Translations under genes and position numbers: made by a program
The notes under the pieces: model-generated
Databases searched by the model: none
The model's input: the letters and a program-made list of their open reading frames with translations, nothing else
What the model was told of the DNA's origin: nothing
Part shown: positions 1 to 64,000 of the stretch, one piece after another
Numbering within the stretch: position 1 is the first letter of the stretch
Layout of the letters: every line of letters begins with the position of its first letter
Source of the DNA: Aestuariibaculum sp. M13
Lineage (GTDB): Bacteria; Bacteroidota; Bacteroidia; Flavobacteriales; Flavobacteriaceae
NCBI RefSeq assembly: GCF_024723255.1
Contig: NZ_JANIAC010000002.1
Span: 558,001 to 622,000, forward strand
Direction: 5' to 3'
Length of the DNA: 64,000 nucleotides

Positions 1-288
1 TTCAGGTGTCCAGACCGGTCTCAATAAGGTTTGATATACTACGCAAACCACCGTAATATAAACCGCAATTGGTGTTAACCATGTTTTGTAATCCACCTTT
101 TGAAAGTTTAAACTTTTCATGGTAAAAAACAGCGCTACAATGGTGTTTGTTAATATGGTGAAATAACTAAAAAACCGTTCTATCGATTCTACCGAAGACA
201 TGGTTTTATCCATTAGCATCAAAAAAAACTGCATTATTACGGCAAACCAGCCCAATATAGCAATACTATAAGCCAACCGTGTTTTCAT
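1..288 (-). CDS. Pr6Pr-type integral membrane protein (3' end outside window)
   Basis: Reading leftward from an ATG at 288, 96 codons stay open to the window edge, so the C-terminus is missing. The protein opens with a hydrophobic segment (AYSIAILGWFAVIMQFFLML), followed by a stretch reading ERFFSYFTILTN and a second hydrophobic helix. The YFTILTN signature is typical of the small Pr6Pr membrane family, whose biochemical role is unknown. It starts 18 bases after the lipoprotein gene that ends at 307 on the same strand and is probably its operon partner. Family assignment rests on this motif alone. Confidence 0.7.
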   Translation of the reverse strand, partial: MKTRLAYSIAILGWFAVIMQFFLMLMDKTMSSVESIERFFSYFTILTNTIVALFFTMKSLNFQKVDYKTWLTPIAVYITVVCVVYQTLLRPVWTPE

Positions 289-306
289 AAATGGTTAATA
301 TAAATG

Positions 307-1104
307 TTATTTACAATTGGTTTTCACCAGAGGCATTTTAGAAGAATAAGCAATACTATCTCTAAACTTAAAGGCTGTTCCCGTTTCGTTTAAGGTGCCG
401 AATCCTTCAATTAGAGTATCTTTTTTCACTAAAAACGCGACTTCCCTAACGCTTTCTATACCTTCCGAAATAAAAGTAAATGTACCCAGAAGCTTATCGC
501 TATACAACTTCCCTCTAAAATTACCCATGTTCTCATCTTTTTCGTGATACCTGTATTTTAACCGACCGTAAACATCGTCACTCACATCGGTAATTTGAAA
601 TAGCAACTCATTTCCGTCTCCACTATATACGTAGCAACCTGTCTTCAAAGATGTTGTGTAATAACCACAGCCTGCTAAGGTATGATGTGCTGTTTCTCCT
701 GTGTAATTATAATTAATAGTTACAGCATAAGGAAACGACTCGCCTGACATAGCGTTTATACAATTGCGTTTTGAAATCTGAATCGTTAAAACCACAGCTT
801 CTGTTTCTACATGATAACGCTTTACGTTAGCATCCATAGCACGAACAGGCTCAATATGCGGTGTTATAATGGTATCACTCATCATCTTCAATTCAATTTT
901 ATTATCCGCAATTTCCAAACCCCAAAATGGTTCGGTTCCTGCTGCTTTAAAATAAGAACCAGACTCAAGTGTTTCTGAATATTCTTCTTTTGTTTGAACT
1001 TTCAAAGTGTCTGATAATTCAGTATCTGAAGTTTCCAATTTTTCAGTATTCTTATTTTTACATCCAATGAGTAAAATCAAGAAAACAAAAGCAAACCTAA
1101 ACAT
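307..1104 (-). CDS. COG3650-like lipoprotein
   Basis: A 265-residue protein with a short lipoprotein signal (LLIGC, Cys15), so it is probably anchored in the cell envelope. A GTEPFWGLEI stretch near residue 56 is the hallmark of the uncharacterised COG3650 family, which often accompanies or is fused to META/HslJ domains. Further on, an NCINAMSGESFPYAV segment and a conserved AGCGYY segment match the rest of that domain. The C-terminal half (about 150-265) is beta-rich and unassigned. It starts only 3 bases after the stop of the META gene, which supports co-transcription. No enzymatic function can be assigned. Confidence 0.75.
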   Translation of the reverse strand: MFRFAFVFLILLIGCKNKNTEKLETSDTELSDTLKVQTKEEYSETLESGSYFKAAGTEPFWGLEIADNKIELKMMSDTIITPHIEPVRAMDANVKRYHVETEAVVLTIQISKRNCINAMSGESFPYAVTINYNYTGETAHHTLAGCGYYTTSLKTGCYVYSGDGNELLFQITDVSDDVYGRLKYRYHEKDENMGNFRGKLYSDKLLGTFTFISEGIESVREVAFLVKKDTLIEGFGTLNETGTAFKFRDSIAYSSKMPLVKTNCK

Positions 1105-1107
1105 GAC

Positions 1108-1536
1108 TTATGGTGTTACTTTTTTGAAGCGCATCATAGGTAAATCGCCCATCAATAAATTCAATTTTCCATCGGCATCAATACTATAAGCATCTATTTT
1201 CTTCATAGTTTTAAGAAATACCACTTCTCCTCCGCCTTCACAAAACATTAAAGTTGTTGGTCCCGGCTCTCCGAAAGACAATTTATTTCCTTCTAAAGTA
1301 TAATCTGCCGAATATCCATTACAGCCATTGTTTCCCATAACTTTCCCTTCTTCTTTACTAAAAGTTATTTGAGGTTTTTTGTTCGGATAAAGACCATCAA
1401 ATGCTATGCGAGGTCCAGTAACATATTCTAGTTCCCATGATGAATTATATATGGCATCTGTTGTAGACTGTGATGTTTTACATGAAAAGACAAATAGAAG
1501 ACAAGCAATACAAAAAGTTAAGCTTAAGTATTTCAT
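1108..1536 (-). CDS. META (HslJ-like) domain lipoprotein
   Basis: A 142-residue protein with a lipoprotein signal (VFSC, Cys19) followed by one META domain. The family markers are visible: SSWELEYVTG at the start of the domain, MGNNGCNGYSADYTLEG in the middle, and PTTLMFCEGG near its end. META domains occur in the E. coli heat-inducible protein HslJ, linked to novobiocin resistance, but have no known catalytic role. It is the first gene of an apparent three-gene leftward operon (META, COG3650-like, Pr6Pr-like). Confidence 0.85.
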   Translation of the reverse strand: MKYLSLTFCIACLLFVFSCKTSQSTTDAIYNSSWELEYVTGPRIAFDGLYPNKKPQITFSKEEGKVMGNNGCNGYSADYTLEGNKLSFGEPGPTTLMFCEGGGEVVFLKTMKKIDAYSIDADGKLNLLMGDLPMMRFKKVTP

Positions 1537-1699
1537 AAGTTAAGGTTTTTAATATGTTCCCTACGAAGTTAGCTTATTAATAACTTAAAATCAAACGTTT
1601 TAACGATTCGAAATATCTTTTAACATAAAAAAAACATAGCAACCATAAATAGAGTATTTGATGGTTGCCATGGTTTATATTTTATTAAAAATGAAAATA

Positions 1700-2686
1700 T
1701 TAATATCCGCCTCGAATACAGTCGTGAACCTTTTCTTTATATAACTGAGTTAATGCCTGATGCACAATGGGAGATAATGTGTTTAAACCAGATGCCTGGG
1801 CATTACCAATAACCTGTTGCTTTGAACTAGCTCCCGGAATAATTGTACTCACTGCTTCATGGTCTAAAATCCAGCGTAAAGCTAATTGCACCATGGTTAA
1901 TTCATCGGGAAGTATATCTTTCTTTATTTCTTCAACAAACTTTAATCCCTTTTCAAAAGGAAGGCCTGCAAAAGTTTCACCAACATTAAACGCTTGACCG
2001 TCGCGATTAAAGTTTCTGTGATCATCTTCAGTAAAAATGGTATTTTCATTAAATTTTCCGGTTAACAAACCACTCGCTAATGGTAATCGCACAATAATTC
2101 CCACGCCTTTGTCCTGTGCCTGTGGCAATAATTCGTCTGCCAATTTCTGACGGAAAATATTGAAAATAACCTGTAAGGACAATAAACCTTCCTGTTGTAA
2201 ACAAATTAAACCTTCTTCAACGGTTTCTACACTTGCTCCAAAATGCTTAATTAAACCTTCCGATTTCAATTCACGTAACCAATTGAATACCTCTCCGTCT
2301 TTTAAATACTGTGTTGGAATACAATGTAGTTGTAATAAATCTAAACTATCTGTTCCTAACAGTTCTAAAGAACCTTCAACAGTATTACGTAATACCTCCT
2401 TGGTGTATTTATCTGGGAAGGCATTGGCTGCTCTTCCAAATTTGGTAGCTACTCGAATTGGATTTTCACAGGTTTTTAAAAATTCGCCTATTAAAGCTTC
2501 ACTTTTTCCGTTACCGTATACATCCGCGGTATCAAAAAAAGTAATGTCATTTTTTACAGCTTCGTTTAAAATTTCGAATGCCGATTCTTTCGACAAATCT
2601 TGTCCCCAATCGGCACCCAGTTGCCAGCATCCTAATCCAACCTCACTAACCTGAAAACCTTTTCGTCCTAAATTTCTATATTTCAT
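1700..2686 (-). CDS. Aldo/keto reductase
   Basis: A 328-residue NAD(P)H-dependent oxidoreductase of the AKR (beta/alpha)8-barrel superfamily. The catalytic tetrad is complete: Asp52 and Tyr57 in FFDTADVYGNG, Lys82 in RVATKFG and His121 in LDLLQLHCIP. The C-terminal STIIPGASSKQQV segment matches the cofactor-binding end of the barrel. AKRs reduce aldehydes and ketones in the cytoplasm; the natural substrate cannot be read from sequence. It is flanked by gaps of 163 and 62 bases, so it may be a single-gene unit. Confidence 0.9.
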   Translation of the reverse strand: MKYRNLGRKGFQVSEVGLGCWQLGADWGQDLSKESAFEILNEAVKNDITFFDTADVYGNGKSEALIGEFLKTCENPIRVATKFGRAANAFPDKYTKEVLRNTVEGSLELLGTDSLDLLQLHCIPTQYLKDGEVFNWLRELKSEGLIKHFGASVETVEEGLICLQQEGLLSLQVIFNIFRQKLADELLPQAQDKGVGIIVRLPLASGLLTGKFNENTIFTEDDHRNFNRDGQAFNVGETFAGLPFEKGLKFVEEIKKDILPDELTMVQLALRWILDHEAVSTIIPGASSKQQVIGNAQASGLNTLSPIVHQALTQLYKEKVHDCIRGGY

Positions 2687-2748
2687 TATTGTTTAGTTTC
2701 TTCTTTTTACCAAACAAAGTTAAAACAAACAATTAAGAATTAAATATC

Positions 2749-3696
2749 TTATTCAACTAAGCGTTTTACAATTAATGAAACAGGCAAAACTTCAGTGGTG
2801 TGCTCAATGCTTGGGCCCGCCACCCAAACCGTTTTATATGTCGCTTTGGTAGCAGCATTTTTTGTAGCATTCATCCCTATTGAAAACCGAATCATTTTCA
2901 CCCACTTTTTAAGTTTTTTATGTCGGTTTAAAACCGATTCAAGCCAGGTAGCTTTGGTTCCTATTTTTTGAACATAAGGCGTATTAATAACTGTACATGG
3001 TGTACCTGAAATACGCTCAGTCATAACAATATCGCCGACACCATATTTAATACAGGCTTGTTTATATTCGTCGGTGACATTAGCCTCTACCGAAGCAATA
3101 AACGGACTTCCAACCGAAACTCCAGCAGCACCGTAATTCAGCATCCTGTCAACATCGGCTTTACATCCCACACCTCCGGCAGAAATAACAGGGATTTTAC
3201 ATTGCGCCGTTAGTAATTTTATAAGTGTTTCAGGTGATAAATCGCCACGATGTCCTCCGGCTTCATTATTAACGGCAATTACCGCATCGGCCCCCAAAGC
3301 TTCCACTTTTCTGGCATACTTTAAGTCCACCACATCACAAAATACTTTAATACCATATTTATGAGCTTCCTTAATAGTTTCTTCAGGACTCCCTAATGAA
3401 GTTATAATAAAGTCGCAGCCTTCTTCACAAAGTACCCGTAACTGTTCCTTATATTTAATATTCGATTTGTTAACGATTAAATTAAATCCGAATGAGCCTC
3501 CTTGAACTTTAGATGCTTTTAAGTCTTTTATAGCAACTTTTAATTCGTCTAAAGTTCGGTAATTAAGCGCAGGAATACACCCGGCAATACCCTCGTTCAT
3601 AGCTGCCTTAACCATTGCAGTATTCGACACCAAGAACATTGGCGCCTGAATAATTGGGTATTTTATATTAAGAAGTTTGGTAAGTTTAGTTGACAT
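2749..3696 (-). CDS. Nitronate monooxygenase-family flavoprotein
   Basis: An FMN-dependent TIM-barrel protein of the nitronate monooxygenase/2-nitropropane dioxygenase family. Visible markers are YPIIQAPM at the N-terminus, NNEAGGHRG in the region of the catalytic His, and the FMN phosphate-binding stretch PVISAGGVG followed by GAAGVSVGSPF. I placed the start at the internal ATG at 3696 (MSTKLTKLLNIKYPI) because the ten residues before it precede the usual family start. Such enzymes oxidise alkyl nitronates; some family members have other roles, such as enoyl reduction, so the substrate is open. Confidence 0.82.
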   Translation of the reverse strand: MSTKLTKLLNIKYPIIQAPMFLVSNTAMVKAAMNEGIAGCIPALNYRTLDELKVAIKDLKASKVQGGSFGFNLIVNKSNIKYKEQLRVLCEEGCDFIITSLGSPEETIKEAHKYGIKVFCDVVDLKYARKVEALGADAVIAVNNEAGGHRGDLSPETLIKLLTAQCKIPVISAGGVGCKADVDRMLNYGAAGVSVGSPFIASVEANVTDEYKQACIKYGVGDIVMTERISGTPCTVINTPYVQKIGTKATWLESVLNRHKKLKKWVKMIRFSIGMNATKNAATKATYKTVWVAGPSIEHTTEVLPVSLIVKRLVE

Positions 3697-3763
3697 TTTA
3701 AAAATGAATTTCAACAAATATACCAATTATTATGCGTGCATAACACTTAAAGTAATGTAAATA

Positions 3764-4987
3764 TTAAAATTGATAATATCCACATTTTAGGTAAGCGCCT
3801 TCTTCAAATGCTACAGGATGATCGATATCATGATACGTTTTTAATTTTATTGTATAAGACCGTTTTACATTACTTAGAACCTGCTGATTGATATCGAAAA
3901 AAGCCTGTGCTGTAACTCGAGACGAGCAAGAAGCCAAAACCAAAAGACCGTTTTTTGCAGTGAGTTTTTCGGCTAATTCTGCTAATTGGGCGTATTTTTT
4001 CTTTGCCAAGTCTACTTCTGAAGCCTGTTTTGCAAAACTAGGCGGATCGATAACGACGACATCAAAAGTTACTTTGTTAACGATAAGTTTTTGAAGCTCC
4101 TCAAAAGCATCACCAGCAATAATTTTATGTTCTCCAGTATAGTCATTAAGTTTACCGTTTTCCAAAGCAATTTCTAAAGCCTGCTTACTAATATCTAAAC
4201 TGGTAACCGATGTTGCTCCGTTATATAATGCATGTACCGAAAATCCACCGGCGTAGCTAAATACATCTAAAACTGATTTTCCTTTACTCCACTCTCCTAC
4301 CTGTTTTCTATTGGCACGATGATCTAAAAAATAGCCTGTTTTATGCCCTTTAATAACATTTGCAGAAAACTTCACATTGTGCTCAACAAACTCTACTACT
4401 TCATTTTCAAGTGTCCCGAAAACCACTTCTCCATTTTCCAGATTATGTAATCCAGACTGCTCCAGACTTCTACTTAAACGCATCACTACCGTTTTAGCCC
4501 TTGACACCTCCTGCAAACTTGGAACAATACTTTCTAAATATGGCAACCAGATTTCTGAATAAATTTTCACCACTAAAACAGAATCATACACATCGGCAAT
4601 TAAACCTGGAAATCCATCATTTTCACCAAACAACAAGCGATAGCTATTGGTATTGGTTTGAAGTAATTCGTATCGTTTGGCAAATGCTTCTTCGATTCTA
4701 TTTTGAAAAAATTCAGCATTTATTTCAACCTTTTCAAAACCACTATGAAGCATTTTTATACGAATTGGTGAATTTTCATCGTAAAGTCCAATACCTACAA
4801 CACGATTCTTACTTTTATCGAAAATAATAGCTAAATCTCCCGACTTGGCATCATCTTTAATCTTGGAAATATTATTTGAAAACACCCATGGATGTCCTTT
4901 TAACACAAACTGTTCGCCTTTAGTATTTAGTTTAACGGCTAATCTGTTTGGCTTGTAAGTTGATTTTAATTTATTGGAAAAGGACAT
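3764..4987 (-). CDS. RlmI-like 23S rRNA cytosine-C5 methyltransferase
   Basis: A 407-residue class I SAM-dependent methyltransferase close in length and layout to E. coli RlmI (m5C1962 of 23S rRNA). An N-terminal PUA-like RNA-binding domain (about 15-95, with LKGHPWVFSNNI) precedes a Rossmann methyltransferase domain. That domain shows the SAM motif VLDVFSYAGGFSVHAL, the catalytic VVVIDPPSFAK and an ASCSSRV motif carrying the Cys. The exact target base is inferred from family only. It stands alone and is divergent from the Crp/Fnr gene. Confidence 0.85.
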   Translation of the reverse strand: MSFSNKLKSTYKPNRLAVKLNTKGEQFVLKGHPWVFSNNISKIKDDAKSGDLAIIFDKSKNRVVGIGLYDENSPIRIKMLHSGFEKVEINAEFFQNRIEEAFAKRYELLQTNTNSYRLLFGENDGFPGLIADVYDSVLVVKIYSEIWLPYLESIVPSLQEVSRAKTVVMRLSRSLEQSGLHNLENGEVVFGTLENEVVEFVEHNVKFSANVIKGHKTGYFLDHRANRKQVGEWSKGKSVLDVFSYAGGFSVHALYNGATSVTSLDISKQALEIALENGKLNDYTGEHKIIAGDAFEELQKLIVNKVTFDVVVIDPPSFAKQASEVDLAKKKYAQLAELAEKLTAKNGLLVLASCSSRVTAQAFFDINQQVLSNVKRSYTIKLKTYHDIDHPVAFEEGAYLKCGYYQF

Positions 4988-5064
4988 GATTTTAAACTAT
5001 AAATTTCAAGTGTCAAAAGTATTCCATTTAAAACGCTTATTAAAACAATTCTAACCAAAAAATT

Positions 5065-5103
5065 AGGGTTACTTAATTAAAAATGATTAAATTTGGTAAC
5101 CCT
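5065..5103 (+). promoter_or_regulatory. Promoter and inverted repeat of the Crp/Fnr gene
   Basis: A perfect TAAATTTG -7 box (5088-5095) lies inside an 8-bp inverted repeat, AGGGTTAC (5065-5072) and GTAACCCT (5096-5103). The repeat brackets the -33 to -7 region about 60 bases upstream of the Crp/Fnr start. The layout suggests autoregulation. Confidence 0.5.
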
Positions 5104-5155
5104 GAGGCCTTAGCTCCTCCTTAATAATCTTTATTAGCACTAATTGTTTCCTAAA

Positions 5156-5851
5156 ATGGCCAAAGAAAATAAAGATTATATCATCCCTATTTTGAAAGAA
5201 AATCCTTTATTCAAAGAGATTTCAGATGAAGAATTATGTGCTTTCCTTAAAATTTCATCTGTAAAAAAATGGCCTAAGAACACTTGTTTATTTGACGGAG
5301 ACAGTACGCTTTACAATTTTTATATCATCATATCCGGAAAACTAAAACTCTATTATTACAACAAAGCTAAAGATCGTAAAATCACTTTGTTTTTATTAGT
5401 TAAAAACGATGCTTTTGATGTTTCTCGTCTATTAAATTTTTCACAACATAAAGTATACTACGAAACTTTAACCAGTGCCAACATACTGACTACAAATTCG
5501 CTTTTATTAAAACGATGGATGATGGATAATCCTGAATTTTACAAATCCTTATTACATTATACACTTATTAAACTTAAAGACTTAGAAGAGTATGTTACCA
5601 GCTCCTCTATTGATGATACTTCAACAAAACTAGCAAAACTTCTCATAAATAACGTTAATTATTCTTCAAATCAGATTGAAAAAATCAACGACTTACCACA
5701 TAAGGAATTAGCTCAACTTATTGGTACCACACGCGCCGTATTAAACCGTCAGATTCAGGTTTTCAAAAAAGAAGGCATTATAGATATCAGAAATAAAAAT
5801 ATAGAAATCAAGAACATGGATTTACTTTTAGATAAATTAAAAAACAACTGA
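5156..5851 (+). CDS. Crp/Fnr-family transcriptional regulator
   Basis: A 231-residue one-component regulator with a cyclic-nucleotide-binding-like beta barrel (about 15-120) and a C-terminal winged HTH (about 145-220). The HTH stretch HKELAQLIGTTRAVLNRQIQVFKKEGII is a good match to Crp/Fnr helix-turn-helices. The phosphate-binding cassette (Gly-Glu followed by Arg-x-Ala-Ser) is not recognisable and there is no N-terminal cysteine cluster, so the signal is probably neither cAMP nor a classical FNR Fe-S cluster. I prefer the ATG at 5156 over the TTG four codons upstream. Confidence 0.85.
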   Translation: MAKENKDYIIPILKENPLFKEISDEELCAFLKISSVKKWPKNTCLFDGDSTLYNFYIIISGKLKLYYYNKAKDRKITLFLLVKNDAFDVSRLLNFSQHKVYYETLTSANILTTNSLLLKRWMMDNPEFYKSLLHYTLIKLKDLEEYVTSSSIDDTSTKLAKLLINNVNYSSNQIEKINDLPHKELAQLIGTTRAVLNRQIQVFKKEGIIDIRNKNIEIKNMDLLLDKLKNN

Positions 5852-5890
5852 TAATCCAAATGTTAAACATTTATTAAAACAACAAAAAGT

Positions 5891-5904
5891 GCTACCTGGG
5901 TAGC
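5891..5904. promoter_or_regulatory. Palindrome GCTACC-TG-GGTAGC upstream of secreted protein
   Basis: A perfect 6-bp inverted repeat with a 2-base centre lies about 95 bases upstream of the secreted protein gene. It could be an operator. No bound factor can be named. Confidence 0.25.
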
Positions 5905-5996
5905 AAACAACTGTGCATTTTCCGACTAGTTTTACAGTATAAAATTTTTCTCCCTGAATAATAGTGGTAGCAAATTGTTTAATTAAATCTATTATT

Positions 5997-6731
5997 ATGA
6001 AAAATTTTTTACTGGCTCTAACTATTTTAGGATTTGCCAACCTATGTTTCTCTCAAATTGAAGATAAACGCCATCCGCTTTATATGGCGTCGACTATGGA
6101 TGATTACTTTAAAGAATCTCCTACAGCAAAAGAAAAAGAAGCAAATATCAATAAGATATTGCGAGAAAGAGAACCTAATTTTGCTTCAGCAAGCAAAAAT
6201 TCAAGTTTTGAAGAAAACCTTTTAGCTGTCTTAAACGACAACTTTATGATTAATGACAATTATGTTTTTGAATCTTTAAAAGAAAAAACTTCGTCTCCTG
6301 AAACAACAAAAAGTCACTTAAATGATGAGTATTACGATGCTGTTGCTGTTTCTGCAGACTGTGAACGCATAAATGCCTTAGAAACTCTGGTTGCTAATTT
6401 CGATATTACCAAACATCAATTTTATAATGAACGTTCTAATAGATTTGAAATTGGATTTAAAGAAGGTGATGATAAAAGTGGACAGATAACTGCAGTTTTT
6501 GATGCTGAAGGAAATCTAATTAAATCATTTGAACGCTTTAAAGATATCAGACTTCCTCGTGTTGTTTTGGATGCCATAAACGATGAATACCCTGGCGCAA
6601 TTATAAAAACCAACACATACATTGTTTCATACAACGAAGATTCAGGAACAAACAAAATTTATAAGGTAAAAATAGATGCAAACGGAAATAAAAAATCTTT
6701 GAAGATAAATAGTAATGGTAAGTTTATTTGA
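5997..6731 (+). CDS. Secreted protein with PepSY-like C-terminal region
   Basis: A 244-residue exported protein. The ATG at 5997 is chosen because it starts a clean signal peptide (MKNFLLALTILGFANLCFSQ, cleavage after SQ). The C-terminal half has two beta-strand-rich units, one ending in GQITAVFDAEGNLIKSFERF and one ending in KIYKVKIDANGNKKSLKI. This recalls the putative PepSY-like/BLIP-like family of Bacteroidetes, which is often attached to two-component regulation, but similarity was judged by eye. The N-terminal half is not recognised. A bidirectional terminator follows. Confidence 0.6.
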   Translation: MKNFLLALTILGFANLCFSQIEDKRHPLYMASTMDDYFKESPTAKEKEANINKILREREPNFASASKNSSFEENLLAVLNDNFMINDNYVFESLKEKTSSPETTKSHLNDEYYDAVAVSADCERINALETLVANFDITKHQFYNERSNRFEIGFKEGDDKSGQITAVFDAEGNLIKSFERFKDIRLPRVVLDAINDEYPGAIIKTNTYIVSYNEDSGTNKIYKVKIDANGNKKSLKINSNGKFI

Positions 6732-6754
6732 GTTATTATTTGAATTAGTCAACT

Positions 6755-6788
6755 AAAAGCACAATCAAAATCCCTGGTTGTGCTTTTT
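6755..6788. terminator. Bidirectional intrinsic terminator
   Basis: Stem AAAAGCACAA / TTGTGCTTTT with a T-run on one side and an A-run on the other, placed between two convergent genes. Confidence 0.8.
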
Positions 6789-6797
6789 AATTTTATG

Positions 6798-8831
6798 TCA
6801 ATTAACCTTATTTAGTAAAGCCTGAAACCTAGGTTCTTCTCTTATAGGTTTAAATCTTACATCTTGCTTTAATCCCCAAAAGAAAAGCCCCTGACCTCCT
6901 ACTTCATAATCCTTTTCTAACCAGGTAAGAGTATTTTCGACATCGCCTAATCCCATATAAATGGTTGCAATCATAAATGGAGGCACATAAACCATCTTAT
7001 TTTTGTTCAGTTGAAATTCTAATATTTCTCTGGCTTTTTCATACTCGCCAATTTTCCCATAACAATATCCAAGCATCCAGTTAGTATTAGATGCTACACT
7101 TCTTGATGTATAAAGGTCTATAGCTTCCTGATACTTACCTAAACCTGATAAATTAGTAGCCTTCATCCAGATAAGCATATTATTGTTTGGAAACAATTTT
7201 AACGACTCATCCATTTTATCAATCGCTTTTTGAAATTCCCCTAGATAATAATAATGTTGCCCCATATCGCCTAAATATTTAGAAGACAACGGATCTAATT
7301 TAATTACTTTATTAAAATTTTCTTCCATCAACTTAAGGTTTCCTTCAAAAGCATAAATCCACGCTAACTTATCGTATGCACTAACATAACTAGGGTTAAT
7401 CTCTGTTGCCTTCTTTAAGTACAATATGGCTGTTTCTCTTTGATATTTATAATAACTAATTGCTCCTAAAGCACCGAATGTTCCTCCATCACTTGAATTA
7501 ATAGCTAAAGCTTTTAAAGCGGGTATAGAGGCAAGCTCTAACATTTTTTTAGGGGATTCCCTGCCCCAGAAAATATATTCAAGATACGTTTCTGCTAATC
7601 CAACATAAGCTCTGCAAAAATTAGGATCCAGTTCTGTGGCTCGTTTAAATAATTGTTCCGCTTTTTTAAGTTCTTCAACCTTACCTCCTCCACGATGCAA
7701 AAAAGCTTGTCCTTCTTTAAACACACTATAAGCCTCAGGGTTATTTGTTGGTAAATTATTTAAACGGGATTCTTCGGTTTCACTCAATCGAATTTTAAGA
7801 GCATTAGCAATATCTTTTGATACATCGGTTTGTAATTTAAAAATCTGAACCATGGTATTGTCGTAATTGTTAGCCCATAAATTTTTATTACTTGTAGCAT
7901 CTACCAAATTAGCATTAATACGCACCTGATTATCATTAACACGAACACTACCTTCAAGAATATAATTAACATCTAATTCCTTCGCTATTTGTTTGATGGA
8001 TTTAGCAGTGCCTTTATAATGCATGGCCGATGCTCTAGAAATCACTTGAAGATGTTGAATTTTAGAAAGATGTGTTATAATATCTTCAGTAACACCATCG
8101 GTAAACGCCTCAGAATTTTCATCTAAATTCACACTGTTAAATGGTAAAACGGCAATGGTTAAATCATTTAATTGGTTATTATCTAAATTTTCAGGTCTCG
8201 TAAGCAATAATGTTGTGATAAAAGCTAACAAAATGACTAACAAAACAGCTGCTTTTCGTTTAAAGCTTTTGAATGATTTCCCTATTCGTTCTTCTGTTTT
8301 ACCATTAATCTCGGATAAACTCGGAACAACAACACCTTCATTCGCTACTGCAAAAACAGGCATGGTTTGATTCACATTCTTAAATTCAAAAACATCCAAA
8401 TACTTAGTTTGAAACTCATTTTGATTCCTTAAATCATCATTAACTTTATCTGAAATTAAAATACTTCCGGGAACCGCCAACGATTCAATTCTAGACGCAA
8501 TATTTACAGCATCACCAATAACATCGGTTTCCGTGCGAATAATATCTCCGAGGTGCACTCCAATACGAACTGGTATAACTGGTTCTTCCTGAAAATGCTG
8601 CTGCATTTTAATGGCACAATTTATAGCCGAAATGGAGCTTTTAAAAACACTTAAAGTACCGTCTCCATAATATTGAATAAGTTCTCCACCACATTCTGTT
8701 GTAGATCTATTAAATATTTCACGGTGTTTCTGACGAATAAGAACAGCTTGTTTTTCATCCTTTTGCATCAAGGCTGTATACCCTTCAATATCGGTAAACA
8801 TAATTGCTACAAGCTGTCGGGTTTGTGTCAT
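6798..8831 (-). CDS. Class III nucleotide cyclase with TolB-like and TPR domains
   Basis: A 677-residue membrane-anchored protein. The N-terminal cyclase homology domain (1-185) keeps the two metal-binding aspartates (Asp14 in FTDIEGYTA, Asp57 in YYGDG) and the catalytic Asn110/Arg114 (GDAVNIASRIE), so activity is expected. A single membrane helix (about 194-211) follows, then a TolB-like/FlgO region (about 224-345, starting TIAVLPF) and six or so TPRs (about 370-670). The layout resembles the cyclase-TolB-TPR proteins common in bacteria. The product, cAMP or cGMP, cannot be told. It is divergent from the cNMP-domain sigma-54 activator, with 133 bases between them. Confidence 0.9.
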   Translation of the reverse strand: MTQTRQLVAIMFTDIEGYTALMQKDEKQAVLIRQKHREIFNRSTTECGGELIQYYGDGTLSVFKSSISAINCAIKMQQHFQEEPVIPVRIGVHLGDIIRTETDVIGDAVNIASRIESLAVPGSILISDKVNDDLRNQNEFQTKYLDVFEFKNVNQTMPVFAVANEGVVVPSLSEINGKTEERIGKSFKSFKRKAAVLLVILLAFITTLLLTRPENLDNNQLNDLTIAVLPFNSVNLDENSEAFTDGVTEDIITHLSKIQHLQVISRASAMHYKGTAKSIKQIAKELDVNYILEGSVRVNDNQVRINANLVDATSNKNLWANNYDNTMVQIFKLQTDVSKDIANALKIRLSETEESRLNNLPTNNPEAYSVFKEGQAFLHRGGGKVEELKKAEQLFKRATELDPNFCRAYVGLAETYLEYIFWGRESPKKMLELASIPALKALAINSSDGGTFGALGAISYYKYQRETAILYLKKATEINPSYVSAYDKLAWIYAFEGNLKLMEENFNKVIKLDPLSSKYLGDMGQHYYYLGEFQKAIDKMDESLKLFPNNNMLIWMKATNLSGLGKYQEAIDLYTSRSVASNTNWMLGYCYGKIGEYEKAREILEFQLNKNKMVYVPPFMIATIYMGLGDVENTLTWLEKDYEVGGQGLFFWGLKQDVRFKPIREEPRFQALLNKVN

Positions 8832-8964
8832 TTTATCTCAGTGGAAAATGTTTAATACACTAATTTAAAACATTATCCTTAAAAACAACATATTTCACAT
8901 AATTACTTAACTAACAGAATTCTATATGATATTTATTTATATTTATAGAAGTAATGCAACCAAT

Positions 8965-10809
8965 ATGCCAGACGTTTTTAATAATAGTGTTTCAGAATTT
9001 CTTACCGGGGTTCCTTTTTTCACCGAGGTTTCCAGACCTTCTTTAGATAAACTATGCAAAGCATCTAAGACTGAAACCTTTTTAAAGAATGAAAGCATAC
9101 TTACGAAAGGAGATGTTGGTGATTCTATGTTTGTTATCCTTGAAGGACATGTTAAAGTTCATGAAGGAAATCATATTTACTGTTTTCTTAAAGCTGGTGA
9201 ATGTTTTGGTGAATACGCTTTAATTGATGATCAAAGACGTTCGGCATCGGTGACTACTGTTGAAAAAACAAACGTCCTTATTATTGATCGTAAAAACTTT
9301 GTCAACTTAATAAAAACCGACACCGGCTTTGCCAACGGTATTTTATCTGTTTTAATTAAACGGCATCGCGAACTCGATATCATTCAGGAACGATTGGCCA
9401 GCTCAAAAAAAGATATTGAAATTGCTCATTCTAAAATGAGCGGACTCATTAATGGCGCGATGGATGCCATTATTATGTTTAATCAGAATTTTAAAATCAC
9501 CCTAACCAATCCTTCTGCAAACAAATTACTGGAAAACGACGATGTTCTACAACGAAACGTGCTGTTCTTTTTTGATGATGACAGCGCCGATTTAATTGAA
9601 ACCATAGTTAACAATGAAATTGATAATGATACCATAAACCAATTTCTTCCTCAGATAATAAAGGTTATAGGTTCCAACAATACCGAAACACTAAACGAAG
9701 GTACTATTAGTAAATATGGTGTTGACAACGATTATTACTATACTTTAATCTTAAGAAATACAGAAGATAGAATCCGTGCCGAAAACAAAATCAATCAATT
9801 AACTAATCAGGCACAGTATCTTGAAGAAGAAATTCAGGAACTTACCAGTGGTTATGGCATTATTGCTGAAAACCAAAACATGAAAGCGGCATTAAACCTT
9901 ATTCATCAGGTTGCAAAAACTAATGCCACGGTATTAATTCATGGTGAAACCGGTACTGGAAAAGAACTAGTTGCCAGAGCTATTCATAAAGAGAGCGACC
10001 GAAGCGATAAACCTCTCATTAAAATTAACTGCGGTGCTATACCTGCCAATCTTATAGAAAGTGAATTGTTTGGTCATGAAAAAGGCGCCTTTACCGGAGC
10101 CACAGCTAGCCGAAAAGGACGATTTTTATTAGCCGACAAAGGCACTATCTTTTTAGATGAAATTGGCGAGATGCCTTTAGACCTTCAACCCAAACTGTTG
10201 CGCATTATCCAGGAAGGCGAATTTGACCCTGTGGGAAGCTCTGAAACTATTAAGGTCGATGTACGTATTATTGCCGCCACCCACCGTAACCTAAAAACTT
10301 TTGCTAAAGAAGGCAAATTCAGAGAAGATTTATATTACCGCCTTAATGTATTTCCTATTGAAGTTCCTGCTTTAAGAGAGCGTGGTGAAGACGTGGTTTT
10401 AATTGCACAGGAAATGGTTAACCAGTTTTCAAAAAAAATGGGAAAACTTCCTCTTGCCCTATCTGAAACTGATAAAACCTTATTGATTCAATATCATTGG
10501 CCGGGAAATGTTCGTGAGCTACAAAACCTGATTGAACGTGCTGTTATTGTTTCAAAAAACAAAAGTCTCAATTTACCTAGTATTATTCCTCTTCAAACAA
10601 ATGAAGAAACCAAAACTACAAAACCCGCACCTGATAAAATTTATACTGCCGGAGAATTAGCTTCTTTGGAAAAAAACAATATTCTCAAAGCGCTAAAACA
10701 GACCAAGTGGAAAATATCCGGCGAAAACGGTGCAGCTGCTCTTTTAAAAATACCTCCTACCACTTTGGCTTCAAAAATTAAGGCCTTTGGTATAGAACGT
10801 CCTCTGTAA
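8965..10809 (+). CDS. cNMP-binding sigma-54-dependent transcriptional activator
   Basis: A 614-residue enhancer-binding protein. Order: cNMP-binding domain (about 10-130) with an intact phosphate-binding cassette FGEYALIDDQRRSASV; a PAS-like segment (about 155-280); a sigma-54 AAA+ domain with Walker A GETGTGKE (327-334), GAFTGA (374-379) and Walker B TIFLDE (394-399); and a Fis-type HTH (about 565-614, GENGAAALLKIPPTTLASKI). GAFTGA shows that it contacts sigma-54. The ATG at 8965 is chosen over 8926, which would add 13 non-homologous residues. Its likely target is the -24/-12 promoter at 10925, 116 bases after its stop. Confidence 0.93.
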   Translation: MPDVFNNSVSEFLTGVPFFTEVSRPSLDKLCKASKTETFLKNESILTKGDVGDSMFVILEGHVKVHEGNHIYCFLKAGECFGEYALIDDQRRSASVTTVEKTNVLIIDRKNFVNLIKTDTGFANGILSVLIKRHRELDIIQERLASSKKDIEIAHSKMSGLINGAMDAIIMFNQNFKITLTNPSANKLLENDDVLQRNVLFFFDDDSADLIETIVNNEIDNDTINQFLPQIIKVIGSNNTETLNEGTISKYGVDNDYYYTLILRNTEDRIRAENKINQLTNQAQYLEEEIQELTSGYGIIAENQNMKAALNLIHQVAKTNATVLIHGETGTGKELVARAIHKESDRSDKPLIKINCGAIPANLIESELFGHEKGAFTGATASRKGRFLLADKGTIFLDEIGEMPLDLQPKLLRIIQEGEFDPVGSSETIKVDVRIIAATHRNLKTFAKEGKFREDLYYRLNVFPIEVPALRERGEDVVLIAQEMVNQFSKKMGKLPLALSETDKTLLIQYHWPGNVRELQNLIERAVIVSKNKSLNLPSIIPLQTNEETKTTKPAPDKIYTAGELASLEKNNILKALKQTKWKISGENGAAALLKIPPTTLASKIKAFGIERPL

Positions 10810-10813
10810 ATTC

Positions 10814-10860
10814 ACGAAATCTCGTAAATACACTAACGAAATCTCGTAAATATACGATTT
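10814..10860 (+). promoter_or_regulatory. Candidate upstream activating sites for the sigma-54 activator
   Basis: Two identical 17-base copies of ACGAAATCTCGTAAATA (10814-10830 and 10836-10852), each containing an ACGA-N4-TCGT inverted repeat, are spaced 22 bases start to start. A third half-site, ACGATTT, follows at 10854. Spacing by two helical turns, about 85-110 bases upstream of the -24 element, is typical of enhancer-binding protein sites. Confidence 0.7.
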
Positions 10861-10924
10861 TAAGTTAGTTAACTTCGCATCCTTAAACCATGTAAGTCAT
10901 TGATTTTAAGTATTTTAAAAAGTT

Positions 10925-10940
10925 TGGCACGCCAAATGCA
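10925..10940 (+). promoter_or_regulatory. Sigma-54 (-24/-12) promoter of the OsmC gene
   Basis: TGGCACGCCAAATGCA matches the consensus TGGCACG-N4-TTGCW at every fixed position but one, with correct GG to GC spacing. Transcription would start near 10951, about 45 bases before the OsmC ATG. Confidence 0.85.
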
Positions 10941-10995
10941 TTTACTATGGCAACGAATCAATTAATCAAATTAATCAATTTAAAATTTAGAAAAC

Positions 10996-11550
10996 ATGAT
11001 TACAACAGCAAATGTAAAAAACGGAGTAAACGTAGACCAATTGGTAGAAACCATTGGAGCAGTTCAACAAAATCCAGAATTAGCAAAATTCCAATTCAGA
11101 TCTAAAAACAACTGGATTGATGGCGGACATTGTGTGTCAAGCATCAAAGAATTTTACGGCGTAGGACAAGAAGATACTTCTCGTCAAGAAACTTTCACTA
11201 TGGAATGTGACCACCCAAATGTTTTATTAGGTAACGACACAGCTGCTACACCACCAGAAGTTGTATTACACGCTTTAGGATCTTGCTTAACAGGAGCTAT
11301 GGTTTACCACGCCGCTGCAAACGGTATTACCATTGAAGGTGCCGAATCGTCCTTAAAAGGTAACTTAGACTTACACGGATTCTTAGGATTAGATCCTGAA
11401 GTTAGAACCGGATTCGACGGTATTACCTTTACTTTAAAAGTGAAATCTGATGCAAGCGTAGAACAACTTGAAAACCTTGCTAAATTCTCTCCGGTATTCG
11501 ACATGATTACCAACCCAACGCCTGTTAAAATAGAAATTGTAAAACAATAG
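10996..11550 (+). CDS. OsmC family thiol redox protein
   Basis: A 184-residue OsmC/Ohr-superfamily protein. The core starts after a roughly 40-residue N-terminal extension. The first family cysteine is present in TPPEVVLHALGSCLTGAMVY. The second, normally in a Cys-Pro-Val motif, is replaced by Ser (FSPVFDM), so a classical two-cysteine hydroperoxide reductase cycle is unlikely from these residues alone. It is the first gene behind the sigma-54 promoter and is followed by a terminator. In this setting, with TsdA and DsrE-like genes, a role in handling persulfide or peroxide sulfur is an inference. Confidence 0.85.
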   Translation: MITTANVKNGVNVDQLVETIGAVQQNPELAKFQFRSKNNWIDGGHCVSSIKEFYGVGQEDTSRQETFTMECDHPNVLLGNDTAATPPEVVLHALGSCLTGAMVYHAAANGITIEGAESSLKGNLDLHGFLGLDPEVRTGFDGITFTLKVKSDASVEQLENLAKFSPVFDMITNPTPVKIEIVKQ

Positions 11551-11563
11551 GCTAACCAAAAAA

Positions 11564-11598
11564 ATGGCTACTATAAACTAACCGGTAGCCATTTTTTT
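11564..11598 (+). terminator. Intrinsic terminator between OsmC and NifJ-like genes
   Basis: Stem ATGGCTAC / GTAGCCAT with a 13-base loop and a T7 tail. Only 24 bases separate it from the NifJ-like ATG, leaving no room for a separate promoter, so it probably works as a partial terminator that lowers downstream expression. Confidence 0.75.
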
Positions 11599-11622
11599 AT
11601 CACTTAATTTTTAACCAGCATC

Positions 11623-14600
11623 ATGAAAACTTCAAAATACAGTATCCTAAACGCCAATCAGGCTGTGGCTAAAATCGCCTTCAAAACCAATGAAGTGATG
11701 CCTATTTACCCGATTACTCCAGCATCAGAAATGAGCGAACTGGTTGAGCAATGGGCTGCTGAAAACAAAATAAATTATCAAGGTTTAACACCTAGTGTTT
11801 ATCAAATGCAAAGTGAAGCCGGTGTTGCCGGCTCCATGCATGGTGCCTTAATAACCGGAGCGTTATCATCAACTTTCACAGCCTCACAAGGCTTACTGTT
11901 GATGCTACCGAACCTTTATAAAATTGCAGGAGAACTTACCCCTAATGTTATTCATGTTGCCACTAGAAGTATTGCAACTCATGCTTTATCTGTATTTGGA
12001 GATCACAGCGATGTTATGGCTGTTAGACAATCCGGCTATGCTATGCTTGCCAGTGCTTCAGTTCAGGAGGCTCATGACTTTGCTCTTATCGCCCAGGTAG
12101 CCAGTCTGAAAAGTAGAATACCTTTTATTCATTTTTTTGATGGTTTCAGAACCTCACACGAAATTTCTAAAATTGAAACTAATACAGATGAAATCATTCA
12201 GCAACTTACCCCTTCCGAAGCTATTCAAGAACATCGTGATCGTGCTTTAAATCCAAATAAACCAACTATCAAAGGAACATCACAAGCTGCTGATGTGTTT
12301 TTTCAAAGTCGGGAAGCGACAAATACCACATATAACTCATGTCCCGATATCGTTCAACATACAATGGAAATATTCGAAACCCTAACCGGAAGACCATACA
12401 AATTATTCGAATATATCGGACATTCTGAAGCAGAATCAATCATCATATCAATGGCATCTTCTACTGAAACGATTGAAGAAACCATTGAATATTTAAACCA
12501 AAAAGGCAAAAAACTAGGTTTAATTAAAGTGAAATTGTACAGACCCTTTAGCACTAAACATCTCATTGAAGCCTTACCAAAAACTTGCAAATCCGTAGCC
12601 GTTTTAGACCGAACCAAAGAACCAGGATCTAACGGTGAACCTTTATATTTAGATGTGTTACAGTCTTTAACTGAAGCATTTCAAACTCATCAAATAACTC
12701 ATTTACCCCAAGTCCTTGGAGGGCGCTACGGCTTATCTTCAAAAGAGTTTACGCCAACCATGGTCAAAGCAATTTTCGATAACCTTAAGGAAAACAGCCC
12801 TAAAAATCATTTTACTGTAGGCATTACAGACGATGTAACTCACTTAAGTTTAACTACAAAAGAAAATCTTTACATAAATCAATCTTATCAAGCTGTATTT
12901 TACGAAACCAAACGCAAATCGCTTGGCGAAAACTTTAAACAGATATTAAAGCTTATCGGTTCAAAAAAACATACGTTTATTCAAGGCTATACAGAGTGTG
13001 ATTATAAAAAATCGAACTCCAGAAATGTATCACATTTACGAATAGACAACAAACCTATAAAAGCTCCGTACCTAATTGAAAATGCCAACTTTATCGCCAC
13101 TGATAGCGTAAACTTTATAGAAAACGATTCGGTTATAGAAACTCTAAAACCAGGCGGTTTATTATTAGTAAATTCTGATTTAACAACCACAAACTTCTGG
13201 ACATCTCTATCTCAATCGGTACAAACGGAAATCATTAAAAAATCAATCATTTTAAAGATTGTAAACATTAAAACTATTCAAGATTTAGAGATTACAAGTA
13301 ACCTTAATGTTTCAGCATTACAAGTTTGTTTTTTGGCGCTAACAAATCAGTGTTTAGATGCCGAAACCATAGCATTGATAAAACAACATATCCAACAGGT
13401 AGATACTTCCGAAGTTATATTAAACTCAGAAAATAGCAATCCATTTTCTAACACCTTTTTAGGAAAACTACTTGCTAACCAGGGGCATTCTATTCCCGTT
13501 AGTGCACTACCTTTAGATGGCACCTACCCTACAAACACCTCACAATTCAACTCTATTGAAGCAACATCTTATATACCAGATTGGAAAACTGATTTATGTA
13601 CACAATGCGGAGTTTGTAGTATGGCTTGTCCACAAGGGGCTTTACGCATTAAAGTCTTTGACGATATCTATTTAAAACAAGCTCCTAAAGGTTTTAAATC
13701 TGTTAAAGCCACAGAAACAGAATGGGAAATCGATCTTTTAAATTATACTATTCAAATCAATCCTAACCAATGTAACGGCTGCAATAACTGTGTTGATGCC
13801 TGTAGCTCAAAAGCTTTAAAATTAACAGATAAACAAGCTAAAACAAATGACGACAACTGGGATTATTTCAATTCTATGCCTGAATTTGACCGAACAAAAA
13901 TTGACACTACAAAAATGAGTCAGCAGCAATTACAGGAACCCTTATTTAAATACCCTATGGGCGTTAAAGGCTGTGGTGAAGCACCTTACTTAAAACTATT
14001 ATCTCAACTTTACGGCGACCGATTATTAATTGCAAATGCTACGGGTGCCAGTTCTATTTTTGGAGGTGCATTACCAACCACCCCCTGGAGCACAAACAAT
14101 AATGGACAAGGTCCTGCCTGGGCAAACTCTCTATTTGAAGATAATGCCGAATTCGGTTTAGGTTATAAATTATCTATTGACCAACAATTAGCACAAGCCA
14201 GACAACTTTTAAAACAATTGTCTCCCGAATTACCTTTAAAACTGGTTTACGATATTTTAAATAATAAACAAACCAATGAAAAGGAAATACACAATCAGAG
14301 AGCTTATGTGAACCAGCTAAAAACAATTTTAAAAACAATTGAAACTAATAAACACAAACAACTCTATAATTTAGCCGATAATTTTATTAAAAAAAGCATC
14401 TGGATTGTTGGTGGTGATGGCTGGGCTTACGATATAGGATTCGGTGGTATCGACCATGTATTGGCTTCTGGTAAAAATGTAAATATTCTGGTTTTAGATA
14501 ATGAAGTTTATGATAATACTGGTGGACAAGCCTCTAAAGCAACTCCTTTTGGTGCCGAAGCTAAATTTACTTTTAATGGCAATAAAAAACAAAAAAAGGA

Positions 14601-15072
14601 TTTGGGTTTAATAGCTATGAACTATAGCAATGTTTATGTAGCTTCAGTTGCTATGGGAGCTAATCCGGAACAAACTTTAAAAGCCTTTAATGAAGCCGAA
14701 AGTTTTAATGGACCATCAATTATCATTGCTTACTGTCATAGCGAGTCACATGGTATCGACATGACTAAACCCAGTCAATATCACAAAGCAGCAGTACAAT
14801 CCGGACAATGGCTGCTATACCGTCATGACCCAAGACGTCTAAAATATAGTCAACCACCTCTACAACTAGATTCTAAAGCACCAAGTATTAAGATTACAGA
14901 CTATCTGAAACTGGAACAACGATTTTCAAAACTATTCAAAAATGATAATCATTCAGCTGAAAAAGCACTGGTAACTTATCAAACTCACATTAATAATAAA
15001 TTTAAAACACACCTAAACATATCGCAACCCAACAATCTCATAAACAACAAAATAACTTATACTAACAACTAA
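11623..15072 (+). CDS. NifJ/PFOR homologue lacking proximal Fe-S cluster ligands
   Basis: A 1149-residue homologue of one-chain pyruvate:ferredoxin oxidoreductase with all domains in order. Kept residues are Thr32 (YPITPAS), Glu65, Arg115 (ATRS), the thiamine diphosphate region with Asn965 (YDNTGGQ), and two [4Fe-4S] motifs with Cys659/662/665/669 and Cys717/720/723/727. Of the proximal-cluster cysteines only Cys784 remains. The positions matching Desulfovibrio africanus Cys812, Cys840 and Cys1071 are Val781, Ala809 and Ser1040 at identical spacing. The domain III glycine loop (usually GSDGTVGANK) reads KRKSLGENFK near 430-439. Pyruvate oxidation to acetyl-CoA is therefore doubtful; I do not assign the gene symbol or a substrate. 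Confidence 0.9.
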   Translation: MKTSKYSILNANQAVAKIAFKTNEVMPIYPITPASEMSELVEQWAAENKINYQGLTPSVYQMQSEAGVAGSMHGALITGALSSTFTASQGLLLMLPNLYKIAGELTPNVIHVATRSIATHALSVFGDHSDVMAVRQSGYAMLASASVQEAHDFALIAQVASLKSRIPFIHFFDGFRTSHEISKIETNTDEIIQQLTPSEAIQEHRDRALNPNKPTIKGTSQAADVFFQSREATNTTYNSCPDIVQHTMEIFETLTGRPYKLFEYIGHSEAESIIISMASSTETIEETIEYLNQKGKKLGLIKVKLYRPFSTKHLIEALPKTCKSVAVLDRTKEPGSNGEPLYLDVLQSLTEAFQTHQITHLPQVLGGRYGLSSKEFTPTMVKAIFDNLKENSPKNHFTVGITDDVTHLSLTTKENLYINQSYQAVFYETKRKSLGENFKQILKLIGSKKHTFIQGYTECDYKKSNSRNVSHLRIDNKPIKAPYLIENANFIATDSVNFIENDSVIETLKPGGLLLVNSDLTTTNFWTSLSQSVQTEIIKKSIILKIVNIKTIQDLEITSNLNVSALQVCFLALTNQCLDAETIALIKQHIQQVDTSEVILNSENSNPFSNTFLGKLLANQGHSIPVSALPLDGTYPTNTSQFNSIEATSYIPDWKTDLCTQCGVCSMACPQGALRIKVFDDIYLKQAPKGFKSVKATETEWEIDLLNYTIQINPNQCNGCNNCVDACSSKALKLTDKQAKTNDDNWDYFNSMPEFDRTKIDTTKMSQQQLQEPLFKYPMGVKGCGEAPYLKLLSQLYGDRLLIANATGASSIFGGALPTTPWSTNNNGQGPAWANSLFEDNAEFGLGYKLSIDQQLAQARQLLKQLSPELPLKLVYDILNNKQTNEKEIHNQRAYVNQLKTILKTIETNKHKQLYNLADNFIKKSIWIVGGDGWAYDIGFGGIDHVLASGKNVNILVLDNEVYDNTGGQASKATPFGAEAKFTFNGNKKQKKDLGLIAMNYSNVYVASVAMGANPEQTLKAFNEAESFNGPSIIIAYCHSESHGIDMTKPSQYHKAAVQSGQWLLYRHDPRRLKYSQPPLQLDSKAPSIKITDYLKLEQRFSKLFKNDNHSAEKALVTYQTHINNKFKTHLNISQPNNLINNKITYTNN

Positions 15073-15238
15073 ACTTATTTTTTTGTAATTTTAAGTAAGA
15101 TTTTTACTCAACACCCTAATTTACAGATTGCAGCAAACCATTATTCTTTGGTTTATTTCGGTCACATTTACCTTACCTACCTGTTTGCCCCTTTCTATAG
15201 AAAACCTTAACTACTGCTTGTTTTTTTAAACCCTAACA

Positions 15239-16267
15239 ATGCATAATCAACCCATTAAAATAATAAATAAAATAGGTAGACTAATCGTTATATGCTTTAG
15301 TGTTATTGTCGTTTTATCCATCTTTTTGGTTCTCATACTTTTCGATGTTATCACGCTAAACACTCCTAAAAAGATGCCTAACATCTATTACATGAATTAT
15401 GACGTAGCGTCATTGAACGATTCCGAAGCTAATACTATAATTAAATACGGATACGAATTATTCAACGAGACGCCTAAATACATTGGTCCCGATAACGGAA
15501 ACCCTAATATGGCTTATCAGGGAAATCGCTTAGCCTGTAAAAATTGTCATCTCAACTCAGGAACAAAACCCTATTCGGCTCCCTTAATAGGCATCATTCA
15601 GCGCTTTCCACAGTTTAGAGGACGAGAAAATAAAATAGGCACCATTGAAGAACGTATTAATGGATGCATGGAACGAAGTATGAACGGCCATATGCTTCCT
15701 ACAGATAGTCAAGAAATGAAAGCTATCGTAAAATATCTGGAATACCTGAGCCGATATGCCCCGAAAGATGGTAATATTGAGGGTCAGGGGTTTGTAAAAC
15801 TAAAAATACCTAATCGTCCTGTGAATTTAGCTCATGGAAAGATCGTCTTTGAAAACAATTGTGTGGTATGCCATACCAGTAGCGGTTTAGGTGTTAAAGA
15901 TAGTAACGGATTCACCTATGAATATCCACCTCTTTGGGGAGAAGATTCGTATAATCATGGCGCAGGAATGGCTAGAGTAATTACTTCTGCCCAGTTTATA
16001 AAAGCCAATATGCCTTTCGGAACCACCTATGATGCTCCTGTTTTAACCGATGAGGAAGCTTACGATGTTGCTGGATATGTAAACATGCAGCAACGCCCGT
16101 TAAAATCAAATCCTGAAAAAGATTTCCCCGATTTAAAAAAGAAACCCGTCTCTACCCCTTATCCGCCTTACGCCGATAATTTTTCAACTGAACAGCACCA
16201 GATAGGTCCATTTCAACCTATTATGGAATACTACAAAAAAACCTATAACATTACTAAAACCAAATAA
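15239..16267 (+). CDS. TsdA-like dihaem thiosulfate dehydrogenase
   Basis: A 342-residue c-type cytochrome anchored by one N-terminal helix (about 13-36), facing the periplasm. Two haem motifs are visible: CKNCH (100-104) and CVVCH (208-212). The stretch from LACKNCHLNSGTKP through INGCMERSMNGHMLP is characteristic of TsdA, which joins two thiosulfates into tetrathionate or does the reverse. Cys143 is placed to be the unusual axial Cys ligand of the active-site haem, and Lys255/Met258 could ligate the second haem. It is followed after 2 bases by a Tat-exported DsrE-like gene, so it is probably translated from the same message. Confidence 0.85.
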   Translation: MHNQPIKIINKIGRLIVICFSVIVVLSIFLVLILFDVITLNTPKKMPNIYYMNYDVASLNDSEANTIIKYGYELFNETPKYIGPDNGNPNMAYQGNRLACKNCHLNSGTKPYSAPLIGIIQRFPQFRGRENKIGTIEERINGCMERSMNGHMLPTDSQEMKAIVKYLEYLSRYAPKDGNIEGQGFVKLKIPNRPVNLAHGKIVFENNCVVCHTSSGLGVKDSNGFTYEYPPLWGEDSYNHGAGMARVITSAQFIKANMPFGTTYDAPVLTDEEAYDVAGYVNMQQRPLKSNPEKDFPDLKKKPVSTPYPPYADNFSTEQHQIGPFQPIMEYYKKTYNITKTK

Positions 16268-16269
16268 TT

Positions 16270-16944
16270 ATGAAAACAACAAACAACACTAGACGACAAT
16301 TTTTAGGCGCACTTGCCTTAGGAGCAACAGCCAGCACTATTTCGGTATTAACGAATCCGATTTACGCCAGTACCACTATTTTTGACGAATCAAAAATGAA
16401 TGAAACTTACGATTGGTTCGACCAAATTAAAGGAACTCATCGTGTAGTTTATGATGGTTCAACGCCTCACTACGGATTGCCAATACTCTGGAACTGGGCC
16501 TTCTATTTAACCAACAATGAAACTGGCTCACCTGATACCGATATTACAGCCATGACTGTTTTACGCCATAGTGGACTATGTCTGGCACTTAACGATGAAA
16601 TCTGGAAAAAATACAAACTAGGTGAAATTTTCAATGTAAAAGATCACACAAAAGAATTTGCTGTTAGAAATCCATTCTACGAACCACAGGATGGTGATTA
16701 TCCAATAAACGGTCCTGGTGGACTAAAAAGTTTAGATGAACGTGGTGCCATGTTCTGTGCATGCGATTTGGCAACTAAAGTTTATAGTGGCAAAGTAGCC
16801 GAAAAAATTGGCTTAGATCCAACTAAAGTATATCAGGAATGGGTAAATGGCATGTTACCAAACGTTAAGCTTGTTCCATCAGGAGTTTGGGCTCTTGAAA
16901 GAGCGCAAGCACATCAATGTGCCTATATTTTTGCTGGCGAATAA
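16270..16944 (+). CDS. Tat-exported DsrE-like protein
   Basis: A 224-residue protein with a twin-arginine signal (TRRQFLGALALG, residues 7-18), so it is exported folded. The mature part contains TAMTVLRHSGLCLALNDEIWKKYKLG and ends in ALERAQAHQCAYIFAGE, a pattern seen in DsrE-fold proteins annotated only as Tat-signal proteins. Conserved Cys in MFCACDLA and Cys near the C-terminus could carry sulfur. DsrE-fold proteins bind or transfer sulfane sulfur. Placement between TsdA and a second DsrE protein supports a sulfur role, but chemistry is inferred. Confidence 0.65.
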   Translation: MKTTNNTRRQFLGALALGATASTISVLTNPIYASTTIFDESKMNETYDWFDQIKGTHRVVYDGSTPHYGLPILWNWAFYLTNNETGSPDTDITAMTVLRHSGLCLALNDEIWKKYKLGEIFNVKDHTKEFAVRNPFYEPQDGDYPINGPGGLKSLDERGAMFCACDLATKVYSGKVAEKIGLDPTKVYQEWVNGMLPNVKLVPSGVWALERAQAHQCAYIFAGE

Positions 16945-16962
16945 TATTAAAACGCAATAAAA

Positions 16963-17376
16963 ATGAAAACAGTAATCAGCTGTATCTGGGCATGCCTGCT
17001 CTCTTTGATTGTCATTGCTCAGGAAAAACCCGTAAAAATAGTATTCGATGTTACCAGTGGCGATACCAAAGTACATCAAGCCGCTGTTCGGCATGTTAAA
17101 GCCATGTCTGAAGCTTATCCGAATTCACAATTCGAAGTGGTGATGTACAGCGGCGCTATGGATATGGTTTTAAAAGACAAATCGGTAGTCGCCGATGATG
17201 TTGCCAAACTGGTTCAAAAAGACAATATCGACTTTGTCATTTGTCAGGGCACCATGAAACGTCATAATACCAAAGACGAAGATCTTATTAAAGGCGTCAA
17301 ACAAGTACCCGACGGTATTCTGGAAATTGTTTCTAAGCAAAAAGAAGGTTGGGGTTACATAAAAGAAAGTCAGTAA
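16963..17376 (+). CDS. Exported DsrE family protein
   Basis: A 137-residue protein with a signal peptide (about 1-20, ending VIAQ) and one DsrE/DsrF-like domain. It shows KIVFDVTSGD at the first strand, a single conserved Cys in DFVICQGTMKRHN, and the end pattern VPDGILEIVSKQKEGWGYIK. DsrE-type proteins relay sulfane sulfur through such a cysteine. It follows the Tat DsrE-like gene by 18 bases and is closed by a strong terminator, marking the end of this operon. Confidence 0.8.
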   Translation: MKTVISCIWACLLSLIVIAQEKPVKIVFDVTSGDTKVHQAAVRHVKAMSEAYPNSQFEVVMYSGAMDMVLKDKSVVADDVAKLVQKDNIDFVICQGTMKRHNTKDEDLIKGVKQVPDGILEIVSKQKEGWGYIKESQ

Positions 17377-17395
17377 ATTCCTTTTATACCCCATA

Positions 17396-17424
17396 AAAAA
17401 ACCGCTTGATAAAGCGGTTTTTTT
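17396..17424 (+). terminator. Intrinsic terminator after the DsrE gene
   Basis: Stem AACCGCTT / AAGCGGTT with a 4-base loop and T-run; ends the 10996-17376 gene run. Confidence 0.85.
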
Positions 17425-17602
17425 CAAGACACCATTAGCGATATATCATTAATAATCAATAAATTAATTTATCACTCCCTCTAATTTTATTTAAGAAAAT
17501 TACCTATATTTAACATATTGATTCTTAGCAAGAACACTGAAATCATCCCTGATTTATAATAGCGTATTCTGTTTTCTAAATTTTATAAAACAAAACACTA
17601 TT

Positions 17603-18568
17603 ATGATTTTAAAATTCAAACTTTCAAAACACATTATCTTAATTACTCTCAGTTTGCTTTTAATAGTATCCTGTAAAAAGGAGACAAGTAAAAACAACAA
17701 TCACATTAAAGAATCTAATTTAAAGTCTTTAGATGAAAATATTGTGAACGTAACCACAAACGTGATGGACTTTATTATACCAGATACTCTTCTATCCGGA
17801 TGGACTACATTTCGTTACAACAATAAATCGACAGAAACCCACTTTTTTATCTTAGAAAAATTACCCGACGGCGTTAATTTAGAAACTTACAAAAACGAAC
17901 TCGTTCCGCCTTTTAAATCAGCCTTTTCAGCTTTAATTAAAAATGATTTTGAAGCCGCCATGAAAGCTCTTGAACAAACTCCAAAATGGTGGTATGATGT
18001 TAAATTTTATGGAGGTGTTGGTCTACTATCTCCCAAAAGTCAGGCTGAAACAACGCTATTCCTTGATTCGGGAACATACGCTATGGAATGTTATATTCGT
18101 ATGCCTGATGGCATGCCTCATGCGTTTTACGGTATGCTTAAAGAAATTACTGTTACCAAAGAAAAAAGTAATGCTAAAATACCTGAGGCAGACTATAATA
18201 TTATCGTGTCGAGTGAAACAGGAATCACATTTCAAGATTCTTTGAAAGCCGGAAATTATCATTTGAGTGTTCATTTTAAAGACCAAAAGCGTTATGAAAC
18301 CTTTCTTGGGCACGATGTGAATCTGGTTAAAATTGAAAATGACACACTTATTCCAATTCTTAATAAATGGATTAATGCTGGAGATATCACATCTCTTAGA
18401 TCTCCTGCGCCTTCAGGATTAATCTTTTTAGGTGGTGTTGAAGACTTAGAAGTTGGCGAAACAGGATTTTTTCAGGTTTTTCTGGATAAAGGACACTATG
18501 TCCTTATCTCAGAAATACCAAACGCCTTAGAAAGAAACATGTTTAAGGCTTTCACCGTATACAATTAA
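17603..18568 (+). CDS. Lipoprotein with duplicated cupredoxin-like domains
   Basis: A 321-residue lipoprotein (lipobox LIVSC, Cys24). Two similar halves (about 45-185 and 195-320) each start with a stretch like MDFIIPDTLLSGWTTFRYNN or ITFQDSLKAGNYHLSVHF and end with a segment like GTYAMECYIRMPDGMPHAFYGM. This pattern, a beta sandwich with a late Cys/Met/His-rich loop, is reminiscent of cupredoxins. Only the first half has Cys and Met/His near that loop, so copper binding, if any, would be confined there. Function unknown. It precedes the DUF418 gene by 48 bases. Confidence 0.5.
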   Translation: MILKFKLSKHIILITLSLLLIVSCKKETSKNNNHIKESNLKSLDENIVNVTTNVMDFIIPDTLLSGWTTFRYNNKSTETHFFILEKLPDGVNLETYKNELVPPFKSAFSALIKNDFEAAMKALEQTPKWWYDVKFYGGVGLLSPKSQAETTLFLDSGTYAMECYIRMPDGMPHAFYGMLKEITVTKEKSNAKIPEADYNIIVSSETGITFQDSLKAGNYHLSVHFKDQKRYETFLGHDVNLVKIENDTLIPILNKWINAGDITSLRSPAPSGLIFLGGVEDLEVGETGFFQVFLDKGHYVLISEIPNALERNMFKAFTVYN

Positions 18569-18616
18569 CCCTTCCTATTTATAAAATGCTTTTTCCAAAA
18601 ACCTAAAAACCGCTAT

Positions 18617-19912
18617 ATGACCACAAATGAACAAAACTTATCCCCTTTAAAACCTACAGACCGAATTCAATCTCTAGATATTATGAGGGGCATTGTCCTT
18701 CTGGGAATTCTAATTATGAATATTAACGGTATGGGACTTGCACGAGCCTATGCAGACCCTACCATTTCTGGTGGTTATACTGGCTGGGATTTAACAACCT
18801 GGATTACTGCTAACATGTTTTTTGAAGGTACCATGCGCGCTTTGTTTTCGCTTCTTTTTGGTGTAGGCATGTATATTCTGTTAGATCGCTTAGAAAAGAA
18901 AGGTGCAGGGATTAAAGCAGCAAATATTTATTTCAGACGATTATTATGGTTATTGGTTTTCGGATTGATTCATGCCTACTTATTACTCTGGTTTGGAGAG
19001 ATTCTGTATAATTATGCCTTGATGGGCTTTTTAGTTTTCTCCTTTAGATACATGAATCCTAAAACACTAATTGCAATTGCTGCATTTTTAATTATCGCTG
19101 GAACAACCTGGGATTACTTCGATATTAAATCGGATTTAGAATTTGCTGAACAAGCAAAAATAGCAAATCAATACAAATCTGAAGGAAAAGAATTAACCGA
19201 CGATTTAAAAGAAGCTTCAAAAAAATGGGAAGCCATGCAAAACAAAAGAACTCCGGCCTCAATTGAAGAATATAATGAAAATATGCGCAAGGATTATTTT
19301 TCGGTAGTCGCATTTTTAGCGCCATTTAACACTAAATTTAATGAACATGATTCGTATCGTTATGATTTATGGGATGTGTTAAGTATGATGCTTTTAGGTA
19401 TTGCTTTATTTAAATTAAATATTCTTTCGGCTGAAAAATCTTTTAAATTTTATAGCGTAATAGCACTCATCTGTTATGCCATTGGATTATCCATAAATTA
19501 CCATGAAACCAAACTGATATTAGATAACAACTTCTCTTATTCAGCCTTTGCCAAATCATTTTACACCTATCAACTAGGACGCGTACCCACATCTCTGGGA
19601 CATGTAGCTCTTATAATGATATTTTGTAAGCTACCTATATTACGATGGCTAAAAACAAGTCTTTCGGCGGTAGGCAAAATGGCTTTAACTAATTATGTTA
19701 TGCATTCGGTTTTTGCTATGTTTATATTTACCGGGGTTGGTTTTGGGTTATTCGGAACATTGCAGCGTCATGAACTAATGTATATTGTTTTTGCAATATG
19801 GATATTTCAACTCATTGTCAGTCCGATTTGGCTAAAATATTACCAGTTTGGTCCTTTGGAATGGCTATGGCGAAACCTGAGTTATTTAAAACGCCATCCG
19901 ATAAAAAGATAA
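18617..19912 (+). CDS. DUF418 (YeiB-like) membrane protein
   Basis: A 431-residue polytopic inner-membrane protein. The opening RIQSLDIMRGIVLLGILIMN and the later MRALFSLLFGVGMYILL and LLWLLVFGLIHAYLLLWFGEIL are standard for the YeiB/DUF418 family. A charged, alpha-helical insertion (about 175-225) separates the two membrane halves. The C-terminal part GKMALTNYVMHSV followed by GPLEWLWRNLSY is also typical. The family is distantly related to membrane acyltransferases and its substrate is unknown. Converges on the sensor kinase gene 18 bases away. Confidence 0.88.
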   Translation: MTTNEQNLSPLKPTDRIQSLDIMRGIVLLGILIMNINGMGLARAYADPTISGGYTGWDLTTWITANMFFEGTMRALFSLLFGVGMYILLDRLEKKGAGIKAANIYFRRLLWLLVFGLIHAYLLLWFGEILYNYALMGFLVFSFRYMNPKTLIAIAAFLIIAGTTWDYFDIKSDLEFAEQAKIANQYKSEGKELTDDLKEASKKWEAMQNKRTPASIEEYNENMRKDYFSVVAFLAPFNTKFNEHDSYRYDLWDVLSMMLLGIALFKLNILSAEKSFKFYSVIALICYAIGLSINYHETKLILDNNFSYSAFAKSFYTYQLGRVPTSLGHVALIMIFCKLPILRWLKTSLSAVGKMALTNYVMHSVFAMFIFTGVGFGLFGTLQRHELMYIVFAIWIFQLIVSPIWLKYYQFGPLEWLWRNLSYLKRHPIKR

Positions 19913-19929
19913 ACTCTAAAATTACTTTT

Positions 19930-22900
19930 CTACTTCACCGGAATTGTATTCACATGATCCCAATCATCAGGTGCTCCTGAAATGGTATATTCTGCCGATT
20001 TGGTTAAAAAATATTTTGCCACCAAATCGGTTGGATGCATCGCCAATACACTATCGAACGCAACTGAAGCTTTAGGAAATTCCTTTGCAAAAAAATGAGT
20101 CATTCCCCTTTCGAATTGCTCCATAGTTTTGCGTTTCAATGCAATGCTTTCTTCCTCATCACCATCAAAACATTCATAAATCCCCATGGTATTATACTTT
20201 CCTTTCACCCTAACTTTACCTAAATATCTAAAATTAAAATCTTCTTTGTTACTTATTTTCGCCAGACTACTATCGCTGATAATAATTTTTGCTCCATAAT
20301 ATTTTGTTACGCCTTCCATTCTTGAAGCAGTATTTACTGTATCGGCAATAATCGCTGTATCATTTCGGTAAACATCCCCAATAATACCCATAACAAGCTC
20401 GCCGGTATGCAAGCCCATACCAACTGAAATGGGTTTAAATCCTTCAGAAACTCTACGTTTATTGTATTCTATAATTACCTTTTGCATATCGATAGTGGCC
20501 TGTAACGCATGAGCCGCATTTTCTGGAAAAAGCGCCATAATACCATCACCTAAATATTGATTTACAAAACCTTTATTCTTTTTAATTAAAGGTCCCATAC
20601 GTCCAACATAAGCATTCACAAATTTAAAATTTTGTTCCGGCGTCATACTCTCTGACAGACTCGTATAATCTCGAATATCGGTAAATAAAACAGTGACGTG
20701 CTTTTCAATATGATCGCCCAAAACCACATCGGTAATGGCTTCTCGCCCTACAGATTTTAAAAATTCGGCTGGCACAAATCGACTTGTAGCTTTATGAATT
20801 CCATTTAAATTAACATGTGTTCTAATTCGACTAAGCAATTCATTTTTAGAAAATGGTTTGGTTAAATAATCGTTGGCCCCTACATTAAAACCAGCAACTA
20901 AATCGCTCACTCTGTTTTTAGCTGTAAGTAAAACAATGGGCAACTCGCTAGCGGAAAAGTCTTTTCTAATGATTTCACAAACCTCATACCCGGAAAGATT
21001 CGGCATCATAATATCAAGAAGAATCAAATTAAAATTTTCAGTTTTCATTAAATTTAAAGCTTCTTGACCACTACCTGCTTCTACAACCGAGTACCCTGCA
21101 ACCGTTAAATGATTTTCCAAAACCCGACGATTTATAGGTTCATCGTCTACCACTAAAATCTTAATATCTTTGTTTTCCGAAGGCAAGACTTCTACCTTGC
21201 TATCTTCTCTATCTGCTTTAATTTTCTGAACCTTATCGTTTGATGCTACTCTTTTTATAATCGCTACATCCTTTCTATCTGTTTCACTTAAAGACAAAGT
21301 AAACGTAAACGTTGATCCTTCTCCAACTTTAGATTCTACGTTAATAGTACCACCATGTAACTCTACCAACTGTCTGGTCACCGACAAGCCTAGTCCAGTG
21401 CCACCATACTCACGCTCCACCGATCCATCTACCTGCTCGAAAGACTTAAAAATGCTTTCAAATTTATCTTCCGGAATACCAATACCTGTATCGGAAACAG
21501 AAATTTTTATTTTGTTTTCTTCCTGATGGGCCTTTACCTGAACCGTGCCTTTTTCGGTGAATTTTATGGCATTACCTATTAAATTATAAAGTATTTGCTG
21601 AAGACGATTTTCATCAGCCTCAACCAAATGAATATCTTTAGGAACAGAATTAATGAGCTGAAGCGATTTCCCTTTGATTAAACTTTCTGACACCTTCAAA
21701 ACCAAATCTGTAATAGCATATAAATCGACCGGATGAACAGACAATTGTAAGTCGTTGTTTTTCAACTTTGAAAAATCTAAAATATCATTAACCAGATTCG
21801 ATAAACGCTTGCCACTATTAACAATCATATCGAGATCCTCGATAGCTTTTAAGGACATGGGGCCAGCTGCACCATCTTTTAAAGATTCTGACAAGCCTAT
21901 TATCCCATTTAAAGGGGTTCGCAGTTCGTGTGAGGTATTGGCTAAAAACTGGTCTTTTAACTGATCGACCTGTTTTAATCTTGTAACAACTTCTCGCTCT
22001 TGTTTTAACTTAATACTTTTACGTCTGGAGCGCCAGTAAATAAAACCAATAAGCAGCAATCCAATGGTAGTAAACACCACTAAATTGGATTTGTTGCGTT
22101 GTTTACTAATACTTTCGGCATACTGTAATTCCTGCTCCGCCTTTTGTTTGTTAAATGCAATACTATCTGCCAGCTTTTCACGCTCAAACTGGTATTCCAT
22201 TTCCTGACGTGTAATTTCCTGAGCCTTTTCATTATTGAATAATGAATCTTTTGCGACAATAGATTGCTTATAATATGATAATGCCTTACTATAATTTCCC
22301 AGATTTTGCCATGCGTTACTTAAACACTCACATGCTTCCTTTTTAACCAAAAGCATTTTGGTTGCCTTTGCTAATTCTAAGCTTTTCTGACAATCTAAAC
22401 GGGCTTTTTCAAATTGGTTTAAACCCATATAGGCATTTCCTCTCGTTAGGTATATACTCACCAATCCATCACTATCATTAATTTCATTTTTAATCTGAAT
22501 TCCCTTATTTAAATATTCCAGAGATGTTTTAAAATCGCCTTTTAAGTTATTCAACTCTCCTATATTTTCGTAAGCACGACTTAAAGATATTTTATTATCT
22601 AATTCTTCAGATAGTTCAATACATATTTGAAAGTTCTCAAAAGCTTTATCGAATTGTCTCAAACTATTATGAACCAAACCAATGTTATTATAAGCATGAA
22701 TTAAGGCACCCTTATCGCCAATTTTCTTTTTCAGATTTAAACTGTAGGTATAGTATTCTAAAGCTTTTTCATTATTATTCTGCCTGAAAAACACATTTCC
22801 TAAATTGTTAGTCAGCCGTGCTAAATTTGAAGTATCATTAGATTTTTCAGCTATTTTCAACCCTTTTAATTCATTATCGATAGCTTTGGTGAAATCGCCT

Positions 22901-23301
22901 AATTCGTAGTATATAGATCCAATATTATTATAAGTAGTCGATAAAGCTTTAACATCACCTAATGCTTCAAGGATATTGTGGCTCATTATAAAATACCTTA
23001 ACGCCTCTTGAAAATTACCCTGATATGCATAGGTGTTTCCTATAAATCGCAGTGTGGTAGCCTCCCAGTTCTTATTTTGTTTTTGATTGGAAAACTCTAA
23101 TAATGAATTTGCATAATGGCGGGCACTATCCAAATCTTTTCTGAATAATAACATGAAAGCATCAAGCCCCGACTCAAACCTTAAAGAATCTGATATTTTA
23201 TCGTTTTGAAAAGCAGCTTGTAAACTGTCTAATTTAGTCGATTGACTAAAAGAAACAGCAAAAGAAAGAAGTAATACAATTCTAAAATAATTGCATTTCA
23301 T
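19930..23301 (-). CDS. TPR sensor kinase / response regulator / nucleotide cyclase fusion
   Basis: A 1123-residue hybrid signalling protein. After a signal peptide come about seven TPRs (30-360), a coiled segment, one membrane helix (about 410-425), a HisKA/HATPase kinase with His458 (NTSHELRTP) and the ATP lid GGTGLGLSVTRQL, a receiver domain with Asp763 (LLDIMMPN), and a C-terminal class III cyclase domain (VLFTDIRDYTSLS, YLGDGIMALF, TVNTASRME). Sensing would be periplasmic via TPRs, with phosphotransfer to the receiver controlling the cyclase. It is a single-gene unit with no separate regulator nearby. Confidence 0.92.
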   Translation of the reverse strand: MKCNYFRIVLLLSFAVSFSQSTKLDSLQAAFQNDKISDSLRFESGLDAFMLLFRKDLDSARHYANSLLEFSNQKQNKNWEATTLRFIGNTYAYQGNFQEALRYFIMSHNILEALGDVKALSTTYNNIGSIYYELGDFTKAIDNELKGLKIAEKSNDTSNLARLTNNLGNVFFRQNNNEKALEYYTYSLNLKKKIGDKGALIHAYNNIGLVHNSLRQFDKAFENFQICIELSEELDNKISLSRAYENIGELNNLKGDFKTSLEYLNKGIQIKNEINDSDGLVSIYLTRGNAYMGLNQFEKARLDCQKSLELAKATKMLLVKKEACECLSNAWQNLGNYSKALSYYKQSIVAKDSLFNNEKAQEITRQEMEYQFEREKLADSIAFNKQKAEQELQYAESISKQRNKSNLVVFTTIGLLLIGFIYWRSRRKSIKLKQEREVVTRLKQVDQLKDQFLANTSHELRTPLNGIIGLSESLKDGAAGPMSLKAIEDLDMIVNSGKRLSNLVNDILDFSKLKNNDLQLSVHPVDLYAITDLVLKVSESLIKGKSLQLINSVPKDIHLVEADENRLQQILYNLIGNAIKFTEKGTVQVKAHQEENKIKISVSDTGIGIPEDKFESIFKSFEQVDGSVEREYGGTGLGLSVTRQLVELHGGTINVESKVGEGSTFTFTLSLSETDRKDVAIIKRVASNDKVQKIKADREDSKVEVLPSENKDIKILVVDDEPINRRVLENHLTVAGYSVVEAGSGQEALNLMKTENFNLILLDIMMPNLSGYEVCEIIRKDFSASELPIVLLTAKNRVSDLVAGFNVGANDYLTKPFSKNELLSRIRTHVNLNGIHKATSRFVPAEFLKSVGREAITDVVLGDHIEKHVTVLFTDIRDYTSLSESMTPEQNFKFVNAYVGRMGPLIKKNKGFVNQYLGDGIMALFPENAAHALQATIDMQKVIIEYNKRRVSEGFKPISVGMGLHTGELVMGIIGDVYRNDTAIIADTVNTASRMEGVTKYYGAKIIISDSSLAKISNKEDFNFRYLGKVRVKGKYNTMGIYECFDGDEEESIALKRKTMEQFERGMTHFFAKEFPKASVAFDSVLAMHPTDLVAKYFLTKSAEYTISGAPDDWDHVNTIPVK

Positions 23302-23457
23302 TGAAATTTAAGGTTTGGCTGATTACCCTATAAAGTTAATAGTTAATATCTTACAGTGAAAATATTTTTTCACAAGAAATAACCTTAACACATTAATAAC
23401 TTAAACAACATCAATTTTGAGAACCAACCAAACCTTGTTCAATTTCAAATAAAAACA

Positions 23458-23643
23458 TTAATCTTTAACACCTAATTTCTCTAAAATGGTATCCATTAAA
23501 CACCATTTGGTTAAAGAGGATTGTAATAAATTAGCGCCTACAAATGCCGTAAACCACAACCAGTTTTGATTGACATAAATCGCTAATAATAAACTTACCA
23601 GAATAAAGGTTCCGGCAATACCACGTACTATTCTATTTTTCAT
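23458..23643 (-). CDS. DUF2892 membrane protein
   Basis: A 61-residue protein with two hydrophobic helices. The patterns RIVRGIAGTFILVSLLLA and WLWFTAFVGANLLQSSLTKWCLMDTILEKLGVK match DUF2892, the membrane module also found at the end of YgaP-type rhodaneses, where it is tied to sulfide export or sulfur handling. It is the last gene of the RND operon, 18 bases after the PII-like gene. The Cys in TKWCLM is a family hallmark. Confidence 0.85.
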   Translation of the reverse strand: MKNRIVRGIAGTFILVSLLLAIYVNQNWLWFTAFVGANLLQSSLTKWCLMDTILEKLGVKD

Positions 23644-23661
23644 TTTTACCTATTTTAATTC

Positions 23662-23967
23662 TTATATAAATCGTTCTATTGGAAGTACAATAGCCCTAAT
23701 TGGATTATTGGTTTCCATATGACTATTAAATTCTTCAATTCCCTTAAACAAAGCATCAATACGATCTTCTTCAGTAAAAGAAAAAAACATATTAGACTCA
23801 TTACCTTTGGATTCTCCGGCAAACCAATTTGAAGCCACTATTAAAGGATTGGTTGTTTTATAGCCGTCAATATCCGACTCACTAAAATTTTCTATTTGCG
23901 CTTTTCTGAACAGTTTTATAATATCATTATGAAACTCCTCTACTGCTGTTACTATTACTAATTTCAT
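23662..23967 (-). CDS. PII-like small protein of RND operon
   Basis: A 101-residue cytoplasmic protein starting KLVIVTAVEEFHNDIIKLFRKAQI and ending NPIRAIVLPIERFI. This beta-alpha-beta layout and ending recall PII/CutA-like folds, including DUF3240-type proteins known next to heavy-metal RND pumps. It lacks a recognisable T-loop uridylylation site. It sits directly after the RND permease, suggesting a small-ligand sensor or regulator of the pump. The fold call is by eye. Confidence 0.55.
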   Translation of the reverse strand: MKLVIVTAVEEFHNDIIKLFRKAQIENFSESDIDGYKTTNPLIVASNWFAGESKGNESNMFFSFTEEDRIDALFKGIEEFNSHMETNNPIRAIVLPIERFI

Positions 23968-24003
23968 GGTCTGTAATTTTTATATGAACTACCCCTCAAC
24001 AGA

Positions 24004-27000
24004 TTATTTATAATTTTTTCTTTCAATCATGTAATATACTAATGGCACTACCAACAAGGTTAATACTGTAGATACTATTGTACCTCCCATTAACGAAATA
24101 GCTAAACCTTGGAATATAGGGTCGAACAAAATAACGAATGCTCCAATAACTACGGTTCCTGCAGTTAGTAAGATTGGTGTTGTTCTTACAGCTCCGGCCT
24201 CGATTGCTGCTTGTTTTAACGGCACGCCTTCTTCTAATCGAAGATTGATAAAGTCGATAAGTAATACCGAATTACGAACCATAATACCTGCCAAAGCAAT
24301 CATTCCAATAAATGACGTTGCCGTGAAAAAGGCGCCCATCATCCAGTGACCTAAAATGATACCGATTAACGATAACGGAATAGCCACCATCATAACCACT
24401 GGTGCTTTAAAGTTCTGGAACCAACCTACAATTAAGATGTAAATCAAGATAATCGCTCCTAAAAAGGCAATTCCTAAATCTCTAAATACTTCTAAGGTAA
24501 TTTGCCATTCCCCATCCCATTTTACAGTATAATCATCTTCATAATCTGGTTGTCCCAAATACATTTCGTTCATCTCATAACCTTGAGGTAAATCAATGGC
24601 TTTAAGTTTTTCTTCCATACCTAAAATCGCATACGCCGGACTTTCCAGTTCCCCCGCCATATCAGCCATCACATACACCACGCGTTTCTGATTTTTTCTA
24701 TAGATACTTTTAGCACTTGTCGTTTCAACAATGTCAACTAAATCCGCGATTGGCACTAAATTACCTTGTTGCGATTTCACTTTTAACTGCGAAATATCCT
24801 GAATGGTAGATTTTTCCTTTTCATCTAAACTCAACACCACACCAACCTGATTTACAGCATCTTCATCATACAAGGTTGTTATTGGACGATTTGCCAGAGC
24901 CATATTCATCGTGTACGCTATATGCTTAGGCGCCACACCGTAAAGCATCGCTTTTTCCTTATCGATTGTAAACTGATATTCTGTTTGATCGGCTTCTACC
25001 ATCCAATCGATATCCACCACATCTTCGGTGTTATGTAATATGCTTTGAATGCTATCGGCTATCTGCATTTGCTTGTCGTAATCTGGGCCATAAACCTCAG
25101 CTACAATCGTTGATAATACCGGTGGTCCTGGCGGAACTTCAACAATCTTCACATTAGCATTGTATTTTGAAGCTATCTTTTGAATATCGGGACGTAACAA
25201 CTTAGCAATATCATGACTCTGTGCCGAACGTGCTTCTTTATCTAAAAGATTAACCTGAATATCGGCCATATTACTACCGCCACGTAAATCATAGTGACGT
25301 ACCAATCCGTTAAAGGTAATTGGTGCCGATGTTCCAATATAATTCTGATAGTTCACCACCTCAGGACGTGTCGATAAATATTGTGAAATCTCCTGTGCCA
25401 CTAACGCGGTACGCTCTAATGTGGTACCTTCGGGCATATCAATCACCACCTGAAACTCGTTCTTATTATCGAATGGTAACATTTTTACCGCCACCGATTT
25501 GGTAAAGAACATCATCATAGTTCCTATCAACAAAACAAACGTACCTCCTAAAAAGATCCAGCGTTTTGCTTTATTTTCCATTAACGGACGCTCGAACTTG
25601 TTATAGAACTTATAAATTACTGTTTCTTCTAACGCTTTTTTAGGTTTCTCTTCAACTCCTTTTTTATCCTTTTCTCTTAAGAAAATATATCCTAAATATG
25701 GTGTTATGGTTAAGGCTACGAATAACGATAAAATCATCGCAATAGACGCTCCAATTGGCATGGGCGCCATATAAGGTCCCATTAACCCAGATACAAACGC
25801 CATTGGTAATACCGAAGCAATAACAGTGAACGTCGCTAAAATAGTCGGGTTCCCCACCTCGTTAATGGCGTATAAAGCCGCTTGTTTAAATGGCAGACGC
25901 TTCATCTTGAAATGCCTGTGCATATTTTCGGCGATAATAATGGAATCGTCGACCACAATACCCGTAACAAACACTAACGCAAATAAGGTAATTCTGTTAA
26001 GTGTATAATCTAACATGTAATAACTTAACAGCGTTAAGGCGAAGGTAATGGGTACCGATAAGAATACCACTAAACCACCACGCCAGCCCATGGCTAACAT
26101 CACCACAAACGTTACGGCAATAATAGAGCCGATAAGGTGTAACAATAATTCCGATACTTTATGCGATGCGGTTTCACCGTAGTTTCTGGTAATTTCAACA
26201 TGAACATCGTCCGGAATTAAATTTTGTCTTAAATGCTCTACTTTATCAATAATCACATCGGCAATTTTCATGGCATCAGCACCTTTACGTTTCGCTACCG
26301 AAATAGTAACTGCAGGATACTCCGAATTAAAATCTGATGCCTTTTCACTACCCTGACCAAAGCCCAGACTCACATAGTTTTGAGGTACTTCTGGTCCGTC
26401 AATAATTGAAGCTACTTGTTTTAAGTATATTGGCTGATTTTGTTGTACACCAACTACTAAATTCTCCACATCGGTAACACTTTCTAAAAACCTACCGGTG
26501 TTGACTACAAACTCGGTATCATTCTTATCGAAGGTTCCTGAGTTTAACTGCGTGTTATTAGCCTTAATCATTTCAGAAACCGATAAGAAATCCAGACCAC
26601 TGGCGGCTAACTTATCCTTATCTAAAACCACGCGAAGCTGGCGGCTTCTTCCGCCTATTTTATGAGTTATGGCAACATCATTCACCTTTTTAATTTCAGC
26701 TTCCAACTCCTGAGCCATTAACCCTAACTGATAATCGTCGTAATGTTCACTCCACAGCGTCAAACCTAACATCGGCACATCGTCAATAGCACGTGTTTTC
26801 ACCAACGGAAAAGTAACCCCTTCCGGCATTTGGTCCATGTGCTTATTAATCTCATTGTACAGCTTTACAAACGAGCGCTCAATATCTTCACCCACGTAAA
26901 ACTGAACAATCACCATGGCTTGTTCTTTCATCGAGGTTGAATACACATACTCTACCCCTTTAATATTCGAAATTAATTGCTCTAACGGCTTTACCACGCG

Positions 27001-27198
27001 CGATTCTACCTCTGTAGGACTCGCTCCCGGATATCCCACAAAAATATCAGCCATAGGCACATCAATTTGTGGTTCTTCCTCACGCGGAATTAAAAACGAA
27101 CTATACACTCCAATAACCATAAAAACGATCATTAAAAGCACAGTAAGCTTAGAGCCTATAAAAAGCTTGGCTATTTTTCCTGCTAAACCTTCTTTCAT
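24004..27198 (-). CDS. RND efflux permease
   Basis: A 1064-residue inner-membrane RND transporter with the usual twelve helices and two large periplasmic loops. The proton-relay pair is visible in TM4 as GIVVDDSIIIAENM (Asp-Asp), as in HAE1-type drug pumps rather than heavy-metal HME pumps. The N-terminus carries YPGASPTEVESRVVKPLEQ, and the late helices show ILIDFINLRLEEG and TPILLTAG. Works with the adaptor and TolC-like genes upstream in the same operon. Substrate not predictable. Confidence 0.93.
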   Translation of the reverse strand: MKEGLAGKIAKLFIGSKLTVLLMIVFMVIGVYSSFLIPREEEPQIDVPMADIFVGYPGASPTEVESRVVKPLEQLISNIKGVEYVYSTSMKEQAMVIVQFYVGEDIERSFVKLYNEINKHMDQMPEGVTFPLVKTRAIDDVPMLGLTLWSEHYDDYQLGLMAQELEAEIKKVNDVAITHKIGGRSRQLRVVLDKDKLAASGLDFLSVSEMIKANNTQLNSGTFDKNDTEFVVNTGRFLESVTDVENLVVGVQQNQPIYLKQVASIIDGPEVPQNYVSLGFGQGSEKASDFNSEYPAVTISVAKRKGADAMKIADVIIDKVEHLRQNLIPDDVHVEITRNYGETASHKVSELLLHLIGSIIAVTFVVMLAMGWRGGLVVFLSVPITFALTLLSYYMLDYTLNRITLFALVFVTGIVVDDSIIIAENMHRHFKMKRLPFKQAALYAINEVGNPTILATFTVIASVLPMAFVSGLMGPYMAPMPIGASIAMILSLFVALTITPYLGYIFLREKDKKGVEEKPKKALEETVIYKFYNKFERPLMENKAKRWIFLGGTFVLLIGTMMMFFTKSVAVKMLPFDNKNEFQVVIDMPEGTTLERTALVAQEISQYLSTRPEVVNYQNYIGTSAPITFNGLVRHYDLRGGSNMADIQVNLLDKEARSAQSHDIAKLLRPDIQKIASKYNANVKIVEVPPGPPVLSTIVAEVYGPDYDKQMQIADSIQSILHNTEDVVDIDWMVEADQTEYQFTIDKEKAMLYGVAPKHIAYTMNMALANRPITTLYDEDAVNQVGVVLSLDEKEKSTIQDISQLKVKSQQGNLVPIADLVDIVETTSAKSIYRKNQKRVVYVMADMAGELESPAYAILGMEEKLKAIDLPQGYEMNEMYLGQPDYEDDYTVKWDGEWQITLEVFRDLGIAFLGAIILIYILIVGWFQNFKAPVVMMVAIPLSLIGIILGHWMMGAFFTATSFIGMIALAGIMVRNSVLLIDFINLRLEEGVPLKQAAIEAGAVRTTPILLTAGTVVIGAFVILFDPIFQGLAISLMGGTIVSTVLTLLVVPLVYYMIERKNYK

Positions 27199-27225
27199 TG
27201 TTTTAATTTTTTGGGCGTTTTAACG

Positions 27226-27328
27226 GGCTGTACGCTGTATCTTTTTTATTGTTTTGCATTTCGACTGCGCTCAATGTGACAATAAAAAAGGATGCCGCTG
27301 CCATCCCTAACGCAGATTTATAGTTATT
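27226..27328 (-). repeat. Nested intergenic repeat inside the RND operon
   Basis: The gap between adaptor and permease genes holds, on the minus strand, GCGTTAGGGATGGCAGCGGC with a GGATG / CATCC hairpin, then a 12-bp inverted repeat CTTTTTTATTGT / ACAATAAAAAAG (27241-27252 and 27279-27290) whose loop contains ATTGAGCGCAGTCGAAATG. It ends AGATACAGCGTACAGCCCG. The two cores resemble dispersed intergenic repeats I recall from flavobacterial genomes. Copy number cannot be tested here. Confidence 0.6.
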
Positions 27329-28400
27329 GAATTGAAATTTTTGCGCCGTTATAAAGCTTACCTTCAGCCGAAACGATATACGATTCATCAGCCGATAAAC
27401 CAGATAACACTTCCACCTGGTCGCCAAACGTTCTTCCTAAACGTAACCAGCGTAAAATAGCCGTATTACTTTGGCTTACGGTATACACACCAGACAACTG
27501 TCCATTATTAATAACCGCATCACTGGGTATTAAAACCATTGCGGTTTTAGCTTTGCGTTCCACCGGAAATTGTACGGTTGTAAACATACCAGATAAAATA
27601 TTCGCATCCGTTTTCTCTAAAACCACTTTTACTAAATACTGTCCACCTGTCTGACTCGCCGATGTACTTACTTCGGTCACTTTACCTTTTAAACTCTGGT
27701 TGATAGATTTCACTAAAACCGTTGCTTCTGTTCCTTTTTTAATCGCTGAAATTTCAGTTTCAGGAACCATAGCCATCACTTCGTAACTTCCTGGTGCTTC
27801 AACGGTAATAAGCGGCTGACCTGGATTGGCCATATCCCCTTTTTCTGCCATTTTACTGGTTACAACTCCAGAAAAAGGCGCTGTAATATTAGTATAAGCA
27901 AACTGTGCATTCACTTCATTTTCCATCTGTTTAGCGCCTTCTAAACGTGCTTTAGCCATTTCGTAACGCGCGGTCATATCGTCGAATTCTTTTTGTGAAG
28001 CACTATTGTTATCGTATAAACTTTTAAAACGATTATAATCTTTTTCGGCGTTATTAAAAGCCGCGGTTGCTTCGGTAATACCGGCATTAACCTGCGCTTT
28101 TTTAGCTTGTAAATCGGTATTATTAATGGCAACTAATAGCTGTCCTTTTTTAACGTTGTCTCCAACATTTACCAATACATTATTAATGTACCCCATCGTT
28201 CTGGTGCTTAAGGTAGCGCTGTTCTCCGCTTTAATTTTTCCACTTACGGCCAAAAATGGTGAGTTTCCATTCTCTGAAACCTGATTTACGGTAACCGCAA
28301 TTGCAGGTCTGTTATCTGCAACGGACTTCTTGTCATCACTTCCACAACTAGCGAATAAAACAGCTAGTGATAGTATTGTTAATGTGTATATTTTTTTCAT
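27324..28400 (-). CDS. RND periplasmic adaptor (membrane fusion lipoprotein)
   Basis: A 358-residue HlyD/AcrA-type adaptor with a lipoprotein signal (LFASC, Cys19). It shows a lipoyl half-motif GYINNVLVNVGDNVKKGQLL, a coiled-coil hairpin (about 95-155), a second lipoyl half FSGVVTSKMAEKGDMANPGQPL, then beta-barrel and membrane-proximal domains. It would bridge the permease to the TolC-like channel. The stop is 126 bases from the permease start, and that gap contains a repeat. Confidence 0.92.
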   Translation of the reverse strand: MKKIYTLTILSLAVLFASCGSDDKKSVADNRPAIAVTVNQVSENGNSPFLAVSGKIKAENSATLSTRTMGYINNVLVNVGDNVKKGQLLVAINNTDLQAKKAQVNAGITEATAAFNNAEKDYNRFKSLYDNNSASQKEFDDMTARYEMAKARLEGAKQMENEVNAQFAYTNITAPFSGVVTSKMAEKGDMANPGQPLITVEAPGSYEVMAMVPETEISAIKKGTEATVLVKSINQSLKGKVTEVSTSASQTGGQYLVKVVLEKTDANILSGMFTTVQFPVERKAKTAMVLIPSDAVINNGQLSGVYTVSQSNTAILRWLRLGRTFGDQVEVLSGLSADESYIVSAEGKLYNGAKISIQ

Positions 28401-28409
28401 CTCTTATCC

Positions 28410-29720
28410 TTATTCTTTAGTTAAAAATTCTAAGTATGCCTGCGCATAGTTATATTCAAAAATGGTTTGATAGTATTCTAATTGTTTTTGTGAAAACTGG
28501 GTTTCAGCCATCAATAAGTCTGAAGTTTTCTCTAAGCCTTCTTTAAATCTGTCTGTTCTGATTCTTAAAGATTCTTCAGATTGTTCTAACGCCAGTTTTG
28601 TTAAATTCAGCTTGTTTTCAGCGTCCTGCAACATACGTTTTGCCTTGTTAAGCTCTAGTTTGCTTTGTGATACATACTGATTGTATTCTAACTTCGATTT
28701 TTCGTATTCAGCTTTACTTTTCTGTGCTTTACCAAAACGTTTCGACCCCTGAAAAATATCCCAGCTTAATTGCGCACCAACCACATAACCACTGGCATCG
28801 GCTCTAAATATTTTATCGTCGTACATCTCGTAACTACCAAAAGCATTTAATCGAGGCAAAAACGTCATTTTATCAGCTTTACTCATGTCCTTATAAGCCT
28901 CACTTGCTAATTCCATAGCCTTGATATCGCTACGGTTTTCTGAAATACTTGAATTTTGAAAATCTAAGGCTTCAACTACCAAATCTTCGCTTGGCTTGTA
29001 AACCACATAGGTTTCATCGTTCATTAAAAACGATAGGTAATTTGAGGCATTCTGAACGTTACTTTTCGCATGTTGTAACTGCGCCTGAACTTCGCTTACA
29101 CGAACTTCCACGTTAAGGACATCGGCACGTTGTAAGTAGCCTTGCTTAAAACTATTGTCAGCTAAGGTTTTATTGGCATTGGCAGCCTCTAAAGCTTTAT
29201 TTAAAACATCAACCGCTTTGTAGGCTAACTGCAATTGCATATAAGCCTTATCGACTTCAAGCGCTAAATAATCTGAAGTACGCTGCGTTTGTAACGACAT
29301 CGCCTCCATTTTTGTTTTAGCAGCTTTACGCTGATAAATACCATCGGCATTGATTAAAGGTTGCTGAACTTCAATTTTCGTTGCGAAGTTTTGAGTTTTT
29401 GACGGATCGTTTAACAAGGCCGGATCGAAATCTGAAGCCGTTAAAATCTCCTGGTTTAATTTAGAACCAAAAGCCATAAGCGGATTTGTTGTAGAAATTC
29501 CGGTATGGCTTGCAGTTATATTTGGTAAGAATACAGCATTTGTTTGCCTGAAATCGGCCTGCGCTTTATTGAATTCTTCCTCCGATATTTTTATCGATGT
29601 GTTTTCTTCCTGAACTCTGCTTAAAGCTTCTGCCTTAGATAACAGAACAGTTTCCTGTGCCTGAGACACCAAAGCGAGACTGAGAAAACTAAATATTAAT
29701 ACACCTATTTTGTTCTTCAT
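28410..29720 (-). CDS. TolC family outer-membrane efflux channel
   Basis: A 436-residue protein with a signal peptide (about 1-21) and two tandem outer-membrane-efflux repeats made of long helical hairpins. The start has LSKAEALSRVQEENTSIKISEEE and the end has EGLEKTSDLLMAETQFSQKQLEYYQTIFEYNYAQAYLEFL split over the last helices, both usual for TolC homologues. It is the first gene of the leftward RND operon (channel, adaptor, permease, PII-like, DUF2892), 9 bases before the adaptor. Confidence 0.92.
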   Translation of the reverse strand: MKNKIGVLIFSFLSLALVSQAQETVLLSKAEALSRVQEENTSIKISEEEFNKAQADFRQTNAVFLPNITASHTGISTTNPLMAFGSKLNQEILTASDFDPALLNDPSKTQNFATKIEVQQPLINADGIYQRKAAKTKMEAMSLQTQRTSDYLALEVDKAYMQLQLAYKAVDVLNKALEAANANKTLADNSFKQGYLQRADVLNVEVRVSEVQAQLQHAKSNVQNASNYLSFLMNDETYVVYKPSEDLVVEALDFQNSSISENRSDIKAMELASEAYKDMSKADKMTFLPRLNAFGSYEMYDDKIFRADASGYVVGAQLSWDIFQGSKRFGKAQKSKAEYEKSKLEYNQYVSQSKLELNKAKRMLQDAENKLNLTKLALEQSEESLRIRTDRFKEGLEKTSDLLMAETQFSQKQLEYYQTIFEYNYAQAYLEFLTKE

Positions 29721-29740
29721 AATTACTTAAATTAATAATT

Positions 29741-29806
29741 CAAAAGTAGGTCGGTAGATATTTATTTTCAGTAACTTATGTTACTTCAATGTGTAACAAA
29801 GGTTAC
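29741..29806 (-). promoter_or_regulatory. RND operon promoter with twin palindromic operators
   Basis: On the minus strand a perfect -7 box TACTTTTG (plus-strand 29741-29748) is preceded by two GTAAC-N4-GTTAC palindromes (29771-29784 and 29793-29806), 22 bases centre to centre. No good -33 TTTG is present, which fits an activator-dependent promoter, with a dimeric regulator such as a Crp/Fnr protein binding on one face of the helix. Confidence 0.65.
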
Positions 29807-29858
29807 ATAATCAATTATCTGGAAGAGATACCAATCTTATTTAATATGTATTTGTGGG

Positions 29859-30701
29859 CTATTCGCGTTTTGGTAAAACTAATAAAGGAATATTTATATT
29901 AAATGCGAAAGTTTCTGCCTGATGTTCTACAAAAACCGTTTCTAAAAACGAGTGTTTTTTATTTATCATGGCAATTAACTTTATATTGTTATTGGTTATA
30001 TATCCCTGAATGGCATCGAAAATATCCTGAACATTAGTTTCTATCATTTTATAAGATACATCTTCAAAGTGTTCATTGAAAAAGTCAACATCTCGAAACA
30101 GTTCTTTAGGATCTGAATTTTCCAACACCACATGTAAAACGCTAAGCTTACTACTATTTTTAGCTATAATTTCATCAAGCAGTCTTAATTCCTGCATGTT
30201 ATATAAGGATTGAAAACTGGTGGTGAAGGCTACATCCTGCAAACCTGTAAATTCATATTCATCAGGAATTACCAATACCGGAACTTCACAGTGTTGCAAT
30301 ACTTTAACCGTATTACTACCAAAAAGCTTTTTGCTTAAACCTGATGCTCCTTTGGTTCCCATAATAATTAAATTCACATCATTATTAATGACCGCCTGAT
30401 TTATGGCATCGGTAAAATTATCATAATCGACTAATGAAAAGAATTCATGTTTTTCATTTTTATAGGTTTTAACCAACTTAGCTATTAATTTGTCAACAGA
30501 TACTTTTGCTGCTTCAACAACTGTATCATAGACAACGCCTGTTGGGTTTGCCATCATTAAATCATCAGATATATAAGATCCCACACGCTGTACATTCATA
30601 ATATAAAAGTTACAGGTTTGATTTTTAAACATCTTCATTGCATAATCGATAGCATTTAATGAATTATCTGAAAAGTCCGTAGGTAATAAAATCGTTTTCA
30701 T
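29859..30701 (-). CDS. Tandem-domain universal stress protein
   Basis: A 280-residue cytoplasmic UspA-family protein with two Usp domains (1-145 and about 155-280). The first keeps the ATP-binding pattern MGTKGASGLSKKLFGSNTVKVL and opens with ILLPTDFSDNSLNAIDYA. The second lacks the glycine motif and is probably structural. Usp proteins respond to starvation and redox stress. It lies directly upstream of the RND operator region on the same strand. Confidence 0.9.
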   Translation of the reverse strand: MKTILLPTDFSDNSLNAIDYAMKMFKNQTCNFYIMNVQRVGSYISDDLMMANPTGVVYDTVVEAAKVSVDKLIAKLVKTYKNEKHEFFSLVDYDNFTDAINQAVINNDVNLIIMGTKGASGLSKKLFGSNTVKVLQHCEVPVLVIPDEYEFTGLQDVAFTTSFQSLYNMQELRLLDEIIAKNSSKLSVLHVVLENSDPKELFRDVDFFNEHFEDVSYKMIETNVQDIFDAIQGYITNNNIKLIAMINKKHSFLETVFVEHQAETFAFNINIPLLVLPKRE

Positions 30702-30926
30702 AATTAAAAGTTTTTCTTGTCACTCGCTGTTTCCTGTCTGAATAATAAACAATTAAAATTCAGATATATAAAAATACAATTTGTTAGGCATACAAATCAT
30801 GACAATTATCAGTATTCCTACATCAACACTTACAAACAAACAAAAATTAGCATAATAGATTAAAGCATTGTATTTTCGGCACAATAAATGATAATCCTGT
30901 CGTTATACATTATAATCTATAATCAT

Positions 30927-31694
30927 ATGAAAAGCATCCCATTTCTATTCATGCTATTCTTAGCATCTTTAACTGCCATAGCACAAAACACAGCGGTTGG
31001 TTATAACGAAAAACTAACCTATACCGCTTCTTACAATATGTCTGGTGTATTAAACGACATTGCAGAAGTGACTATGGAAACCAGCCCGGTAAAAACGTCT
31101 AAAGCAACTTTATTACGTTTAAAATGTACAGCCGTAACTTACAGCAAGTGGGACAACTTTTTTAAAATAAGAGATTTATACGAAAGTTATGTAAGCCCAA
31201 AAACTCTTACTCCTTATTTATATTCACGCGACATTAACGAAGGTGGCTATTATAAATACATGAAATATACTTTTAGCCATAGCACCGGAACCGTTAAATC
31301 GTTAATGAAAAAGAAAAATAATTACGAGGAAAACAAAACCGTAAAAATAAATGCAGGGACAAAAGACATTGTTTCTACGATTTATAATCTAAGATTAATA
31401 GATTTTAGTGCCATGAAAGTTGGTTCTAAAAAAAGTTTTACTATTATCTTTGACCGCGAAGAAACCAAAGGTCAGGTAACATACTTAGGTAAAGAAACCA
31501 TTAGTACAGCTATTGGTAAAAAAGAATGTTACAAATTAGCTGTTGGATCTAGTGACAATGTGTTACAAGGAACAAACAGTAACCTTATTTGGCTTACTGC
31601 CGATGCTAATAAGATTTTGGTTTACGGTAAATTTAAAATTCCAGTGGGTAACGGTGAATTAAAAATTAAATCGGCTACAGGATTAAAAAATTAA
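30927..31694 (+). CDS. DUF3108 secreted protein
   Basis: A 255-residue exported protein; the ATG at 30927 begins a clean signal peptide (MKSIPFLFMLFLASLTAIAQ). The body contains GYNEKLTYTASYNMSGVLNDIAEVTM and later DFSAMKVGSKKSFTIIFDREETKGQVTYLG, close to DUF3108, a beta-barrel-like periplasmic family of unknown function. It precedes the acidic repeat protein by 7 bases, so the two are probably one transcript. Confidence 0.78.
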   Translation: MKSIPFLFMLFLASLTAIAQNTAVGYNEKLTYTASYNMSGVLNDIAEVTMETSPVKTSKATLLRLKCTAVTYSKWDNFFKIRDLYESYVSPKTLTPYLYSRDINEGGYYKYMKYTFSHSTGTVKSLMKKKNNYEENKTVKINAGTKDIVSTIYNLRLIDFSAMKVGSKKSFTIIFDREETKGQVTYLGKETISTAIGKKECYKLAVGSSDNVLQGTNSNLIWLTADANKILVYGKFKIPVGNGELKIKSATGLKN

Positions 31695-31701
31695 TTTTAG
31701 A

Positions 31702-32214
31702 ATGAAAAAAACACTAACCATATTTGCTGTTATAGCTTCTGTTTTCGCTGTCATATTATCAGTATTACCAGTTTCTAATCTCGCTATTTTCCCGGGAATT
31801 GCAGCTCTTTTGCTTGCCGGAGGTGCCTTCTATTTAGGAAAGAAAACAGGAGAAGTAAAAAAATTAGTTCAGTTTTCATTTCTATTAACTATAATGGCTT
31901 TGGCGGTTACCACTTACAAAGCCGCTTTTACCGTTACAGAAGTAGAAAATACGGAAGCATTAGAAGCTAAAGAAGAGGAGTTTGAAGAAGCTGCTATTGA
32001 AGAATTAGAAGGTCTAGAACTTGAAATTGATGAAGCCGAACTAGGTGATTTAGAAATAGACGACGCAGCCATTGAAACTATTGAAATCGACGAACCTCAA
32101 ATAGAATCTTTAGAAATTAATGAGGCTGAATTAGAAAATCTTGAAATAAAAGCTAATGAGATTATAGAATCTGAAATTGAAGCTTCAGATTTAGAAAACT
32201 TAGAAATTAATTAG
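31702..32214 (+). CDS. Membrane protein with acidic decapeptide repeats
   Basis: A 170-residue protein with three N-terminal hydrophobic segments (about 4-22, 24-46, 57-73) and a highly acidic tail. From residue 107 the tail is a run of six near-10-residue repeats (LEIDEAELGD, LEIDDAAIET, IEIDEPQIES, LEINEAELEN, then two irregular ones), ending LEIN at 170. Periodic Leu/Ile every fifth residue suggests a small beta-solenoid or amphipathic helix rather than a disordered tail. Family not recognised. Confidence 0.65.
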   Translation: MKKTLTIFAVIASVFAVILSVLPVSNLAIFPGIAALLLAGGAFYLGKKTGEVKKLVQFSFLLTIMALAVTTYKAAFTVTEVENTEALEAKEEEFEEAAIEELEGLELEIDEAELGDLEIDDAAIETIEIDEPQIESLEINEAELENLEIKANEIIESEIEASDLENLEIN

Positions 32215-32235
32215 TAAGTAATTTCCTGTTTTTAT

Positions 32236-32316
32236 TATATTTGGGATAGGAACAAAAAATGAAACTCACACTTTCAACATTTTTCTGCCCCAAGGAATGA
32301 TGGTTGTAAGTTTCAT
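32236..32316 (+). promoter_or_regulatory. Promoter -7 box and leader inverted repeat of M28 gene
   Basis: A perfect TATATTTG -7 box (32236-32243) is followed by a leader carrying ATGAAACT (32259-32266) and AGTTTCAT (32309-32316). They can pair into an 8-bp stem reinforced by an inner CAAC / GTTG, just before the peptidase ATG at 32335. Confidence 0.45.
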
Positions 32317-32334
32317 GTGATATAACACAAACAC

Positions 32335-33390
32335 ATGAAAATCTTCTGCATAATCTCTGCACTTACCCTCGTGGGTACATGTGCTACACCTAAGTATACT
32401 ACTAAAATTGAAAATATTAAAAATAGTATACAGTTGGTCGATAAGCCTTGGGTTACCAAATATGCAAGCACCATCACTTCAGAAGAACTAAAAACACATC
32501 TCTACAAGTTTGCATCTAAAGAATTTAAAGGGAGACGCGTAGGTGAACCGGGACAAAAAAAAGCGGCTCATTTCTTAAAATCCTATTATCAAACAGAAAA
32601 CATAACCTCCCCTTTGGGAGATACCATTAATTATTATCAAAAAATACCTCAAGATTTTTTCCTTAAAGACATAAAACCTACCGAAAATGTCATGGCATTT
32701 ATTGAAGGAAGTATAGTTCCTGAAGAAATAATTATTATATCTGCACATTTAGACCATTTAGGCATTAGCGATAAGGGGGAAACTTATTTTGGTGCCGACG
32801 ATGATGCCTCGGGAACAGTGGCGCTTATGGAAATGGCACAGGCTTTTAAACTGGCTAAAAAAGAAGGTCACGGTCCGAAACGCAGTATTTTGTTTCTACA
32901 TTTAACCGCCGAAGAAATTGGAAAAAAAGGCTCAGAATACTATACCTTACATCCCGTATTTCCGTTAGAAAACACCGTAACTAATCTGAACATGGATATG
33001 ATAGGTCGTATAGACGATGTTCATAAAAACAATCCCAATTACCTTTATTTAATTGGTGCAGACCGGATTAGTAAAGAATTACATTATATTTCCGAAGAAG
33101 TAAATAACACCTTCTTTCATATCGATTTAGATTACCGTTATAATGCTGAAAATGACAGAAATCAGTACTATACCAGATCTGATCATTATAATTTTGCGGC
33201 TAAGGGTATCCCGGTTATTTTCTATTTTAATGGCGAACACAGCGATTACCACCAACCTACAGACACACCAGACAAAATAGAATTCGATTTATTAGAGCAG
33301 CGTACACGATTTATTTTTGCCACCGCATGGCAAATTGCAAATCAAAACCACCGATTACTAACCGATGAGAATAACCATTTGTTAAATTAA
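32335..33390 (+). CDS. M28 family metallopeptidase lipoprotein
   Basis: A 351-residue zinc aminopeptidase-like protein with a lipoprotein-type start (LVGTC, Cys16). Metal and catalytic residues are visible in order: SAHLDHLG (His, catalytic Asp), GADDDASG (bridging Asp), TAEEIG (general base and ligand Glu), MDMIG (Asp) and DYHQPTDTPDK (His). The YHQPTDTPDK motif is the usual C-terminal M28 signature. It is probably an envelope dipeptide or amino-acid-releasing enzyme. The next gene is a close paralogue, so this is a tandem duplication. Confidence 0.9.
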   Translation: MKIFCIISALTLVGTCATPKYTTKIENIKNSIQLVDKPWVTKYASTITSEELKTHLYKFASKEFKGRRVGEPGQKKAAHFLKSYYQTENITSPLGDTINYYQKIPQDFFLKDIKPTENVMAFIEGSIVPEEIIIISAHLDHLGISDKGETYFGADDDASGTVALMEMAQAFKLAKKEGHGPKRSILFLHLTAEEIGKKGSEYYTLHPVFPLENTVTNLNMDMIGRIDDVHKNNPNYLYLIGADRISKELHYISEEVNNTFFHIDLDYRYNAENDRNQYYTRSDHYNFAAKGIPVIFYFNGEHSDYHQPTDTPDKIEFDLLEQRTRFIFATAWQIANQNHRLLTDENNHLLN

Positions 33391-33454
33391 TTTCAAAATC
33401 GGGTAAGCTATAAATTCATTTTTGTAATATTAGAGTCTAAATAAATTTAACTTC

Positions 33455-34465
33455 ATGAAACGACTAAGTGTCTTTTTATGTACCGCCCTATTAATTACAT
33501 CGTGCGGTACATCGCAAAACAATAAGCAACAAGATAAAGAAGATTTATCTGCAACTTATGCTGCAACCATAACTTCAGATGAATTAAAAGAAGCTTTGTA
33601 TACCTATGCTTCAGATGATTTTGAAGGTAGAAAAACAGGTGAACCTGGACAAAAAAAGGCGGTAAACTTCCTAAAAGATCACTACGAAAGTTTAGGTATA
33701 GAATCACCAATTGCTAAAGGCGATTATTTTCAAGATATTCCAGAGTCGTTCTTTTCAAATAAGGCTAAAGCTTCTGAAAATGTAGTGGCTTACATTAAAG
33801 GATCTGAAAAACCAGATGAAATTATAGTAATTTCAGCACATTTAGATCATATTGGTGTTAATGGCAATGGAAAAATTAATAATGGTGCAGACGACGATGG
33901 TTCAGGAACCGTAGCCATTTTAGAAATTGCAGAAGCCTTTAAAAAAGCAGCCAATGAAGGACACGGACCAAAACGTAGTATTTTATTTTTACACGTTACT
34001 GGTGAAGAAATTGGTTTATTTGGTTCAAGATACTACACCGATGTCGACCCTATTTTTCCATTAGAAAATACAGTTGCCGATTTAAATATCGATATGATAG
34101 GACGAGTTGATAAAAAGCATGAAGATAATCGTAACTATGTGTACCTTATTGGATCAGATAAACTAAGCACCGAGTTACACAACATTTCTGAAGAAGTAAA
34201 CAAAAAGTACATTAATATGGACTTTGACTACAAATATAACGACGACAACGATCCTAATCGTTTTTATTATCGTAGCGACCACTACAACTTTGCAAAAAAT
34301 AACATTCCGGTTATTTTCTATTTTAACGGCACCCACGACGATTATCACAGACCATCGGATACTCCTGATAAAATTCAATACGACTTATTAGAAACCCGCG
34401 CACGCCTGGTATTTCATACTGCCTGGGAACTGGCTAATCGAAAAGAAAGAATAAAATTAGATTAA
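33455..34465 (+). CDS. M28 family metallopeptidase lipoprotein, paralogue
   Basis: A 336-residue paralogue of the upstream peptidase with lipobox LITSC (Cys17) and all five metal-site motifs: SAHLDHIG, GADDDGSG, TGEEIG, IDMIG and DYHRPSDTPDK. The two proteins align almost end to end; the main differences are the signal peptide and the second metal loop. A 64-base gap with its own leader and a terminator after the gene suggest independent or shared rightward transcription. Confidence 0.9.
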   Translation: MKRLSVFLCTALLITSCGTSQNNKQQDKEDLSATYAATITSDELKEALYTYASDDFEGRKTGEPGQKKAVNFLKDHYESLGIESPIAKGDYFQDIPESFFSNKAKASENVVAYIKGSEKPDEIIVISAHLDHIGVNGNGKINNGADDDGSGTVAILEIAEAFKKAANEGHGPKRSILFLHVTGEEIGLFGSRYYTDVDPIFPLENTVADLNIDMIGRVDKKHEDNRNYVYLIGSDKLSTELHNISEEVNKKYINMDFDYKYNDDNDPNRFYYRSDHYNFAKNNIPVIFYFNGTHDDYHRPSDTPDKIQYDLLETRARLVFHTAWELANRKERIKLD

Positions 34466-34480
34466 ACTGATAATTCATAA

Positions 34481-34516
34481 AAAAGCCTCTCATTAAGAAA
34501 TGAGAGGCTTTTTTAT
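34481..34516 (+). terminator. Intrinsic terminator after the M28 pair
   Basis: Stem AAAGCCTCTCATT / AATGAGAGGCTTT with a short loop and T-run. Confidence 0.88.
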
Positions 34517-34583
34517 TTTCCTCAATTTCATATCAAAACCCAGTAAACTTTTATAAAACGCCTTAATTAATTAGTTTTACAGC

Positions 34584-34760
34584 ATGGAATACACAAAATT
34601 AAAAGACCAGCTACCCGAAGACGAAGGTAAATACAACGTAAATATTAAATCAGGAAAAGGATTTAGAGAAAGCATAGCTATCTGGACACCTCATGTTGGA
34701 TTTGTTCTAATTGATGATAGTTTAGTAAACGATGAATATATTGAAGGATGGCATATTTAA
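34584..34760 (+). CDS. Small hypothetical protein
   Basis: A 58-codon frame from ATG 34584 to TAA 34760. The product is hydrophilic, starts MEYTKLKDQLPEDEGKYNV and ends NDEYIEGWHI, with no membrane segment or known motif. It lies between a terminator and the tRNA-Ser promoter. Coding is supported only by uninterrupted frame and balanced composition; it may be a lineage-specific small protein. Confidence 0.4.
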   Translation: MEYTKLKDQLPEDEGKYNVNIKSGKGFRESIAIWTPHVGFVLIDDSLVNDEYIEGWHI

Positions 34761-34907
34761 TAGTCTAAAACTTGACCAATATCAAAACTGAGAGAAGAAT
34801 TATGGACTTCATAATCACTTTTCAAAAATTATTTAACATACAATTTACTAAAGCCCAACATGTTTACTTTCCGGCATGAAATTTAAACAAACTAAAACGT
34901 AAAAATG

Positions 34908-34939
34908 TTTGATATAATAGTAAAAGGTTATTATATTTG
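34908..34939 (+). promoter_or_regulatory. tRNA-Ser promoter
   Basis: TTTG (34908-34911), 20 bases, then TATATTTG (34932-34939): an ideal Bacteroidetes housekeeping promoter 36 bases before the tRNA. Confidence 0.85.
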
Positions 34940-34975
34940 CACCCGCAATCAGGAAATACCTGATGAGACACTCAA

Positions 34976-35060
34976 GGAGAAATGGCAGAGTGGTCGAATG
35001 CGGCGGTCTTGAAAACCGTTGAGGGTCACACCTCCGGGGGTTCGAATCCCTCTTTCTCCG
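34976..35060 (+). tRNA. tRNA-Ser (UGA)
   Basis: Acceptor stem GGAGAAA / TTTCTCC with discriminator G, anticodon loop CTTGAAA giving anticodon TGA, a long variable arm (GAGGGTCACACCTC) as in serine tRNAs, and T-loop GGTTCGAATCC. No CCA is encoded. Its 3' end is the attachment site of the integrative element. Confidence 0.95.
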
Positions 35061-35061
35061 C
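35049..35061 (+). other. attL core (13-bp direct repeat)
   Basis: CCTCTTTCTCCGC overlapping the last 12 bases of tRNA-Ser; identical to 60856-60868. Confidence 0.85.
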
Positions 35062-35097
35062 TGATAAAGTAGTCAAAAGACGCTTTAAAAATCAAAA

Positions 35098-35129
35098 CCC
35101 TTTAAACATCAGTGTTTAGAGGGTTTTTT
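35098..35129 (+). terminator. Element-borne terminator behind tRNA-Ser
   Basis: Stem CCCTTTAAACA / TGTTTAGAGGG, T6 tail. Since it lies inside the element, it replaces the native terminator now displaced to 60872. Confidence 0.8.
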
Positions 35130-35173
35130 ATTTTTGGCAAGTACTCAAAATACCCATTAATTGTCAAATCTAA

Positions 35174-35256
35174 GTTACCCTATAGGTTACCCTAGCCTAG
35201 TTACCCTGATAATTACCCAAGTTGTTACCCTGACAAATTTAAAAATATTGGGTAAC
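35174..35256 (+). repeat. GTTACCC repeat cluster (left integrase arm sites)
   Basis: GTTACCC occurs at 35174, 35186, 35200 and 35224, a variant ATTACCC at 35212, and an inverted GGGTAAC at 35250. The first two form GTTACCCTATAGGTTACCC, which recurs exactly near the right end. Probable arm-type binding sites for integrase or excisionase. Confidence 0.7.
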
Positions 35257-35265
35257 TGATAATTC

Positions 35266-35294
35266 AGGGAATCCTTGGGAATCCCTAGCTATAC
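35266..35294 (+). promoter_or_regulatory. GGGAATCC operator copy 1 (integrase)
   Basis: AGGGAATCCTTGGGAATCCC followed by TAGCTATAC, 47 bases upstream of the integrase ATG. It has two more copies in the element, at 37657 and 56228 (minus). Confidence 0.65.
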
Positions 35295-35340
35295 CGTTGT
35301 TTTACAAATAATTTTACCAAAATTTTAAATTTATAATATT

Positions 35341-36561
35341 ATGATTAAAACAATTTTCTATTTAAAATCGGACAAAGAAAACAACAAAGGTGAATCTGCT
35401 ATCTATGCAAAGATTTCATTAAGGGGTAAATCAACAACTTTGGCTACGGGAAAATACATCTCGAAAGAAAGATGGGACTTTACAAATAAACTCAAAAATA
35501 CTGTAAGATTAAATCCCGAAAAAGTATGTCAACAAACCTTAGAACGACTAGATTCTAAAATTGAAAGTATATATCTTGAATTATCAAAAAACAACTACAA
35601 TGTAACTCCTCTTGAAGTAAAGAATAATTTAACTGGAAAAACTGAAAAAATTGAAGGTTTAGATATTCTTAAGCTTTTTGATAAACATAATAACTTCTTT
35701 CAAAAACGATATAATGCTGGTGAACGCTCGAAAGCTTCACTTCAAAAATATAAAAGAGCAAGAGATTTAATTGCAAGTTTTATTAAAGTGAAATATTTTA
35801 AAACAACATTTCCATTAATAGAAATAGACAATAAGTTTATTTATAGTCTTGAAGATTACTTAAAATACGAATCTTCGTTTAATGGAAAAAAAGGAATAAG
35901 TCATAACTCTGTTGTGAAATATTTTCAATGTTTCTCGACTATGTGTAATTACGGGATTAAACATAGTATTATCAAGTATAACCCCTTTTCTGTGTACGAT
36001 GAAAAGTTAATAATTACAGATGCTGTATTTCTTACTAAAGAAGAATTACAACGAATAGAAAACAAGGAATTTGAAACAGATAGACTTAACAAAGTTAAGG
36101 ACATATTCTTATTCTCATGTTATACAAGCTATGCGCCATGCGACGTTGAAAAGTTAACCAAAAACAATCTTATTAGGGATAATGAAGGTGTATTTTGGAT
36201 AAAGACGAATCGTGCAAAAACAAATACTAAATCTAACGTACCGTTAATACCACCAGCGAAACGAATACTTGATAAGTATGAATATTTAGATGAAAAAAAG
36301 TTACTACCTAAAATATCAAATCAAAAAATAAATGAATACCTCAAAGAAATAGCAACCTTATGTAAAATCAATAAAAAGCTCACCCACTATGTAGCTAGGC
36401 ACACCTTTGCTACAACCATAACTTTAGGAAACGGTGTTTCCCTTGAAAATGTTAGTTCAATGATGGGGCATACCAGAATAACCATGACACAACATTACGC
36501 TAAAGTTCTGGATGAAAATGTAAAAAATGACATGGAAAAATTAAAACATATATATTCATAA
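35341..36561 (+). CDS. Tyrosine recombinase (element integrase)
   Basis: A 406-residue phage-type integrase with arm-binding N-domain (1-90), SAM-like core-binding domain (about 105-215) and catalytic domain (about 225-400). Catalytic residues visible: Arg353 and His354 (YVARHTFATT), His377 (MMGHTRI) and Tyr386 (TQHYAKV). The first catalytic Arg position reads TSYAPCDVEKL without Arg, as in several Bacteroidetes integrases such as IntDOT. The box II His is one residue further from Arg353 than usual (His349). It acts on the tRNA-Ser att site next to it. Confidence 0.93.
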   Translation: MIKTIFYLKSDKENNKGESAIYAKISLRGKSTTLATGKYISKERWDFTNKLKNTVRLNPEKVCQQTLERLDSKIESIYLELSKNNYNVTPLEVKNNLTGKTEKIEGLDILKLFDKHNNFFQKRYNAGERSKASLQKYKRARDLIASFIKVKYFKTTFPLIEIDNKFIYSLEDYLKYESSFNGKKGISHNSVVKYFQCFSTMCNYGIKHSIIKYNPFSVYDEKLIITDAVFLTKEELQRIENKEFETDRLNKVKDIFLFSCYTSYAPCDVEKLTKNNLIRDNEGVFWIKTNRAKTNTKSNVPLIPPAKRILDKYEYLDEKKLLPKISNQKINEYLKEIATLCKINKKLTHYVARHTFATTITLGNGVSLENVSSMMGHTRITMTQHYAKVLDENVKNDMEKLKHIYS

Positions 36562-36629
36562 TTCTTTATTTTTATATACTTTAGAAGCTCTTCAATATTG
36601 AAGGGCTTTATTTTTTATTAAATATTCAA

Positions 36630-37649
36630 ATGAAAAAAATCAATGACCTATATTCTGAAATAGAATTAATTATCAATCCAGAAATTGAATATTATCATGA
36701 ATTAAAAAACATTAAAATACATGATAAATGGATAAATGAAATAGATTATTTATTCTTCAATGAATGGGAAGAAAAGCTAAAGACGAAAATTAATGAAATA
36801 ACTGATTTAGAAAGCCCTATAAAAATTAAATTAGCTAAAGTTTTTCATCAGGAATTATTAACAAAATACGATGACTTACTCAAATTAGATTACACTAATA
36901 TTAGCTATTTAAAAGCTCTACCTAGAAATATTTTCATGAACAATTTTTTCATGAAACGACCGATTTCTAAATGTAAAGATTTCTATTTCTCTCCCGATAA
37001 TTCAGATGCTTATGAAGAAATCTTGACTAAAATGTCTGAAGTATATGGATTTGAAGATTTTTTCGAAAACTTTCCCCAAGACACTTATAGCCCTGAAGAA
37101 TTAAAAGATATTTTACAAGATGAAATTCTTTTTAAATTAAATGAAAAAGAAGAAAACCTTGATATGTTATATTCCTATGCATACTTATCTCTTTTTCTTG
37201 AGAACCAGAGGAAAATGTTTGGGAGAATCACTAAGTACCTCGATAACTTAATAAACTTCATTAAAAAGCTTGAAACCTTTAAAGAAGATGACATAACATT
37301 AGATGAGGTTTTGGTTAATAACCCAAATAATTTAAAGCTTGAATTTAAAATAAGTAAAAAAGAAATTGCCATATTATTCAAAAACTTAAGCGATTGTGAA
37401 ATTTTTCATGTTGACAACACAGGATTTAAGCACGAACATACTCAACTTAAAAAATATATTGATAATGCCAACATGTATTTTTCTCACAATGGTGAACTAA
37501 AACCTGTTAAAGGTATAAACAAGGAATTTGCTAAAATTTATGGCACAGAAGAAAGAATAATGCATCGAGATTTTGAAAAAAAATTCCTAAAAGGTTTAAT
37601 AAAAGATTTAACAAAAAGAATAGAGGAAATAAACTCCGAAGAACTTTAA
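36630..37649 (+). CDS. Hypothetical protein, possibly RteC-like
   Basis: A 339-residue, alpha-helical, Lys/Glu-rich cytoplasmic protein. The C-terminal segment (about 235-335) with KISKKEIAILFKNLSDCEIF, a short spacer and EERIMHRDFEKKFLKGLIKDLTKRIEEI resembles the end of RteC-type proteins from Bacteroidetes conjugative elements, which control excision genes. The N-terminal part is not recognised. Placed between the integrase and a regulated HTH gene, a role in element control is plausible but unproven. Confidence 0.45.
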   Translation: MKKINDLYSEIELIINPEIEYYHELKNIKIHDKWINEIDYLFFNEWEEKLKTKINEITDLESPIKIKLAKVFHQELLTKYDDLLKLDYTNISYLKALPRNIFMNNFFMKRPISKCKDFYFSPDNSDAYEEILTKMSEVYGFEDFFENFPQDTYSPEELKDILQDEILFKLNEKEENLDMLYSYAYLSLFLENQRKMFGRITKYLDNLINFIKKLETFKEDDITLDEVLVNNPNNLKLEFKISKKEIAILFKNLSDCEIFHVDNTGFKHEHTQLKKYIDNANMYFSHNGELKPVKGINKEFAKIYGTEERIMHRDFEKKFLKGLIKDLTKRIEEINSEEL

Positions 37650-37656
37650 AAGTTAT

Positions 37657-37707
37657 AGGGAATGCGAGGGAATCCCTCGCTATACTTACAAACATGCAGG
37701 ATATTTG
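37657..37707 (+). promoter_or_regulatory. GGGAATCC operator copy 2 with -7 box
   Basis: AGGGAATGCGAGGGAATCCC then TCGCTATACTTAC, followed by GATATTTG (37700-37707), a near -7 box, and CATCAT. Upstream of the HTH gene at 37737. Confidence 0.65.
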
Positions 37708-37736
37708 CATCATATTAATTTCAAAAACAGATTTTT

Positions 37737-38054
37737 ATGAATGCAAAAGACTTAAATTTTCAATTCCTTTCTAAGGAAGAACTTAAACATCTATTAACTC
37801 CTATTGTCTCTAAATTGGAGTCAATAGATAAAAAACTTAACCAAACAACCTCTACCCAAAAAAAAGGTTACTACCGTACCAAAGACCTAAAAGCAAAGTT
37901 AGGCTTATCACCAAATACCATCATAAAATATCGTGAAGCTGGCATCATTCCCTATACCCAATTAGGAGATGTCTACTTATACCCTATTGAGCAAATTGAA
38001 GAAATTCTTAAAACTAACTCAAATCTAGATTTATTCTTCAAAAAAGCATCTTAA
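37737..38054 (+). CDS. Helix-turn-helix (excisionase/MerR-like) protein
   Basis: A 105-residue DNA-binding protein. A coiled N-terminal part (1-40) is followed by a winged HTH: YYRTKDLKAKLGLSPNTIIKYREAGIIPYTQLGDVYLYPIEQIEEIL, split here by function as recognition helix (TIIKYREAG) and wing (GDVYLYP). This is the Bacteroidetes HTH_17 type often serving as excisionase or element regulator. It has its own GGGAATCC-controlled promoter. Confidence 0.75.
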   Translation: MNAKDLNFQFLSKEELKHLLTPIVSKLESIDKKLNQTTSTQKKGYYRTKDLKAKLGLSPNTIIKYREAGIIPYTQLGDVYLYPIEQIEEILKTNSNLDLFFKKAS

Positions 38055-38103
38055 ATAAATTCTTCCCAAGAGTTTAATTTCAATTAATATCTAAAAATAA
38101 AAA

Positions 38104-38640
38104 ATGGAAAATATATTATATCAAGTAGCCAAAGAATTACAAAAAACTATTGAAGATAAATCCATTAATGAACCTGTTGGTGCATGCTACCTATATGGAC
38201 ATTGTCTTACTGAAATATTTGGTCGAATGGGGCTTCAGAGTAGAAAAGTATCAGGGAAACTAGCCATTCTACAGAAAAAAGGTAAATGCAGATATATTAC
38301 ATATGGAAAATTACCATTTAAGGGACAACAGGTTGGAGTTTATCACACTTGGTGTGAAGTCATTATTGATAATGAGGTTTTTATAATAGACCCAAGTCTC
38401 AAATCTAATTTAAATTTTATTCAAAAAACATTTAAAATTAAAATTGACCGAATGGTAGAGCAAGATGTTTTAGTCACTAGTACATCAAAAACTTACTATT
38501 ATAAATATTTTGAGGATACTTCTTTAGAGTCAGCTTCTAACACCTCTTTAATCTCATTAACTACTCCAGAGCAAGTAGACCTATTAATTGATATTACGCT
38601 TGAGGGAGTTCAGAAATCGTTAATAAAAAAATCAGCATAA
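38104..38640 (+). CDS. Transglutaminase-like cysteine protein
   Basis: A 178-residue soluble protein with a plausible Cys-His-Asp triad in the order of transglutaminase-like or papain-like folds: Cys in VGACYLYGHCL (about 27), His in VYHTWCEVIIDNEVF (about 81) and Asp in IIDPSLKSN (about 97). The WCEV-IDPS arrangement closely follows the transglutaminase-core pattern. Substrate unknown; in mobile elements such proteins may process or modify host proteins. It lies 49 bases after the HTH gene and 10 bases before the polymerase-like gene. Confidence 0.5.
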   Translation: MENILYQVAKELQKTIEDKSINEPVGACYLYGHCLTEIFGRMGLQSRKVSGKLAILQKKGKCRYITYGKLPFKGQQVGVYHTWCEVIIDNEVFIIDPSLKSNLNFIQKTFKIKIDRMVEQDVLVTSTSKTYYYKYFEDTSLESASNTSLISLTTPEQVDLLIDITLEGVQKSLIKKSA

Positions 38641-38650
38641 ACGTAAAATT

Positions 38651-40069
38651 ATGATAACACATATAAATAAACAGAAGCTTGGAGTTTGGTTGCCAAATAA
38701 GTTATTCCACGCCCTTGAAATAAAGATTAAAGATTATAACAAATCAACCACTGGTATGAAACTAAATTTGACTAAAGCATCATATATTTTGAATCTATTA
38801 TACTATATCCCTTTAAGTACAAATGAAAAATATGAAGATGGTTGGATACCTATTTGCAGTCAGGCTTTATTAAGGATTAAAGGATATAAAAAGTATATCG
38901 CATTCCTTCAGAATGAAGATTTCTTAAATAAAAAATGTATTGAATATAGCACAATATCCAATGCATGTAAAAAATATAAGATAGGTGATGCCTATATAAA
39001 ACATTTGATTGATTTTCATTGGTTAGAGGATAATTCAAACTTCATAAAGAAATCGAATGAGATTAAAATTAGTAGAATGAATGTAGCAGATGAAAAGTGT
39101 TCACATTTAACTAAGTGGCTTAATCCAGAACTATTATCAATAGATTCCCTTTCAGCATTGAAATATATACAAGATACTTATATAAATGATTCACAGATAA
39201 AAAATAAAAACAAAAGAATCTTCATTGTTAAATCTATTCAGAATAAATGTTGGTCATTTAGTAGAGAAGGACTAGATAATAGGTTGCATTCAATATTCAC
39301 TGCAATACCGAAAGATTTAAGAAAATATGTGAAATATAAGGGAGAACAATTAATATCCTTAGATATTAAGAACAGTCAGCCTTTTATTTTAGCTTCAATT
39401 TTAAAACAAATAATAAAACCAAGTGTTAATTTATTAAATAATTATTTATCTAATGAATATAATACACTACATGTCTCTATTATGTCAGACCTTTTATATG
39501 GTGACCAGCATAATGAAATTCAAACCTTTATCAATCAAGTATTAGATGGTACATTTTACGAACATTTTGGAGATATACTTTATAACGAAGGATTGATATC
39601 TAAAGACATAAACGAAGAATGCTATATAGGAATACCAAAAAAGATAAGAGGAATTTGGATTAAAAAACATACTAATTACGATAATTTAAGAAAGGTCAGT
39701 AAAGATGTGGTTATGCAAATTCTGTTTTCATCTGAAAAGCATAGTTCAGAATTCATAACCGTATTCAAAAAATATTATCCTGAATTGTATAGAGTCATTC
39801 AATCTATTAAAAAAGAGAATGAGAAGAATTTCTTTCCTGTTTTATTACAAAACATAGAAGCTGATTGTATTTTAGACCATTGTACGAGGTATATTTCCTA
39901 CAAACACCCAGATATGCCATTATTTACTATTCATGACTCTATTGTAACTACAGAGCCTTATGAGGCTATATTAGAAGAGGAGTTAAATAGACTACTTGGT
40001 ATTTACTTTGGCCTAAAACCAAGATTGGAAAGTGAGCTTTGGACTCAGCAATTTGATGAGGTTGGTTAA
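38651..40069 (+). CDS. Compact A-family / T7-RNAP-like polymerase
   Basis: A 472-residue protein with three palm/finger motifs in correct order: motif A SLDIKNSQP (Asp238), motif B RKVSKDVVMQILFSS (Arg347, Lys351) and motif C TIHDSIVTT (His428-Asp429). Motif B mirrors T7 RNA polymerase RSVTKRSVM, and motif C mirrors its IHDSFGT. Both metal-binding aspartates are present, so activity is expected. It is half the size of known single-subunit RNA or DNA polymerases and has no visible exonuclease. The N-terminal 200 residues are unassigned. Likely role: replication or priming of the excised element. Confidence 0.6.
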   Translation: MITHINKQKLGVWLPNKLFHALEIKIKDYNKSTTGMKLNLTKASYILNLLYYIPLSTNEKYEDGWIPICSQALLRIKGYKKYIAFLQNEDFLNKKCIEYSTISNACKKYKIGDAYIKHLIDFHWLEDNSNFIKKSNEIKISRMNVADEKCSHLTKWLNPELLSIDSLSALKYIQDTYINDSQIKNKNKRIFIVKSIQNKCWSFSREGLDNRLHSIFTAIPKDLRKYVKYKGEQLISLDIKNSQPFILASILKQIIKPSVNLLNNYLSNEYNTLHVSIMSDLLYGDQHNEIQTFINQVLDGTFYEHFGDILYNEGLISKDINEECYIGIPKKIRGIWIKKHTNYDNLRKVSKDVVMQILFSSEKHSSEFITVFKKYYPELYRVIQSIKKENEKNFFPVLLQNIEADCILDHCTRYISYKHPDMPLFTIHDSIVTTEPYEAILEEELNRLLGIYFGLKPRLESELWTQQFDEVG

Positions 40070-40196
40070 GTAATAACCTCAACTAAATAATGAATTCGAT
40101 TAACCTTTAACTAAAAAAAATCTGTCTAAAATTTTTAAAAAATTTTTTAAGACATCCGACCTATTGTATATACACTTGAATTTTCAACCTAGATAT

Positions 40197-40250
40197 AAGG
40201 GAGGATACGCAAGAACACTTTTTCTTTACACAATTGAAGGCACCTCCCTT
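40197..40250 (+). other. GC-richer inverted repeat in 328-bp gap, possible origin or small RNA
   Basis: Within the gene-free stretch 40070-40397, AAGGGAGG (40197-40204) and CCTCCCTT (40243-40250) form an 8-bp inverted repeat around a 38-base loop. It is preceded by a very AT-rich tract with a palindromic A/T run (about 40129-40150). The position right after the polymerase gene fits an origin or a structured RNA; nothing else is seen in the gap apart from the palindrome at 40321. Confidence 0.3.
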
Positions 40251-40320
40251 CTAAAATCACCATACGACACCAAAAACTCATAATACATGCATGTAAATAC
40301 ACTCTTTAACTTGTTGTGAA

Positions 40321-40337
40321 GGTACCACTATAGTACC
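40321..40337. promoter_or_regulatory. GGTAC-N7-GTACC palindrome upstream of RHH gene
   Basis: Inverted repeat GGTACCACTATAGTACC, 60 bases before the ribbon-helix-helix gene; possible autoregulatory operator. Confidence 0.4.
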
Positions 40338-40397
40338 ATAAATTCCCTTTTGAATGTTTTGAATATTCTAGATATTTATAATAAAAAGGAGTAAACT

Positions 40398-40556
40398 ATG
40401 AAACTACCAAATCCATCTAAAGATGAAGTTTTACTAATTAGAATAAGTAAAAAAGAAAAAGAACATTTAAAAGAATTAGCTAAAAAAGGCAAACATGGAA
40501 CAAATGCCAGTGAAGTTGTTAGAAATCTAATTGAACGTGAATACTTTAAAAAGTGA
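40398..40556 (+). CDS. Ribbon-helix-helix protein
   Basis: A 52-residue protein, preceded by a good Shine-Dalgarno (AAAGGAG, 6 bases from ATG), rare in this window. The sequence VLLIRISKKEKEHLKELAKK, then NASEVVRNLIEREY, has the strand-helix-helix layout of Arc/CopG regulators, with hydrophilic strand residues facing DNA. It lies alone upstream of the defence operon and next to a palindrome, so it may control itself, replication or the operon. Confidence 0.65.
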   Translation: MKLPNPSKDEVLLIRISKKEKEHLKELAKKGKHGTNASEVVRNLIEREYFKK

Positions 40557-40771
40557 TGATGCTTAAAATTTTTCTTAATAGATATTTTGCATCTAACTTA
40601 AAAATGGAATAAAGTATCACATTTATATCTCTGGAATTAAGTATTCAAAAAAAAGAAATTTAAAACATAAGAAAGTTCATATTAACTGCTTTTTTTGAAG
40701 TAAAGTTCTTATATTTATTTTCTCCCTAAAACAACGTAATTGATATTCAATTGAATTTTCATTTTAAATAA

Positions 40772-43693
40772 ATGCTAGAATATAACTTAGATTCGTTAAA
40801 CGTTGATAATGAAAAAAAGGAAGCTATTAGCAGCACAGAAGGTCCTTTATTAATTATCGCTGGTCCAGGCTCTGGAAAAACCAAAACTTTGGTTGAAAGA
40901 ATTGTATACCTCATCTCTAAAGGAATAAAACCTGAAGAGATACTCGTTGCTACTTTTACTGAAAAAGCTGCAAAAGAGCTCATAACAAGAGTTTCTAATA
41001 GGCTTTTAGAACTAGAAGTTAAAATAAACTTGAATGAAATGTACATCGGAACTTTACATTCAATTTTTTTAAGATTTTTAGAAGAACATAGAGAATATAC
41101 TAGGTTAAAGAGAAGCTATAAATTATTAGACCAATTTGACCAAAGGTTTTTTATCTACAGAAATATTAAATCTTATTTAGATTTAGATGGAGCAGAAGCT
41201 TTATTAGGGGATTTTAAGGTATCCAACTGGATTAAAGCAGACAAATTAATTGGCTATATCAATACCGTTGGTGAAGAAAACCTTAATATTAAAATCCTCA
41301 AAGAAAGTGATGACATAGGAGTTCAAACCATTGGTAAGTTTTACGAAATATACTCTAAACAGGTTGAAGAAGATAACTCCTTGGACTTTTCATTTATCCA
41401 AAGTGAGGCGTACAATTTGTTTATCAACCATCCTAACATTCTTAATGAAATACAGAATAAGATAAAATATTTCATGGTGGATGAATATCAAGATACAAAT
41501 ACAATACAAGAAAAAATAATACTTCTCTTAGCCAATAAAAACAATAATCTGTGTGTTGTGGGAGATGATGACCAAGGGTTATACCGATTTAGAGGAGCGA
41601 CTATTCGAAATATATTAGAATTTCCTCAAAACTTTTCTAGTGGTCTTTGCAAACAAGTCACCCTGACAACAAACTATCGTTCTCATCCAGAAATAATCAG
41701 TTTTTACAATAGATGGATGGCTGAGTTAGATTGGACCGAAAATGGTAAACAATTTAGATATGACAAATTAATTCAACCAAGAACTGACAATTTTATTGAT
41801 AATGCATCAGTAATAAAAGTATCCAATGAAGGGTCCATAGAAGATTATTATGAGGAAGTTTATCAATTTATAATTGATTTAGAAAAAAAGGGAGTACTTA
41901 AAGATAGAAATCAAATTGCTTTTTTATTTAAGTCTGTTAAGAATCAAAAAGTAATTGGTTTATCTGAGTATCTTGAAGAAAAAGGAATTCAAATTTTTTC
42001 TCCACGCTCGTCTTTATTTTTTGAGCGTAATGAAGTTAAATTACTTGTTGGTGCTATTGTATTTGTATTTCCAGATTTATTTGAAATTTTAAAGTGGTCA
42101 GATACAGCAAAACTTGAAATTTGGGACTATTATAATCACTGTAAGATTCTTTTCGCTAATGCAATTAGAAACGACCTTGAAAAGCATAAAACCCTATTAC
42201 AATGGTGCCAAACTAGAGCTAAGCAGCATTTAACTTTAACCGAGGGAACTAATTACAGTTTTGCTGCATTAATTTATCAACTTCTGGAATACCCTATGTT
42301 TTCAGAGTATTTAGATATAAAGTTAAATGCAAACAAAACAGATTTAAGAGCTTCCTACAACATCGCATTATTTACAAAATTACTTTGGAAATTTGAATAC
42401 CTCAACAATGTCACAGTAATTACACCAGAAAATAAAGAAAAGCTATTAAAAAACCTATTTAACGAATTCATAAGGTTTGTCTATGATGGTGGTATAGAAG
42501 AATACGAAGATTTCGATGAGTATGCTCCTTCTGGTTGTGTTTCATTTATGACTATCCACCAATCAAAAGGTTTAGAATTTCCTATTGTTGTAGTTGGAAT
42601 GCCTAATAATAGACAGGGACCAAGAACACAATATACTGAAACCGATGCAATCTTACAGGAAAACTATTATGATAAACCACCTTTTGAACCACTTGAATTA
42701 ACCAAGAACTACGATTTCTGGAGACTTTATTATACTGCCTTTTCTAGACCTCAAAATCTTTTAGTTCTGAGTTGCCGAGAAGAAAAAAATAAAAATGGTA
42801 GTTTTAGTTCTCCTAATAAATTATTTAAAGATTTATACCAAGAAACACCTTCTTGGAAAAGAGATGTTTTTGATGCAACTAAGTTGGAATTAGAAACCAT
42901 CAAACCAACCAATATAAAACATGAATATTCGTTTACATCACATATCCTCCTTTATGAAAATTGTCCTCAACAGTATAAGTTTTATAAAGAATTAGAATTT
43001 ACAGAGGTTAGAACTGGAGGTGTTCTAGGTGGGCAACTTTTACATCAAACTATCGAAGATATTCATAAAGCTGTTTTAAAAGGACAAGTCGAAACCCTGA
43101 CAAATGAGAATATAGAAAGCTGGTTTAACACCAATTATCACTTATTATCTAAACAACAGCGCTCCTATTTGCATAAACCTCAACAAATAGCCCTATTAAA
43201 ACAAATTTTAAACTACCGAGATAAAAACTCTAACGATTGGGATAAGATAGTTGAGGCTGAGGTAGATGTTTCCTTAGTTAAAGAGGATTATATATTAAAA
43301 GGAACTATAGACCTAATTAAAGGTCAAAATGGAACGGTTGAACTGATAGATTTTAAATCAGGCGACAAACCTGATGTAAATGCTACTGATGAATTAACAA
43401 GAAATACTCTAGACCGATATAGAAGACAATTGGAGGTTTATGCTCATTTAGTAGAAGAAAGAACTGGGCATAAAGTAAGTAAGATGCATCTACATTATCC
43501 AAAAGAACAAAATGGCAGTCCTTTTGTTAGTTTTAATAAAAATGAAAACACAATAAACCAAACGATTGAATCCTTTGACAGAGTTGTCAAAAACATTGAG
43601 AAAAAGAACTTTGATAATTCACATATTAAAAAGAATGAAAAGCAATGTTCTGATTGTGATATGAGATATTACTGTAACCCAAGACAATATTAA
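40772..43693 (+). CDS. UvrD-like helicase fused to Fe-S PD-(D/E)XK nuclease
   Basis: A 973-residue SF1A helicase: Walker A AGPGSGKTKT (Lys36), VDEYQDTN (motif II), VVGDDDQGLYRFRGA (motif III) and TIHQSKGLEFPIV (motif V). The C-terminal region (about 725-973) is a RecB/Cas4/AddB-type nuclease with Asp847, Asp860-x-Lys862 (IDFKSG) and four cysteines (Cys731, Cys959, Cys962, Cys968) spaced as a [4Fe-4S] cluster. It would unwind and degrade DNA ends. First gene of a four-gene run spaced by 1-5 bases with a helicase, methyltransferase and Res-like gene. Confidence 0.92.
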   Translation: MLEYNLDSLNVDNEKKEAISSTEGPLLIIAGPGSGKTKTLVERIVYLISKGIKPEEILVATFTEKAAKELITRVSNRLLELEVKINLNEMYIGTLHSIFLRFLEEHREYTRLKRSYKLLDQFDQRFFIYRNIKSYLDLDGAEALLGDFKVSNWIKADKLIGYINTVGEENLNIKILKESDDIGVQTIGKFYEIYSKQVEEDNSLDFSFIQSEAYNLFINHPNILNEIQNKIKYFMVDEYQDTNTIQEKIILLLANKNNNLCVVGDDDQGLYRFRGATIRNILEFPQNFSSGLCKQVTLTTNYRSHPEIISFYNRWMAELDWTENGKQFRYDKLIQPRTDNFIDNASVIKVSNEGSIEDYYEEVYQFIIDLEKKGVLKDRNQIAFLFKSVKNQKVIGLSEYLEEKGIQIFSPRSSLFFERNEVKLLVGAIVFVFPDLFEILKWSDTAKLEIWDYYNHCKILFANAIRNDLEKHKTLLQWCQTRAKQHLTLTEGTNYSFAALIYQLLEYPMFSEYLDIKLNANKTDLRASYNIALFTKLLWKFEYLNNVTVITPENKEKLLKNLFNEFIRFVYDGGIEEYEDFDEYAPSGCVSFMTIHQSKGLEFPIVVVGMPNNRQGPRTQYTETDAILQENYYDKPPFEPLELTKNYDFWRLYYTAFSRPQNLLVLSCREEKNKNGSFSSPNKLFKDLYQETPSWKRDVFDATKLELETIKPTNIKHEYSFTSHILLYENCPQQYKFYKELEFTEVRTGGVLGGQLLHQTIEDIHKAVLKGQVETLTNENIESWFNTNYHLLSKQQRSYLHKPQQIALLKQILNYRDKNSNDWDKIVEAEVDVSLVKEDYILKGTIDLIKGQNGTVELIDFKSGDKPDVNATDELTRNTLDRYRRQLEVYAHLVEERTGHKVSKMHLHYPKEQNGSPFVSFNKNENTINQTIESFDRVVKNIEKKNFDNSHIKKNEKQCSDCDMRYYCNPRQY

Positions 43694-43694
43694 G

Positions 43695-46064
43695 ATGACT
43701 GTTTTAGAATTAAAATCAACTTGTATAAATGGCACTCAAGTTTACTTGGATTGGTTAATTGAAAACGACAAAGGATTACAGACCATTGACATTAATTCTA
43801 TTACCACAAAAGATAAAATCCACTATAAATTTAAATTATCATCAAAGTTATTTGATTCAGAATCTATCCTTATTAGACATGTACCAAGCTCAAAAGACTA
43901 TAGCGACCTTTTTAAAATAATCGAATATGATGCCGATAAAAGAGTATTAATTTTAAAAAAGGACAAAGAATTTCCATTTGAAATAAGTAACGAAAAGCGA
44001 GATAATATTAAGATTGTTTCAAGTCTTAGGTTTTTAGTTCAAAATATCATTGACTGGTACCAACAAAACGGAGACAAACTTAAATTACCAACTCAAAAAT
44101 CTCCTCTTTTTAATTCCTCTTCGAAAATTGAATTTGAAAACAACACTTCAAACGAACAAAAGGAAGCTATAAAAATGATTTTCGAAGCGCCGTTTTCATA
44201 TGTTTGGGGTGCCCCAGGTACTGGTAAAACCAGATGGGTTTTAACCCAAGCAATGCTGCAATACATAAACCAAGGTAAACAAATAGCTATACTCGCTCCT
44301 ACTAATAATGCAATTGAACAAGTATTGGAAGCTATTATTCCAATTGCTCAAAAGAAAGGAATACCACTTAAAAAGTTTATACGGCTAGGAAACCCAAGTT
44401 CAAAATTTTCTGAACTTTATCCAGATATCTGTGAAATAGCAGGTTTAGAAAAGCAACTAAAACAAATTGATAGCAGAATAGATTTTTTAAATAGGCATTC
44501 TTCTTCAGTCATCGAACAAAATAAGATTCAAACTGCTAAAACTTCAAAATTATTAGTCAAATACGAATCTTCGTTAGGCGACTATTTACTTTGTGAATCA
44601 AAAAAGAAAGAGCAAAAGCAAACCATTAAAGAGTTAGATGAAAAACTAGATAACCTAAGAAAAGGTCTTAAAAATCAAAAGCAAGGACTTTTAAACGTTA
44701 AACTTCAAAGGGAAAGTTTAATTAATAAAATTGGCGCCTTTTTTGGCTTAAATAATAGAGACTATGACTCTGAAATAAAAGAATTAGATAAATCTTGTGA
44801 TACATCAAACCAGCAAATTATTAATACTACTCAGAAAATCGATATTGAAAAACAAGAATTAGATAAGATTAATATACACTCGTATAATTTAGACCTAGCT
44901 AACCAAACTGATTATAAAGAAGTATTAAATACATTCTCCTTTTTATTTGATGAAAACGAAAGTCATTTAAAGCATCCTATTAAAATCTCAAGAACTGAAA
45001 TAGAAATAAAATCCAGAATTGAAAAACGCCTTTCTAAATTTGAATCAGACGCTCTTTTAGCATTAGAGTATAGTAATTTGGATGCATATGGTATTGAAAA
45101 GCTTATTCTTGAATTAAAAGAGAAAAGAGACAACTTAGCTGCAATGACTACAGCGCAACGACTAGAAAGTGTTTCAGTAGTAGCTTGTACCCTAGATAGC
45201 TATATAATGCGTTTTGTAGATACTCATTTAACTGTTAATCATATTTTCGTTGATGAAGCTGGATATGCCAATGCTTTAAAAACGCTACCTTTATTTATAA
45301 ATAATATCCCTGTTACACTTTTAGGGGACCACAAACAATTACCTCCTGTTTGTGAATTAAACGATTTTGTTATTGAAAAAGATAAGACATTCTATGATGC
45401 CTATTTATGGCATTATACAAGTACATGTATCGATAGCTTATTTGTTCAAGACAAAAATGAAACCTACAGTAATTTTGTAAATAAAGTACAGCTAACTAAA
45501 AACCAAATGTTGTACAATGCACTAAGAACAACATATAGATTTGGAAGCAACTTGGCTAAGGTTTTAGGAGATTATATTTATAGTATAGATTTTAAATCTG
45601 GTAGTACTATCAATAATACGGAGATTTTCTATATAAACGCTCCCAAAAGAATGGATGAATTACGTAGTAGAAAAAGCGACAATGAAATAAACGCAATAAT
45701 GAAATTAGTTGTACAATTAGATGCTAGTAACGAAGAATATGCCATTCTTTCTCCGTACCGAAAAGGGCAACTGTATCAACTAAGCCGTAGTCTACCGAAT
45801 CAAAGAGATAACGAGCAAATTCTTACTGTTCATGGCTCACAAGGAAGAGAATGGAACACTGTTATTTTATCTGTTGTGGATACTAGCGACATGTATTTTA
45901 CTAATACTTCTAGACCAAATGCTATCGGAAGAAATTTAATTAATACGGCTGTGAGTAGAGCAAAAAAAAGGCTTATTATTGTAGCAGATACTCATTTTTG
46001 GTTGAACCAACACAACCAATTGATTTCTGAATTATTAAGAATAGGAAAAGAAATAGAAATATAA
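43695..46064 (+). CDS. SF1 (Upf1/Dna2-like) helicase with coiled-coil insertion
   Basis: A 789-residue ATPase. Motifs: Walker A WGAPGTGKTRW (about 171), FVDEAGYAN (motif II, about 518), LLGDHKQLPPV (motif III), VHGSQGREWNTVIL (motif V) and NTAVSRAKKRLIIV (motif VI). A charged helical insertion (about 250-425) between motifs Ia and II looks like an antiparallel coiled coil. The N-terminal 140 residues are beta-rich and may bind nucleic acid. It starts 1 base after the UvrD stop, indicating translational coupling. Confidence 0.88.
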   Translation: MTVLELKSTCINGTQVYLDWLIENDKGLQTIDINSITTKDKIHYKFKLSSKLFDSESILIRHVPSSKDYSDLFKIIEYDADKRVLILKKDKEFPFEISNEKRDNIKIVSSLRFLVQNIIDWYQQNGDKLKLPTQKSPLFNSSSKIEFENNTSNEQKEAIKMIFEAPFSYVWGAPGTGKTRWVLTQAMLQYINQGKQIAILAPTNNAIEQVLEAIIPIAQKKGIPLKKFIRLGNPSSKFSELYPDICEIAGLEKQLKQIDSRIDFLNRHSSSVIEQNKIQTAKTSKLLVKYESSLGDYLLCESKKKEQKQTIKELDEKLDNLRKGLKNQKQGLLNVKLQRESLINKIGAFFGLNNRDYDSEIKELDKSCDTSNQQIINTTQKIDIEKQELDKINIHSYNLDLANQTDYKEVLNTFSFLFDENESHLKHPIKISRTEIEIKSRIEKRLSKFESDALLALEYSNLDAYGIEKLILELKEKRDNLAAMTTAQRLESVSVVACTLDSYIMRFVDTHLTVNHIFVDEAGYANALKTLPLFINNIPVTLLGDHKQLPPVCELNDFVIEKDKTFYDAYLWHYTSTCIDSLFVQDKNETYSNFVNKVQLTKNQMLYNALRTTYRFGSNLAKVLGDYIYSIDFKSGSTINNTEIFYINAPKRMDELRSRKSDNEINAIMKLVVQLDASNEEYAILSPYRKGQLYQLSRSLPNQRDNEQILTVHGSQGREWNTVILSVVDTSDMYFTNTSRPNAIGRNLINTAVSRAKKRLIIVADTHFWLNQHNQLISELLRIGKEIEI

Positions 46065-46065
46065 G

Positions 46066-48018
46066 ATGGAGCAAGGTAAATTAGATATACAAGTAGAGAA
46101 AAAATTAGAAACTGTAGAAGATTATAAATTTGAACCAATCAAAGGATATGCAATGCTTCATTGGAAAGGTAAACGACCTTTTACCTCAACACAGTTCTAT
46201 CCTGCTCAATTAAAAGAAACATATGGAAAAGAAGTTAATGGATGGTTAAACAAAATTTTTTGGGGAGATAATCTTCAAGTGATGTCCCATCTTCTTAAAG
46301 AATATAGAGGTAAAATTGACCTAATTTACATTGACCCCCCTTTTGATTCCAAAGCTGACTATAAAAAAAGTATAGGCATAAAAAATAAAACCTCTACCAC
46401 AGATATAAATGCTTTCGAAGAAAAGCAATATACTGACCTATGGAGTTCTGATGGATATCTTCAATTTATGTACGAAAGAATAATCTTATTAAGAGAATTA
46501 TTGAATGAGAATGGAGTAATTTCTCTCCATTGTGACTGGCACAAAGTACACAATCTAAGATGTATTATGGATGAAGTTTTTGGGCATGAAAATTTTGTAA
46601 ATGAAATAATTTGGCAAAAAATACGAACAGCTAAATCTCAAAGTACATCATTCGGCAATATTCACGACACTATCTTAATTTATTCTAAAACAAAATCCTT
46701 TACTTACAACAAACAATATTTTGAACCAGATTTCAAAAAATTAAAAAAACATTATAGTAAAACAGATGAACAAGGTAGAATTTATCAACCCGTTTCATTT
46801 ACCCAAGATGGACAAGGAGAGCCCCGAGATTTTGGTGAAAAAGGAATACTTATACCTCCTCCAGGCAAACATTGGATATGGTCCCAAGATAGAATTTGGG
46901 ATGGATTAAAAAAAGGACTAATTGAATTTTCTGATAATGGTAATCCTAAAAAGAAAATGTTTCTTGATGATGTTAAAGGAACAGCTATTGGTGATATATG
47001 GACAGACATATTTCCTTTAAATTCAATGTCAAAAGAAAGAACCGATTACCCAACCCAGAAACCTGAAAAATTATTAGAAAGAATAATTACTACATATACT
47101 AATCCAGGAGATTTAGTGTTTGATTCATTTATGGGGTCTGGAACAACACAAAATGTATCGATGATATACGGAAGAAGGTTCTTAGGTTCAGATATTAATT
47201 TAGGAGCTATAGAAACAACTATTAAAAGACTCTTAAAAACCTCAAAGTCAATAGAAATACAATCTCCTTCAATCAAAGTAAATTCTGACAATGAAAACGA
47301 TTCGTTAGTTGATATATTTTACACTGGTTATTCAGTTTTTAATGTAAACAATTATGATGTTTTTCGAAATCCCGTTCAAGCTAAAGAAATCTTAAAACAA
47401 GCATTGGAAATACAACCATTACCAAATAATACTATTTATGACGGTGAAAAAGACGGTAGAATGGTAAAAATAATGCCTGTTAATAGAATTGCAACCAGAG
47501 CAGATTTAAATGAATTAATTAGTGGTTTTAACATAAAATCGTTCGAAAAAAAGTTCGAAACATCTCCTAACAAACCTGTAGAAAATATATTGCTTATTTG
47601 CATGGGGCATGAACCAGATTTAGCAGCCACTTTACAAAAAGAAATGCACCCTTTTAAATTGGATGTTGAGGTAGTAGACATACTTAGAGACAAAGCAAAT
47701 CTAGAATTTAAGCGAGATTCTGAAGCTGAGGTAAAAATTACAGATGACACATTGGTAATTGAGCAGTTCTACCCAATGAACTTGCTTCAGAAACTTTCCT
47801 TAATGAAAGAGAATGTTGAAGATTGGAAGGAACTAACTGAATCTGTAAAAATAGACTTTAACTACGATGGTGCTGTTTTCGAACCACAAATTGTAGATGT
47901 TCCTGAAAAAAATGAATTGGTATTAGGGGAATACCCTATTCCAGAAGATGCTGGAACAATTAGAATAAAAATAACGGACTTACTATCAGAGTCTTTAGAA
48001 TTAACCATTGAAAACTAA
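46066..48018 (+). CDS. Type III Mod-like DNA adenine methyltransferase
   Basis: A 650-residue beta-class N6/N4 methyltransferase: catalytic motif IV LIYIDPPFD (90-93) precedes the SAM motif VFDSFMGSGTT (353-361), with TDYPTQKPEKLLERII between them. The segment 150-330 would hold target recognition. The C-terminal 250 residues are unusual for Mod and include LICMGHEPDLA and EYPIPEDAGTIRIKI. Asp-Pro-Pro-Phe favours adenine but N4-cytosine is possible. It starts 1 base after the helicase stop and 5 bases before the Res-like start. Confidence 0.88.
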   Translation: MEQGKLDIQVEKKLETVEDYKFEPIKGYAMLHWKGKRPFTSTQFYPAQLKETYGKEVNGWLNKIFWGDNLQVMSHLLKEYRGKIDLIYIDPPFDSKADYKKSIGIKNKTSTTDINAFEEKQYTDLWSSDGYLQFMYERIILLRELLNENGVISLHCDWHKVHNLRCIMDEVFGHENFVNEIIWQKIRTAKSQSTSFGNIHDTILIYSKTKSFTYNKQYFEPDFKKLKKHYSKTDEQGRIYQPVSFTQDGQGEPRDFGEKGILIPPPGKHWIWSQDRIWDGLKKGLIEFSDNGNPKKKMFLDDVKGTAIGDIWTDIFPLNSMSKERTDYPTQKPEKLLERIITTYTNPGDLVFDSFMGSGTTQNVSMIYGRRFLGSDINLGAIETTIKRLLKTSKSIEIQSPSIKVNSDNENDSLVDIFYTGYSVFNVNNYDVFRNPVQAKEILKQALEIQPLPNNTIYDGEKDGRMVKIMPVNRIATRADLNELISGFNIKSFEKKFETSPNKPVENILLICMGHEPDLAATLQKEMHPFKLDVEVVDILRDKANLEFKRDSEAEVKITDDTLVIEQFYPMNLLQKLSLMKENVEDWKELTESVKIDFNYDGAVFEPQIVDVPEKNELVLGEYPIPEDAGTIRIKITDLLSESLELTIEN

Positions 48019-48023
48019 AAGTG

Positions 48024-50690
48024 ATGGCTAAAAAAAAGACAAATTCAGATATAGATTTTCCTTTCTATACCTATCTAAAACTTTTTCACGATAATAACAA
48101 GAAAAAAGTATACAACTCATATAAACCTTTAACCAAAAAGTTTTTAGACTTTAATAATCCTGAAAACCCCACAGCATATTTGCGCCAACCTCAGTTCGAG
48201 GCATTAGAAATGTATGTTTTCCTTAAAGAATTTTTGGAAAACAACTACCTATATGAAGTTTTTGAAAATTGGTTTAACAAAACTGGTAAATTCGAAAAAC
48301 GTGATGATGTTGGTATTTCTAAAACGAAAGGAACTGTAGGAACCCTTAACATGTTTGGTCCTTCTGAGTTCCAAAATGAAGATAAATTAGTTTTCAATGA
48401 GGTGTTTAAACAAATAGAGTCTTTTAAACAGATATATCCAAACTACATTTTTGCTTTAACAATGGGACTTGGAAAAACTGTATTAATGGCAACCTCTATT
48501 TTTTATGAATTTCTCTTAGCTAATAAATACCCTAAAACAAACAGATATTGCCATAATGCACTGGTATTTGCTCCTGATAAGACAGTATTACAATCACTTA
48601 AAGAAATTGAAACTTTCGACAAGTCAAAAGTGATTCCACCTGAATATGCTAACTGGTTAGACACGCATTTAAAATTTCATTTTTTAGATGATACAGGGGT
48701 CTCCTTAAATGCATTAGATAACTCAAAGTTCAATATTATCATTTCTAACACACAAAAGATAATATTAAAAAAACAGCACAAACAAAAGTCACCCTCTGAA
48801 AGCTTATTTAACGACGGTGGTGCGTTACATAAAGCAAAGTCTCTAAATAAAGATTTCGAGGACCTATATGGCTTCGAAATTGACACAGATGTAGAATTAC
48901 TATCGAATCAAAGATTCGCTAAATTAACTCGCTTAAAACAGCTTGGGATATATGTAGATGAGGCACACCATGTATTTGGCACCAACCTAGCAAAAGATTT
49001 TGGACTTAAAAAAACCTCAACCAGTCTTAGGGTAACTATCAATGAATTAGCAGAAGCTTTAGATGAAGCAGGTTCAAGGGTTGTTGGCTGTTATAATTAC
49101 ACGGGGACTCCTTACGTTGGAAAAAGATTATTACCTGAGGTAGTTTATGCTTATGGCCTAAAGGAAGCTATTGATAATAAATTCTTAAAAAAAGTTAGAA
49201 TTGAAGGTTTTGAGAATGTTAAAACTCAAACAAAAGCATTTGTTAGAGCAGCTATTTCAGAATTTTGGGAAAAACATAACGGCAAACGATATGAGGGTAT
49301 GCTCCCTAAATTCGCTTTTTTCGCTTCATCAATTGATGAGCTCCAAAATGAATTAAGACCTATTATTGAGGACATTTTAGTAGAGTTAAACATACCTATT
49401 AACAAGATATTAGTTAATGTTGGAGATGATAAAATCACAAGTAATGATGACCTTCGAGAATTTAGAAACCTTGACAGACCTGAATCTAACAAACAATTCA
49501 TATTACTAGTAAACAAGGGTAAAGAAGGTTGGAATTGCCGTTCCTTATTTGGTGTAGGATTACATAGAGAACCTAAATCAAAAGTATTCGTTCTTCAGGC
49601 TGCTATGAGATGTTTAAGGGCTGTAACCGAAGTGCAACAAGAGGGGATGGTATATCTTTCAGACGAAAACATAAAAATACTAGAAAACGAATTAGAACAA
49701 AACTTTAAACTTTCGGTTGATGAACTAACAAGTGCTGGAGACAGTAAAGATTTAGTTGAAATTAGACTGGTCCCTCCCCCTGTCAAGATTAAAGTTAAAA
49801 GAATCAAAAAACTCCATCAATTAAAAGAAAATAAGATTAAAGATGGTGTTAACCTAGAAATTGATAAAATCGATTTCGAAGCTTATAAAATAAGAAGAAC
49901 GGTTAGAGATATAAGAGATTTATCAGATGCCAAGAAAAACGGAGAATTAACGGATATCGATAAAAGGGAATTCTCAGAATACACCTTAGTTTCTGAAATA
50001 GCAAGATACTTATATCACCCTGAAGGCGTTGACAACCTAAGTAAAATAAGCTGTTTAGAAATAAGAAAAGTCTTAACCAACTCTGTTGATGGTATAAAAA
50101 AAGTCTTAGAAGCGGTTAACAAACATAATGAAGTCCTTTATGACTGGGTTATCCCCAAACTATTCAATTCATTCTACACTATAGACTCTTTTAACAAAGA
50201 AGAGGAAGAGGAAATTGAATTGGTAAAAGAACCAAAAGAAGGGTTCTATAGAATGAAAGCTAAAGCTGAATTAATTGCTAATATAGAGGACCCTAGATAC
50301 TCTTTATATAAAGAGAAGTCATTTCATTTAGATAACTATTGTTTTGACTCATTGCCTGAATCTTCAATGTTTACCTCTCTTTTAAAAGATGAGGTTATTG
50401 AAAAGGTGTGGTTTACGGGAATGTTAACACATGGACAATCTGATTTTTTAATTAGATATATTGACCCAGAATCTCATACTGTAAGAAGTTATTACCCTGA
50501 TTTCCTAGTCAAAGTTAAAACTGAAGACAATTCTGAGAAATATGTTATCATCGAGGTTAAAGGAGACAACAAGATAGATGATGCCGTAGTAAAAGCTAAA
50601 TCTGATTATGCATCACAATTAGCAACTGCCAGTGGAATGACCTATCAAATTGTTAAAGGTTCAGAAGCAGCTAATGGTATAATGGTTTAA
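48024..50690 (+). CDS. Type III Res-like helicase-endonuclease
   Basis: An 888-residue SF2 enzyme; I use the ATG at 48024 rather than the GTG one codon before. Motifs: Walker A LTMGLGKTVL, DEAH box YVDEAHHVFG, TGTPYVGK (motif III) and QAAMRCLRA (motif VI). The C-terminus has a PD-(D/E)XK nuclease: YYPDFLVKV followed by YVIIEVKGDNK. This matches type III Res subunits and pairs with the Mod-like gene directly upstream, forming a type III-like restriction-modification core. Confidence 0.87.
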   Translation: MAKKKTNSDIDFPFYTYLKLFHDNNKKKVYNSYKPLTKKFLDFNNPENPTAYLRQPQFEALEMYVFLKEFLENNYLYEVFENWFNKTGKFEKRDDVGISKTKGTVGTLNMFGPSEFQNEDKLVFNEVFKQIESFKQIYPNYIFALTMGLGKTVLMATSIFYEFLLANKYPKTNRYCHNALVFAPDKTVLQSLKEIETFDKSKVIPPEYANWLDTHLKFHFLDDTGVSLNALDNSKFNIIISNTQKIILKKQHKQKSPSESLFNDGGALHKAKSLNKDFEDLYGFEIDTDVELLSNQRFAKLTRLKQLGIYVDEAHHVFGTNLAKDFGLKKTSTSLRVTINELAEALDEAGSRVVGCYNYTGTPYVGKRLLPEVVYAYGLKEAIDNKFLKKVRIEGFENVKTQTKAFVRAAISEFWEKHNGKRYEGMLPKFAFFASSIDELQNELRPIIEDILVELNIPINKILVNVGDDKITSNDDLREFRNLDRPESNKQFILLVNKGKEGWNCRSLFGVGLHREPKSKVFVLQAAMRCLRAVTEVQQEGMVYLSDENIKILENELEQNFKLSVDELTSAGDSKDLVEIRLVPPPVKIKVKRIKKLHQLKENKIKDGVNLEIDKIDFEAYKIRRTVRDIRDLSDAKKNGELTDIDKREFSEYTLVSEIARYLYHPEGVDNLSKISCLEIRKVLTNSVDGIKKVLEAVNKHNEVLYDWVIPKLFNSFYTIDSFNKEEEEEIELVKEPKEGFYRMKAKAELIANIEDPRYSLYKEKSFHLDNYCFDSLPESSMFTSLLKDEVIEKVWFTGMLTHGQSDFLIRYIDPESHTVRSYYPDFLVKVKTEDNSEKYVIIEVKGDNKIDDAVVKAKSDYASQLATASGMTYQIVKGSEAANGIMV

Positions 50691-50714
50691 TTAAATAATA
50701 ACTAAAGTTAGGCT

Positions 50715-51059
50715 ATGGAGGTATTGTATTTTCAGGTTGGAATATTCTTAATTATTGTAATTGCTGGATTATTTGGAAATTCTTCTAGAAATACGGCTAC
50801 AATTTTAGCAATTATTTTCACCATTGCAATGGTGTTCACCTCTCAACTAATGATTGTACAATTCATAACCATTGTCATATCCTATATTGTTTCAAGAAGC
50901 ATATCAAAAAATTCTAAGGATAAAAATCTTGATGATTACGAAAAGTACAGGCAGAAAAACCAGAATAAAACAAGTTTTGGGGATAAATTGGGTTGCATAT
51001 TTATCTCCCTTTTGGCTCTCCTAACAGTGTTAGCGGTAATAATCGAGAAGGTTAGATGA
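50715..51059 (+). CDS. Small membrane protein of the defence operon
   Basis: A 114-residue protein with two N-terminal hydrophobic helices (about 5-22, 27-62 possibly two) and a C-terminal helix (about 92-110), separated by a charged KNSKDKNLDDYEKYRQKNQNK loop. No family recognised. It lies 24 bases after the Res-like gene and 18 bases before the DUF262 gene on the same strand, so it belongs to the operon and could be a membrane effector or anchor. Confidence 0.55.
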   Translation: MEVLYFQVGIFLIIVIAGLFGNSSRNTATILAIIFTIAMVFTSQLMIVQFITIVISYIVSRSISKNSKDKNLDDYEKYRQKNQNKTSFGDKLGCIFISLLALLTVLAVIIEKVR

Positions 51060-51077
51060 TAATTATAAATTTCTTCT

Positions 51078-52910
51078 ATGTCAAATAATCAATTAGAAAA
51101 TCAATTTTCAATTAAAGCCAATACCTTTACCCTGAAGCAAAACATTGATGATAATAAAAATGTAGTACTTAACGAGGATTTAAAATATGTAATTCCAATT
51201 TATCAACGTCCCTACTCATGGACTGAAGAACAAATAACAAAATTTATTTCAGATATTTTTATCTCCTTTTACGGCTATGATAAAAATTCAAAACCAGAAC
51301 CCATGTTTATTGGAACGATGCAACTTTCTGGTCAAACAAAACAAAATGGGCATAAAATAGAGCAAGAAGTTGTAGACGGGCAACAAAGACTAACTACATT
51401 TATTTTACTTCTTAAACTACTGTCTAAGGAATTTAACGACAACAACGAACTTAAAAACCTCAACTTTGATTGGCTCGAAACTAAGGTTAACAGCGGAGAA
51501 CAACAAAAATTTCTCACCACTTTTTTAAATGCTGAAACCTACCCTATTTTAAATGAAGAGACTCTCAATCCTTATTTAAAAAATGCTGCTATTATTCAGC
51601 AACTTTTAAATGAAGAATTTAAAGATGAACTTGGTAACTCTATAAATTTTGATATTGATGCCTTTATAAATCACTTATATTCCAATATCTACTTTGTGAT
51701 TATAGAAACTTTTGCAGGGCTTTCAAAAACACTTCAAATTTTTGATGCAATAAATACAACGGGGTTAGACCTTAATGGAAGTGATATTTTTAAGATAAAA
51801 ATGTACGAGTACCTTAAGGATTTTGAAAAAAAAGATGATTCGGTATTTGAGGAAATAAGTTCATTATATGCAAAAGTAGATAGGCTGAATTTGGAACTTG
51901 ATTCCAATATTGCATTTTCTGAAATTTTAGGAATTTATAGTGATATACTAATTTCAAAATATAGTCTGAACACATCTTTATATTCTTTGGGAGCTGATAC
52001 TTTCTTTGAAAGATTATTTGATACTATTTTTAATATAAAAGTTTGGAAAGATTTTAATAATGCCCATAAAGTCCAATTAAGTATTGATGAATTGGAAAAA
52101 ATTATTGATGCCAGGTTTTTATGGGAAAAATTGCCATATCCAACTTTTGAAGACTCTTGTTTAATGCACATTACTTGGTGGTCAAGATATAGACGATTTT
52201 GGACGATAATTATTATTTTCATTTATAAATACAATCCCCAGAAGAACGACTTATTTTTATTCACCAATCGCTTAAATAAATTATATTTCTTGTATAGTAT
52301 ATATTTCGACAGAGCTATAAATAATATATATACATTCACACATAGGCTAATTGATAAAATTATTAATGATGAAAATATTGTTGATATAATAGAATCAATA
52401 GAAAATAAAATTCATGGTGAAGTTCCTTATTATGAATTAGAAGGTAAACTTGTATTTGAAAAAAACTTAAATGGGGATATTGTTTATAACCCTAAAAAGA
52501 AAAATTTGATATGCAGAGTTTCTGCAATGTTAGATGAAGAATACAAGAAGCAAACGAATTCCGATAAATTAAAAGAATACTTTTTTAATAATGCAAAGTT
52601 CCCAAATGATATTGAACATATCCAGTCTTTTAATGATGAAAATTTAAGCTTAAGGGATAAAATTAAACAAGAATGGGGTGAAAATTTAAACTCAATTGGG
52701 AATTTAGTCATCCTTGAAAGAGATATCAATAGAAGTATTAGTAATAATTGTTATCCAGAAAAAGTAAAAGAATACACTAAAAGTAAATTCAGTATTGTTC
52801 AAAAACAGGTTAAGAACCATAAAGAATGGACTTTAGAAGATTGTAAAAATAGAAAAGAAAAAGAAATAACTAAATTATCATCTTACCTATTTGATAGCAT
52901 TAAAAACTAA
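51078..52910 (+). CDS. DUF262/DUF1524 (GmrSD-like) protein
   Basis: A 610-residue protein. The N-terminal DUF262 domain has VIPIYQRPYSWTEEQI and EVVDGQQRLTTFILLLKLL, the nucleotide-binding/DGQQR motif of GmrS. The C-terminal DUF1524 region has PNDIEHIQSFNDENLS and LNSIGNLVILERDINRSISNN, resembling the His-Me nuclease of GmrD (the usual EHIxP reads EHIQS). Single-chain GmrSD proteins restrict DNA with modified bases. Its place next to a methyltransferase system suggests a second, modification-dependent barrier. Confidence 0.85.
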   Translation: MSNNQLENQFSIKANTFTLKQNIDDNKNVVLNEDLKYVIPIYQRPYSWTEEQITKFISDIFISFYGYDKNSKPEPMFIGTMQLSGQTKQNGHKIEQEVVDGQQRLTTFILLLKLLSKEFNDNNELKNLNFDWLETKVNSGEQQKFLTTFLNAETYPILNEETLNPYLKNAAIIQQLLNEEFKDELGNSINFDIDAFINHLYSNIYFVIIETFAGLSKTLQIFDAINTTGLDLNGSDIFKIKMYEYLKDFEKKDDSVFEEISSLYAKVDRLNLELDSNIAFSEILGIYSDILISKYSLNTSLYSLGADTFFERLFDTIFNIKVWKDFNNAHKVQLSIDELEKIIDARFLWEKLPYPTFEDSCLMHITWWSRYRRFWTIIIIFIYKYNPQKNDLFLFTNRLNKLYFLYSIYFDRAINNIYTFTHRLIDKIINDENIVDIIESIENKIHGEVPYYELEGKLVFEKNLNGDIVYNPKKKNLICRVSAMLDEEYKKQTNSDKLKEYFFNNAKFPNDIEHIQSFNDENLSLRDKIKQEWGENLNSIGNLVILERDINRSISNNCYPEKVKEYTKSKFSIVQKQVKNHKEWTLEDCKNRKEKEITKLSSYLFDSIKN

Positions 52911-52916
52911 CTAATC

Positions 52917-54044
52917 ATGTACAAAATAAATAAAGGTGAAAATAAAATATCCCGATTAGAAGAGAAATCTTTCAAAGAATTAGGCTTTACAGAAAGAGCT
53001 CACCTTCAAGAATGGCTTGCTGATAATCCAACAGCTTTAGGTGAAGAAATGCTTATTATCCAAAAAGAATTTAGTGGCTTTAATGAAACCAATGAACGTT
53101 TGGATTTATTAGCCCTAGACAAGCAAGGTAGCTTAGTTATCATTGAAAACAAATTAGATGATAGCGGAAAAGATGTCACATGGCAATCTCTAAAATATGC
53201 CTCATATAGCTCTAGTCTAACAAAATATCAAATTAGAGATGTTTATCAGGATTACTTAAATAAATACGAGAATGGAGATAATGCTGAAGATAAACTATCC
53301 GATTTTTTTGATGGAAAAGATTTTGAGGAATTAAGCTTAAATGTTGGCACAACACAGCGTATTATGATGGTTTCTGGAAGATTCAGAAAAGAAGTTACTT
53401 CAACCGTCCTATGGCTAATGAGCTACAATATACGTATCCAGTGTTTCAAAGTCACTCCTTTTGCGATGAATGACGACCTTTTTCTTAATATAGAACAAAT
53501 CTTGCCTGTTAAAGATGCTGAAGATTTTTCCATCTCTATGGCTAATAAGGTTCAAGATGAAATTGCTGCTCAAGAATCTCTAAAAAACAGGCATCACGTA
53601 AGATTAGCTTTCTGGAAAGAATTTTTAAAAGAAATAAATACGAGTAATAATCTTTTTTCTAACATATCTCCTTCAAAAGATAATTGGTGTGGAATTGGAA
53701 TTGGTTTGAGTGGCGTTAACCTAAATGTTGTTGCTACTAAAAAATCATGTAGAGCTGAAATATATATTAATAGAGGAAATAAGGATGAAAACAAAGAGTT
53801 TTTTGATTTCCTTGAAAAAATGAAACCTGAAATAGAATCTACTTTTGAAGATAATCTCATCTGGGAAAGAATGTCAGACAAAGTTTCCTGTAGAATTAAA
53901 GCTCAGTTAGATAATGTAGATATCTTTGAACCTAACGATTGGGAACAAATGATATCATTTTTAACAGACGCTGCTCAGAGAATGAACAAAGCTTTTAAAA
54001 ACCCTATTAAAAAGTTAAGTAATTACGCTAAGAATAAATCGTAG
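52917..54044 (+). CDS. DUF4268 protein with PD-(D/E)XK nuclease-like domain
   Basis: A 375-residue protein starting 6 bases after the DUF262 gene. The N-terminal part has RLDLLALDKQGSLVIIENKLDD (Asp then Glu-x-Lys), the core of a NucS/PD-(D/E)XK nuclease-like fold, followed by GKDVTWQSLKYASYSS. The C-terminal half (about 225-360, with RLAFWKEFLKEIN and NWCGIGIGLSGVNL) matches DUF4268. Such proteins often sit beside restriction systems; direct nuclease activity is likely but untested. Confidence 0.8.
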   Translation: MYKINKGENKISRLEEKSFKELGFTERAHLQEWLADNPTALGEEMLIIQKEFSGFNETNERLDLLALDKQGSLVIIENKLDDSGKDVTWQSLKYASYSSSLTKYQIRDVYQDYLNKYENGDNAEDKLSDFFDGKDFEELSLNVGTTQRIMMVSGRFRKEVTSTVLWLMSYNIRIQCFKVTPFAMNDDLFLNIEQILPVKDAEDFSISMANKVQDEIAAQESLKNRHHVRLAFWKEFLKEINTSNNLFSNISPSKDNWCGIGIGLSGVNLNVVATKKSCRAEIYINRGNKDENKEFFDFLEKMKPEIESTFEDNLIWERMSDKVSCRIKAQLDNVDIFEPNDWEQMISFLTDAAQRMNKAFKNPIKKLSNYAKNKS

Positions 54045-54065
54045 TATTTTATTACTCAAGTCAAA

Positions 54066-54353
54066 ATGGATATAACTAGCCTTAAATTCGAAGATTTACC
54101 AGAAGCAATGACCTTATTGCTTAGTAAAGTTGAAAAGTTAGAAGACGAATTAAAAACTTTAAAAGAACATTTTCAACCCAAAGAGCCTTTAGAACTTATG
54201 TCGGTAAAAGAAACAGCCGATTTTTTTAAAGTTGGCACTTCTACCCTATGGCGCTGGAACAAAATGGGTAAATTAAAAGCCTATGGTGTTGGCTATAGAG
54301 TCTATTATAAAAGAAAAGAAATTGAAGAAGCTCTAATTTTAATCAATGGCTAA
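54066..54353 (+). CDS. HTH_17-type DNA-binding protein
   Basis: A 95-residue protein with a short coiled N-terminus (1-40) and a winged HTH: LMSVKETADFFKVGTSTLW, RWNKMGKLKAYGVGYRVYY, then KEIEEAL. It is the second such protein in the element; the other is at 37737. It closes the defence operon, 21 bases after the DUF4268 gene, and may regulate the operon or excision. Confidence 0.7.
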   Translation: MDITSLKFEDLPEAMTLLLSKVEKLEDELKTLKEHFQPKEPLELMSVKETADFFKVGTSTLWRWNKMGKLKAYGVGYRVYYKRKEIEEALILING

Positions 54354-54392
54354 CTTACGTAATAAGAGAACTTATTTCTAATAGTGAGATAA

Positions 54393-54641
54393 TTATTTTT
54401 TAAAAGCCTTTACCATTTCAATTGCACCAGCAGTTACAAAAAGTATTATTGCAAACAGTAGATTAAGAATTAAATTCATCACCCCTAAGGTATTCACAAA
54501 AGAATTCGAATTGTATTTCCTTTCCGCACTTTGAAACGAGCGATACCAGTGGTCAGCCTCTAAATCGTATTTTGTTCGAGTTCTTACACTTTCATCATTA
54601 GGTCTCCATAAATACTCAGTGCTTTTACTATGATTTTCCAT
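54393..54641 (-). CDS. Small membrane protein, divergent from recombinase operon
   Basis: An 82-residue protein with a hydrophilic N-terminal half (Trp- and Arg-rich, LWRPNDESVRTRTKYDLEADHWYRSFQ) and a single long hydrophobic C-terminal segment (about 50-75). No family recognised. Its -7 box (TATATTTG on the minus strand, plus 54661-54668) is divergent from the promoter of the recombinase genes and shares their palindrome, suggesting joint control. Confidence 0.5.
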   Translation of the reverse strand: MENHSKSTEYLWRPNDESVRTRTKYDLEADHWYRSFQSAERKYNSNSFVNTLGVMNLILNLLFAIILFVTAGAIEMVKAFKK

Positions 54642-54660
54642 GAATTAAAATTTTATACCA

Positions 54661-54718
54661 CAAATATAACAAATTGCTAACTAATGTTTGCAATTTGTTA
54701 TAAAATATTTTATCTTTG
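54661..54718. promoter_or_regulatory. Divergent promoters sharing a 12-bp palindrome
   Basis: A perfect 12-bp inverted repeat ATAACAAATTGC (54666-54677) / GCAATTTGTTAT (54690-54701) overlaps both promoters. Rightward: TTTG (54687-54690), 20 bases, TATCTTTG (54711-54718). Leftward: TATATTTG (minus strand of 54661-54668). A repressor bound here would control both directions. Confidence 0.65.
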
Positions 54719-54737
54719 ATTATATAACTTAAACGTC

Positions 54738-55055
54738 ATGAAAACCAACACTTCAATTCAAATTGCTCAAATTATTTTAAACCAAATTAAGTCTATTGAT
54801 AGGTCTGCACTTTTTGCATGGGGAGCAAAAAACTATTTGGCTTTACCAGAGTCAAAGGATTTTCAAGGAGGTGTTACCTTTAAAGTAAACGGTTTAACAT
54901 TTAAAGGATGGGTTAAGGTTGAATTAACTTGGCTGGATGAATACAAAGTATCTTTCATCAATAAAAAAGCCGAGGTTGTAAAATCTTATGAAGGCGTTTA
55001 TTACGACATGCTTGTACATATCATAGACTATATAGAGGGTAAATACGCTGCCTAA
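54738..55055 (+). CDS. Hypothetical protein translationally coupled to serine recombinase
   Basis: A 105-residue soluble protein, with a mixed beta core (GGVTFKVNGLTFKGWVKVELTWLDEYKVSFINKKAEVV). No family recognised. Its TAA overlaps the ATG of the serine recombinase gene by one base (position 55055), a coupling arrangement, so the two are likely to act together or be produced in a fixed ratio. Possible accessory or directionality factor, by position only. Confidence 0.55.
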   Translation: MKTNTSIQIAQIILNQIKSIDRSALFAWGAKNYLALPESKDFQGGVTFKVNGLTFKGWVKVELTWLDEYKVSFINKKAEVVKSYEGVYYDMLVHIIDYIEGKYAA

Positions 55056-55774
55056 TGAAAAGTTACGTAGCATATTATAGGGTCTCAACCCAAAAACAAG
55101 GAAATTCTGGGCTCGGATTACAAGCTCAGAAAAATGCCGTTTTCGCTCACATAAAGGAAAACGGTAATTTAATTGGCGAATTTACTGAAATTGAATCTGG
55201 TACTAGAAAAAAAAAGCGTGTAGAGATTTATAAAGCTATTGAACTTGCTAAATCCTCTAAAGCAACCCTGATAGTCGCCAAACTTGACAGATTAGCTCGT
55301 GATGTGGATTTTACTAGAGCCCTTTTTAAAGGTGGAGTAGATTTTATTTGCTGTGATAACCCAAATGCCAACAAATTAACTATCCAATTACTTTCTGTTA
55401 TAGCTGAAAATGAAGCTGAAGCTATTTCTAACCGTATTAAAGAAGCTCTACAAGTTAAAAAGGAGAAAATTAAACAAGGTATCTACACTAATAAGGATGG
55501 TTCAACAATGACTCCCATAAATGGAGAAGTTAGACTTGGCAATCCAAATGGTTTTGGGGAATTTCAAAAACTTGGAGTTGAAAAAATCAAAGAAAACGCT
55601 CGTAATAATAAAAACAACATTCAAGCAATGGATATCATCTGCTCAGCTCGGAAAGAAGGTATGACTTTCCAAGCTATTGCAGATAAATTAAATAAACTTC
55701 AGTATACTACCAGAAAAGGCAAACAGTTTAACCCCATTCAAGTTCATCGCCTTTTTAAGAAGTGTGAAGATTAA
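55055..55774 (+). CDS. Serine recombinase (resolvase family)
   Basis: A 239-residue small serine recombinase. The N-terminal catalytic domain has Ser11 in YYRVSTQKQG, ESGTRKKKR, AKLDRLARDVDF and a long E helix with ENEAEAISNRIKEAL. The C-terminal part includes a linker and an HTH (GMTFQAIADKLNKLQYTTRKG). It is likely to act as a resolvase or inversion enzyme within the element; integration itself is better explained by the tyrosine recombinase at the tRNA. Confidence 0.9.
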   Translation: MKSYVAYYRVSTQKQGNSGLGLQAQKNAVFAHIKENGNLIGEFTEIESGTRKKKRVEIYKAIELAKSSKATLIVAKLDRLARDVDFTRALFKGGVDFICCDNPNANKLTIQLLSVIAENEAEAISNRIKEALQVKKEKIKQGIYTNKDGSTMTPINGEVRLGNPNGFGEFQKLGVEKIKENARNNKNNIQAMDIICSARKEGMTFQAIADKLNKLQYTTRKGKQFNPIQVHRLFKKCED

Positions 55775-55899
55775 ACTAATACAACAATATTTATACCTCA
55801 ATTATATTCAATGTTGTCCATGAGCTTTATATCCTTTATTGATGATATTCAATCTCCTTAATCTTCCCTCTTTGATTCCGAATCTATAATTTGTTTATT

Positions 55900-56160
55900 C
55901 TACAAACTTCCTTTTTTTGGGATAAAGGTTATATCCTTTTCTTCTTCATAATATTCCCAACCTATTTCATCACATACTTTATTTAACCAACCATTTTGCA
56001 TAGCAACATCAAAATATTCTGGAGCTACTTCTTTCCATTCGTACACAGTTTTATATTGTGATTTAGGTTTGGAAACTTTTTTTAATATTTTCTTTTCTGA
56101 AACCTTCGCCCTAATAATTGCTTTTTCAGAAACCTTAATACTTGTTTTTTTTTCATTCAT
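55900..56160 (-). CDS. Small basic hypothetical protein under shared operator
   Basis: An 86-residue protein; the first 45 residues are Lys-rich with repeated VSEK/KKVSK blocks, the rest folds as YEWKEVAPEYFDVAMQNGW then DEIGWEYYEEEKDITFIP. No family recognised. Its promoter carries the GGGAATCC operator shared with the integrase and HTH genes, so it is probably part of the element's own control or excision circuit rather than of the defence cargo. Confidence 0.55.
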   Translation of the reverse strand: MNEKKTSIKVSEKAIIRAKVSEKKILKKVSKPKSQYKTVYEWKEVAPEYFDVAMQNGWLNKVCDEIGWEYYEEEKDITFIPKKGSL

Positions 56161-56205
56161 AATGTAAAAATTTTAAAAGTTTTAAAAAATTGTTTAACAA
56201 TGATG

Positions 56206-56256
56206 CAAATATCGGGTATCATCACAAGTATAGAGAGGGATTCCCAAGGATTCCCT
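56206..56256 (-). promoter_or_regulatory. GGGAATCC operator copy 3 with -7 box
   Basis: Read on the minus strand: AGGGAATCCTTGGGAATCCC, TCTCTATACTT, then GATATTTG (plus 56206-56213) and CATCAT. The spacing from operator to -7 box nearly matches copy 2 at 37657. Confidence 0.65.
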
Positions 56257-56340
56257 CAAAATTAAAAATGAAAAAAAAATTAACGAATTTAGGAAGTCAA
56301 CTTCCGCTCGCAATGGATATCATATGGCTAAATTCTGGTT

Positions 56341-58611
56341 TTATTCAAGTGCTTTAATGTCATTCAATTCACTTAAAATACCTTGCTCTCGGAATTGGGA
56401 ATAAATATTAAATTGAATAACATTTCTTTGGTTTTTCCATATTATTAATGTTTTAAAAGCAATTGTGATTTGGACTTGCTTTCTTAAATCATTTTCGGTT
56501 TCTCTATCCAACCATCTTTTTCTAATCTCACTATTTTCCTCTAAATTTAAGTCAAGAACTGAGGTGTAAACATTATTTTTTCTTGTGGTCAATGAATCAA
56601 TTTCAATTTCAGATTTTTCAAATTCTAAATTTTTGATTGTTGGTAAATCATCTCGTTTAAGAATGAAAAATGTATCTTGAACTCTGTTGTTGCTAGACCG
56701 AAAATGAATAATTAAATCGTTAAACTCTTTAAGTAAATCCAATTTTCCAAATGATGGATTTATAGCAACAATAACATAATCTGAATTAACTTTTAACCTT
56801 TTAATTGCAGAATTTAAATCACTTTCTTTAAACAAATATCGTTTTGTCCTTGACGAAAGAAAAGAATTTGGGATATAATAGTCTAATTTATTTTTAACTA
56901 CTTGACTTGCAAAAAAAGTATCAAAATTTAAGTGTGAATTATCCTCTGTAAAAGCTTGTTTTGGATAATTAGTTTGCAATCCATTCACACCAAATTTGGT
57001 AACATCTTCTTCATTTGATAAATCTTTAGGGTTTTGAATTACTTGATATTTATTGAACGCACTCTCTAATATCTCATCAGTCTTTGAATTAAACTGTTCA
57101 ACTTTAGGTTTATAAAGCGTAATGTTGTTTTCGTTGTATTCAATTTTTTCTTGAATTTTAGTTTTAAGCTCTTCTAAAAATATTGAAAATGTATTTTCTC
57201 TAGCATCTTCTTCAATGATTGATTGATAACCTAAAACTTCCATTAGTTCTTCGTTGATTTTAACTTTTTCTAGGTTGTTTTCAAAAACTAAAATGTTTCG
57301 CAGCCAATAATTAAGTTCATTTGTGCCTTTAGGTAAATTAGGTAAACCTTTAAAATCGTGAAAGGTATAAAAAGGGCGTAAAGTAAATTGACGAATAAAC
57401 AATAATGCCAAAAATGAATTAATCCAAAACCTGATTTTTTGCCCCCAATAGTCGTCAAGTCCAGAAAAAGGGTACATGAATTCTAATTTATCTTCTAATA
57501 AATAATTGTTTTCTGAAAAATTGTGTAACATTTCAAAAATTTCAGTCATATGAGTAGGAAGAAGCACATAATTTGGTGGTAGACTGGTTGAGTGATTAAA
57601 AACAAATTTAATAGCCTCATAATTACTTTTAAACATTAAAAGACCGCCAAAAGCAAAATTGAATTCTTGAAATTCTTTTCGTTCTTCAATTCTTTTATTT
57701 ATTGCTTCTTGATTACTGTAAAATCTTGTTTCGGTGTTGTATTCTTCTCCTTCAATATGTCTTAATTTGTGGTCATAATGTTGATGAGCTCGTTCCCAAT
57801 ACATTTTGACGAAATCTGTTCTGTCAACTATTAAATTGATATTTCTCCATAGCCAAGTATAAGACTCTTTTGAAGTAGATATAGAGCTAAAGCCTTCTCC
57901 TAAAATCCAGATTCCGCTAACCGCTCTATGTTCCAATACTCGAAGTTTGTTTTTGTGACTATCTACCAATTCTGAAGTTACGTTATAGTTGAATTGATAA
58001 AGGTCAAATGGGTATATTAAAGCTGTTTTATTATCGTGTGATTTTTGAAGTTTAGAAAATTCGTCAAAATAAAAACTCACTAAAGTCTTCTGAATATGAG
58101 TGTCCTGATTGCGAATGGCGTAGTAGGCAAATTCATTGATAGTTTTTAAATGGTAATTCTCTTCTATATCAGAATCCTTAGAATCATTATATTTAGATAC
58201 AAGATAGTTCAATAGTTTTGTGGACTTATGATTGTAAATCGAAACTTTATTTAGCCAAATAAAAAAAAGAATAATTAAAACAGAAGTTGTTAAAAAAACT
58301 AATAAATCGGCAGAATTATTTACAATCCAATACTTTTCCCAACCAAATAAAGGCTCAAACATAAAAATAAGCGGTATAAATGATATTACCGTTGAGTAAA
58401 TCGCTAGAATGAAATATGAAATTTCCCTTCCTAGAATCTTTACTTTCTTTTGCGGAAATTCTTTTTCAAATAATTCTGAAAGATAGTCTGATGAATATTT
58501 ACTCCCAATATTCGAAATTTTGTCAATTATAATAGGATAAGCAATACCAATTATTGCTATGTCTAACGCAACACAAATTGAGACAATATTATCTATTTCG
58601 GGTACTTTCAT
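56341..58611 (-). CDS. Large unrecognised membrane-anchored protein
   Basis: A 756-residue protein with three N-terminal membrane helices (about 8-28, 66-88, 103-125) and a cytoplasmic part of about 620 residues. That part is rich in aromatic residues (LDDYWGQKIRFWINSFLALLF, FTLRPFYTFHDF) and has a long charged helix (about 490-520). No catalytic motif or family was recognised. It is a single gene in the cargo region of the island next to a DUF723 endonuclease, the usual setting for phage-defence effectors, but no function is assigned. Confidence 0.6.
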   Translation of the reverse strand: MKVPEIDNIVSICVALDIAIIGIAYPIIIDKISNIGSKYSSDYLSELFEKEFPQKKVKILGREISYFILAIYSTVISFIPLIFMFEPLFGWEKYWIVNNSADLLVFLTTSVLIILFFIWLNKVSIYNHKSTKLLNYLVSKYNDSKDSDIEENYHLKTINEFAYYAIRNQDTHIQKTLVSFYFDEFSKLQKSHDNKTALIYPFDLYQFNYNVTSELVDSHKNKLRVLEHRAVSGIWILGEGFSSISTSKESYTWLWRNINLIVDRTDFVKMYWERAHQHYDHKLRHIEGEEYNTETRFYSNQEAINKRIEERKEFQEFNFAFGGLLMFKSNYEAIKFVFNHSTSLPPNYVLLPTHMTEIFEMLHNFSENNYLLEDKLEFMYPFSGLDDYWGQKIRFWINSFLALLFIRQFTLRPFYTFHDFKGLPNLPKGTNELNYWLRNILVFENNLEKVKINEELMEVLGYQSIIEEDARENTFSIFLEELKTKIQEKIEYNENNITLYKPKVEQFNSKTDEILESAFNKYQVIQNPKDLSNEEDVTKFGVNGLQTNYPKQAFTEDNSHLNFDTFFASQVVKNKLDYYIPNSFLSSRTKRYLFKESDLNSAIKRLKVNSDYVIVAINPSFGKLDLLKEFNDLIIHFRSSNNRVQDTFFILKRDDLPTIKNLEFEKSEIEIDSLTTRKNNVYTSVLDLNLEENSEIRKRWLDRETENDLRKQVQITIAFKTLIIWKNQRNVIQFNIYSQFREQGILSELNDIKALE

Positions 58612-58835
58612 TTATTACTATAGAGTTTGTTTTAATTTATAAGAACGATTTAGTTATCAGTTATTGGTTTTGAAATGTGTACTGTATTAATAGCAATGTT
58701 TTCTTATATCCTTCAGCGGTAAGCAAATGACCTTTCCAATTAGATTAAACCAAATGTAATAAAAATACTCGGACGTTAGGATTTGTTATTAATCACATTA
58801 TTTTGGATGTAAATTGTTATGCACTAGGATTTGAT

Positions 58836-60488
58836 TTATTTTAAATTCACCAATCCAAAAAAGTTTGACATTTCTAATAAATGTTTTAAGTGAGCTTCGA
58901 AATTTTTAATGTGCACAATTTTATAATTTACATTACCTGAGAATGGTTGAACAGTATCAAAATGATACTTTCCGTCAAAATATTTTTCATTATCTACAAC
59001 ATAAATCATTTCAATATTTTTGTTTAGGCATTTCTTGAGTTTTTTATTATCTCTTTCTACTATTTCCGATAATCCATTATCACCTCCAAAAAAGTCTAAT
59101 GGTTCAAAATGTTGAATGCCTTGACATTCAATAGCTATATTGAAATCAGGTAAATAAAAATCTAAATTCTGTCTCCCCAACCATTTAAATCTTTTTTGCA
59201 TTTCATGTATAACGCTATACTTTTCTAGATAATTAAAAACTGCCCTTTCCAACTTACTCATTTTACAAGCTGGACAACCAGCACCCATTAAATGATTATT
59301 AGCCTTCTGCCAAAATTTATGGTCACATTTTTTACATTTAATGTGGATTTTAGACGCAGCTGTCATGTAACTAGTTAGGTATTCATATTCATCAGGAAAT
59401 GCTTTCTCAAGAAATTCCTTATTACTTAAACGACTTAATCTTCTTGTTTGGCGCAATGATTCTAATCCACATTTAGGACATCCATGTTGCGTTAAGAGGG
59501 TATTAGGAGTTTTATAAAATTCTCCATGTTCTTTTCCTGTTTCAGTGTCTTTATTATAACATATGATTGTCACTTTAGTAGATGAATCTACGTAATCAAC
59601 TAATGAATAATCATATAATGGGGCTCCGCTTTTATCTTTATAGATTTCATTTGCTTTTTGTATAAAAAAACTCCTATCCATATAATTTCCAGTACATTTA
59701 GGACAGTTTTTGCCACCGAGGTGATTTGATGGTGACTGCCAAAAAACACCATGTTCTTTACAAATGATAGAGACTTTAGAATGAGTTTTTTTATAGACTG
59801 TCTTAGAATAATCATATCGATTACCATGTACTTTCTCCGCTTTTTCAATCCATTCTTTTGTGGTAGGTGAATAAATGTTAGCGCATTTAGGACATCCATT
59901 ACCTCTTAAATGACTATCTGGAACTTGTAGAAAAAGTCCATGCTCTGAACAAATAATATTTACTTTTTTACGTGCAGTTTTATATTCAACTTCTGAATAG
60001 TCATAATGGTTATTATGAATTACTTTTGCTCTTTTTATAAATAGTTCTTGAGTCATATAATTCCCAGTACATTTGGGACAGTTTCCTCCTACAAGATGAT
60101 TAGATGGTTGTTGTAAAAACCCTCCATGTTTTTCACCTGTTATTTCATCTACATTGTGACAAATAATACAAACTTTTTCAGTAGCTCTAACATACTCTAC
60201 TTTTGAATAATCATATTTGTTTCCATGTTTTTTTATAGCCTTTTCAATAAATTCTTCAGTATTAGAAAACGCTTTCTTAATTGCTATTTTTCGCGCACAT
60301 TTCAAACATCCTTTACCTCTAGAATGAGAATTTGGAATTTGATAAAAAGGTCCATGTTCTGGACAAATAATACAGACTTTTTCTGTTGCTCCTACATACT
60401 CTACTTTTGAATAATCATATTTATCCCCATGTACATTTATTGATTTCTCAATAAACTTTGATGCTCTGATATGTAAATTTTTACTCAT
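58836..60488 (-). CDS. Zinc-ribbon (DUF723) repeat protein with Vsr-like endonuclease domain
   Basis: A 550-residue protein with six tandem repeats (about 10-410) of the type FIEKAxKxHGxKYDYSKVEY, then KVxIIC-x-HG, ending in GCPKC. Each carries two or more Cys and could bind zinc and DNA. The C-terminal domain (about 412-510) is a Vsr/EDxHD-type nuclease: LDFYLPDFNIAIECQGIQHF. Such modules are seen in phage and mobile homing endonucleases, so it may target a specific DNA site or invading DNA. It is the last gene before attR. Confidence 0.82.
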   Translation of the reverse strand: MSKNLHIRASKFIEKSINVHGDKYDYSKVEYVGATEKVCIICPEHGPFYQIPNSHSRGKGCLKCARKIAIKKAFSNTEEFIEKAIKKHGNKYDYSKVEYVRATEKVCIICHNVDEITGEKHGGFLQQPSNHLVGGNCPKCTGNYMTQELFIKRAKVIHNNHYDYSEVEYKTARKKVNIICSEHGLFLQVPDSHLRGNGCPKCANIYSPTTKEWIEKAEKVHGNRYDYSKTVYKKTHSKVSIICKEHGVFWQSPSNHLGGKNCPKCTGNYMDRSFFIQKANEIYKDKSGAPLYDYSLVDYVDSSTKVTIICYNKDTETGKEHGEFYKTPNTLLTQHGCPKCGLESLRQTRRLSRLSNKEFLEKAFPDEYEYLTSYMTAASKIHIKCKKCDHKFWQKANNHLMGAGCPACKMSKLERAVFNYLEKYSVIHEMQKRFKWLGRQNLDFYLPDFNIAIECQGIQHFEPLDFFGGDNGLSEIVERDNKKLKKCLNKNIEMIYVVDNEKYFDGKYHFDTVQPFSGNVNYKIVHIKNFEAHLKHLLEMSNFFGLVNLK

Positions 60489-60620
60489 AACTTCGATACA
60501 TCATAGGTACTAATGAAAAAACTTGAATCCATATTCAATGTTCGTGTTATACCGTTTGCGCATAACTGTGCTCTATGAAATATAATTAATTATTTATCCC
60601 AAGATTAAATGATGATAAAC

Positions 60621-60647
60621 ATAATAATAATAATAATAATAATAATA
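60621..60647. repeat. (ATA)9 microsatellite
   Basis: Nine uninterrupted ATA triplets in the 367-base gene-free stretch before attR, which otherwise holds only AT-rich sequence and the arm site at 60778. Could be slippage-prone or an AT-rich melting region. Confidence 0.9.
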
Positions 60648-60777
60648 TGTATTACCTAAAAACAGAATTCCCTATTAAATGATATTAATAATCATATTTC
60701 ATAATCCAACTAAATTAATACATCATATAACGGAAAAATAAATTCATATATTTGTTATATCAAATAAAACAACAAGA

Positions 60778-60796
60778 GTTACCCTATAGGTTACCC
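60778..60796 (+). repeat. Right integrase arm site
   Basis: GTTACCCTATAGGTTACCC, identical over 19 bases to 35174-35192, 60 bases inside attR. Confidence 0.75.
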
Positions 60797-60855
60797 CAAA
60801 AGTACAACCTCTGGGAAGCATTATAAATATTAATGTTTAAAGACAGGTGGAAGAA

Positions 60856-60868
60856 CCTCTTTCTCCGC
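60856..60868 (+). other. attR core (13-bp direct repeat)
   Basis: CCTCTTTCTCCGC, identical to the tRNA-Ser 3' end copy at 35049-35061. Confidence 0.85.
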
Positions 60869-60871
60869 AAC

Positions 60872-60906
60872 AAAAGCTCGTAACAGTAATGTTTACGGGC
60901 TTTTTT
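60872..60906 (+). terminator. Displaced native tRNA-Ser terminator
   Basis: Stem AAAGCTCGTAACA / TGTTTACGGGCTTT (one wobble, one bulge) with T6 tail. Before integration it would have followed the tRNA directly. Confidence 0.7.
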
Positions 60907-61033
60907 ATTTTTGGTTGATATTATAGTTGACAGTTCTCTTGTCTTTATACCGAAATTAATGCAGTGAGTCCATTGGATATAAAAAAATCCCTTTAAGTTA
61001 TTAAAGGGATTTTAATTAGAATAATTAAAGATA

Positions 61034-61210
61034 TTATTTCTTTGAAGCCTCTAAAGACACCTTACGAAATTCTTTCATTAATTTAGTCATTTCTAAAGTA
61101 GCTTTACGAGCTCTTGTTCCTGCAGCTTTATTTCCACTTTCTACTTGAGCATTAGCGTCTTTTGCGAATGCTTCAAATTGAGCATTGATTTGTTCTAAAA
61201 GTTCTTTCAT
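61034..61210 (-). CDS. Histone H1-like (Hc1) protein
   Basis: A 58-residue basic protein: starts MKELLEQINAQFEAFAKDAN, contains AAGTRARKATLEM and ends KEFRKVSLEASKK. This matches the small Hc1-like nucleoid proteins found throughout Bacteroidetes. It is likely to bind chromosomal DNA non-specifically. Single gene with a typical ATG at 61210. Confidence 0.85.
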   Translation of the reverse strand: MKELLEQINAQFEAFAKDANAQVESGNKAAGTRARKATLEMTKLMKEFRKVSLEASKK

Positions 61211-61442
61211 GAATTAAAGGTTTTAAATTAATGCTAGCGAAAATAGGGTAAAAAGATTTTTAAAAACAATCTTTTTTACAAAAACAACAAATAATTATTA
61301 GTTCTATATCAGTTATAAAACCCTTTCCTACCAAAAACAACTAATAAGTCATTGTAATCCATATTTTTAAGAATAAACACAGATAGCAAGTAAACTTGCA
61401 CTCCAAACAGAATTTCTAATAACCTTAAATATTAAAGCACAA

Positions 61443-61476
61443 AAAAAGCCTTTCAATTAAATTGAAAGGCTTTTTA
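61443..61476 (-). terminator. Terminator of tRNA-His
   Basis: Stem AAAAGCCTTTCAAT / ATTGAAAGGCTTTT with a 3-base loop and T/A runs on both sides; downstream of tRNA-His on the minus strand. Confidence 0.8.
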
Positions 61477-61482
61477 CTTTTG

Positions 61483-61556
61483 GGTGGAAGATCGGTCTCG
61501 AACCGACGACCTCCTGAACCACAATCAGGCGCTCTAACCAACTGAGCTACAACCAC
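61483..61556 (-). tRNA. tRNA-His (GUG)
   Basis: On the minus strand: D-arm GCTCAGTTGGTTAGAGC, anticodon stem-loop with GTG, T-loop GGTTCGAGACC, and a G immediately 5' (61557) that can be the His-specific G-1 opposite C73. The acceptor stem GTGGTTG / CTTCCAC has two U-U mismatches (5-68 and 6-67). Confidence 0.9.
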
Positions 61557-61700
61557 CGTGTTGTGCATTTCGTAATGCGAGTGCAAATGTAAACGTTTTA
61601 AGCGTTTCTGCAAAAGTTTTTTCGAAAATTTTTCAAGTATTTTTCACTTTTAAAACTAACTTGTTCATCTACTCAAACTTACATTTAAAAAAAATTCACG

Positions 61701-62420
61701 CTAAATTAAATCGAATAGACTATTTACCCCAACATAACGCTCTACCGTGAAACCTTCGGCATACTCGACACCTATTAAACGCCCTAAATCTCTGGCTCGA
61801 TAAATAACACTATCTGTAAAATTCTTGCTTGAAATAGGCGTTTGAGGCTCTTTACTATCTTCACTAAAAAACTGAGTTTTATAAGCCAACACCGATTTCA
61901 TCTTTAAATCAATAAAATCGGAAACATCGACAACAAAATCCGGTTCTATATTCTTCCATTGAATAAAATGATACACTTGCTTTGGTCGCCACGGTTTTTG
62001 CACTTCTTCCTTTTCATTTAAAGTTTCAATTTTAAGTAATCCACTTAAAAAACAAGCATCACTTGCCAATTTACTACCTTTTCCATGATCAATATGTCTA
62101 TCGTCAATAGCATTGCAGATTACAATATCTGGCTGGTATTTTCTAATTTTTGAAATTAAGGCCAACTGATGCGCCTTATCATTTACAAAAAAGCCATCCG
62201 CAAACCTCATATTCTCTCGTACCAGGACATTAAGAATTTCTGCGGCAGCTAAAGCCTCCTCGTCTCTTGTTTCAGCAGTACCACGAGTCCCTAATTCCCC
62301 TCGAGTTAAATCTATAATACCAACTTTTTTTCCGTTAGCTACCTCTTTTGCTATGGTCGCACCGCATCCTAACTCAACATCATCTGGATGGGCCCCAATA
62401 GCAAGTATGTCTAATTTCAT
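61701..62420 (-). CDS. bshB1: Bacillithiol biosynthesis deacetylase BshB1
   Basis: A 239-residue PIG-L/LmbE-family zinc deacetylase. The metal motif AIGAHPDDVELG (His12, Asp15) and the second ligand in DDRHIDHGKGS are intact, and LTRGELGTRGT is typical of BshB1. It removes the acetyl group from GlcNAc-malate to give GlcN-malate, the second step of bacillithiol synthesis, in the cytoplasm. It implies the cell uses bacillithiol as a thiol buffer, relevant to the sulfur genes at 10996-17376. An AATAAGT-T-ACTTATT palindrome lies upstream at 62462-62476. Confidence 0.9.
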   Translation of the reverse strand: MKLDILAIGAHPDDVELGCGATIAKEVANGKKVGIIDLTRGELGTRGTAETRDEEALAAAEILNVLVRENMRFADGFFVNDKAHQLALISKIRKYQPDIVICNAIDDRHIDHGKGSKLASDACFLSGLLKIETLNEKEEVQKPWRPKQVYHFIQWKNIEPDFVVDVSDFIDLKMKSVLAYKTQFFSEDSKEPQTPISSKNFTDSVIYRARDLGRLIGVEYAEGFTVERYVGVNSLFDLI

Positions 62421-62649
62421 ATGCTATAATTTTTATTAAAAAGAACCTGATTTCCCTTACCAATAAGTTACTTATTCCTGAAAAATTTTTAATTTTTATC
62501 AAAAAAACAAAAAAGCTTACAAACAATTAACTGTGATAATCTTTTAAATCCATAAAAAACAGAATTACTACCACGTTTTCGCTTACGTTTTTACTACAAT
62601 TTTACTATTAAAACTTCTAATAATTGAAAAAATAACACTTAATAAAAAG

Positions 62650-62665
62650 TATGACTTTAGTCATA
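62650..62665. promoter_or_regulatory. TATGACT-TT-AGTCATA palindrome upstream of SLC13 gene
   Basis: A perfect 7-bp inverted repeat with 2-base centre, about 110 bases before the permease ATG in the 355-base gap 62421-62775. Possible operator; apart from the 62462 palindrome nothing else is seen in this gap. Confidence 0.4.
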
Positions 62666-62775
62666 ATTATTAGTACCTCTGTACAGTAATTTTAACAAAG
62701 AATTAAGAACCAAACCAGATAAAGCCTACCTTTAAGGAAAATGGTTATTGTAAAATTAATAAACAAATATTAGAT

Positions 62776-64000
62776 ATGATCTATTTAATGCTCTTCATTT
62801 TAGCTGCAACTATTGCCCTTTTCATTTGGGGAAAATTCACTCCTGATATCGTTGCCCTAATCTCAATGTTAGCCTTATTTTTAACTGGAATTTTAGATGC
62901 CACTGAAACATTAAGCGGATTTAGTAATCCTACGGTTATTATGATTGCCGCCCTCTTTATTGTAGGCGAAGGTATTGCCCAAACCGGATGGACAGCTATG
63001 GCGGGTAAAAAGTTTGTAGAATGGGCGGGCAAAAGTGTTCCTAAACTTCTTGTAATCATCACATTGGGAGCAGGAATATTATCCGGTTTTGTTAGTAACA
63101 CCGGTACTGTAGCAACACTAACTCCTTTAACCATATCATCAGCCTGGAGCATTGGTACGCTACCTTCAAAAATGCTTATGCCTGTTGCTTTCGGTTCAAA
63201 TACAGGAGGACTTTTAACTTTAACAGGAACGCCTCCTAATATTATTGCAAGTAATGCTTTAGTGGAATCAGGTTTCGAAGGCTTTTCATTCTTTGAATTT
63301 GCTTTAATTGGTATTCCTCTGTTAATTGTCTGCCTACTTTACTTCAGATATATAGGGTATAAATTATTACCGAATAACAAAACAAACAACAAACCTGTAA
63401 ATATAGAATCTACCCTTCACAACTGGATTGAGGCCTATAAGGTACATGATGACTACTACAGACTACGTATTCGCTCCATATCTCCTCTTATTAACACTAA
63501 AATGGAAGAATGGCAGTTTGAAAAAGAATATAATGTTAATATTATTCGAATTAAACGCAGACATCCTAATGTGTTAAAAGGTATTAATAGTTTTATTGAA
63601 TTTCCTAATCCTCAAACCGAATTATACTATCACGATATCATTACGGTTAAAGGAAGTACAGAAGCCATTAATAAATTAATGATTAGCTTCAGACTTGGTT
63701 TATTACCACTGGAACCTATTACAGACGAGTTAAAACACAACTTGATTAATCAGGAAGTTGGTATGACCGAAGTTATTGTAAATCCTAATTCTATGTTAGT
63801 AGGTAGAAAATACAAATTAGGAGACTACTTTAAAAGATATGGTATTCAGCTTTTAGCAGCTTCACGAAATAATAAACCTCTTCAAGATAAAGACATTGTG
63901 GTAAAAGCCGGAGATGCCTTTTTATTACGAGGAACCTGGGAAGCCATTGATGATCTTAAAAAACAACACGAACACCTTGTTATTATTGGTAGTCCTGAAG
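62776..64000 (+). CDS. SLC13/DASS-type permease (3' end outside window)
   Basis: An open frame of 408 codons running off the window end. Many membrane helices, with the paired family motifs GFVSNTGTVATLTPLTISS and FGSNTGGLLTLTGTPPNIIASNAL. From about residue 225 the cytoplasmic insert has two RCK_C/TrkA-C-type domains (VNIIRIKRRHPN, then RYGIQLLAASRNN with AGDAFLLRG). This layout is the bacterial SLC13 group with an RCK_C insert, often linked to sulfate uptake, or to dicarboxylates. Downstream genes would be needed to decide. Confidence 0.85.
   Translation, partial: MIYLMLFILAATIALFIWGKFTPDIVALISMLALFLTGILDATETLSGFSNPTVIMIAALFIVGEGIAQTGWTAMAGKKFVEWAGKSVPKLLVIITLGAGILSGFVSNTGTVATLTPLTISSAWSIGTLPSKMLMPVAFGSNTGGLLTLTGTPPNIIASNALVESGFEGFSFFEFALIGIPLLIVCLLYFRYIGYKLLPNNKTNNKPVNIESTLHNWIEAYKVHDDYYRLRIRSISPLINTKMEEWQFEKEYNVNIIRIKRRHPNVLKGINSFIEFPNPQTELYYHDIITVKGSTEAINKLMISFRLGLLPLEPITDELKHNLINQEVGMTEVIVNPNSMLVGRKYKLGDYFKRYGIQLLAASRNNKPLQDKDIVVKAGDAFLLRGTWEAIDDLKKQHEHLVIIGSPE

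What the first reader, a model, noticed from the sequence alone, without database searches (positions are those of the whole stretch)
40772..50690. Four-gene module: Fe-S nuclease UvrD helicase, SF1 helicase, Mod-like methylase, Res-like helicase-nuclease
Genes are spaced 1-5 bases, implying translational coupling and one complex or pathway. The Mod/Res pair is type III-like, but standard type III systems do not carry a RecB/Cas4-type Fe-S nuclease-helicase (Cys731, 959, 962, 968) plus a coiled-coil Upf1/Dna2-like helicase. The set does not match BREX, DISARM or Gabija as I know them, so it may be an undescribed methylation-linked defence system.
Basis: partly seen in the sequence, partly recalled or inferred. 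Interest (0 to 1): 0.86.

Follow-up and report, generated by a model that had tools for sequence, protein, structure and literature searches.

The report
Embedded helicase in known restriction operon
Three of the four genes form an already described bacterial DNA-restriction operon found across many phyla, and the fourth, a helicase gene, looks like a rare extra gene inserted into it.

Summary
The genes, coordinates, 1-5 bp spacings and Fe-S cysteines are real. The "undescribed four-gene system" reading is not supported.

UvrD-Cas4, Mod and Res form a conserved three-gene operon: in 80 of 89 relative loci a UvrD-Cas4 match precedes Mod-Res; 3 lack it, 6 are cut off. UvrD-Cas4 and Res distances correlate at r = 0.978 (72 sets), while Mod's recognition region varies independently (r = 0.03). 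This neighbourhood was described in 2017 (PMC5704561).

The SF1 helicase is not part of that core. A relative lies in 1 of 89 core loci, there after Res, and in 1 of 40 core-bearing genomes. The nearest core relative, Kordia algicida, has the trio only. The helicase's closest relative found (53%) sits near a Hachiman pair; another lies beside mobilization genes.

Other loci hold different genes between UvrD and Mod (9 of 80) or Mod and Res (8 of 88), including OLD-family nucleases. The helicase is best read as an embedded, portable defence candidate inside a known UvrD-Cas4 type III operon. No activity was tested.

The parts
40772..43693 (+). UvrD-Cas4 fusion: UvrD-type SF1 helicase plus C-terminal PD-(D/E)XK nuclease with four-cysteine Fe-S motif (973 aa)
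   Evidence: K36, D237, E238, D847, E857, D860, K862, C731, C959, C962, C968 in 72 of 72
43695..46064 (+). embedded Upf1/IGHMBP2-like SF1 helicase with probable coiled-coil insertion (789 aa); not part of the conserved core
46066..48018 (+). Mod: amino-methyltransferase with DPPF 90-93 before FxGxG 355-359, variable recognition region about 190-310 (650 aa)
48024..50690 (+). Res: SF2 helicase (GLGKT 149-153, DEAH 313-316, numbered from GTG 48021) with C-terminal PD-(D/E)XK nuclease (D827, E845, K847); start taken as ATG 48024
40398..40556 (+). 52-aa ORF, weak ribbon-helix-helix similarity (E = 0.013, below the curated cut-off), possible regulator ahead of the operon
51078..52910 (+). GmrSD-type (type IV restriction) protein, neighbouring defence gene in the same strand run
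52917..54044 (+). DUF4268 protein, PADLOC candidate PDC-S11
35341..36561 (+). phage-type integrase of the island
35173..35192 (+). 20-bp direct repeat, left copy, between tRNA-Ser and the integrase gene
60777..60796 (+). 20-bp direct repeat, right copy; attachment site or integrase-binding site, not resolved

Best explanation
A three-gene type III-like restriction-modification operon (UvrD-Cas4, Mod, Res) with an unrelated SF1 helicase gene embedded between uvrD-cas4 and mod. Inferred mechanism: Mod methylates one sequence in the host genome; Mod-Res, like EcoP15I, finds unmethylated sites on incoming DNA and Res cuts it; UvrD-Cas4 then loads at the break, unwinds and degrades the DNA (a RecB/AddB-like role), making the cut irreversible. 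The embedded Upf1/IGHMBP2-like helicase is a portable defence gene that shares the operon's expression rather than a subunit. Shown here: the gene set, conserved catalytic residues, the three-gene core, UvrD-Res covariation of distances, the variable recognition region, and the rarity and portability of the helicase. Inferred: methylation, cleavage, resection, defence, and the helicase's function.
For: Core: 80 of 89 loci have a UvrD-Cas4 match upstream of Mod-Res, from several phyla by record title. In 62 of 68 loci measured Mod and Res lie within 30 bp of each other or overlap. Residues checked: UvrD-Cas4 and Res 72 of 72; Mod DPP 71 of 72 with one gap, G359 71 of 72. UvrD-Res distance correlation r = 0.978; 0 of 999 permutations reach it on the earlier 69 sets. 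Mod recognition region: median pairwise identity 0.24 against 0.69 for the rest of Mod, r = 0.03 with Res. Mod's best solved matches are 6k0w (named Mod), EcoP15I Mod 4zcf and others. Best Foldseek hit of the Res model is EcoP15I Res 4zcf_C, E = 1.9e-12. Embedding: SF1 in 1 of 89 core loci and 1 of 40 core genomes; Kordia algicida, nearest in all three core proteins, has no SF1; SF1 relatives near Hachiman and beside mobilization genes. Prior description of the trio: PMC5704561.
Against: No activity is known for this operon or, in what I read, for any UvrD-Cas4/Mod/Res operon. Res has no sequence match in the PDB set at E <= 0.01, none in PADLOC at E <= 0.001 and only 58 bits against a cut-off of 800 in NCBIfam. 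The fold match has low TM-scores (0.32/0.43, rmsd 27), and RadD, LlaBIII and chromatin remodellers follow closely, so it partly reflects the shared helicase fold. Three loci with more than 3 kb upstream lack UvrD-Cas4 (L021, L041, L051), so it may be dispensable. All loci were chosen by Res similarity, and high UvrD-Res correlation could reflect joint inheritance without contact; I had no neutral gene pair as a control. The SF1 relative in L020 lies just after Res, so a working link with this system is not excluded. Absence from Kordia could be loss rather than lack of an insertion.
Confidence: 0.75

Rival explanations
1. A true four-component system: the SF1 helicase is a functional subunit or motor working with UvrD-Cas4, Mod and Res.
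For: 1-bp gaps on both sides. A relative lies directly after Res in the Bacteroidia locus L020, although the family is rare: besides the own genome, 0 of 295 phylum, 1 of 394 class and 1 of 396 family genomes have it (sets overlap, E cut-offs 1e-20, 1e-15, 1e-30).
Against: Absent from 88 of 89 core loci and 39 of 40 core genomes. The two core-linked copies are only 36-38% identical and in different positions. The closest relative found (53%) has no core gene in the 15.8 kb fetched.
Confidence: 0.12
2. UvrD-Cas4 is only an associated repair helicase that limits self-damage from Res (for example by processing accidental breaks), not a restriction component.
For: RecB/AddB-like domain make-up; PMC5704561 proposes an ancillary, recombination-like role in different pathways; three loci lack it.
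Against: r = 0.978 with Res; upstream position in 80 of 89 loci; a similar trio, by annotation, with a different methyltransferase and helicase on a Priestia plasmid. None of these excludes it.
Confidence: 0.2
3. A pure methylation/epigenetic operon or decayed restriction remnant.
For: No activity data for this strain.
Against: All four reading frames are open and the checked residues of both nucleases and both core helicases are intact.
Confidence: 0.05

Closest known systems
UvrD-Cas4 / type III Mod-Res loci (PMC5704561, 2017; passages read)
   Same: UvrD fused to a Cas4-like pfam12705 nuclease, beside type III Mod and Res; defence role predicted there.
   Different: The window has an SF1 helicase between uvrD-cas4 and mod; the passages I read do not mention one, and the figure is not held.
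EcoP15I-type type III restriction-modification
   Same: Mod matches 4zcf_A at E = 8.9e-32; Res model's best fold match is 4zcf_C.
   Different: Extra UvrD-Cas4 gene; Res has no PDB sequence match at E <= 0.01; specificity and cleavage unknown.
Three-gene m4C type III systems of PMC8259958 (abstract, section 13 part 1, sections 17 and 18 read)
   Same: An extra ATPase/helicase gene 5' of mod and res.
   Different: Their extra gene is described as SF2-like without a PD-ExK motif; here it is UvrD-type with one.
Gabija
   Same: UvrD-like helicase; the window UvrD scores 6.7e-56 with a GajB model (second to RTasHel, 9.5e-62).
   Different: No OLD nuclease in the window operon. OLD-family nucleases do follow UvrD-Cas4 in L020, L024 and L079.
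Mokosh MkoA
   Same: The SF1 helicase matches MkoA (3.5e-38).
   Different: Only profile positions 599-1081 of 1112.
Defence genes embedded in other systems (TgvAB in type I R-M, PMC11411939; DarTG2 in type I R-M, PMC12255303; passages read)
   Same: Independent defence genes sit inside restriction operons.
   Different: Hosts there are type I systems; here a UvrD-Cas4 type III operon.

Membership tests
Type III restriction-modification | Mod: amino-methyltransferase with DPPY/F before FxGxG and a variable recognition region between | tested here: met
Type III restriction-modification | Res: SF2 helicase with C-terminal PD-(D/E)XK nuclease, encoded next to Mod | tested here: met
   Pfam ResIII and TnsA-like nuclease; residues 72 of 72
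Type III restriction-modification | Res homologous to EcoP15I Res as a whole | tested here: inconclusive
   top Foldseek hit 4zcf_C, E 1.9e-12, but TM 0.32/0.43; no sequence-level match
Type III restriction-modification | One-strand methylation of an asymmetric site and ATP-dependent cleavage | not testable with these tools
   needs methylome and biochemistry
UvrD-Cas4/Mod/Res loci of PMC5704561 | UvrD fused to Cas4-like (PF12705) nuclease next to Mod and Res | tested here: met
UvrD-Cas4/Mod/Res loci of PMC5704561 | UvrD-Cas4 belongs to the same single clade as in that paper's tree | not tested
   their sequences were not compared
Gabija | OLD nuclease GajA beside GajB | tested here: not met
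   no AAA_15/OLD TOPRIM hit among the window proteins scanned
Mokosh | Full-length MkoA or MkoC architecture | tested here: not met
   best match covers profile 599-1081 of 1112 only
Hma | helicase, m5C methyltransferase, ATPase trio (PMC8565338, passages) | tested here: inconclusive
   no Hma model in the lists shown, but only the best 25 of 59 (UvrD) and 25 of 60 (Mod) are shown; Mod is an N6/N4 enzyme by Pfam
BREX / DISARM | their hallmark genes | tested here: inconclusive
   none among hits for the SF1 helicase (11 of 11 shown) or Res (0 hits); lists for UvrD and Mod are cut at 25

The most novel reading that the evidence does not exclude
UvrD-Cas4 is an obligate third subunit of a distinct type III class, a cut-and-degrade machine, and its operon is a plug-in platform: the gaps on either side of mod accept swappable defence genes (SF1 helicase, OLD nuclease, CHAT-domain protein, HNH, PLD, DUF3800), so embedded genes there are a source of undescribed defence systems, the SF1 helicase being one that protects on its own.
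Probability: 0.3. Interest if true: 0.68.

Novelty: new variant of a known kind. Interest (0 to 1): 0.42.

Why it matters
UvrD-Cas4 type III operons are widespread: one scan found 209 stretches encoding Res relatives (tblastn E <= 1e-3), and 71 of the 80 kept have UvrD-Cas4 upstream. Yet the PADLOC models used here gave no hit to Res at E <= 0.001. If UvrD-Cas4 is a true subunit, type III restriction includes a built-in DNA-degrading motor, which can be tested in a laboratory E. coli. The embedded genes point to further defence candidates, including this SF1 helicase family, whose four contexts seen here are restriction (two), near Hachiman, and beside mobilization genes.

Tried and rejected
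Four-gene obligate system: rejected. Gabija and Mokosh membership: rejected. SF1 relatives in phages: none in the phage records at E <= 1e-5; plasmids gave six partial matches of 24-27% identity; IMG/VR gave one 55-residue match, not used. Neighbour genes 50715, 51078, 52917 and the small ORF 40398 as part of the system: no match in the 89 core loci at E <= 1e-5. The SF1 structure model was too poor (mean pLDDT 46) to search with. A 57-residue SF1-like match at the edge of the Kordia locus (E = 3.6e-5) was dropped because the whole genome has no relative at E <= 1e-15. Rfam: only the two tRNAs. The UvrD-Mod gap figures differ between (46 of 68 within 30 bp; 45 of 71 at most 100 bp, median 38) because start codons were picked by a heuristic; for inserted genes I use the slot counts. 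The first distance analysis lost loci with split matches and was redone (18 of 89 loci still dropped as incomplete, split or truncated).

Full report
The window has four close + strand ORFs at 40772-50690 with gaps of 1, 1 and 5 bp. Pfam gives UvrD helicase plus PDDEXK_1/Cas4; AAA_11/AAA_12; N6_N4_Mtase; and ResIII plus a TnsA-like nuclease. The window is part of a 4.16-Mb genome in 9 contigs. The nearest relative of Res in the named genome collection is Kordia algicida (74%); I infer a flavobacterial host from this but did not test it.

Related loci. On plasmids, Res has 27 records with a match, 14 covering at least 80%; I fetched 9 of the 27 (L010 and L011 are near copies). In genome contigs, 209 stretches encode a relative and the best 80 were kept. 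Of these 89 loci, 80 have a UvrD-Cas4 match upstream of Mod (some cut by a contig end or split into two pieces), 3 with more than 3 kb upstream lack it (L021, L041, L051), and 6 are truncated and cannot be judged. By record title the UvrD-bearing loci include Bacteroidota, Proteobacteria, Bacillus relatives, Poribacteria and Anaerolineae. The operon is usually tight: in 46 of 68 loci measured UvrD-Mod lies within 30 bp, and in 62 of 68 Mod-Res does; Mod and Res overlap in 45 of 71. Five loci have 345-441 bp between UvrD and Mod with no ORF of 60 aa.

Conservation. In 72 aligned sets (71 loci plus the window; 18 of 89 loci dropped) the checked helicase, nuclease and Fe-S residues of UvrD-Cas4 and the helicase and nuclease residues of Res are present in 72 of 72. 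Mod DPP is in 71 of 72 with one gap, position 93 is F in 66 and Y in 5, and G359 is in 71. Pairwise distances of UvrD-Cas4 and Res correlate at r = 0.978, of the Mod core with Res at 0.878, and of the Mod recognition region (190-310) with Res at 0.031; that region's median identity is 0.24 against 0.69 for the Mod core. A Mantel permutation on the earlier 69 sets gave 0 of 999. I read this as a restriction system whose specificity turns over while its machinery stays together. It does not prove physical contact, and there is no neutral gene pair as control.

Structure and family. Mod's best solved matches are 6k0w (named Mod), EcoP15I Mod 4zcf and others including Mbo45V 7dsu. Res has no PDB sequence match at E <= 0.01, no PADLOC match at E <= 0.001, and an NCBIfam match of 58 bits against a cut-off of 800. 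Its AlphaFold2 model (47 sequences, mean pLDDT 76, pTM 0.60) has EcoP15I Res as top Foldseek hit, E = 1.9e-12 over 789 columns. TM-scores are low (0.32/0.43), and RadD, LlaBIII and chromatin remodellers follow at 1e-11 to 1e-9. I take it as type III-like, not as proof of whole-protein homology.

Literature. PMC5704561 (passages) states that the most common neighbourhood of UvrD-Cas4 fusions holds Mod and Res genes of type III systems, sometimes with WYL, HTH and Schlafen-type genes, and predicts a defence role. PMC8259958 (abstract, section 13 part 1, sections 17 and 18) describes m4C type III systems with a different third gene, an SF2-like ATPase without a PD-ExK motif. In the listings I saw no title or abstract start about an SF1 helicase in this operon or an experimental test of the trio. 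I read passages of eight further papers from these listings, found by term, and did not see it there; most subscription papers are not held.

The SF1 helicase. It resembles IGHMBP2/SMUBP-2 and Upf1 and the helicase part of MkoA. Relatives: in 1 of 89 core loci, L020, there just after Res; in 1 of 40 core-bearing genomes, the same one (40 of the 80 genome loci were given). Besides the window's own genome it was in 0 of 295 phylum, 1 of 394 class and 1 of 396 family genomes (sets overlap and cut-offs differ). The closest relative found, in G995 (53%), lies about 0.8 kb from a HamB/HamA pair on the other strand (Hachiman). In G362 (34-35%) it follows a relaxase and a T4SS coupling-protein gene, with an integrase about 6 kb downstream. 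No core gene was found in the 15.8 and 19.9 kb fetched there; the rest of those genomes was not searched for the core. Kordia algicida, closest in all three core proteins, has the plain trio and no SF1 relative in its genome at E <= 1e-15. The simplest reading is an insertion into the operon with 1-bp junctions; loss in the Kordia lineage is not excluded.

A recurrent slot. Between UvrD and Mod, 9 of 80 loci hold one or more ORFs of at least 60 aa; between Mod and Res, 8 of 88 do. They differ: OLD-family nucleases in L020, L024 and L079; a CHAT-domain protein and an HNH protein in L061; a PLD protein in L020; DUF3800 in L045; others with no or only weak family matches. Only two pairs are related to each other, L020/L024 (54%) and L018/L050 (67%). 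Some could be chance insertions: L021 and L044 hold ORFs that I take, from recall, for transposase- and toxin-like genes. Embedded defence genes are known in type I operons: TgvAB in V. cholerae (PMC11411939) and DarTG2 in E. coli (PMC12255303) (passages). The preprint on embedded defences, cited by PMC12255303 and PMC12988326, is not held.

Surroundings. The operon lies between tRNA-Ser (34976-35061) and tRNA-His (61482-61556). An integrase is at 35341 and a 20-bp direct repeat at 35173 and 60777, with a mean of 0.00 matches in 100 shuffles. Its GTTACCC core occurs four times on the left and twice on the right, so it may be an integrase-binding site rather than the crossover site. The stretch between the tRNAs is 26.4 kb here, about 12.9 kb in G641 and 4.5 kb in G642; in G640 about 4.5 kb, measured from a shorter match. 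This is a size-variable spot in the genus (three congeners seen). Downstream of Res lie a GmrSD-type protein and a DUF4268 protein, neither recurring in the 89 core loci.

Verdict. The trio is a known kind of system; the new element is the embedded helicase and the operon's habit of hosting other genes. The mechanism, cut by Res then degradation by UvrD-Cas4, is inferred from domain content and covariation and is untested.

Noticed in passing
L020:4585-6705, L024:5997-8057, L079:6055-8019: OLD-family (AAA_15 plus TOPRIM) nucleases between UvrD-Cas4 and Mod in three operons, a Gabija-like pairing inside a restriction operon.
   Followed up: partly
L109:8770-15079: Closest SF1 helicase relative found lies about 0.8 kb from a Hachiman HamB/HamA pair on the opposite strand.
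   Followed up: yes
window 35061-61482: Size-variable island between tRNA-Ser and tRNA-His with a 20-bp direct repeat near both ends; three congeners have about 4.5-13 kb there.
   Followed up: partly
window 50715-54044: A 114-aa protein of no family, a GmrSD-type protein and a DUF4268/PDC-S11 protein follow Res in a close same-strand run.
   Followed up: partly
window 40398-40556: 52-aa ORF with weak ribbon-helix-helix similarity in the 700-bp gap before the operon; possible regulator.
   Followed up: partly
L111:7977-17073: Priestia megaterium plasmid with a UvrD-Cas4 relative (41%) followed, by annotation, by a large methyltransferase and a large DEAD/DEAH helicase: perhaps a second Mod/Res type with UvrD-Cas4.
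   Followed up: partly
L039:5524-9239: Two mod-like stretches in tandem between UvrD-Cas4 and Res in a Poribacteria MAG.
   Followed up: no
L036 and L037: MAGs labelled Desulfobulbaceae and Kapaibacterium share nearly the same locus (Res and downstream matches at the same coordinates) but their Mod stretches differ in length; possible transfer or mis-binning with a specificity change.
   Followed up: no
window 38651-40069 and 56341-58611: Large ORFs of the island without any Pfam match at E <= 0.01.
   Followed up: no
L018:9707-10000 and L050:9703-9996: Related 97-aa proteins (67% identical) between Mod and Res in two Bacteroidota loci; the L018 copy has no Pfam match.
   Followed up: no
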